Source: a virus. Taken from it: a stretch of DNA of 28,925 nucleotides. The stretch is from positions 1 to 28,925 of the IMG/VR virus record IMGVR_UViG_3300001678_000033. One strand, written 5' to 3'. Shown here piece after piece: positions 1 to 28,925 of this stretch; positions within the stretch are counted from its first letter, which is position 1, and the number at the start of each line of letters is the position of its first letter. The notes under the pieces are model-generated. The model was not told the origin of the DNA and did no database searches. It was given only the letters and a program-made list of their open reading frames with translations. The translations under genes were made by a program, and so were the position numbers.

Positions 1-36
1 CCTCCTGCACAGGTAGGGATAGGAGAAAAAAGATGA
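1..36 (+). CDS. 3' end of an upstream gene, possibly the major tail protein (partial)
   Basis: Frame 1 is open from the window edge to a TGA at 34-36 that overlaps the next start as ATGA, the coupling style used repeatedly in this cluster. Only eleven codons are visible (PPAQVGIGEKR), so no family can be read from them. In lambda-type tails the gene before G is the major tail protein V, hence the guess. A second possibility is frame 2, which stops with TAG at 14-16. Confidence 0.3.
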   Translation, partial: PPAQVGIGEKR

Positions 37-476
37 GTGAAGTAACAGAGAAAACACAAAAAAGAAAGTTAAGCCTTTCTAGCCTATTGACGCCTTCTAA
101 GACAGTAGAAGTAGATTATCCAGGCTTTCCCGGGTTTAAAATACAGTTAACGTATTTAGGCCGTGATGAGCTTTTGAAATTAAGAAAAAAAGCTACAACA
201 ACGAAATTCGATCGTAAGACTCGCCAACCACATGATGAAGTGGATGACGACGTATTCATGCAATTGTATTCTGACGCCGTTATTAACGGATGGTCAGGCT
301 TTAAATACAAATACTTAGCCCAGTTAACACCAATTGATGAAACTGGTGTAGACGCACAAGAAACATTAGACTATACTTCTGATGATGCTTACATTTTAAT
401 GAAGCATTCTCCAGATTTCGATGGTTTTATTGCCGATACTGTGGGTGACCTTCAAAATTTTACTACGAACAGTTAG
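33..476 (+). CDS. G: Tail assembly chaperone, lambda gpG-like
   Basis: This 147-residue protein sits just before a frameshift signal, a T-like domain and the tape measure gene, which is the fixed position of the lambda gpG family. Chaperones of this kind bind the tape measure protein in the cytoplasm and keep it soluble while tail tube subunits are recruited; they are not part of the finished tail. The start at 33 has a good ribosome binding site, AGGAG at 21-25, 7 bases upstream. The N terminus is Lys/Ser-rich (LSLSSLLTPSKTVEVDYPGF) and the body is acidic, with a DEVDDDVFMQLYSDAVINGW stretch typical of tail chaperones. The zero-frame product ends shortly after the slippery site, with FTTNS before TAG at 474-476. 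The assignment rests on gene order, length and the frameshift signal more than on sequence identity. Confidence 0.85.
   Translation: MSEVTEKTQKRKLSLSSLLTPSKTVEVDYPGFPGFKIQLTYLGRDELLKLRKKATTTKFDRKTRQPHDEVDDDVFMQLYSDAVINGWSGFKYKYLAQLTPIDETGVDAQETLDYTSDDAYILMKHSPDFDGFIADTVGDLQNFTTNS
455..461 (+). promoter_or_regulatory. Slippery heptamer for -1 ribosomal frameshift (A AAT TTT)
   Basis: The zero-frame codons here are AAT (456-458) and TTT (459-461), preceded by an A. This fits X XXY YYZ exactly. A slip of one base back re-pairs the tRNAs on AAA and TTT and continues with TAC at 461. That frame stays open to 844 and includes the 527-844 open frame. It lies 12 bases before the zero-frame stop at 474-476. 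Confidence 0.85.
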
Positions 477-844
477 ACGCTCTAACTGATCAATTAAGTT
501 TATACCTACGTCATGAAGACATAGGTATGACTAAAGATCGTGTACTCGAATTGCATAGGCAAATGGGTACAGAACCTACTGAAGAAGAGTTACCTCCAGA
601 TATGGATGACTTTGCTCAGGAAGTTCAAGAAGCCTTTACTATATATGGGCTTCTTCAAGATCGTGTAGAAGGTATGGGAACTTATCTAGGAAAGGACTAC
701 AGCTATGTTAAAGACATGCTGGACGTTTATGCCTATGAGGACCCAAAACTCATATTGTTTTTAGTACGGTACATAGATAACGTCAGAGTAGAAATCTATA
801 ACAAAAAGATGGAAGCTAAGTCTAAATCTAAAAACAATAGGTAG
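461..844 (+). CDS. GT: T domain of the G-T tail assembly chaperone, made by -1 frameshift
   Basis: The full product is join(33..461,461..844): 143 residues of the G-like protein followed by 127 residues, 270 in all, close to the size of lambda gpGT. The junction reads DLQNF then YYEQLDALTDQLSLYLRHED, a smooth helical continuation. The first ATG in this frame is at 527, but no convincing ribosome binding site precedes it, so independent translation is unlikely. The domain is helical and acidic in its first half and ends very basic (KKMEAKSKSKNNR). In lambda the T domain binds the major tail protein and so brings tube subunits to the G-coated tape measure. The tape measure gene starts 7 bases after the stop. 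Confidence 0.85.
   Translation, partial: YYEQLDALTDQLSLYLRHEDIGMTKDRVLELHRQMGTEPTEEELPPDMDDFAQEVQEAFTIYGLLQDRVEGMGTYLGKDYSYVKDMLDVYAYEDPKLILFLVRYIDNVRVEIYNKKMEAKSKSKNNR
470..488 (+). promoter_or_regulatory. Hairpin downstream of the slippery site (frameshift stimulator)
   Basis: CAGTTAGA (470-477), loop CGC (478-480) and TCTAACTG (481-488) form a perfect 8-bp stem. It begins 8 bases after the heptamer, within the usual spacing for stimulatory structures. The stem contains the zero-frame TAG. No pairing of the loop to make a pseudoknot was seen. Confidence 0.7.
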
Positions 845-851
845 ATAGCCA

Positions 852-3800
852 ATGGCCAGCAAGAACAAAAATATACAAATAATTGTAACTAGTAAGGGAC
901 TCAAGGAAGTAAAACGCGACCTTGTATCTATTCGTAAACTTACTGGCCCAGGCAAATCTAACAGTATCAAGGTTAACCTCAGTGTTAACCAGCAAGGCTT
1001 TCAGCAATCCGTGCAGAAAGCTTTCAATTCCATTGCGTCTAAGAAGATAAAACTTAGCGTAAACCAAAAACATTTAACCAAATCCCTTAATGAAGCTATT
1101 CGAAAGATAGAGGCTAGAGGTATTCGGTTAAATGCTGCCACTTCGGTTACCGGTAGTAGGAACGGGGACGATAAATCTACAAGTAAAATTGCTGCCTCTA
1201 ACATGATCGGCGGTGTGGCGTACCAAAGAGAGCAAGCAGAAGCTACTCGCGCAGGCACCAATGCGCAGAATGATGGTAACAGAATCACTCAAAAATTAGG
1301 CGATGATTTGAGTGGGCTAAGCCGGGCAATTGATCATCTATCTGATACCACTAAAGCCTTCACGAAGAGCGCTACAAAGATGGATGCTATGATTAAGGGA
1401 CTGAATGCTGAGCTCAAACACAGTAGGCGCGTCTCTGAGGCGTTGCATATTGTTATTAAGGCTTCGGCTAAGTCATACGCTGCAGGCAATAAGATAAACA
1501 TGCAGGTAGCTAGGCAGGCGGCTCTAACTAACAAGAATTTAGAAAGACTAATAAGAGGCCTATTGCACTTAGAAATAGCTACTAAGAAGGGGCTTGGACA
1601 ACCTACAAAAAGCGCACAAGGTGACTTAGATCAAATGGCGTCGAGAGCCCATACCAGGCGTAGTATATCCACTGGGCTTGGAATGGCGACAGGATTCGAT
1701 CCGGGTGCAGATCCGGCTAAAAGTAGGGAGCGTTCACTATACAACCTAAATAAAAATATATCCCAGGCTCAAGAAGTGGGCTCTCCTACCTTTACGCACG
1801 AAAAGGAAAAATACAACGTTGCTTCGACTGTGGACATGCAGCATGCACTGGGGTCTGCTAATAAGCTAGCTATACTAGATAGTCTCAAATCAACGACTGA
1901 ATCATCAAAAAATAAAAGTGGCGACGCATCAAAGATTGAGAACGATAAGGTTGCGAAGTCAGCTGCGAAATTGGCTGCACAGCAGAAACTGGGTACAGCT
2001 GCCGAAAAGGCTCATACTAAGGCGGTAAATGCCGATACCGCAGCACTTAATAAAAACATACAAGTAGACAAATCATCTAAAAAGGGACAGCAAGCACCTT
2101 CTAGGGGTGGTGCACCTGTAGCAGTTACGGGTGGTAAACGCCCAGTAGACTCCTACACGAGAAACCGCGGAATCATAGGTACTAAAGGCGGAGGGGGAGA
2201 CTTCTCACACATGGCATCTGGTATGGGCGGCTTCGTTGGTGTGTACGCCGAAATCGCTGCTAAGACTTTCGCATTAGGAGCCGCGTTTAGGGCCCTTAAA
2301 GAAGCGGCAGACTTTGGAGTACTTATAGATGGTATGAAAGCTTATGAAGCAGCCTCTGGTGCCAGCTTATTGACCGTTGCTAGAAAGGTAAAGGAAATAA
2401 CCCAGCACACCGTAGGTCTTAAGCAGGCTTCACAAAGTGTTACTATGTCTATAGCCTCAGGTTTTGATTCTTCTCAGATTGAGAAAATGGCAGTAGCAGC
2501 AAGAAATGCTGGTATGGCTTTGGGAAGGGATCTAGGCGATTCCTTAGAGAGAGTTATAAAAGGTGTTACTAAAGCAGAGCCCGAGCTACTAGACGAATTA
2601 GGAATCATACTAAGACTAGAAACCGCTTCTGCGAAGTACGCAAAAACTCTAGATAAATCCGTAAAAGAACTGACCATATTTGAAAAACAGCAAGCAGTAC
2701 TTAATGAAGTTTTAGACCAGGCAGATAAAAAGTTTGGCCTTCTAGGTTCTCAGATGGAGGGCAAAGCCAACTCATTCTCAGCCCTGGCAGCCTCACTTAC
2801 CGACGGAGCATTGAAGCTAGGTAACGATGCTATGGACTGGAATATGTTCTTCGGCGTAGGCAGTTTGAAGGACGTAGCAGGATTCTTTGCTGAGAACGCC
2901 ACTGCAGTTATAGCTGCTATGGCCGGGTTAGCATCCTTCCTATTACGTGGTATAATGCCACAATTTTCCAAGTTTAATGATAGCTACGCTAAGAAAGCGG
3001 AAGGCTTAGTTGCAACTAACAAAAGACTTACAAGGTCTTTTAAGGATGCCCGTAGTGACGTATCCTCAATGCGAGAAAGAGGAGCCGAGTCCCTAGGTTC
3101 TGCTAGTGCAGGGGAGTACGAGCAGGCAATATCTAGTCAATTTAGAAAGGGCACTAAGCAAGGATCTATAGGACTCGCGTACTCGGGGGTTGTTGCAGGT
3201 GTTGACGCCGCGTACGACGAGCCTGAAACACTGGCCGCTAGTAAATTTATAGAAAAAGACCGATATGATGAGCCGGTTAAAGGTGCTACGAAGCTAACGC
3301 AAAGCCAGCAAGCAGCAAGCTATATGCAAAGGGAGCTTGGGGGACAAGTTACAGAGGCCCTTAAACAGGTAGATACTACTAAGGCTAAAACTGCTAAAAT
3401 AGTACATGAAGGCTTAAACATTGATACAACGCTAGATAGAAGACAGCTACAAGACCTACAAAGTTCTTACTTAGCAGTTGAGAAAGCACAAGCAGAAGCT
3501 TTGGGAGATCCTGAGGCGATAAAGCGTACGACGAAGGCAATGGATAAGCACCTGCAGACTCTTAGTACTAGGTCCCAAGCAGCAGGAGCCAACGCTAACA
3601 AGTGGCAAAAGTCCTGGAGCAATAGCTTAAATGCTGTTAAGGTTGCCCACCTAGACTGGGCTTCCAAGTCCTCTCAGGCCAACAAGATAGTTGCGGAAGC
3701 GCAGACGCAGGTACAGAATACTTTCGAGCACGAAGGACTATTAGCTGGACTGGGTCACGCCAAGTCTAGAGCTATAGAAGTAAGAGCGGAATTAACTAAG

Positions 3801-6800
3801 ATTATAGCTATGTCTAAGCAGGCTTCTGAAGAGGCCCGTAAGGCGTCCAAAGAAAAATACCGTAAAAGCAAAAGTATTGCTAAAACAGACGCTCTACCTA
3901 ATAATAATCTAGATAGATCAGCAGGGTTACTTATTAAAACTAGAGCTGCGGGCAAGTTGGGAGATCGACTAGGCAATAAGGCACTAGACAAGTACCATGC
4001 TTCTAGTCAGGCGCTACTTAGAACTTGGTTACGTATTCAAAAGGCAGTAGTAGGAACCAAACTCAAAACAGTTCCATTAGTAGGGGCTGTAAAAAGCATG
4101 TCTTCTTTTGCTATGAAAGCAATACAAGTGGTAGCAGTAGTTACCATGGTAGAATCAGCAGTAAAAGGGCTATTTAGCGCTTTCGGGCTTACCACTAAAT
4201 ACGTGTCCAAGTCTATATCCTCTATGAAGTCTTTTGGGGATGAACTGGACTCCCAGCAGGAGAAGTGGAAAGGGTATAAATCCCAAATAGCTTCCTTTAC
4301 CTCTGGGTTTGTGGGACTAGGGGATGCGGCTAAGCATTCCGCGGAGTCTCTTTCCTCTTTCTCTTCTGGGTTCCAGAAAATGACTACTGATGCCTCTATA
4401 GCCTTTGAGAACTTAACATGGGGAGACAAATTAGGAGAGTTTTACTCTGAATGGACGTTCTGGAATGACTCCATGGATGAGCAGTTAGAAACTCAGGCAA
4501 AGAAGTTTAAGCAAGTTATACAGCAATCAGTTCATCTAAGGCAAGTAGCCTCTGCTGCAGGTATATCTACAGAAAATATAACTATGCTACAGGATAACGG
4601 AAAGCCTTCTGCGGAAATGACTAATTTTATTAAACATGCAAAGCTAGCCGAGGAGGCTGCTCGTAACTTATCTGGTAACATAAAAGGACTGGGCACAGCA
4701 TACAAGGACTTAGGTTCTGCTACAGATGCCTTCAATAAGGGCATTATACCCAGCACTGTTTTTGATACTATAGTTAAAGGCACTAACACGGTAGTAAAAG
4801 CATTTAAAAGCTCCTTCTTAACTAAGGAAGCTAAGTCAGGACTAAGAGATGAAATAGGTAAGCTAGCTATAGCAGCCCAAGATGCTATATCAGATATAGA
4901 TAAGATGGAAGACACCTTTAAAGTTAAGATTTTCAAAGGCTCTAACTTTAACATAGCTGCTATGAAAAAAACGTTTGATGAAAAGGGAGATGTGAATGGC
5001 TATGAGAGACGGTTCACTGATGAGCGGCTTGAAGGGCTAAATAAGACGGAGCGCTCTGGAAAAAGAGGACACGTAACCAAGGAGTCCACGTCCAACTGGG
5101 CTGCCGCCTCTAGAGAGGAGCAGAAAGCTAGAATACTAGCTCATGCTGAAGCCGCTTTAAAATCTCAATTTTCCGAAATGCCAGAGGGCGAACTAGCAAA
5201 GATACAGGATACAGTTAGCAAGAAGATGGTCGCCGGTCTAGCTAAGCTAGAGGCTACTAGTACTAGTAAGGGGTACAGCAGTAAAGAACTGACAAAGCTG
5301 TACAAGGAAACAATGAAGGAGTCTGTTACAGACAAGGCACTTAAGAGCTACGGGTACTCTAATATAATAAGAAGCCAGCTTGATACCTTGCAGAACTCTA
5401 CTAAGAATGCTATACAGCATTGGACAGGAAAGAACCTTAGTGACCTAGCTAACGTAAGCACTAAAGAAGAACTAGACACTAATCTGAAAAAAATGGGAGT
5501 AGCTTTAGAGGAGTATAACGCTAAGATGAGAGCGTCTCAGGCTATAGCACAGAATTTAAAAAGCGAGATAGCGGAGTTAAACTATAATAAGTCTAAATTT
5601 GAAAAGGCGGGAACTTCCAGCGCTTTAGCATCGTCCTTAATTACGCAGAACGATGTTATACGTAAACAGACTACGCTTCTTGTAAACCAAAAAGAACATA
5701 TGGAAGCGTCTCTAGACATGGAGAACGGCGCCATAGCTGACACTATTGCTAACACCCAGACAAAGATAGCTATTAATCTTAAGCAGGCTGAGATCACTAG
5801 AGCTACGGAGAGTATATTAAGTACCTCTTTAATAAAGCATAAAGCTATAAATTTAGAAGTTGGCAAGTGGGTAGATAACGCCACTAAGATAAATACTATA
5901 TACGGTACTACCTTATCCAGCTTACTTAGTATCGGCGCGATAACTACAAAGTCCTCAACTGCCCAGAATTACCTACTGAAGCAAAAGAGTGAAGAAATAT
6001 CTCTAATAAAGAAGATTGCGGCACTACACGCCGAACGAGCTGCTAAACTAGAAGATCAGAGCGCTGAGGAACAAGCCCGTATTAAGGCTGAGTACACAGG
6101 AAGGGAAGATATACTGAGGCTTAGCACAAAGGCTAATAAAGAAAATAGTAAGAGAGCCTTTGACAAATCTATGTTAGAGCACAGAATAAATTCTTATGAA
6201 ACTCTTTTACAAAGAGCCAAGGATTATGCAGGTCTAATAAACCAGATTACCCAAGCAGAGTTCAGCCTGGGGGGAATATCCAAATCCTCTAATATGGTGG
6301 AGGAATTCTTCAATAGCAAAGGGTCGTTAGATCAAGAGTACGATTCTATAAAAGCTATAAGAGATGAAAGACAAAAAATGGCCATGGACGAGGCACAGAA
6401 TAAGGCGGCAACTTTAGAGCTACACACAGCAGAAAATGAACACGCCAGAAATATATACCTAAAGAAGTCCGAGATACTTCAAGTAGAAACAGCAATAAAG
6501 TTACAGCTACTAGCTCAGACTTCTGCTGTAGAGGCGCAGGACAAGTTACTTTCTGCTAGAGAGGCTAAATCTAGTGCTCAACTGGCCTCTATAAACAAAG
6601 CTAATAACGCTGCAGGAATAGCATCTAAGAAGGAACTTATAGCCGATAGGCTTAAAGAGAAAACATCTAAGAGAATACTTGCTACCGCTATGCTAACCAA
6701 AAAGCTAAATAGTGTGGGCACCTCTGTAGAGGAAAAAGCAGCTATAAACAAAAAGATTCAAGCACAGAGCATATCTCTAGAGTCCGATAGACTATCTGCT

Positions 6801-9800
6801 ATTAATGCTATGGTAGATGCTCTAAGAGAAGAGCATGATTTACGAAAGGCCTCTGGAGAGCTACTATTACAAGAGGAGTTAGCGTATAGAGCTATGGAAG
6901 AGGCTAAGAACTATAATGCTACAGACTCTGCAGCTGATGCAATTTACGCTAATGTAGACAGCGGTGTAGACTTAATTACTTCTAATCTTAAGGAATTTGG
7001 TACTATATACGGTAACGTAGGTAAAGAGAGATTTGATAATCAAAGATGGATGGACTTCGGTGAACGTTTAATAGACCAGGGAGCTGAGGATTCTAAAAGG
7101 ATAATTAAGAGTGCTATAGGTGGGGAGCTAACACTGGAGCAAACATCTAAAGCAAGCCTTGTTAAACTAGGAATAACTAACTTCACTCTAGAGGAACTGC
7201 TTGCGACACAGAAGGATGTCCTAAATGCCACTCTTGCACTGGGTAACAGATCGTCCCTGCTGAAGACAGACGTAGTGACTAAGGCCTTTACGGACCCTGA
7301 GCTAGCAACGGATGATACACGAAAGGCCCTAATAGATGCCGCTAAGGTTATAACACAAAAAATAGGAACAGAACAGGGTAATAGTACAACTATACTAGTT
7401 GATCAGTTGATCACTATCAATAGCACCCTTAACAAACTAGGGAATGGGTTGACAGTTGCGATAACAAAAGGCCTGACTGAGTTCACGAAGAAAGAAGTGA
7501 CTAAAGAAGCCTTAGATATTGAGATAGGTAAGAAAGAAGCTAAGTCTACTATATCTACTTCATCGGAAGCTTTATCGGCTATAGGCACTATTGAAGTAAA
7601 CTTTGGGGGGCTACAGGACTACCTTACCAAACAATTGGCTAACCCTACTACTACCCTAAAGGGTGCTGAGGCCCTACAAAAGGCGCTTGCTGGCTTGGGA
7701 GACAAGTTTCCGGGTTTAATATCCCAAAGCAAACGGCTAGTTGATAGCCTTACTAGTAGCAAAACAGCAGTTGACTTAAATACTGAAGAGCACAAACTAG
7801 GTACTACTGCCCAGAAGGAAGGTACAATAGGACTGGCGGAAAACACAACAGCAGTTAAATCCAAGGAACCTATTAGTAACGTTACTAATAACATTACTAA
7901 TGTTACTAATTTAGCCGTAGACACAGAGGCAGTGGCCACAATAGTGTCTGAGGCGTTAATAAATCGTGCGGACAGACAGAAGAATAGGGGTAATAGGGAT
8001 ACAGTAGTATTTGATAAGGGGGTTCTAGACTTAGCAAGAGGTGGTCACATTACAGGACCTGGTGGACCTAAAGACGATGTTATACCTGCTTGGCTATCTA
8101 ATGGGGAGTTTGTTGTTAATGCGGCCGCTGCCAATGATAATAGGTCATTACTAGAGCACATTAACTCAGGCAATAAGATTAGCGGGTTTGCAGAAGGTAC
8201 TGCTACTTCAACTGGTGACCCCTTTGGTGCTGCACCAACATGGGACCCTATCGGTCTATACAGTTCACTAACACCTATAGCACAAGGCATACTAGACAAG
8301 GTAGATTCTACTACGCTAGTAATATTAGATTTCTTAAATCCTATTGTAGGACTAGGTGATACAGCCGACAATATGTTAATTGAGTTAATGCTGTTTAACA
8401 CATCATTTGACGACTTACTAAGTGAGCTACAGTACGTACAGCCTGGAAGCGAGGGCAACCTAATAGAGAATATTAATTCTGCATTTGCGGAATTAAAGCC
8501 AGTATTTGCCGACTTAAAGCCAATACTTAGTGATTTAAAACCAATAATGGAAAGACTTTCTAAGGGAGGAGTATGGGATACCCTATTCCCTGATTCTGAG
8601 TCTGAAGTTCAAGCTCCTAGAGTAATGCGCAATCGAAGATCTGCTTCATCCGTAGAGGTAGAGAAAAGAGCGAATGGTGGAGCTATTAGAGGCCCTGGGG
8701 GTCCTAAAGAAGACTTAATACCTGCTCTACTATCTAATGGTGAGTACGTAATTAACGCTGCTTCTACTAAGAAGCATGAGCCTCTTATACAAGCTATTAA
8801 TGAAGATAACGTCTCTCAATTTATGTCTGGCGGAAGAGCTAATGATGACATAGCTAGATTCAACGGAGGGGGTATGGTTCCTCCTAAAACTAATACTAAG
8901 GCTGTCAAAGCTATATACGCCGGTAGGTTCAGTAAGGGTGTTGAATTTGCGCACTGGCCTAGTGAAACTAGGGGTATGAAGAATGGTATACAAGGTTCGG
9001 TACGTTACGTAAGGGAAGGCAATAAAATAGTTAATATGCGTATGGATGCCCCTAAGGGAGGCCCAAGCTCCGCTCAGCTACTAAATGCTCTACTTAAGAA
9101 CAATCCTGAGATAACTTCTATAGACCCACTACAAACTACTCCAGGTAAAAAATTCAAGGACCCTAAAGGGTACGGAATCAACAAAATGCGAGGCGGAGGT
9201 GACCAGTCTCTAAAGACTTTGAGATACTTAGCCGGTCTACATGGAGTTGAGGTACTTGAGACATACGAAGAGATGGAAGACAGATGGGCACGCGAGTCTA
9301 AGGTTAAAGATGTAGAAAAGCGTACGATGCCTAGAAAAGGAGCAAGCATGCAAAGCATGCCTAAAGCAGGACTGCTTAAAACTGCTCTAAGATTTGTACC
9401 GGGACTAGGAGCCGCTATTACTGCAGCTGACTTTGCCTCTATGTACAATCCATTTGAGAAGGAATATACTTCTGTAATGGAGAGAGACTTTAGTGATAAG
9501 AAGGGTAAGAAGGACAACCCATTTGGCTCTCTTAACCTTAAGTTTGCGGAAGGCGGTATTGCTAAGTTTATGTCAGGCGGCCCAGTAGATGAGGATGAGT
9601 ATGCAAAAGGAAGGGCTTGGCAGAAACATCTGAAGGAGTACCAAAAGGAGTATCAGCCCAAATATCGCGCTAAGAAAAAGCTAGAAGCAGCAGCAGATGC
9701 GGAAAAAAAGGCTAAAAAGGCTATCTATAATAAGGAGTACAACGCCAGGAAAAAGGCAGAAAAATTGGCTAAACCTACGGAGGCTCCTTGGAAAAAACAG

Positions 9801-11663
9801 TTTACACAAGATACCTCTAAGTACGGCAAAGGAACTCCAAAGGTATCGCAGACTAACTTATTTGGTAATAAGCAAGGATTTGATAGCAAGTGGTTAAAAG
9901 GGGCAGGACATCAGCCTACATTGCCTGGTATGGACTCTAAGAACGTATATACTGACAAGTGGAAGAAGCAGTTTATAAAGGACCTTACTAAGTATGGAAG
10001 AGGCTCTTCGCAACTAGACCTACTTCCACAAAATAGATTACCGTTCACAGGTCCGGGTATACCTAGAAGCAGCGGTCCGTCTATGAGAGCGAATGCAGCT
10101 AGATTTGGCAAGGCTTTCCTAAAATTTGGCTTAGGCCCTGTAGGGATAGGACTAACTGCAGCAGAATTAATATCTTGGTACATGGAAGAAGATGATACTG
10201 CTAAGAGTGTTATGGACGGGATTGGAGAAGACAATAAGGGTCTAGTAATAGACTTAGGACCTACACAGGGTAAGAGTGCTATAACAGGCAAAGAGTACGC
10301 TAACGGTGGAATGGCTAAGAAGTACGCTAGATTTGCACATGGCGGATTAGCTGGAATGGGGAGAAATGGAGATACTGAGCTAGCTCATGTAAACCCAGAA
10401 GAGTCTAAAGTACTTAAGTCTATGGGCGGGTCTGGTTCTATTAATCCTAAAACGGGTCTACGTGAGTACGCTGGAGGTAAGAGTTCATCTGAAGCAATAG
10501 ATAAGGCGAGACATCAGTTAGAGATATCGCACTTGCAAGCATTAATTGAAGTTTCGAAATCATCATTAGATCAAACAATATCTCATAAAGCCCTAAAAGA
10601 GAGTAGCAACGCTACCGACGCTGAGATTGCAGAAAGCTCCTTGAAGTTAAACGCTACTAACGCTAGAATGGAAAAGGCTATAGATAAACTAGCTAAGAGT
10701 TCAGGTCCTACAACGGCCGGAGTAAATAACAAGTACCTTGGAGAGTTGTTGGGCAATTCCTTTAAAAAAGGAATTGGAACGGCGATATTAAAGAACGACT
10801 GGTCAAATTTACTGGAAAATGTTGCTGGTTCCTTTGCAGAGGACTTACAAACCACTTACTTAGGTAATGCAGAAGTGGCGGCGAAGGAGATGTTTACACA
10901 AATGTTTACCGATGCTGATATGGGCGGGAATAGGAAAGTCTCAGACAAGTCTGATGTACAAATGGCTCCTGATGGTATCATGCAAGCTGTAGGCGACTTA
11001 TTTACTAATCACGGTAAAAATAGCTTCATGGATAATATAATTGGAGACCTAGGGGGACTATTCAGCGGAGCCGGAAAGTCTCTAGGTAATGCTGGCAACG
11101 GAATATGGGGTATGTTATCTAACATGTTCAGCAGCATGTTCTCTAAAGGTGGCTATGCTCAGTTTTCTAAAGGCGGATTTGCTAAATTTGCAGAGGGCGG
11201 TAACGTACGCGGATCAGGGGGTCCTACGTCGGATAGTATACCTGCTTGGTTATCTAATGGAGAGTACGTTATTAACGCGGAATCAACAGCACAGTATAGA
11301 CCTATTCTAGAGTCTATAAATGCTGGTGAACTAGCTAAGGGTGGATTTGCAAAGTTTGCTAAAGGTGGATTTGCTAAGTTCTCTGAGGGTGGTATATCTT
11401 CAGTAGAGTCAGCACTGCTATCCGGAGATAACATTGGTTACATAGCTCCTATAGCACAACCTAGTAACAAAGCTTCTTCAGGCTCGTCTACTAATACTGT
11501 TAATGTTACAGTTAACGTATCCAGCGCTGGAACTTCTGTAGATGTAGAGGATTCTCAGGGAGATGTAGAAAAGTCTAGAGCACTAGGAGATATGATAGGT
11601 CTTAAGATACAACAACAACTTATAGAGGAGCAAAAGCCTGGCGGTCTTTTGAGTGAGTACTAA
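852..11663 (+). CDS. H: Tape measure protein, 3603 residues, lambda gpH-like
   Basis: This is the tail length ruler, packed inside the tube and released at DNA ejection. Its position after G/GT and before M, plus its size, make the call firm. Residues about 1-450 are basic and helical. Residues about 490-670 carry the classic tape measure segment (SIASGFDSSQIEKMAVAARN, later LGIILRLETASAKYAKTL). Hydrophobic stretches lie near 454-490, 667-702, 1075-1115, 2842-2866 and 3085-3110. Residues about 1200-2350 are long coiled-coil-like helices. From about 2397 the protein changes to Gly-rich modules with three copies of a 28-residue motif (2397, 2609, 3449), a possible inserted domain (about 2680-2820) and duplicated charged blocks. 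The C terminus (NTVNVTVNVSSAG then KPGGLL) is typical of the family. No lysozyme or peptidase motif was recognised. The start lies 7 bases after the GT stop; its ribosome site is weak (AGGT at 840-843), suggesting translational coupling. Confidence 0.95.
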   Translation: MASKNKNIQIIVTSKGLKEVKRDLVSIRKLTGPGKSNSIKVNLSVNQQGFQQSVQKAFNSIASKKIKLSVNQKHLTKSLNEAIRKIEARGIRLNAATSVTGSRNGDDKSTSKIAASNMIGGVAYQREQAEATRAGTNAQNDGNRITQKLGDDLSGLSRAIDHLSDTTKAFTKSATKMDAMIKGLNAELKHSRRVSEALHIVIKASAKSYAAGNKINMQVARQAALTNKNLERLIRGLLHLEIATKKGLGQPTKSAQGDLDQMASRAHTRRSISTGLGMATGFDPGADPAKSRERSLYNLNKNISQAQEVGSPTFTHEKEKYNVASTVDMQHALGSANKLAILDSLKSTTESSKNKSGDASKIENDKVAKSAAKLAAQQKLGTAAEKAHTKAVNADTAALNKNIQVDKSSKKGQQAPSRGGAPVAVTGGKRPVDSYTRNRGIIGTKGGGGDFSHMASGMGGFVGVYAEIAAKTFALGAAFRALKEAADFGVLIDGMKAYEAASGASLLTVARKVKEITQHTVGLKQASQSVTMSIASGFDSSQIEKMAVAARNAGMALGRDLGDSLERVIKGVTKAEPELLDELGIILRLETASAKYAKTLDKSVKELTIFEKQQAVLNEVLDQADKKFGLLGSQMEGKANSFSALAASLTDGALKLGNDAMDWNMFFGVGSLKDVAGFFAENATAVIAAMAGLASFLLRGIMPQFSKFNDSYAKKAEGLVATNKRLTRSFKDARSDVSSMRERGAESLGSASAGEYEQAISSQFRKGTKQGSIGLAYSGVVAGVDAAYDEPETLAASKFIEKDRYDEPVKGATKLTQSQQAASYMQRELGGQVTEALKQVDTTKAKTAKIVHEGLNIDTTLDRRQLQDLQSSYLAVEKAQAEALGDPEAIKRTTKAMDKHLQTLSTRSQAAGANANKWQKSWSNSLNAVKVAHLDWASKSSQANKIVAEAQTQVQNTFEHEGLLAGLGHAKSRAIEVRAELTKIIAMSKQASEEARKASKEKYRKSKSIAKTDALPNNNLDRSAGLLIKTRAAGKLGDRLGNKALDKYHASSQALLRTWLRIQKAVVGTKLKTVPLVGAVKSMSSFAMKAIQVVAVVTMVESAVKGLFSAFGLTTKYVSKSISSMKSFGDELDSQQEKWKGYKSQIASFTSGFVGLGDAAKHSAESLSSFSSGFQKMTTDASIAFENLTWGDKLGEFYSEWTFWNDSMDEQLETQAKKFKQVIQQSVHLRQVASAAGISTENITMLQDNGKPSAEMTNFIKHAKLAEEAARNLSGNIKGLGTAYKDLGSATDAFNKGIIPSTVFDTIVKGTNTVVKAFKSSFLTKEAKSGLRDEIGKLAIAAQDAISDIDKMEDTFKVKIFKGSNFNIAAMKKTFDEKGDVNGYERRFTDERLEGLNKTERSGKRGHVTKESTSNWAAASREEQKARILAHAEAALKSQFSEMPEGELAKIQDTVSKKMVAGLAKLEATSTSKGYSSKELTKLYKETMKESVTDKALKSYGYSNIIRSQLDTLQNSTKNAIQHWTGKNLSDLANVSTKEELDTNLKKMGVALEEYNAKMRASQAIAQNLKSEIAELNYNKSKFEKAGTSSALASSLITQNDVIRKQTTLLVNQKEHMEASLDMENGAIADTIANTQTKIAINLKQAEITRATESILSTSLIKHKAINLEVGKWVDNATKINTIYGTTLSSLLSIGAITTKSSTAQNYLLKQKSEEISLIKKIAALHAERAAKLEDQSAEEQARIKAEYTGREDILRLSTKANKENSKRAFDKSMLEHRINSYETLLQRAKDYAGLINQITQAEFSLGGISKSSNMVEEFFNSKGSLDQEYDSIKAIRDERQKMAMDEAQNKAATLELHTAENEHARNIYLKKSEILQVETAIKLQLLAQTSAVEAQDKLLSAREAKSSAQLASINKANNAAGIASKKELIADRLKEKTSKRILATAMLTKKLNSVGTSVEEKAAINKKIQAQSISLESDRLSAINAMVDALREEHDLRKASGELLLQEELAYRAMEEAKNYNATDSAADAIYANVDSGVDLITSNLKEFGTIYGNVGKERFDNQRWMDFGERLIDQGAEDSKRIIKSAIGGELTLEQTSKASLVKLGITNFTLEELLATQKDVLNATLALGNRSSLLKTDVVTKAFTDPELATDDTRKALIDAAKVITQKIGTEQGNSTTILVDQLITINSTLNKLGNGLTVAITKGLTEFTKKEVTKEALDIEIGKKEAKSTISTSSEALSAIGTIEVNFGGLQDYLTKQLANPTTTLKGAEALQKALAGLGDKFPGLISQSKRLVDSLTSSKTAVDLNTEEHKLGTTAQKEGTIGLAENTTAVKSKEPISNVTNNITNVTNLAVDTEAVATIVSEALINRADRQKNRGNRDTVVFDKGVLDLARGGHITGPGGPKDDVIPAWLSNGEFVVNAAAANDNRSLLEHINSGNKISGFAEGTATSTGDPFGAAPTWDPIGLYSSLTPIAQGILDKVDSTTLVILDFLNPIVGLGDTADNMLIELMLFNTSFDDLLSELQYVQPGSEGNLIENINSAFAELKPVFADLKPILSDLKPIMERLSKGGVWDTLFPDSESEVQAPRVMRNRRSASSVEVEKRANGGAIRGPGGPKEDLIPALLSNGEYVINAASTKKHEPLIQAINEDNVSQFMSGGRANDDIARFNGGGMVPPKTNTKAVKAIYAGRFSKGVEFAHWPSETRGMKNGIQGSVRYVREGNKIVNMRMDAPKGGPSSAQLLNALLKNNPEITSIDPLQTTPGKKFKDPKGYGINKMRGGGDQSLKTLRYLAGLHGVEVLETYEEMEDRWARESKVKDVEKRTMPRKGASMQSMPKAGLLKTALRFVPGLGAAITAADFASMYNPFEKEYTSVMERDFSDKKGKKDNPFGSLNLKFAEGGIAKFMSGGPVDEDEYAKGRAWQKHLKEYQKEYQPKYRAKKKLEAAADAEKKAKKAIYNKEYNARKKAEKLAKPTEAPWKKQFTQDTSKYGKGTPKVSQTNLFGNKQGFDSKWLKGAGHQPTLPGMDSKNVYTDKWKKQFIKDLTKYGRGSSQLDLLPQNRLPFTGPGIPRSSGPSMRANAARFGKAFLKFGLGPVGIGLTAAELISWYMEEDDTAKSVMDGIGEDNKGLVIDLGPTQGKSAITGKEYANGGMAKKYARFAHGGLAGMGRNGDTELAHVNPEESKVLKSMGGSGSINPKTGLREYAGGKSSSEAIDKARHQLEISHLQALIEVSKSSLDQTISHKALKESSNATDAEIAESSLKLNATNARMEKAIDKLAKSSGPTTAGVNNKYLGELLGNSFKKGIGTAILKNDWSNLLENVAGSFAEDLQTTYLGNAEVAAKEMFTQMFTDADMGGNRKVSDKSDVQMAPDGIMQAVGDLFTNHGKNSFMDNIIGDLGGLFSGAGKSLGNAGNGIWGMLSNMFSSMFSKGGYAQFSKGGFAKFAEGGNVRGSGGPTSDSIPAWLSNGEYVINAESTAQYRPILESINAGELAKGGFAKFAKGGFAKFSEGGISSVESALLSGDNIGYIAPIAQPSNKASSGSSTNTVNVTVNVSSAGTSVDVEDSQGDVEKSRALGDMIGLKIQQQLIEEQKPGGLLSEY
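8040..8123 (+). repeat. Tape measure Gly/Pro motif, copy 1
   Basis: Residues 2397-2424 of the tape measure. Key residues are GG, GPGGP, D, IPAWLSNGEF and VNA. It is one of three copies of 28 residues in this protein. The motif is widespread in the C-terminal part of lambda-type tape measures; its exact role is not established. Confidence 0.85.
8676..8759 (+). repeat. Tape measure Gly/Pro motif, copy 2
   Basis: Residues 2609-2636: GGAIRGPGGPKEDLIPALLS followed by NGEYVINA. It has the same length and residue pattern as the copies at 8040 and 11196. Confidence 0.85.
9789..10004 (+). repeat. Duplicated WKKQF block in the tape measure
   Basis: Two related 15-residue segments begin at residue 2980 (WKKQFTQDTSKYGKG, 9789-9833) and residue 3037 (WKKQFIKDLTKYGRG, 9960-10004), 57 residues apart. 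They mark an internal duplication in the charged region between Gly/Pro motif copies 2 and 3. Confidence 0.75.
11142..11201 (+). repeat. Short GGFAKF repeats, block 1
   Basis: Residues 3431-3450 read SKGGYAQFSKGGFAKFAEGG, two to three iterations of an 8-residue unit KGGFAKFx. The same unit occurs again at 11334-11393 and, in looser form, near 9546 (EGGIAKFMSGG) and 10306 (NGGMAKKYARF). Confidence 0.75.
11196..11279 (+). repeat. Tape measure Gly/Pro motif, copy 3
   Basis: Residues 3449-3476: GGNVRGSGGPTSDSIPAWLS followed by NGEYVINA. The first Pro of GPGGP is Ser here. The copy lies between two FAKF-type short repeat blocks. Confidence 0.85.
11334..11393 (+). repeat. Short GGFAKF repeats, block 2
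   Basis: Residues 3495-3514 read AKGGFAKFAKGGFAKFSEGG, the same 8-residue unit as the block at 11142. The two blocks flank the third Gly/Pro motif. Confidence 0.75.
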
Positions 11664-11665
11664 TT

Positions 11666-12016
11666 ATGGCAAGTGAATTTAATACACAAGTAGGGATTAA
11701 CCCTGCTAAAGGTTTTAAAGAAAACCGTGTACAAAAAATACTTAAGTCCCAGTTTGGTGACGGGTATATGCAGAGGACTGTAGAGGGGTTAAACAACCAC
11801 TCTAGTACTTTTTCTTTGAACTTTGTAAACAGAACCCCAGAGGAGGCAAGTGTAATAACAGACTTTCTTGAGGCACGAGGTGGGTTTAGAAGCTTTACAT
11901 GGACTCCTCCTGGAAGAGACAAAGAGATAAAAGTATTCTGTGATAAGTGGTCGGAGACTTATGTGGGGCACTCTACTATAAGTATAGAGGCTACTTTCAC
12001 TAAGGTGTACGAGTGA
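11666..12016 (+). CDS. M: Minor tail protein, lambda gpM-like
   Basis: This 116-residue protein is the size of lambda gpM (about 109) and lies directly after the tape measure and before L, as in lambda. Visible family features are an early GFKENRVQKILKSQFGDGY segment (a basic residue run leading to FGDGY), the central FSLNFVNRTPEEASVITDFL segment and the aromatic block RSFTWTPPG followed by a C-terminal beta strand (STISIEATFTKVYE). Proteins of this family join the distal tail tip complex and are needed to complete the initiator on which the tube polymerises. The ATG follows the tape measure stop by 2 bases. The stop overlaps the GTG start of L, so the two are probably translationally coupled. 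Confidence 0.9.
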   Translation: MASEFNTQVGINPAKGFKENRVQKILKSQFGDGYMQRTVEGLNNHSSTFSLNFVNRTPEEASVITDFLEARGGFRSFTWTPPGRDKEIKVFCDKWSETYVGHSTISIEATFTKVYE

Positions 12017-12855
12017 GTTCACATTACCCCTCGTCTGTAGTACTGGATATTTATAGCTTAGCCCCTGGGGAGCTTATAGAATTATTCGAGATAGACCTTA
12101 GTAAGGTGACTAAGCAGGATAAAGATGTATTCTACTTTCACTCGGGAACTTCAGTTATAGGCTCCTCTATAGTATGGCAGGAAGTAGAATACGTATCCTT
12201 CCCCATAGAGATTACAGGCTTTGAGTATAATGGTAAAGGTAAACTACCTAGCCCTATGTTAAAGATAGCTAATATAACGGGGATTCTTGTATCCCTACTA
12301 AGGGAGCATGAAGATTTATTAGGTGCCAAAGTTACTAGACATAGAACATTTGCCAAGTACCTAGACCCATTATGTGTTAGAAACGATAATGGGGCAGTGG
12401 CTGTTGGTATACACAATGAAACGGACTGTACCCAGCTAATGTTGCAAGAACCATTCGAAGCTCATACATGGCATCCTAATGAGTCAGCAGACCCTACAGC
12501 TAGCTTCCCGGACGATATATACTATATAGACCGAAAGAAGCAAGAAAATAGAATAGTAATAGAATTCGAACTGTCTACTGCTTTTGATGTACATGGAGTT
12601 AAGCTTCCTAGAAGGCAGATGATATCTAACACCTGCACCTGGGAGTATGGTCCTGACAGTATTAATAGAACAGGTAGTGCAGAGGGTTGCTCCTGGCTTA
12701 GAAACAACGATAAAATGTTTGATTCTTCTGACCAGCCTGTTACGGACTCCACTAAAGACGTATGTGGAAAGAGAGTAGGAAGCTGCGAACTTAGATTCGG
12801 AGAAACAGAGATATTACCTTATGGAGGATTCCCTGGGTCTAATGTAGGGTTTTAG
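12013..12855 (+). CDS. L: Minor tail protein, lambda gpL-like, with Fe-S cluster cysteines
   Basis: This is a 280-residue tail tip protein that starts with GTG at 12013, overlapping the M stop as GTGA. The N-terminal half (VVLDIYSLAPGELIELFEID, then FHSGTSVIG, WQEVEYVSFPIEITGFEYNG, LPSPMLKIANITG) matches the gpL family. The C-terminal part carries four cysteines at residues 208 (NTCTWEYG), 226 (GCSW), 251 (VCGK) and 258 (SCELRFG). Their arrangement resembles that of the ligands for the [4Fe-4S] cluster reported for lambda gpL. It ends in LPYGGFPGSNVGF, the conserved tail of the family. It is somewhat longer than lambda gpL (232), with extra residues around 115-165 that include two further Cys. 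The protein forms part of the tip hub next to J. Confidence 0.92.
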   Translation: MSSHYPSSVVLDIYSLAPGELIELFEIDLSKVTKQDKDVFYFHSGTSVIGSSIVWQEVEYVSFPIEITGFEYNGKGKLPSPMLKIANITGILVSLLREHEDLLGAKVTRHRTFAKYLDPLCVRNDNGAVAVGIHNETDCTQLMLQEPFEAHTWHPNESADPTASFPDDIYYIDRKKQENRIVIEFELSTAFDVHGVKLPRRQMISNTCTWEYGPDSINRTGSAEGCSWLRNNDKMFDSSDQPVTDSTKDVCGKRVGSCELRFGETEILPYGGFPGSNVGF

Positions 12856-12857
12856 CT

Positions 12858-13574
12858 ATGGAAAACAATATGAGAGAGCACGCTAAGCGTGAGTACCCAA
12901 GAGAAGCATGCGGATTAGTAGTAGAAATAGAGGGAGAAGAAATATACTTCCCCTGCAAGAACTTATCTGAAAACAGTGACCAAGACTTTATACTAGACCC
13001 TAGGGACTACGCGGACGCAGAAGATGCTGGTACTATAAGGGCAGTATTTCACTCTCACCCTAATGGGTCGTGCAATCCCAGTCCTGCAGACTTAGTATCT
13101 TGTGAGACCTCTATGCTGCCTTGGGTAATATTAAGCTGGCCTGCTAACAGCTTCTATAGATTTGCACCTACTGGGTACTCTGCAGAACTAGAGGGCCGAC
13201 CGTTCTACTATGGGGTACTAGACTGCTGCACTCTGTGCAGAGACCTGTACAGTAGAGAACTATCTATAGATTTTGAGTGTATAGACTCTTCAGGGGTTTA
13301 TCCTAAATTAAACTGGTGGGAAGATAAAGGTGCTGACTACTACGTAGATAACTTTGAGTCACAAGGATTTGTAAAACTGACTGATGAGACCCCTAAGAAG
13401 TACGATATATTCTTAATGAAAGTAGCGTCCCACTCTGCCAACCATGCAGCTGTATACCTGGGAGGCTGCTCTATAATACACCATCTATCGAATAGGCTAT
13501 CTATAAAAGAAGTGTATACCGGATACTGGCAGAAGCATACAGTTCACCATTTAAGACACAAGTCTCTATGCTAA
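12858..13574 (+). CDS. K: Tail tip peptidase, lambda gpK-like (JAMM + NlpC/P60)
   Basis: The 238 residues form two peptidase-type domains. The N-terminal JAMM (Mov34/MPN) domain has Glu16, the motif H65-S-H67, and then S75-P-A-D78, which fits H-x-H-x7-S-x-x-D exactly. The C-terminal NlpC/P60 domain has the likely nucleophile Cys123 in LDCCTLCRDLY, the His196 region (NHAAVYLGG) and a third polar residue candidate near IIHH. Both active sites look intact. gpK proteins are required for tail tip assembly and are thought to cleave a tail protein and/or peptidoglycan; the substrate cannot be told from sequence. The gene begins 2 bases after L and overlaps the first I gene by 7 bases. Confidence 0.93.
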   Translation: MENNMREHAKREYPREACGLVVEIEGEEIYFPCKNLSENSDQDFILDPRDYADAEDAGTIRAVFHSHPNGSCNPSPADLVSCETSMLPWVILSWPANSFYRFAPTGYSAELEGRPFYYGVLDCCTLCRDLYSRELSIDFECIDSSGVYPKLNWWEDKGADYYVDNFESQGFVKLTDETPKKYDIFLMKVASHSANHAAVYLGGCSIIHHLSNRLSIKEVYTGYWQKHTVHHLRHKSLC

Positions 13575-14191
13575 CCGATGTACGACTGTATGGAGAGCTA
13601 GCAGATAAATATGGTAAGGAGTTCCGTTTTGACATAGACTCACCGAAGGATGCAGTAGCCGCATTAGTGGCCAACTTCAGCACCTTTAGGGAGACTATGG
13701 AGGGGGAGGATAAGTACTACGCAGTAATATACGAGGAAGAAAACCTTGATGTAGATACCTTAGTATTAAAGAAGTTTGAAACTACCGGTACTTTAAAGAT
13801 AATACCTGTTATAAGAGGCTCCGGAGACTCTGCACTGGGTAAGATAATAATAGGGGCGTTAATAATATACGCAGCTACTCTTATACCGGGATCCACTGCT
13901 ACCTTTATGCAGCTACTTAGCGGCGCAGAGACTGTGTCCTTCTTACAAACCACCTTAGTATACCTAGGAAAAAGCGTTATGATGAGTGGAGTTACCCAGG
14001 CACTCGCCCCTACCCCTGGCACTGCTACTAGGGCAGATAAGGTAGAGAACTACTATTTCAATGGACCCGTTAATACAACAAGACACGGGAACCCTGTTCC
14101 TATAGCCTATGGCCAACTAATGGTGGGGGGAGCAGTAATAAGTGCTCAAATAGTATCACAAGACAGAACCATTTTAGAGGATAACAGCTAA
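13568..14191 (+). CDS. I: Tail assembly protein, lambda gpI-like, copy 1
   Basis: A 207-residue protein. The N-terminal 80 residues look like a beta-grasp (ubiquitin-like) domain (DVRLYGELADKYGKEFRFDI and GTLKIIPVIRGSG). A hydrophobic Gly/Ala-rich segment follows (KIIIGALIIYAATLIPG). The conserved C-terminal part includes NYYFNGPVNTTRHGNPVPIA and GGAVISAQIVSQD. This is the architecture of lambda gpI, which lies between K and J and is needed for tip assembly. The neighbouring gene encodes a second protein of the same type. Over 41 C-terminal residues the two agree at about 34 positions, but their N-terminal parts are clearly diverged. The stop overlaps the next start as TAATG. Confidence 0.9.
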   Translation: MLTDVRLYGELADKYGKEFRFDIDSPKDAVAALVANFSTFRETMEGEDKYYAVIYEEENLDVDTLVLKKFETTGTLKIIPVIRGSGDSALGKIIIGALIIYAATLIPGSTATFMQLLSGAETVSFLQTTLVYLGKSVMMSGVTQALAPTPGTATRADKVENYYFNGPVNTTRHGNPVPIAYGQLMVGGAVISAQIVSQDRTILEDNS

Positions 14192-14787
14192 TGAGCACTA
14201 TAGTTTTATACGGACATTTAAGAGAGAAGTTGGGTAAGACCTACTCCCTAGATGTGCAATCTGCGGCAGAGGCGATAAGAGCAATGAGTGCCGTAGTACC
14301 TGGATTCAAAGAAGCTATACTAGGAAACGGGGAGACGCCTCTAGCCTATAAAGTATTAATAGGCGATAAAGTAGCTAGTATACACGAATATCAGAACCCA
14401 ACTAGCACCAGTACTATAAGGATAGTACCTGCTATTATGGGCTCCAAAAGTAAGACAGAACAAATACTAACTGGGGCCTTACTTATGTGGGCAGGCAGTG
14501 GCCTCGGGGGCCCGATAGTTCCAGGTGGTGACGGTCTGAGCATGATGCAAGCGGCAGGAAGTATGATGTCCAACTTCGGAATGTCTATGGTAATGTCCGG
14601 TATAGCACAAATGCTGGCACCTGACCCTGTGGATACCCCAGAGACGCCTAAGAACTACTACTTCAATGGCCCCGTTAATACAACAAAACAAGGAACTCCA
14701 GTACCCGTGGCCTACGGGCAGGTACTAGTAGGAGGAGCAGTAATAAGCGCTCAAATAGTCTCACAAGATAAAACCAGATTAGATTAG
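14191..14787 (+). CDS. I: Tail assembly protein, lambda gpI-like, copy 2
   Basis: A 198-residue paralogue of the preceding gene, starting at the TAATG overlap. It has the same order of parts: a beta-grasp-like N terminus (IVLYGHLREKLGKTYSLDV, TIRIVPAIMGS), a hydrophobic middle rich in Gly and Met (ILTGALLMWAGSGLGG, MSNFGMSMVMSGIAQMLAP) and the conserved C terminus (NYYFNGPVNTTKQGTPVPVA, GGAVISAQIVSQD). Lambda has a single I gene, so this is a duplication. The Met-rich middle differs from copy 1. The two proteins may form a hetero-oligomer in the tip or act at different assembly steps; the sequence does not decide. J starts 13 bases after the stop, with AGAGGA as its ribosome site. Confidence 0.9.
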   Translation: MSTIVLYGHLREKLGKTYSLDVQSAAEAIRAMSAVVPGFKEAILGNGETPLAYKVLIGDKVASIHEYQNPTSTSTIRIVPAIMGSKSKTEQILTGALLMWAGSGLGGPIVPGGDGLSMMQAAGSMMSNFGMSMVMSGIAQMLAPDPVDTPETPKNYYFNGPVNTTKQGTPVPVAYGQVLVGGAVISAQIVSQDKTRLD

Positions 14788-14800
14788 AGGATAAGTACCG

Positions 14801-17800
14801 ATGAGTAATAGCAATGAAATAATACAGAATGTACCTATTATTAGGGGTGCCCTTGGAGGAGACGGAGGAGAAGGTACTGCTCCTGTAGAAGAGGACAATA
14901 CTCTATTTTCCACAGCTACAGCTAGTGTTCTAGACTTGGTATCTGAGGGCGAGATTGAAGGACTGGTAAACGGCGCAAAGTCTATTTTCTTTGATGGCAC
15001 TCCTCTAAAGGATACACAAGGTAACTGGAACTACAGGGATGTATCTTGGCAAGAGGAGAAAGGTACTCAGTCTAATAGAGTTATACCTGGGTTTGAAACT
15101 ACAGCTACACAAGTATCAGTTAACCAAATGGTAGAGCAAGATGGCGCTACCCCTCTTGGTGTTATAAGAACTATAACTTCCGCTAATATGGACGCTATTA
15201 GAGTTAGTATGTATACCCCCTCTTTTGTGTACGTTGATAACGAGACAGGGGACCAGCGCTCTACTACCGTAAGATACACTATTGAACTTAAGCCTAACAT
15301 ATACGAAGACTGGATACCTTACCCAGGAGTAGACGAGTATTACCAGAAAGAAGGTAAAATTACTACTAGGTATGACTGGAACCATAAGTTCCCTATACCC
15401 CTAGAGTGGAAGGCCGATGTAGACTTTAACTCCGTACAAGTACGAGTAAAGAGACTAACGGCAGACTCCACTAATGACGATAAGGAGAAGTACGAGGAAG
15501 ACGTAGCAGAATACGAAGCACGCTTAGATGAGTGGATAGAGGCGGCGGGGTTTCTTGGAACAGTAGTGCAGCCAACTGCTCCTAACCCAGATGACTACAA
15601 TAAAGAGTCTACTAGTATTCAGAATAAGATATACTGGGGTTCTTACTCCTCTATAATTGAAAATAAGTTCTCCTACCCTAACAGTGCTATAATGGGTATT
15701 AGACTAGATGCTAGACAGTTCGGACATGTACCCGTACGAGGATACGAGATACGCGGTGTAAAAGTAAGAGTACCTAGTAACTATAATCCTTATGACCCGG
15801 AAGCAGATAATACCGTATTATACAATGGAATATGGGACGGGTCTTTTGATATTAAGTGGACTATGAACCCCGCTTGGATATACTACGATTTATTAACTAA
15901 CCCTAGATATGGTCTTGGGGAGTTTTTAACAGAATTACATATAGATAAATGGTCCCTATATACAATAGGAAGGTACTGTGACGGAGTAAATGAAGAGGGA
16001 CGGTTTGTTGGGCTACCTTCTGGATTCGTAGACAACGAGGGTGTAGATGTCATGGAGCCTAGGTTTACATGTAACTTATACCTACAAGGAGCAAATGAGG
16101 CTTATAAGGTTTTACAAGACATAGCATCAGTGTTTAGAGGGCTAGTATACTGGGACCAGGGTCTAGTATCCGCAATACAAGATAGGCCAAAGAGTCCGGT
16201 ATTTCAGTTCTCTGAATCAAACGTTATTGGAGGTAACTTTTCTTATACTGGTTCTTCGAAAAAAGCAAGACATACGGTAGTACTAGTTACATGGAATGAC
16301 CCCGAGGATGGATATAAACAGGCCATAGAGTACGTAGAGGATAGGGACGGAGTAATTAGATATGGAGTAGTAGAGAAATCTATAGTAGCTTTCGGGTGTA
16401 CTTCTAGGGGGCAAGCCAGAAGAGCTGGTAGATGGTTGCTGTACACGGAAAGAATGGAAACCGAGGGTATTAGCTTCCAAACAGGACTAGAAGGAGCCCC
16501 TATACGCCCTGGAGACTTAGTAAAAGTATCTGACAAGCATAGAGCCGGAGTAAGGTACGGAGGTAGATTACTACAAGAGACCTGTTCTGACACTGGGTAC
16601 TATACAGAGGAGTCTTGCAGTAATGACTCTACCTTTAGGGGTACAGGGCTAGATGACTTCAGTAAGTCTGGAACGTATACTGGTAAGGTAGGAACGGAGA
16701 TAGAATTTGTAGTAAGCTTTACAAAATACGCACCCTATGAACCTACAATACATATATCCGAGAGTGGGTGGAATGACGACTATGATTATATTATAGAAGA
16801 TTTATACTTAATGGATGGGGATATCCTAACCTTTATAAATAAGGGAGTAAGTCCTGTAAGGGTACAAGATAGCAAGGGGCTGTTTGACTCTGGGGATCTA
16901 CCACTACTACAGGGAGATGTATTTGTTTTCCGTATACCGCCTGATTTCTCTAAGCAGGTACTAGAGGCATATAATACTCCCGAAGAAATTCAGTACTCTA
17001 TTGATAACCCATTTGATAACAGCCTTAACTCTCCTATAGTACGTAACATATACGATCTAGCATTTCCAGTTCTAACATTGGACTGTGACCCTATAGACTT
17101 CGACCCGGATGAAGTTAACATATACATTGATGGTAAGCTAGATACCGCTACAGGTACGGGTATTCCTATGACGGGCAGGGTTACTCTATACAACCAAGGA
17201 ATTACTTATCAGTTTACTAATAGCATAGGGCACGAAGTTGGCGACTCTTGGGTTTGGAAGTCAAGAGAATGGAACTCCTCTTCACGAACAGAGCTAGTAT
17301 TAGATGGGCCTGTGGACTTAAAGGTAGGTGATGAAGCTATGGTAAGTCTTGTACAGCCCGGAAGTAGGTGTATAAATGAGGACGGAGACGTAATAACAGG
17401 AGATTTAGCAACTAGCTACAGTGCATGTACTGGCTACGGGTACACTTGGGAGGATACTTCCTTTGTAGTAGATAGGAGCATAATAATAGACACAGACTTA
17501 AGTACTATGGAGCACCCTATACTACACCTAGACGTGGCCTTAGACTTTGACCCAGCACCTTTACAGATATGGTCTATTGAACGACCTGGAGCACTAGAAT
17601 CTCAGTTATTCCGTGTACTAGCTATATCAGAGAAATCTAAGAGTGTATACAACATAACGGGGCTACAGTATAATGGCTCTAAGTTTGACGCAATAGAATT
17701 AGGAGACGAGCTAGAGAGAAGACCTATAAGCAACAGATCTGAATGGTCTGATACCGTACCTATGGTAGGAGATATTGTTGCTACTGAAGAATTACACCTA

Positions 17801-20752
17801 AAGGTAGATAACGTAATAAATAGACTACATGCTAGCTGGGGTCACCCAATTAGCTCTTACTATTGCCTAGGTGACGACAGTATATCTGAGGAATCTAACT
17901 GTACAGGATACTCTAGCTATGCTACTGAGTTCACATGTTCCGACCCTATTTACTTCGATGAGACTAGCTGTACTGAGGCCTTAGGTACTTGGGCAGAGAC
18001 TCCCGTAGAGTTAGTTTGGAGCAGAAATAGCTACAACTATGTAAGCCACTATGAAGTGCAGTTTAGAAGAGAGGAAGAGGACTGGGTATCCCTGCCTACT
18101 AGCTTATCTAACAGTATTACTATTGAGAATACAAGCGCATCCCCATTAAAAGAGTACATCTGTTCAAATACACAGTATACCGATAGGGAATCATGTATAG
18201 AGAACGACGCACTGTGGGAGAAAAGACCTTCACTATGTTACGTTGATGATACTGCAGTATGTTTTGCAGGAACCACATACTCCATTAGAGTTAGAACTAT
18301 AGCTATAATAGGAAACAGGTCTTCTGCTTGGAACGAGAAAAAGATACATCTACTTGGTAAGACATCTCCTCCTGCCGACGTACTAGGGCTAAGCACTGAT
18401 TGGGACAAGAATAAGGGATTATCCCTAACTTGGAGCTCTGTAAGAGACTTAGACCTTTCCCACTATGAGGTTAGAAAGGGCACAAACTGGGATACTGCTG
18501 AAGTACTCAAGGTTAACGTACCTACCCCATACCTAGAAGTGGGCAGTATATTAACAGGTACGCATACGTTTTTAGTAAAAGCAGTAGATACATCAGGAAA
18601 CTATTCCTATGTGGAAGACAGAGTAGAATACTCTCCTTTAGCACCTGCCTCAGTGAGAGACTTAAGCTTTACGGTACATGAGGGCTTCACCACACTAACA
18701 TGGTCAGAGCCTACTACTCAGCAGCAAGGAGTTAAGGGGTATGAAGTAAGGCAAGGAACTGATTGGGCTAATGGCCAGTCACCTCTTAGCATACCTTCTA
18801 AAGAGGTGACGTACCCAGTAACTTGGGGGCCAGAAGGGTACACTGACGCAAGTTCGCCAAGTACAGGCTCTTCCACTTTTTGGGTAGCTGCTATAGATTA
18901 CTCAGATAACTTCGGGTCACCAACTTCTATAACTATTGATATAGGTAGGCTATCTACCCCTGAGCTAACTAATACTATAGAAGGAACTAACGCAAGACTT
19001 TCCTGGATACCGCCTGTCACTAGTGGTATGCCTGTGTCCTCTTACCAGCTTAGGCAGGGGGATAGTTGGGAATCCTCTACTTTAATAACTAATAGTAACA
19101 CTACTGAGTGGAGTATGCCCGTAACCTGGGGTAACAATAACCCTAAAACCCTTTGGGTAGCAGCAGTAGACTCCGCGGGAAATGTAGGATATCCTGCTAT
19201 ATCTACTATAGCGGTTATAAATCCGTCAGCACCTGTAGTAGCACACTCCTTTAACTCAGAGAATGTTCTTATACAGTGGTCGGATAGCGGAATAGGAAGT
19301 CTTCCTATTCTAGAGTACGAAATAAGGTACGGTGTTACTTGGGAAGATGGAAGAAACTTATCTGGTATAGCTAGTACTGATGAGAACTTTTCTCCAGAAC
19401 TGAAAGACGGCACTACTAAGGCTGTTAGATGTAGTTGGGGTACTAAGTACGGGGAGCCTACTAGGGCTTTTTGGGTACAGTCCACGGATACTGCAGGAAA
19501 TAAAGGTATACCAGGTAAAACGGAGGTAACTATTGTAGATCCAGCTGCTCCGGTATTAGTTACTTCTGATGTGATTGATAACTATATTATACTAGATTGG
19601 GACGCTGCAGTAGTAGTACAGGATACCGAGGTATCCGTAGTATCGGCAGGAGGACAACTACCTATACAAAACTATAGAATGTATAGCTGCGGTAAGGACA
19701 ACACTACTTGTAGTGTGGAAGATGTAGCAGATACTTCGTTACTACTAGGCCCTTCTACCTTTATTACCAAGTTTGAGTCAGCGGGTGGAGTATATAAATA
19801 CTTTTTAGCTGCAGTAGACTCCGCAGGTAATGAAGGCGAGCCTATGGAGCACGAGGCTATAATTAATCAACCCGCTAATTTCGTTCTACACGATAGCTTT
19901 ATTAGTAGCTTAGATACTTCTAGTCCTTACAATACAGAACATTGTGATGGAGCGGTAGCGTCAGATGCGGTATCTTGTACTGCTATAGGGGGTACTTGGG
20001 TTGAGACTGATAGAATATCCACTGTTGACTTGTATAAAGGTGACAGCTTCCCTGCTTATGGTCCGGTGGATACGACAGAGACTTGGGCTGAGCATATAGT
20101 TCAGCATCCTAGTTCTTGGGGTTCAGAGGACCCATACGTTACTCCAAAACCAGGTACAAATACTTTCGCATTTACACATGTTATAGACTTAGGAGTGGAG
20201 TTAACCTCCTCCAACATTCAGACAGACATAGCAGCTAAATATCTTAACAGTAGTGCCGAAGTGGACTACAACTTAAATACCTACTGGACTAACAACTTGG
20301 CTTACTTTAACGAAGCTGACTTAGCTTCCGAGTACGGGTGGGAAAAGGCTGATTCTTTGAGAACAGCAGCAGCTACTAATTTGAGGTATGTCAAAGTAAT
20401 ATGTACGTTTAATAACGTGCCTACAGGAGACTTAGTAAGGATTGACAACGTTAAGGTGTCGTTCACTATGTCGGAGCAGGTAGAAGAAGGGTCCGGGGAA
20501 GTAACGAATGCAGTAGACGGGCAACTACTCTACGTGGACGGTAGCTCCCCAGACATGGGAACAGTATCCAAGTTTATTGATGTTAAAGACATAGAGGCAA
20601 ACTACTCAGGATTGAGTAATACTAAAACTGCTATAGTTGACTTTGTAGACCAGGCCAGTCCTGTATCTGCTACAGTCTACGTATACGATATTGAATCAGG
20701 AACCAAGACTACGGGGTCATTTACATGGCGTGTACTTGGGGTTAAAGACTAA
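14801..20752 (+). CDS. J: Tail tip attachment / host specificity protein, lambda gpJ-like, 1983 residues
   Basis: This is the central tip protein that forms the end of the tail and usually contacts the receptor. The N-terminal part matches gpJ (TASVLDLVSEGEIEGLVNGA, FFDGTPL) and residues about 430-590 form the hub core (NEAYKVLQDIASVFRGLVYW, RAGRWLLYTERMETEGISF, IRPGDLVKVSD). The core beta-sandwich that follows GGRLL is interrupted by about 235 residues before it resumes near 830 (TELVLDGPVDLKVGDEA) and near 945-1005 (LQIWSIERPGALESQLFRVL, YNITGLQYNGSKFDAIELG). Five FnIII-like repeats lie at roughly 1188, 1280, 1385, 1476 and 1580, each ending in a W/F-x-A-VDxAGN type strand. Small cysteine modules are scattered at 595-606, 857-876, 1022-1057, 1121-1132 and 1715-1726. 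The C-terminal 290 residues include FIDVKDI and TAIVDFVDQASPVSATVYVYD. It is far longer than lambda gpJ (1132) because of the inserts and FnIII repeats. Confidence 0.95.
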   Translation: MSNSNEIIQNVPIIRGALGGDGGEGTAPVEEDNTLFSTATASVLDLVSEGEIEGLVNGAKSIFFDGTPLKDTQGNWNYRDVSWQEEKGTQSNRVIPGFETTATQVSVNQMVEQDGATPLGVIRTITSANMDAIRVSMYTPSFVYVDNETGDQRSTTVRYTIELKPNIYEDWIPYPGVDEYYQKEGKITTRYDWNHKFPIPLEWKADVDFNSVQVRVKRLTADSTNDDKEKYEEDVAEYEARLDEWIEAAGFLGTVVQPTAPNPDDYNKESTSIQNKIYWGSYSSIIENKFSYPNSAIMGIRLDARQFGHVPVRGYEIRGVKVRVPSNYNPYDPEADNTVLYNGIWDGSFDIKWTMNPAWIYYDLLTNPRYGLGEFLTELHIDKWSLYTIGRYCDGVNEEGRFVGLPSGFVDNEGVDVMEPRFTCNLYLQGANEAYKVLQDIASVFRGLVYWDQGLVSAIQDRPKSPVFQFSESNVIGGNFSYTGSSKKARHTVVLVTWNDPEDGYKQAIEYVEDRDGVIRYGVVEKSIVAFGCTSRGQARRAGRWLLYTERMETEGISFQTGLEGAPIRPGDLVKVSDKHRAGVRYGGRLLQETCSDTGYYTEESCSNDSTFRGTGLDDFSKSGTYTGKVGTEIEFVVSFTKYAPYEPTIHISESGWNDDYDYIIEDLYLMDGDILTFINKGVSPVRVQDSKGLFDSGDLPLLQGDVFVFRIPPDFSKQVLEAYNTPEEIQYSIDNPFDNSLNSPIVRNIYDLAFPVLTLDCDPIDFDPDEVNIYIDGKLDTATGTGIPMTGRVTLYNQGITYQFTNSIGHEVGDSWVWKSREWNSSSRTELVLDGPVDLKVGDEAMVSLVQPGSRCINEDGDVITGDLATSYSACTGYGYTWEDTSFVVDRSIIIDTDLSTMEHPILHLDVALDFDPAPLQIWSIERPGALESQLFRVLAISEKSKSVYNITGLQYNGSKFDAIELGDELERRPISNRSEWSDTVPMVGDIVATEELHLKVDNVINRLHASWGHPISSYYCLGDDSISEESNCTGYSSYATEFTCSDPIYFDETSCTEALGTWAETPVELVWSRNSYNYVSHYEVQFRREEEDWVSLPTSLSNSITIENTSASPLKEYICSNTQYTDRESCIENDALWEKRPSLCYVDDTAVCFAGTTYSIRVRTIAIIGNRSSAWNEKKIHLLGKTSPPADVLGLSTDWDKNKGLSLTWSSVRDLDLSHYEVRKGTNWDTAEVLKVNVPTPYLEVGSILTGTHTFLVKAVDTSGNYSYVEDRVEYSPLAPASVRDLSFTVHEGFTTLTWSEPTTQQQGVKGYEVRQGTDWANGQSPLSIPSKEVTYPVTWGPEGYTDASSPSTGSSTFWVAAIDYSDNFGSPTSITIDIGRLSTPELTNTIEGTNARLSWIPPVTSGMPVSSYQLRQGDSWESSTLITNSNTTEWSMPVTWGNNNPKTLWVAAVDSAGNVGYPAISTIAVINPSAPVVAHSFNSENVLIQWSDSGIGSLPILEYEIRYGVTWEDGRNLSGIASTDENFSPELKDGTTKAVRCSWGTKYGEPTRAFWVQSTDTAGNKGIPGKTEVTIVDPAAPVLVTSDVIDNYIILDWDAAVVVQDTEVSVVSAGGQLPIQNYRMYSCGKDNTTCSVEDVADTSLLLGPSTFITKFESAGGVYKYFLAAVDSAGNEGEPMEHEAIINQPANFVLHDSFISSLDTSSPYNTEHCDGAVASDAVSCTAIGGTWVETDRISTVDLYKGDSFPAYGPVDTTETWAEHIVQHPSSWGSEDPYVTPKPGTNTFAFTHVIDLGVELTSSNIQTDIAAKYLNSSAEVDYNLNTYWTNNLAYFNEADLASEYGWEKADSLRTAAATNLRYVKVICTFNNVPTGDLVRIDNVKVSFTMSEQVEEGSGEVTNAVDGQLLYVDGSSPDMGTVSKFIDVKDIEANYSGLSNTKTAIVDFVDQASPVSATVYVYDIESGTKTTGSFTWRVLGVKD
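16583..16618 (+). repeat. C-x10-C module 1 in J
   Basis: Residues 595-606, CSDTGYYTEESC. It is placed directly after GGRLLQET, at the break point of the J core sandwich. Other copies with the same spacing are at residues 1046-1057, 1121-1132 and 1715-1726. Confidence 0.65.
17864..17971 (+). repeat. Paired cysteine modules in J (residues 1022-1057)
   Basis: Two adjacent units: C1022 with C1034 (CLGDDSISEESNC) and C1046 with C1057 (CSDPIYFDETSC). The second is followed by a Trp eight residues later (ALGTW), as in the copy at 1715. Confidence 0.65.
18161..18196 (+). repeat. C-x10-C module in J (residues 1121-1132)
   Basis: CSNTQYTDRESC followed by IENDALW. The same Y, ES and Trp positions are seen in the other copies. 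Confidence 0.65.
19943..19978 (+). repeat. C-x10-C module in J (residues 1715-1726)
   Basis: CDGAVASDAVSC followed by TAIGGTW. It lies just after the last FnIII-like repeat, at the start of the C-terminal region. Confidence 0.65.
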
Positions 20753-20771
20753 AAATTAAGGAGAATAAATA

Positions 20772-21899
20772 ATGGCAAATTGGAATAACCCTCGCCAAGA
20801 AAGTACCTACACGCAAGTTTTAGGGGAGTTTAAGGAAAGAGATGAGGATGCTGCTAAGCAGTTCCGTAACTACGGAGACAACGCAATACTAGGTAGTTCA
20901 TGGCCTATAGGAACTATTAGGTTCGACGGCGCACAATGGCTTACTTGGAGTGGAACTACCTGGAGTATCCTATCTACCTCTTACAATATAAATGTGGATA
21001 GGTTGGGCACTCACTCTGCTTCTACGGCTGGAGGAGCGGGTAATATTCCTGTATGTGGGGATACAGTACAAACTAATCTAAACGCTGATAAGCTTGATGG
21101 GTATCATGCGGGAACAGGGCAACTACAAATACCTATATCGAACGGTACTGTATGTGTTAACCTTAATGCAGATAAGCTTGATGGGTACGACGCAGGAACC
21201 GCCTCAGGTAATATACCTATATCTAACGGCAATAAGTGTACTAACCTCAACGCAGATCTATTAGACGGGTACCATGCGGGAACCGCTAGTGGTAATATAC
21301 CAGTATCTAACGGTAATAAGTGTATAAATTTAAACGCTGATATGCTTGACGGACTTACCTCGGGAAATAATAGTGGAAATATACCTATATCTAACGGTAG
21401 CCTGTGCGTAAACTTAAACGCAGATAACCTTGAGGGTCTATCCTCTGGAAATGGAAACGGTAATATACCTATATCTAACGGTGTTATATGTACTAACTTA
21501 AACGTTGAGAAGATATCCGGTAAATTATTATCTGACCTGTCTTTAGCCCATACACATCCATACCTTCCTACTAACCCCTCCTCTGGATCCGCTACATTTA
21601 CAGGTAACTTAACTGTTACAGGTGGAATTACAGAAAGCTCTGATGCAGCATTAAAGTATGATATACTACCTATACAGGGTGCTTTACATACTATTAGCCA
21701 ACTTAAGGGGTCAACCTATAAGTGGAAATCTGATAATAAGAGTTCTATAGGACTTATAGCACAGGAGGTAGCAAAGGTTGTACCAGATGCTGTTACATAC
21801 GGAGAAGATGGGGAAGCTGTAGGAGTACAGTACACCAGACTTATAGCCCTGCTTATTGAAGCAGTAAAAGATTTAAATAACAAATTGGAGAATAAATAA
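20772..21899 (+). CDS. Tail fibre protein with C-terminal S74 self-cleaving chaperone
   Basis: A 375-residue fibre with a strong ribosome site (AAGGAG at 20758-20763). The N terminus (MANWNNPRQESTYTQVLGEF, later PIGTIRFDGAQWLTWSGTTW) resembles virion-binding heads of phage fibres. Residues 90-257 are six tandem 28-residue repeats with GNIPISNG and LNADKLDGYHAG cores. The C-terminal about 86 residues are an S74 intramolecular chaperone domain, with ESSDAALKYDI at 288-298 and SSIGLIAQEVAKVVPDAV. Ser290 and Lys295 have the S-x4-K spacing of the catalytic dyad seen in endosialidase-type chaperones, so trimerisation followed by release of the C-terminal part is likely. The Arg common in the S-D-x-R-x-K motif is Ala here, so cleavage activity is inferred, not certain. 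It probably forms a trimeric side fibre or a tip accessory fibre. Confidence 0.88.
   Translation: MANWNNPRQESTYTQVLGEFKERDEDAAKQFRNYGDNAILGSSWPIGTIRFDGAQWLTWSGTTWSILSTSYNINVDRLGTHSASTAGGAGNIPVCGDTVQTNLNADKLDGYHAGTGQLQIPISNGTVCVNLNADKLDGYDAGTASGNIPISNGNKCTNLNADLLDGYHAGTASGNIPVSNGNKCINLNADMLDGLTSGNNSGNIPISNGSLCVNLNADNLEGLSSGNGNGNIPISNGVICTNLNVEKISGKLLSDLSLAHTHPYLPTNPSSGSATFTGNLTVTGGITESSDAALKYDILPIQGALHTISQLKGSTYKWKSDNKSSIGLIAQEVAKVVPDAVTYGEDGEAVGVQYTRLIALLIEAVKDLNNKLENK
21039..21542 (+). repeat. Six tandem 84-bp (28-residue) repeats in the tail fibre
   Basis: The NAD-x-LDG core begins at 21081, 21165, 21249, 21333, 21417 and 21501, exactly 84 bases apart each time. Each unit reads GNIP-x-SNG-x-x-C-x-NLNAD-x-LDG with a variable end. 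A Cys is present in each unit (in the first it is shifted). The last unit is degenerate (NVEKISGKLLSD). Confidence 0.92.
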
Positions 21900-22243
21900 T
21901 GCCAGCAGGTACACATAATATAATTATAGAGAAGGGTGCTTCATTTGACTTATCTCTAACCATAGAGAAGCCTAAAGGTACTCCAATGGATATATCTAAC
22001 TATGAAATATACGGACAAGTACGAAGGGACTTATATGATACTGAAGTAAACGCAGAGTTTTCTAGTACTAAACCAGGAGGAGGAGTGGATGGTAAATTTA
22101 CTATTTCTATAACTCCAGACCATACTGACACTATGTCTGCTGGAATGAACGTGTACGATATAGAACTTCATGAGCAGAGTACCGGCCAGGTAATGAGGCT
22201 ATTAGAGGGGCGCGCAGAAGTTAAGGCAGGAGTAACCAGATGA
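21899..22243 (+). CDS. Small tail-associated protein, predicted beta-sandwich
   Basis: This 114-residue protein overlaps the fibre stop (TAATG at 21897-21901) and the next start (ATGA at 22240). It begins IIIEKGASFDLSLTIEKPKG, followed by MDISNYEIYGQVRR, GKFTISITPDHTDTM, NVYDIELHEQSTGQVMRLLE and a final GRAEVKAGVTR. This is an alternating strand pattern of an Ig-like or baseplate-protein-like domain that I have seen in phage genes placed next to fibres. No enzyme motif is present. Because of its position and tight coupling it is probably a fibre adapter or a tail tip decoration. The function is not established. Confidence 0.7.
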   Translation: MPAGTHNIIIEKGASFDLSLTIEKPKGTPMDISNYEIYGQVRRDLYDTEVNAEFSSTKPGGGVDGKFTISITPDHTDTMSAGMNVYDIELHEQSTGQVMRLLEGRAEVKAGVTR

Positions 22244-22620
22244 TTGATGTTCACTTAACGGTTATTGAGTACCCTATAGTTAGTATTGACGTAAAGGCTG
22301 CGGATGAAATAGTAACAGAGATAAAAGAAGAGTCTACTGTAGTACTGTCCTCTGAGCTATCTTTTAGCCAATTAGCTAAGTACGTAGCATTTGAGCAGCA
22401 TGGCAGTTTAGTATCTAAGAACGTACAAGATGCTATATCCGAAATATCCGATAACTTATTTCAGCAGGGAGAAGAACCTACTGTTGGAGTTAATGAAGGA
22501 GACTTGTGGTACGATACAGTTCACGATACCCTTATGGTATATAGTACTATAGACGGATCTAGTAGCTGGACTGAGGTTGTTATGCAGAACCAGGGTACCG
22601 TAGACGGGGGAGAGTTCTAG
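22240..22620 (+). CDS. Small tail-associated protein with a GDLWYDT motif
   Basis: A 126-residue acidic protein that begins in an ATGA overlap. The N-terminal 45 residues are beta-strand-like (HLTVIEYPIVSIDVKAADEI). A helical stretch (NVQDAISEISDNLFQQG) then leads into EGDLWYDTVHDTLMVYS and SSWTEVVM. The G-x-L-W-Y-D-T pattern with a following L-x-V-Y and a Trp strand is common in phage fibre and tail-tip proteins, and related forms occur in the genes at 23864 and 27424. It is the last gene of the tail operon before a gap with a promoter. I do not recognise a named family. Confidence 0.65.
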   Translation: MIDVHLTVIEYPIVSIDVKAADEIVTEIKEESTVVLSSELSFSQLAKYVAFEQHGSLVSKNVQDAISEISDNLFQQGEEPTVGVNEGDLWYDTVHDTLMVYSTIDGSSSWTEVVMQNQGTVDGGEF

Positions 22621-22638
22621 AAATATTACGTATTTTTC

Positions 22639-22679
22639 AAAGGTGGGGAAAAAATTTACTTGACATTTACCCCGCCTTT
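22639..22679 (+). promoter_or_regulatory. Inverted repeat around the -35 box (candidate operator)
   Basis: AAAGGTGGGG (22639-22648) pairs with CCCCGCCTTT (22670-22679): nine Watson-Crick pairs and one T-G. The 21-base centre contains the -35 box at 22660-22665. There is no T-run after the right arm, so a plain terminator is less likely than a regulator site or an RNA structure at the end of the upstream transcript. Confidence 0.5.
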
Positions 22680-22688
22680 CGGTATAAT
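22660..22688 (+). promoter_or_regulatory. Consensus sigma70 promoter (TTGACA-17-TATAAT)
   Basis: TTGACA at 22660-22665 and TATAAT at 22683-22688 are separated by exactly 17 bases: every -35 and -10 position is consensus. It lies in the only gap of more than 100 bases in the tail region, upstream of the gene at 22729. A start about 7 bases after the -10 gives a leader of roughly 34 bases. Confidence 0.88.
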
Positions 22689-22705
22689 GTATTTATAAAC
22701 TCGAG

Positions 22706-22717
22706 TCCTACATAGGA
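22706..22717 (+). promoter_or_regulatory. Small palindrome in the leader of the 22729 gene
   Basis: TCCTA-CA-TAGGA is a perfect 5-bp inverted repeat around CA, with flanking A-T and G-T extension. Its right arm holds the AGGA that may serve as ribosome site 11 bases before the ATG. It could be a DNA-binding half-site pair or a weak ribosome-site hairpin. Confidence 0.35.
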
Positions 22718-22728
22718 TTTATAGAAAG

Positions 22729-23568
22729 ATGGCAAGATCAAACACGATAGTACTAAAGAGAACGAATGTTCCCGGTAAGATACCAAGTACTCAGAATTTG
22801 ACACAACCAGGCGAAGTTGCAGTAAATCTGGCAGATAATAAGTTATTTGTAAGAAATACTGAGGACCAAGTTATAGAGTTGACGAGTCAGCCGTTAGGCA
22901 ACGCGTCAGACGTAAATATTTCTTCCCCGCTAGACGGGCAAGTACTAAGATTTAGAAGTTCAACTAATCAGTGGGAATCTTCTAACTCTTTACATATACT
23001 ATCTTCGGATGGTGAAGTTTCTGTTATGAATGCAGAAGTACTTAAGTTTGATCAGAATACAGGATTACAGGTAACAGATCTGGGGAACCATGAAGTTGAA
23101 ATCAGCATTGGTTCACACTGGAAACAAATAGAAGTAGACGGAGAGTCTACGTTGACCCCTACTGGCGAAGAGCCTTTACAGCTAATAGCAGGAACAGGGT
23201 TGACAATTAAAACGGATAGTTCAACCGCTCCACAGAGCATCGAGTTTATAGCAAATGAACCTTATCTGTCTGCCTTACAGGATGTAGTATTAGATCACAC
23301 TCCACCAGTTAATGGGGAAATTTTAAAATGGGAGAACAACGCTTGGCGATTATCGACAGGTGTAGATATCCAGAGATTTGCGTTCGATACTCCAAGTTTT
23401 ACTTGGAATATCGCTCATGAAAAGGGAACAGATCAATTTATTGAGAGAATAGTTAGAGAAGACGGAATGCCTATGTTTGCTAATATAGATGTAATAGATC
23501 CCAATAACTTTAACGTGTATTTTACGGAAGAAGTAACAGGTCACATAGATGTTATTTTTTCAGGATAA
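22729..23568 (+). CDS. Tail fibre / fibre adapter protein, 279 residues
   Basis: First gene after the consensus promoter. The N terminus (LKRTNVPGKIPSTQNLTQPG, then EVAVNLADNKLFVR) is the anchoring motif often found at the start of phage fibre proteins, with PGE-x-AVNLAD and a following LFVR strand. The middle is beta-rich, with ISSPLDGQVLRFRSSTNQWE and the similar HTPPVNGEILKWENNAWRLS, which look like two copies of a D/NG-x-x-L-x-W module. The C-terminal 60 residues (FTWNIAHEKG to HIDVIFSG) resemble a small domain also found at the end of the 23864 product and near the start of the 27424 product. A role as part of a side or receptor-binding fibre is inferred from these modules and from the neighbouring fibres. 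Confidence 0.8.
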   Translation: MARSNTIVLKRTNVPGKIPSTQNLTQPGEVAVNLADNKLFVRNTEDQVIELTSQPLGNASDVNISSPLDGQVLRFRSSTNQWESSNSLHILSSDGEVSVMNAEVLKFDQNTGLQVTDLGNHEVEISIGSHWKQIEVDGESTLTPTGEEPLQLIAGTGLTIKTDSSTAPQSIEFIANEPYLSALQDVVLDHTPPVNGEILKWENNAWRLSTGVDIQRFAFDTPSFTWNIAHEKGTDQFIERIVREDGMPMFANIDVIDPNNFNVYFTEEVTGHIDVIFSG

Positions 23569-23592
23569 AACAGATAAAGGAAGAGACAAAAA

Positions 23593-23802
23593 ATGAATGA
23601 AGTAAGAATACCACGCACAGAGCTGCATTTAGCAGCTTATGTGAAAGCTCATGGGGGAGGTTTTTTAAACTTCGCTGATGGGTGCTTTATATTCGAGAGT
23701 GATAAGCCCGAGAATGAATGGAGAGTTGCGCATAGCAACAGTTGTTGTCTAAAGACAGATGTAGAGTTATTTACCCTAAAGAAGTTTTTACCAAGACGCT
23801 AA
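23593..23802 (+). CDS. Small DUF5659-like protein between fibre genes
   Basis: A 69-residue protein with a purine-rich ribosome site (GGAAGAG, 23579-23585). It reads RTELHLAAYVKAHGGGFLNF, then CFIFESDKP, then an FTLKKFL end. The pattern of an LAAYL-like helix, a Gly-rich turn, an F-x-F strand and a final Leu/Phe helix resembles the small DUF5659 family found in phages. That family has no known function. Two adjacent Cys (NSCCLK) are unusual. It lies 24 bases after one fibre gene and 61 before another, so it is co-transcribed with the fibre module. The family call is by eye and tentative. Confidence 0.6.
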   Translation: MNEVRIPRTELHLAAYVKAHGGGFLNFADGCFIFESDKPENEWRVAHSNSCCLKTDVELFTLKKFLPRR

Positions 23803-23863
23803 GAGAAGAGAAGAGGACTAAAAATTTAAATTAATATGATAATATTTCTTAGGAGGAAATAAT

Positions 23864-26800
23864 ATGGCTACAATATATCCAATTCATCACGGTATTACGC
23901 TTGCAAGCGGTTCCGAGATAGAAAACGTCGTAATTGAGACGTTAGCAAATGATCCAGCACCCCTTGTAACAGGACGTGTATGGTATAACTCAACTACCGG
24001 CTTCTTAAAAGTTGCACTAGGTAACCCTGCAGTTGCTGCAGACGTTGCAAGTGGTGTTAACGTTGCAGACGCGGTATCTACACTTAGAACTGATCTTCAA
24101 GGTAAACTTGACGCTCTAGACGCTGATACTTACAGTATCGCTGAAACTAACTCTGCTATTGACTTAGCTGTTACTAGTCTAATAGACGGCGCTCCTGGTA
24201 TCCTTGATACTCTTAGTGAGCTAGCTACTGCTATTGGCGACGACGCTAATTTCATTACTACTATTCAGACACAGATCGCAGAAGAAGCTAATCTAGCTCG
24301 TGCTGGTGAAGGTTCTTTAGTATTTGAACACGTAACTGCATCCGATCTTACTGGTGCTATTAATGCTGAAGGCACTCGTGCTAAAGCTGCAGAAGGCACT
24401 AATGCTGACGCTATCTCTACAGAAGCTTCTACTCGTGCTACTGCTACTGGTAACTTAGCTTCTTTGACTACTGGTGCTACTGGTAGCCTAGTAGATGCAA
24501 TCAATGAAGTAAACGATGACGTTACTTCTGCTATCAATGAAATTGACGCTACTCAAGTAGGTGCAGGTTTAGATACTACTGGTTCTTACGTTCCAGATTC
24601 AGCTTCTAACTACATTGGTGCTGCTACTAGCTTAGCTGCTGCTGACTCTGCTCTAGACGCTCAAGCGCGTACTACTGCTGACGATCTTGCTACTGAAGTT
24701 GCTGACCGTTCTAATGCTATTACTGAAGAAGCTACTGCTCGTTCTAATGCAGACGCTACATTACAAGGTCTTATAGACGGTAATACTGCTGACATTAGCT
24801 CTAACGATACAGATATCGCTGCTAATGCTGATGCTAACACAGCGTCTAACGTTAGGATTTCTGCTTTAGAAACTGATGGTACTGTTGCTGCTTTACAAGC
24901 TGAAGTAGACGGAACACAATCTTCTGCTGGACTTAACGCTGACGGTTCTTACTCAGCTACTGCAACATCAAGCTTCATAGCTACTGCAACTTCACTTAAG
25001 AGTGCTGATAACTTACTAGATAGCGCTGTTAAAGCTAACCAAACTGCTATTACTGCTGAAACAGACCGTTCTGTTAGTGCTGAAGCTGGTCTACAGGGTC
25101 AAATTAATGATACTGTAAACGCAACTTCTGCTGCACAAACTGAACTTGACGCTGTTGAAGCAGGTACTGGACTAGGAGTAAATGGTAACTATACTGCTTC
25201 TGTTACTAGTAACTTTGCTGCAACTGCAACGTCACTTAAGAATGCTGATGAGTTATTAGATTCGCAAATCAAGTCTAACTTGACTGCAATCACTACTGAA
25301 GCTTCAGACCGTACTACAGCTGATAATACTCTACAGTCTAACATTGACGCAGTAGTAAACACTGCTAGTGTTAATGCTGGTGCTTTAACTACTGAGACTA
25401 CTCGAGCTAAAGGCGAAGAGTCTAGAATCGAAGGTAAAGTTGATGCTAACACTGGAGACATCGCAGGAAACGTAACAGCTATCGGTAACGAAGCTACTAC
25501 TCGTAGCAACGCTGATACTACTCTTCAAGGTAACATTGATGCAGCTAACTCTGCAACTGAAACTGTTGCATCTGATCTAGGTACTGAAGCTGGACGTGCT
25601 AAGTCTGAAGAATCTAGAATCGAAGGTAAAGTTGACGCTAATGCAACTGACTTAGGTACTGAGACTGCTCGTGCTAAGACTGCTGAAGGCGTAAATGCTG
25701 ATGCTCTTTCTACTGAGACTACTCGTGCTAAAGCTGCTGAAGGCGTAAATGCTGATGCTGTATCTAGTGAAGCTACTACTCGTGGTAACGCTGATACTAC
25801 TCTTCAAGGTAACATTGACTCCGCTAATACAGCGACTGAAACTGTTGCAGCTGACTTAGGTACTGAGACTACTCGTGCTAAGTCTGAAGAAGCTAGAATC
25901 GAAGGTAAAGTTAACACTAACGCATCTGATATCTCTAGTGAGAAAACTCGTGCAACCGGTGTTGAAGCAGACTTAAATACTGCTATATCTGACGAGACTA
26001 CTCGTGCAACTAACGCTGAATCTTCTAACGCTACAGCTATCTCTGATGAAGCAACTCGTGCAACTACTGCAGAAGGAACTCTAACGCAGAACTTGACAAG
26101 TGAATCTACTACTCGTGGAAATGCTGATACGTTACTACAGACTAACATTGACGCTGCTAACACAGCGACAGGTACTGTTGCTACTAACCTAGATACTGAG
26201 ACTACTCGTGCATCTGGTGAAGAAGCTAGAATCGAAACTAAAGTTGATGCTAACACAAGTGCTACAGGTACTGTTGCTGCTGACCTAGCTACTGAGACTA
26301 CTCGTGCTAAAGCTGCTGAAGCTGTTAACACTGGTAACTTCACTACTGAAGTTGCTGACCGTACTCTTGCAGACGCAGACCTACAGTCTAAGCTTGATAC
26401 TGCTAACGGTAAGATTACTCTTAACGATAGTGCTATTACTACTGAAGCTGGTCGTGCTAAAGGTGAAGAAGCTAGAATCGAAGGTAAAGTTGACAATAAT
26501 GCTACAGCAATCGGATTTAACGCTGAAGACATTACTGCTGAAGCTGGACGTGCTCAAAATGCGGAAATTGGTTTAGGTACTGATATCCAAGTTGAAGCTA
26601 ACTCTCGTTCTACTGAAGATGCTAGACTAGCAGGTTTGATTGCTGATAATGCAAGTTCAACAGACGCTGTTGATGCAGCTATCCGTGGTGCTTACAATGC
26701 AACTATCTACACGCATGCATCCGCAGCTTCATCTCTAGTTCACGCTATCCCTCATAACTTAAATAGCAACTTCGTAGAAGTTAGCGTATTTATGTTCTCT

Positions 26801-26920
26801 GGTGGTAAGTGGCAGAATGATATCGCGTTAATCGAAGAAGTTGATGCTAACAATATAACTATCACTATGACGGATTCCCGTGATGTGAAAGTTGTTGTTA
26901 GATCTGCTGTTTCTATGTAA
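23864..26920 (+). CDS. Long repetitive tail fibre protein, 1018 residues
   Basis: Strong ribosome site AGGAGG at 23852-23857. The N-terminal 50 residues hold GITLASGSEIENVVIE and GRVWYNSTTGFLKVALG, an anchor motif like that of neighbouring fibre genes. Residues about 105-130 contain GAPGILDTLSELATAIGDDA, a common fibre motif. Most of the rest is an Ala/Thr/Glu/Asn-rich repeat array with units such as TETTRAKAAEGVNADA and EARIEGKVDAN and almost no aromatic residues, the signature of a trimeric coiled-coil shaft. The C-terminal 70 residues (HAIPHNLNSNFVEVSVFMF to VKVVVRSAVSM) form a small beta domain shared with two other proteins here. Arg is mostly CGT and Ala/Thr/Gly are GCT/ACT/GGT, unlike the AGA-rich tail genes. 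This suggests high expression or a separate origin. Confidence 0.88.
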   Translation: MATIYPIHHGITLASGSEIENVVIETLANDPAPLVTGRVWYNSTTGFLKVALGNPAVAADVASGVNVADAVSTLRTDLQGKLDALDADTYSIAETNSAIDLAVTSLIDGAPGILDTLSELATAIGDDANFITTIQTQIAEEANLARAGEGSLVFEHVTASDLTGAINAEGTRAKAAEGTNADAISTEASTRATATGNLASLTTGATGSLVDAINEVNDDVTSAINEIDATQVGAGLDTTGSYVPDSASNYIGAATSLAAADSALDAQARTTADDLATEVADRSNAITEEATARSNADATLQGLIDGNTADISSNDTDIAANADANTASNVRISALETDGTVAALQAEVDGTQSSAGLNADGSYSATATSSFIATATSLKSADNLLDSAVKANQTAITAETDRSVSAEAGLQGQINDTVNATSAAQTELDAVEAGTGLGVNGNYTASVTSNFAATATSLKNADELLDSQIKSNLTAITTEASDRTTADNTLQSNIDAVVNTASVNAGALTTETTRAKGEESRIEGKVDANTGDIAGNVTAIGNEATTRSNADTTLQGNIDAANSATETVASDLGTEAGRAKSEESRIEGKVDANATDLGTETARAKTAEGVNADALSTETTRAKAAEGVNADAVSSEATTRGNADTTLQGNIDSANTATETVAADLGTETTRAKSEEARIEGKVNTNASDISSEKTRATGVEADLNTAISDETTRATNAESSNATAISDEATRATTAEGTLTQNLTSESTTRGNADTLLQTNIDAANTATGTVATNLDTETTRASGEEARIETKVDANTSATGTVAADLATETTRAKAAEAVNTGNFTTEVADRTLADADLQSKLDTANGKITLNDSAITTEAGRAKGEEARIEGKVDNNATAIGFNAEDITAEAGRAQNAEIGLGTDIQVEANSRSTEDARLAGLIADNASSTDAVDAAIRGAYNATIYTHASAASSLVHAIPHNLNSNFVEVSVFMFSGGKWQNDIALIEEVDANNITITMTDSRDVKVVVRSAVSM
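25682..25759 (+). repeat. Direct repeats in the fibre shaft (54-bp unit)
   Basis: The same 24-base stretch coding for AEGVNADA occurs at 25682-25705 and 25736-25759, 54 bases (18 residues) apart. Larger units also recur: the segment starting CTCTTCAAGG at 25521 reappears at 25800, 279 bases (93 residues) later. These are only the clearest cases in a repeat-rich stretch from about 24300 to 26600. Confidence 0.8.
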
Positions 26921-26935
26921 CACGGTAGAGTAATT

Positions 26936-26961
26936 TAGGTGGGGGTTAAGTCCCCCACTTA
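26936..26961 (+). terminator. GC-rich hairpin after the long fibre gene, probable terminator
   Basis: GTGGGGG (26939-26945), loop TTAAGT, CCCCCAC (26952-26958) form a perfect 7-bp stem, extended by a G-T and two A-T pairs to 26936-26961. It starts 16 bases after the stop of the fibre gene. The tail after it (ATAACATAAT) is AT-rich but has no clean T-run, so termination may be partial or the stem may protect the fibre mRNA end. Confidence 0.65.
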
Positions 26962-26965
26962 TAAC

Positions 26966-26993
26966 ATAATAAACTATATTGTTGGTTTATTAT
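26966..26993 (+). repeat. AT-rich inverted repeat next to the terminator
   Basis: ATAATAAAC (26966-26974) and GTTTATTAT (26985-26993) are perfect 9-base inverted repeats around a 10-base centre. It follows the GC hairpin by 4 bases. It could be a second terminator element or a protein-binding palindrome for the following genes. No clear promoter was found between it and 27017. Confidence 0.5.
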
Positions 26994-27016
26994 ATTATAA
27001 GTGAAATAAAAAACAG

Positions 27017-27178
27017 ATGAGAATTAAAGAGATTGATAAACAAATTGATAAGATGGATAAGGAACTACAGGGTATTATGTCCGACTTATCTAATTTGTCT
27101 GAGGAGGAGGTTGTAAATCGTATAAACATAGCTATGTATAGCTATCACGAGTTATTAGCCAAATTCAAAGAGCAATGA
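27017..27178 (+). CDS. Small helical protein, 53 residues, unknown
   Basis: This gene starts at the ATG at 27017 and ends in TGA at 27176-27178, overlapping the next start as ATGA. The product is strongly charged and helical (RIKEIDKQIDKMDKELQGIM, then LSNLSEEEVVNRINIAMYSY and HELLAKFKEQ). The heptad-like spacing of I/M/L suggests a coiled coil. The ribosome site is weak (only A-rich sequence upstream), which lowers confidence. The ATGA overlap with 27175 and the sensible amino-acid composition support it as real. No family recognised. Confidence 0.55.
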   Translation: MRIKEIDKQIDKMDKELQGIMSDLSNLSEEEVVNRINIAMYSYHELLAKFKEQ

Positions 27179-27420
27179 AGAATACGCATGAGGAGCAAGG
27201 TGTATATTCTTGGTTAAGCAAGGTGAGACAGAATTTATTAGAGTTCAAGTCTTTCTACCCCTCGTACTCTACGAAGTACCGTATGAGGTGGTGTTCTGAG
27301 CAGAAACAGGCTTTATACTACGCCAATAAGGCAATTAATAGTACCGCTTATTTTAAAGGATTAGACCCTAGATCCTTAAAGAATAAGAGGGCAAACCATA
27401 AACACAAACAAGGAACTTAA
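27175..27420 (+). CDS. Small basic protein, 81 residues, unknown
   Basis: It begins in an ATGA overlap with the 27017 gene and ends 3 bases before the next fibre gene. The product is basic and rich in Lys, Tyr and Ser, with segments GVYSWLSKVRQNLLEFKSFY, WCSEQKQALYYANKAINSTA and a very basic end (RSLKNKRANHKHKQG). The basic tail suggests nucleic-acid binding or a partner for an acidic protein, but that is inference only. No signal peptide or membrane segment is evident. No family recognised. Its place between two fibre genes suggests it belongs to the fibre module or is a small cargo gene inserted in it. Confidence 0.6.
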   Translation: MKNTHEEQGVYSWLSKVRQNLLEFKSFYPSYSTKYRMRWCSEQKQALYYANKAINSTAYFKGLDPRSLKNKRANHKHKQGT

Positions 27421-27423
27421 ACT

Positions 27424-28710
27424 ATGAATTCAACACAATATATGAATCTAATGACTAACCTTAAGGTTAGTTCTAACGCAGGATTCGCTTTCGAAGAGAC
27501 GAACGTTTTACCAAACGACCCTATGCTAGGCCAAATGGCTTTAGTAGACGGAGTACTATATATCTACGTAACACTTACTGGTATTACTACTTGGTTCCCT
27601 CTTACGAACGGCAAATCTTCTTATGTACACACTCAATCCGTAGCTGCAGAGCAGTGGACGGTTAATCATAACTTAGACAGCACAAACTTTATCTACATGT
27701 GTTATGACGATGCTCATAACCTAACTATAGCTAATGTAGTTGCTAGCGACTTAAACTCATTCACTGTTCAGATGGGAACATCACTAACTGGTACTGTAGT
27801 AGTATTCGTAGAAAGTGAAGTATACCTTCCTACAGTAGGCGCTGATAACGTTGCTACACAAACTCTTACTGTTGATAACGGTACAGTAGTAATCGACTCT
27901 AACGGTGTAGTTGTTAACGGTGTTAACATTGCAACGTACACAGCTGATAACTCAGAAGCTATTACAGTTTTAAACTCTAACTCTTCTGTAGCGGGTTCTA
28001 TCGACGCTAAGATTTCTAGTGTTGTTGGCGCGGCTCCAGAAGCTCTAAATACACTAACTGAGTTAGCTGCTGCAATTAACGATGACCAGAACTTTGCTGG
28101 CACTGTTACTGCATCTTTAGCTACTAAAGCTACTATAGTAAACTTATCTGCTGAAACTACAGCTAGAGACTTACTAGAAACTAACTTACAAGCTCAAATC
28201 AACAATAAGTTAAACTTCAACGACTACAACTCTGCAGACGTATTAGCTAAGTTACTTACTACTGATGGTGCTGGTTCTGGTTTAGACGCTGACACTTTAG
28301 ATGGCAAGCAATTAAGTGATATCGAAGCAGATCGTCAAGCAGCTGATGCTGACTTACAGGCTAAGATTGAAGCTGAAGCTGGTACAGCTCGTGCAGCAGA
28401 AGTTGCTAACGAGAGTTCAGTTGCGGCTGAGAAGTTACGTGCAGAGACTGCTGAAGCAGGACTTGCAGCTGATATAGCTAACGTTACTCCTAACCTAGAC
28501 CACGGAGCAGTAATTTCTTGTATCGATGCACAAGCTACTTACAACTCATCTTTCAGAGAGTTATTCGCTATGGTATACCTGAACAGAATGCTTCTTAGAC
28601 CTACTGAGTGGAGCGCTTCTTGTGCTAACGGTGTATGTACTTCTATAACAGTTGATTCCTCTATCTCCATTACAGATGGCGATGAGTTAGAGATCATCTC
28701 TATACAGTAA
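27424..28710 (+). CDS. Second tail fibre protein of the fibre module, 428 residues
   Basis: Ribosome site AAGGAA at 27409-27414. The N terminus (LMTNLKVSSNAGFAFEETNV, then GQMALVDGVLYIYV and TTWFPL) is an anchor-type motif. Residues 66-130 (HTQSVAAEQWTVNHNLDSTN to GTVVVFVES) are the small beta domain also found at the C termini of the 22729 and 23864 products. Residues about 195-240 hold AAPEALNTLTELAAAINDDQ, related to the GAPGILDTLSEL motif of the 23864 product. Residues 275-300 have LDADTLDGKQL, like the NAD-LDG core of the 20772 fibre. An Ala/Glu-rich helix follows, then a C-terminal domain (SFRELFAMVYLNRMLLRPTE, DGDELEIISIQ). Codons are CGT/GCT/ACT-rich like the 23864 gene. Confidence 0.85.
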   Translation: MNSTQYMNLMTNLKVSSNAGFAFEETNVLPNDPMLGQMALVDGVLYIYVTLTGITTWFPLTNGKSSYVHTQSVAAEQWTVNHNLDSTNFIYMCYDDAHNLTIANVVASDLNSFTVQMGTSLTGTVVVFVESEVYLPTVGADNVATQTLTVDNGTVVIDSNGVVVNGVNIATYTADNSEAITVLNSNSSVAGSIDAKISSVVGAAPEALNTLTELAAAINDDQNFAGTVTASLATKATIVNLSAETTARDLLETNLQAQINNKLNFNDYNSADVLAKLLTTDGAGSGLDADTLDGKQLSDIEADRQAADADLQAKIEAEAGTARAAEVANESSVAAEKLRAETAEAGLAADIANVTPNLDHGAVISCIDAQATYNSSFRELFAMVYLNRMLLRPTEWSASCANGVCTSITVDSSISITDGDELEIISIQ

Positions 28711-28718
28711 CATTTACA

Positions 28719-28748
28719 GAGGGCTTTAGTCTATAAGATAGAGTCCTC
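28719..28748 (+). promoter_or_regulatory. Hairpin between the last fibre gene and the next gene
   Basis: GAGGGCT (28719-28725) pairs with AGTCCTC (28742-28748) with one G-T pair, and an inner CTAT-AAG-ATAG mini-stem lies in the loop. It starts 8 bases after the TAA at 28708-28710. No T-run follows. It may be a leader structure, a weak terminator or a readthrough element. Confidence 0.45.
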
Positions 28749-28761
28749 GATAAATATTATT

Positions 28762-28925
28762 ATGGCAGATATTAATACTTTAAAAATAGTAGCAGTTGAA
28801 AATGCTATAAAGATAAAAGACCTACAAAGTGTCGTCAGTACCTTTGATCTAAGTACAAAAGCTAACGCAGACCTAAGCAACGTAGCAACAATTCCTTCTT
28901 CTGTAGTCTCCCAACTAAAAGGAGA
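28762..28925 (+). CDS. Start of another tail or fibre gene (partial, cut at window end)
   Basis: The ATG at 28762 opens a frame that runs off the window after 54 codons: MADINTLKIVAVENAIKIKD, LQSVVSTFDLSTKANADLSN and VATIPSSVVSQLKG. Helical N termini followed by ADLSNVA and SSVVSQLKG are common at the start of phage fibre or collagen-like proteins, so it is probably another fibre component. It has no visible Shine-Dalgarno sequence. The frame is the same as that of the preceding fibre gene and is open from its stop, so translation could also come by stop-codon readthrough. The product is not identified. Confidence 0.65.
   Translation, partial: MADINTLKIVAVENAIKIKDLQSVVSTFDLSTKANADLSNVATIPSSVVSQLKG

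What the first reader, a model, noticed from the sequence alone, without database searches (positions are those of the whole stretch)
455..488. Complete -1 frameshift signal joining the G and T tail chaperone genes
The heptamer A AAT TTT (455-461) is in the right phase, and an 8-base spacer leads to a perfect 8-bp hairpin (470-488) that includes the zero-frame stop. The -1 frame is open from 461 through 844, giving a 270-residue fusion, and the first ATG of the second frame (527) lacks a ribosome site. Frameshifting between G and T is established for lambda-type phages. The specific heptamer plus a tight AT-rich hairpin here is a clear, testable instance.
Basis: partly seen in the sequence, partly recalled or inferred. 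Interest (0 to 1): 0.7.

Follow-up and report, generated by a model that had tools for sequence, protein, structure and literature searches.

The report
Tail-chaperone frameshift site, direction switched in T5
A marine phage makes a short and a long version of its tail-building helper protein by having ribosomes slip back one base at a conserved slippery spot, and its T5-like relatives appear to slip forward instead at the same amino-acid position, a signal one paper reported absent in T5.

Summary
The finding is right. Heptamer A_AAT_TTT (455-461), an 8-nt spacer, an 8-bp hairpin (470-488) and the overlapping -1 frame (to 844) are all present and far beyond chance. The signal is conserved: of 161 distinct -1 junctions in related viral contigs, 160 carry an in-phase canonical heptamer (AAATTTT 65, AAATTTC 12, GGGAAAC/G 74, AAAAAAC 9). 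In AAATTT lineages a stem of at least 7 bp follows in 43 of 61 junctions (5.8 expected under synonymous shuffling), with compensatory changes. The T frame usually has no usable start codon. So this is almost certainly programmed -1 frameshifting making a G/GT tail assembly chaperone pair: a new member of a known kind.

The surprise is in the relatives. By sequence the chaperones are homologs of those of phage T5. In all 38 distinct T5-side junctions, T5 included, the T frame lies at +1 and the site is UUU_CGN at the homologous Phe codon, a known +1 motif; a published note says T5 and Sugarland lack a predicted frameshift signal. On a tree the direction changed once, while the -1 heptamer type changed at least eight times.

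The parts
33..476 (+). G: tail assembly chaperone, 147 aa, zero frame
   Evidence: phrog_313 E 3.7e-15; predicted fold nearest to the tail chaperones YqbN and HK97 2ob9
444..448 (+). GGTGA, possible Shine-Dalgarno-like stimulator 6 nt before the heptamer
   Evidence: Gly codon here is GGT in 22 of 32 representatives against 30% background; may be protein constraint or relatedness; weak
455..461 (+). slippery heptamer A_AAT_TTT
   Evidence: in phase; a canonical heptamer in 160 of 161 distinct -1 relatives, AAATTTT in 65
462..469 (+). 8-nt spacer
   Evidence: most stems in relatives also start 7-9 nt after the heptamer
470..488 (+). stimulatory hairpin, 8 bp with a 3-nt loop, holds the G stop codon
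   Evidence: stems of 7 bp or more in 43 of 61 against 5.8 expected; covariation 0 of 500 shuffles
461..844 (+). T: -1 frame extension, 127 aa after the slip; GT fusion of 270 aa
   Evidence: phrog_3914 E 5.3e-14; model pLDDT 95 with a helix at residues 2-20 that lies before ATG 527
852..11663 (+). tape measure protein, 3603 aa, the expected client of G/GT
   Evidence: phrog_3779 E 2.5e-42 for the N-terminal part

Best explanation
Programmed -1 ribosomal frameshifting. Most ribosomes translate G and stop at 474. A minority, paused by the hairpin at 470-488, slip back one base while the Asn and Phe tRNAs sit on AAU_UUU, re-pair on AAA_UUU and continue in the -1 frame to 844, making a 270-residue GT protein (junction ...GDLQNF-YYEQLDALTD...). 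By analogy with lambda, many G and few GT bind the tape measure protein during tail assembly, and the T part recruits the major tail protein. Shown here: anatomy, conservation, covariation, absence of T starts. Inferred: that slippage occurs, its rate, and the chaperone role.
For: In-phase heptamer, spacer, hairpin and open -1 frame. Of 161 distinct -1 junctions 160 keep a canonical heptamer, with swaps between AAATTTY, GGGAAAY/G and AAAAAAC. Stem recurrence above synonymous shuffles and compensatory changes. No ATG within 30 T codons in 46 of 64 junctions and no SD before any first ATG. T and G match tail assembly chaperone families next to a tape measure gene. A frameshift with this purpose is established in lambda and many other phages (PMC5009743).
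Against: No expression data. A_AAU_UUU in a phage tail gene was not found in the held literature. Some AAATTT relatives lack an evident hairpin (for example L043, L075, L076). L284-L286 have no canonical heptamer.
Confidence: 0.95

Rival explanations
1. T is made on its own from ATG 527, or by termination-reinitiation after the G stop; heptamer and hairpin are incidental.
For: An ATG exists at 527 and the annotated T genes of several T5-like phages start at such downstream codons.
Against: No SD at 527; 46 of 64 relatives have no ATG in the first 30 T codons and none has an SD. The region before 527 encodes a confidently predicted helix of T. It does not explain heptamer conservation or swaps.
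Confidence: 0.03
2. RNA polymerase slippage on AAAATTTT makes a mixed mRNA population that encodes GT by ordinary translation.
For: The site is a run of four A and four T.
Against: Runs are short for polymerase slippage (general knowledge), relatives replace the site by GGGAAAC, which has no long run but is a strong tandem tRNA site, and an mRNA hairpin at ribosomal spacing is conserved.
Confidence: 0.02
3. The two frames are an assembly or sequencing error splitting one gene.
For: The window is a virus record from sequence data without a cultured isolate.
Against: The same -1 relation occurs in 161 distinct junctions from many contigs.
Confidence: 0.005

Closest known systems
Phage lambda G / GT programmed -1 frameshift and its counterparts in other long-tailed phages (reviewed in PMC5009743)
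   Same: Overlapping chaperone frames just before the tape measure gene; in-phase X_XXY_YYZ near the end of G; -1 fusion; T without its own start.
   Different: Heptamer A_AAU_UUU and a covarying hairpin at an 8-nt spacing; the review counts certain tailed phages among cases without stimulatory signals. G and T match T5-type chaperone families rather than lambda families by sequence.
T5-like (Demerecviridae) tail chaperones, e.g. T5p139/T5p138
   Same: Homologous G and T proteins (24-35% identity in A1), same order before the tape measure, shift site at the same Phe codon.
   Different: T lies in the +1 frame and the site is UUU_CGN instead of a -1 heptamer. Annotated as separate genes; reported to lack a predicted signal in T5 and Sugarland (PMC6256483).
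Influenza A PA-X +1 frameshift at UCC_UUU_CGU (PMC3498833)
   Same: The T5-side relatives carry the same UUU_CGN context at which the P-site Phe tRNA slips forward.
   Different: Unrelated gene and host; the window itself uses -1.

Membership tests
lambda-type G/GT programmed -1 frameshift of tail assembly chaperones | Two overlapping frames in -1 relation immediately before the tape measure gene | tested here: met
   33-476, 461-844, then 852-11663
lambda-type G/GT programmed -1 frameshift of tail assembly chaperones | In-phase X_XXY_YYZ heptamer inside the overlap, evolutionarily kept | tested here: met
   455-461; 160 of 161 distinct -1 junctions
lambda-type G/GT programmed -1 frameshift of tail assembly chaperones | Downstream frame lacks its own ribosome binding site and start | tested here: met
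   No SD before ATG 527; 46 of 64 relatives without ATG in 30 codons
lambda-type G/GT programmed -1 frameshift of tail assembly chaperones | Proteins are tail assembly chaperones by family or fold | tested here: met
   phrog_313 and phrog_3914; the fold of G is nearest to YqbN and HK97 2ob9, Z 5.1 and 4.8, modest
lambda-type G/GT programmed -1 frameshift of tail assembly chaperones | Sequence homology to lambda G and T | tested here: inconclusive
   No Pfam hit for the window's G or T; weak Phage_TAC_5 and TAC_4 hits in a few members
lambda-type G/GT programmed -1 frameshift of tail assembly chaperones | GT fusion made at a low, fixed ratio and needed for tails | not testable with these tools
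   needs a reporter assay, mass spectrometry and mutants
-1 frameshift stimulated by a downstream hairpin | Stem 5-9 nt 3' of the heptamer, kept by compensatory change | tested here: met
   8-nt spacer; 43 of 61 stems against 5.8 expected; covariation 0 of 500 shuffles in both classes; relatedness is not fully controlled
UUU_CGN +1 frameshift (T5-side relatives, not the window) | Open +1 frame with UUU_CGN in the overlap | tested here: met
   38 of 38 distinct junctions and five further phage records; the window itself does not meet it (UUU_ACU, T in -1)

The most novel reading that the evidence does not exclude
One orthologous tail-chaperone pair uses opposite shift directions in two sister phage groups at the same Phe codon: -1 on A_AAU_UUU (or a replacement heptamer) in this window's group, and +1 on UUU_CGN in T5-like phages, including T5 itself, where a published note says no signal is predicted. 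Relatives with AAATTTT followed by CG (L151, L166) hold both signals at once and may show how the direction could flip by a one-base indel downstream.
Probability: 0.85. Interest if true: 0.62.

Novelty: new member of a known kind. Interest (0 to 1): 0.5.

Why it matters
The window's signal adds a large, mostly uncultured phage group to known G/GT frameshifting, with enough natural variants (heptamer swaps, stem covariation) to read the rules of the signal from sequence alone. The comparison with T5-like phages predicts an unannotated GT fusion in T5, a classical laboratory phage, directly testable by mass spectrometry. It suggests that selection keeps the presence of a minority fusion protein, not the direction or sequence of the slip.

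Tried and rejected
Independent T start at 527, polymerase slippage and assembly error were weighed and rejected (see rivals). Hairpin as a transcription terminator: the scan finds none there and no T run follows. Rfam: no match in the window. NCBIfam: no match in 55 G members; no PDB sequence match for G. T had no significant match among solved structures, which says nothing against a shared fold. An upstream Shine-Dalgarno-like stimulator is only weakly supported. Literature: no held paper found that reports a frameshift site in T5-like chaperones or AAAUUUU in a phage tail gene; Xu 2004 and other subscription papers on T5 are not in the library, so priority for the T5 site is unchecked.

Full report
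CHECK OF THE OBSERVATION. The G frame runs 33-476 and reads ...CAA AAT TTT ACT ACG AAC AGT TAG. A_AAT_TTT at 455-461 is therefore in phase for a tandem -1 slip. The first base of the -1 continuation is 461, and that frame is open to 844 (143 + 127 = 270 residues). The spacer 462-469 is 8 nt. The stem 470-477/481-488 is eight Watson-Crick pairs closed by a 3-nt loop and contains the stop codon; it folds at -9.9 kcal/mol with z between -2.9 and -4.4. In the other ORFs of the window an in-phase X_XXY_YYZ occurs at 28 of 8926 codon positions, so about 0.025 would be expected in an 8-codon overlap. The full motif has one match and none in 100 shuffles.

WHAT THE GENES ARE. G matches phrog_313 and T matches phrog_3914, both called tail assembly chaperone; all 55 aligned T relatives match phrog_3914. 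The next gene is a 3603-aa tape measure protein, followed by lambda-type tail-tip genes M, L, K, two I-like genes and J. The predicted G structure (pLDDT 89) has only two matches above Z 2.7, and both are tail chaperones: YqbN (Z 5.1; a TAC by my own knowledge of the family) and HK97 2ob9, Z 4.8. This is modest evidence. T is predicted with pLDDT 95, and its first helix (residues 2-20) lies before ATG 527.

CONSERVATION OF THE SIGNAL. Related loci were fetched from viral contigs and phage records. Among 161 distinct junctions with T in the -1 relation, 160 have a canonical heptamer in phase in the overlap: AAATTTT 65, AAATTTC 12, GGGAAAC 72, GGGAAAG 2, AAAAAAC 9. The exception, L284-L286, reads GCTTTTA. 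On a tree of 77 concatenated G+T sequences built without the shift site, heptamer type changes at least eight times, so what is kept is slipperiness rather than one sequence. That tree is a quick search and many inner branches are weak.

THE HAIRPIN. In 61 distinct AAATTT junctions a stem of at least 7 bp beginning 4-12 nt after the heptamer occurs in 43, against 5.8 expected when codons are shuffled synonymously in the T frame; for 8 bp, 32 against 2.0. Two main geometries occur. The one that includes the window has pair axis 34; the commoner one has CAAGTAG...CTACTTG, axis 43, with a loop of about 10. Both have more double-sided changes than any of 500 shuffles and far more pairing than slid controls. 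Mean folding z is -2.0 in AAATTT junctions, -1.1 in GGGAAA junctions and -0.7 in the +1 group. The hairpin is thus a lineage-specific stimulator. These shuffles do not correct for relatedness, and the two classes were chosen partly by their folds.

EXPRESSION OF T. In 46 of 64 junctions no ATG occurs in the first 30 T codons, and none of the first ATGs has an SD-like tetramer upstream. Independent initiation is therefore unlikely to be the general route.

THE UNEXPECTED PART: DIRECTION. The nearest cultured relatives are T5-like phages (880 records). There the T frame is +1, not -1. In all 38 distinct T5-side junctions the zero frame reads UUU_CGN inside the +1-open overlap, and five more phage records agree: AAS21, KEY, D254, D239 and Eos. 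T5 itself reads ACU_UUU_CGU, and the +1 frame opens only a few codons upstream, which pins the shift to this spot. UUU_CGN is the influenza PA-X motif (PMC3498833), and UUU_Ynn is known to be prone to +1 slippage in bacteria (PMC5009743). The Phe codon is the same alignment column as the Phe of A_AAU_UUU and is invariant in all 55 aligned G proteins. Codon choice is constrained as well: Phe is UUU and Arg is CGN in all 16 representatives, joint probability about 5e-8 from background usage if they were independent, which they are not fully. On the tree the direction changes once. Two -1 members, L151 and L166, have AAATTTT followed by CG and so hold both signals; a single-base indel downstream could flip which signal is productive. 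That last step is my inference.

LITERATURE. Direction variability among tail chaperones of different phages is known (-1, -2 or +1; PMC5009743). What I did not find is a report for T5-like phages; the Sugarland announcement states that T5 and Sugarland lack a predicted signal (PMC6256483). Key subscription papers could not be read.

VERDICT. The reported signal is real and almost certainly functional programmed -1 frameshifting, a new member of a known kind. The within-family direction switch and the T5 site raise the interest. Nothing here measures frameshifting itself.

Noticed in passing
L019 1462-2296 (T5 AY692264, T5p139/T5p138); also L015, L017, L020-L029, L111-L139, L146-L171, L295, L299-L303: T5-like phages have the T chaperone in the +1 frame with UUU_CGN at the homologous Phe codon in every junction sampled; annotated as two separate genes, and reported to lack a predicted frameshift signal in T5 and Sugarland (PMC6256483).
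   Followed up: yes
L151 near 1887; L166 near 1881: AAATTTT followed by CGG or CGC: one site that could serve both -1 and +1 slippage; the T frame is -1 in both.
   Followed up: partly
L284-L286, junction near 1884: The only -1 junction without a canonical heptamer: TCA GCT TTT ACG (G_CTT_TTA). How, or whether, it shifts is unexplained.
   Followed up: no
13568-14191 and 14191-14787: Two tandem lambda gpI-like genes, 38% identical to each other, both phrog_32, where lambda has one.
   Followed up: partly
852-11663: A 3603-aa tape measure protein, about 540 nm of tail at 1.5 A per residue, with three copies of a GxGGPxxDxIPAxLSxGExVxNA motif in its C-terminal third.
   Followed up: no
33-20752: Mosaic tail module: T5-family chaperones joined to a lambda-type tip (M, L, K, I, J), whereas T5 itself has a different tip (the latter from general knowledge).
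   Followed up: no
21129-21504 and 25490-26007: Tandem repeats inside fibre-like genes: 84-bp units, and 54/279-bp units in a 1018-aa ORF; long ORFs in other frames there are probably by-products of the repeats.
   Followed up: no

Follow-up and report, generated by a model that had tools for sequence, protein, structure and literature searches.

A consensus sigma70-type site ahead of the tail fibre genes of an uncultured siphovirus-like phage as a probable late promoter

The intergenic region ahead of the tail fibre genes of an uncultured siphovirus-like phage harbours an exact consensus sigma70 site, at positions 22660-22688 of the 28,925-nt stretch of DNA analysed here (IMG/VR record IMGVR_UViG_3300001678_000033, hereafter the window). 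Very probably, this site is a late promoter for the host sigma70 polymerase that starts a separate fibre transcription unit. This reading draws on the sequence, conservation, position and recurrence of the site, from which its activity, start site and timing are predicted. The host sigma70 polymerase would read the site and transcribe the tail fibre genes, involved in host recognition, from 22729 on. The site would belong to a phage-wide set of near-perfect promoters, with an A-tract, a -35, a -10 and often an extended -10, which would open the structural modules singly: one behind the terminase gene, one ahead of the fibre genes and, in near relatives, one ahead of the tail genes. In the lineage of the window, it would most likely add transcript to read-through from the tail genes, which probably contributes because no terminator was seen upstream of the fibre promoter. 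In more distant relatives, a strong terminator would make the fibre unit depend on its own promoter. The late timing would presumably stem from a general cause, e.g. phage factors that act upon the host polymerase, a mechanism proposed for T5, and presumably not from an operator at the site itself.

Promoter core and genetic context

The window is a late-gene segment with all its genes on the + strand, coding in order for tail chaperones, the tape measure, tail-tip proteins, a fibre-associated protein and the fibre proteins; the contig holds late genes only. The tail-tip genes are of the lambda type (M, L, K, two copies of I, and J), and a nucleotide search of phage records found no match to them. 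The promoter is located in the gap between the fibre-associated gene and the first fibre gene (Table 1).

Table 1. Features around the fibre promoter, in window coordinates
Feature	Position	Strand	Remarks
Last gene before the promoter, 126 aa, fibre-associated	22240..22620	+	PHROG tail fibre match; same place in relatives
Inverted repeat, left arm AAAGGTGGGG	22639..22648		8/10 positions kept in three phages; probably no operator
A-tract GGAAAAAATTTAC, 5' of -35	22647..22659	+	Conserved in three phages
-35 hexamer TTGACA	22660..22665	+	Exact consensus; same in L002 and L003
Inverted repeat, right arm CCCCGCCTTT, inside the spacer	22670..22679		2/10 positions kept in three phages
-10 hexamer TATAAT	22683..22688	+	Exact consensus, 17 bp past -35; same in relatives
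Predicted transcription start	22695..22695	+	About 7 nt past -10; from spacing only
Palindrome TCCTACATAGGA, leader	22706..22717	+	Short 5' mRNA hairpin containing AGGA
First fibre-unit gene, 279 aa	22729..23568	+	PHROG matches; N-terminal domain common to long tail fibre proteins
69-aa ORF after the first fibre gene	23593..23802	+	ORF list; no family match
Probable fibre gene, 1018 aa	23864..26920	+	ORF; weak match to a PHROG of unknown function; fibre role predicted by position
Tail fibre gene, 428 aa	27424..28710	+	Tail fibre PHROGs

As the initial annotation had stated, the two hexamers match the consensus at 12 of 12 positions with a 17-bp spacer. With both strands of the window scanned, this is the sole 12/12 site, the runners-up reaching 10/12. 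A position matrix trained on other contigs gave it a score of 25.5, compared with 6.1 for the best site of six Markov-simulated windows, while its flank score is below those of the other family sites scored. The spacing falls within the 16-18 bp of sigma70 promoters, and the elements are more conserved than the spacer and flanks. The -10 has a G at -14 without TG, i.e. a weak extended -10, and we take the A-tract to be a probable UP-type contact for the alpha subunit. No divergent promoter was seen at the site. By its sequence, it looks like a host-sigma70 promoter able to transcribe the downstream fibre genes alone.

The tape-measure gene is very long, coding for 3603 aa in the window (852-11663) and 3788 aa in another member of the group, G004 (13684-25050). 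In the near relative G002, it consists of two ORFs of 2295 aa (10117-17004) and 1470 aa (17075-21487); the gene may be truly split there, or the assembly or sequence may be in error. Two adjacent genes of the window (13568-14191 and 14191-14787) both match phrog_32, the family of the lambda tail assembly protein I, and seem to be a tandem duplication. Two ORFs of similar size are found at the same position in the relatives.

Conservation in near and distant relatives

Using the gene downstream of the promoter as a query, we found two near relatives, L002 and L003 (86% amino acid identity). Both keep the two hexamers, the A-tract and the leader. Over the three phages, the 22 positions of 22648-22669 are all identical, as are 36 of the 37 positions from just 5' of the -10 to the end of a hairpin in the leader (22681-22717), compared with 2 of 10 in the mid-spacer. 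Identity between the window and L002/L003 at fourfold-degenerate sites is 33-54% in the genes just upstream and 63-65% in the downstream gene. Selection thus appears to hold the promoter elements, not the spacer. When all viral contigs were scanned for the exact promoter together with GTATTTATA, 31 contigs were retrieved, and the flanks were common only to the two known relatives.

A second group of contigs (L008, L009, L011-L013, L016, L022-L024, L028, L030 and L034) harbours different flanks. These contigs have a perfect promoter, strongly conserved among them, whose start region is again GTATTTATA, and their leader (TTATTTAAGGGACACACA) is conserved as well.

Two more distant relatives, G007 and G006 (53 and 50 kb), have terminases with 75% identity. 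In both, a strong intrinsic terminator is immediately followed by a perfect site, with the homologue of the 22729 gene next, and the homologues of this gene in L002, L003, G007 and G006 are each preceded by a perfect promoter. An extra 893-aa gene intervenes between the homologue of the 126-aa gene and the promoter in G006 and G007, which indicates that the promoter is tied to the fibre gene. Of 80 loci that share the N-terminal region of the fibre protein, only the four from this clade have a site of at least 11/12 upstream, and we rejected a general link between the promoter and this domain. The idea that the fibre genes are expressed by the host polymerase alone gains support from the conservation of the site in close relatives and from its position behind a terminator in the distant ones. 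These data suggest that the fibre genes of the group are transcribed as a unit of their own, in keeping with their being an exchangeable module.

In G007, the gap before the 893-aa fibre gene (38807-38868 in the terminase orientation; L136, reverse strand) has no promoter. It contains two perfect palindromes, CCGATATATATCGG and ACTCTATATAGAGT. It may be common for hairpins to precede fibre genes.

A promoter set across the phage family

The longest near relative, G002 (41.6 kb), has three perfect sites, before the head, tail and fibre modules. The first follows the terminase stop codon by 21 bp, the second precedes the tail chaperone gene directly behind an intrinsic terminator, and the third precedes the fibre gene. 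The window starts just downstream of where a site equivalent to the second would lie.

With the G002 terminase as a query, at least 598 viral stretches were collected, of which 80 loci were kept. We scanned from -20 to +110 relative to the terminase stop in the 79 loci with enough sequence. A site of 11-12/12 was present in 73 of these 79 loci and one of at least 10/12 in all of them, many of the loci being near-duplicates, so that the independent cases are fewer than 79. By background alone, 0.012 sites of 11-12/12 would be expected in a stretch this long. Similarly, the pattern TTGAC[AT]-16/18-TATAAT gave 38 sites in 17 contigs of the family, and the reversed control pattern gave none.

The nonredundant sites with a 17-bp spacer number 58 overall, of which 22 are post-terminase sites, all 22 with an A-tract. 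Beyond the hexamers, the family sites share A4TA just upstream, a C before the -35, and TTTG[GA] before the -10, at positions that played no part in picking the sites. Such a layout is that of strong sigma70 promoters that have UP-type contacts as well as an extended -10.

Upstream of the terminase gene, the related contig L141 harbours two genes on the - strand that represent unusual phage cargo. They code for a protein with CHASE2 and adenylate/guanylate cyclase domains (10832-12622) and for a FecR-domain protein (13968-15098).

Inverted repeats, leader hairpin and alternative explanations

The repeats described in the initial annotation are present, that around the -35 with one mismatch (9 of 10 pairs, or 10 of 10 if G-T is counted). 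The statement that the palindrome covers the ribosome site is only roughly right: AGGA is inside it, and the ATG at 22729 follows about 12 nt later. As this palindrome is conserved and lies downstream of the predicted start, it reads better as a leader hairpin, which in the mRNA would have a 7-bp stem with AGGA on its 3' side.

A role of this hairpin in translation or mRNA stability is possible. In a variant compatible with the late promoter, transcription of the fibre genes would be late and free of local control, and the AGGA hairpin would govern how well the first fibre gene is translated or how stable its mRNA is. We regard this addition as tentative. The near-complete identity over the -10 and the leader, as far as the hairpin extends, is in its favour, the sole variable base falling in the loop. 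However, the predicted fold of the leader and coding start (approximately -7 kcal/mol, with the same hairpin in the three phages) is not clearly better than those of shuffled sequences (z -0.6 to -1.2), no compensatory changes are found in the stem among the three phages, and the leader is not common to the other promoters of the family.

It was also proposed that the repeats are operators, and a repressor bound to the -35 repeat and/or the leader palindrome might keep the fibre genes off until needed. We consider this improbable. The -35 repeat is G+C-rich, with an RNA fold z of -3.6, and the leader palindrome is conserved, both of which would suit a repressor. Nevertheless, the right arm of the repeat is poorly conserved among the three phages and is gone in L003/G002, where the promoter is intact; therefore, this repeat is probably not an operator, and we discarded that reading on the loss of the arm in G002. 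Repeats of such quality are also common: the final 9 kb of the window contain 22 of equal quality, compared with 3-17 in simulations, and the whole window contains 43 palindromes like that of the leader, compared with 29-39. Lastly, a search for the same palindrome elsewhere in the window and in the near relatives yielded no further exact copy, which speaks against a shared operator and would leave the repressor with a single-site one. Of the suggestion that the fibre genes are separately controlled, separate promotion is supported, but a dedicated repressor and a lysogenic conversion function are not.

According to that last idea, the site would be a moron promoter from which a prophage would express the downstream genes, with its other genes silent. 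An autonomous consensus promoter within a late region, as found here, is typical of morons. Lysogenic conversion is nevertheless unlikely, and we give the moron reading very little credence. The downstream genes are fibre genes, and the same promoters precede head and tail modules, which a lysogen would not express. No integrase was found in 13 incomplete contigs of the family, and close relatives of the terminase in 84,980 bacterial and archaeal genomes were limited to four short contigs. As the phage contigs are incomplete, the case against lysogenic conversion is weak. All four bacterial contigs are from gammaproteobacterial assemblies, which hints weakly at a gammaproteobacterial host group.

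A chance match without function is hardly credible: partial matches are many in A+T-rich genomes (25 sites of at least 9/12 in the window, compared with 27.5 expected), but the site is a 12/12 match that is intergenic and conserved, it scores far above simulations with a matrix from other contigs, and it recurs at homologous places.

Comparison with phage T5

G002 harbours homologues of the T5 terminase (48% amino acid identity), HNH protein, portal (44%), protease (53%), capsid (43%), major tail protein (30%), chaperone and part of the tape measure. Its head, neck and tail tube are thus of the T5 type (Demerecviridae); the window starts past those genes. The distal tail is different, with lambda-type tip genes in place of pb3, pb4 and the L-shaped fibre, and the G002 homologues of the tail-tip genes have no match in T5. 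We therefore did not assign the group to the Demerecviridae.

Like T5, the group has a host-sigma70-type site that precedes tail or fibre genes within the late structural region. In the T5 record, PG25 separates the tape-measure gene from the genes of the distal tail and the L-shaped fibre, PJ5 is ahead of the major tail gene, and another promoter precedes the receptor-binding gene oad. PG25 (GGAAAAATAAAAATTTC-TTGATA-17-TATAAT) is the closest parallel to the fibre promoter: both are strong sigma70-type sites of the late structural region, and PG25 likewise has a 17-bp spacer and TATAAT, with a GGAAAAATAAAAATTTC tract before the -35 and with distal tail and L-shaped fibre genes next. They differ in the -35, which is perfect in the window, and in the putative terminator annotated just upstream of PG25, the like of which was not seen in the window; moreover, the tail tip encoded in the window is not T5-type. 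Similarly, oad, a gene of the late region with a role in receptor recognition, has a separate promoter of the sigma70 type. However, this promoter overlaps a divergent promoter of the lytic conversion lipoprotein gene, which has no visible counterpart in the window.

In T5, all gene classes are transcribed by the host sigma70 polymerase, strong sigma70 promoters precede early as well as late genes, and PG25 and PJ5 give rise to late transcripts, seen at 30 min (PMC7472727). The delay of the late promoters is explained there only in part, by a polymerase-binding protein that shifts the balance (PMC7472727). An ATATT discriminator motif was noted for T5 early promoters (PMC7472727). We rejected it as a temporal label in our family, as it separates nothing there (1 of 27 post-terminase and module sites, and none of 31 others).

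By analogy, the most plausible reading of the window site is an element of the T5 late promoter type, an arrangement long known from that phage. The initial annotation called such a promoter unexpected downstream of tail genes. Since relatives carry the same promoter type before head, tail and fibre modules and T5 late promoters also sit in such places, sequence comparison indicates that the site is no anomaly in its phage group. The T5 pattern of strong host-type promoters on late genes is thus extended to an uncultured phage group, and the 79 post-terminase loci with the tail and fibre promoters provide a comparative set for the T5 question of how strongly promoted late genes stay silent early. 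More speculatively, and with considerable doubt on our part, a large and mostly uncultured T5-core group might place its structural modules on separate near-perfect sigma70 promoters, with a fibre unit that can be uncoupled. The timing would then be set by a general switch of the host polymerase or by staged DNA entry, and the leader hairpin would tune fibre output.

In G002, the prohead protease and the major capsid protein, which are encoded by two genes in T5, are fused in one 647-aa ORF (L045, 3345-5288).
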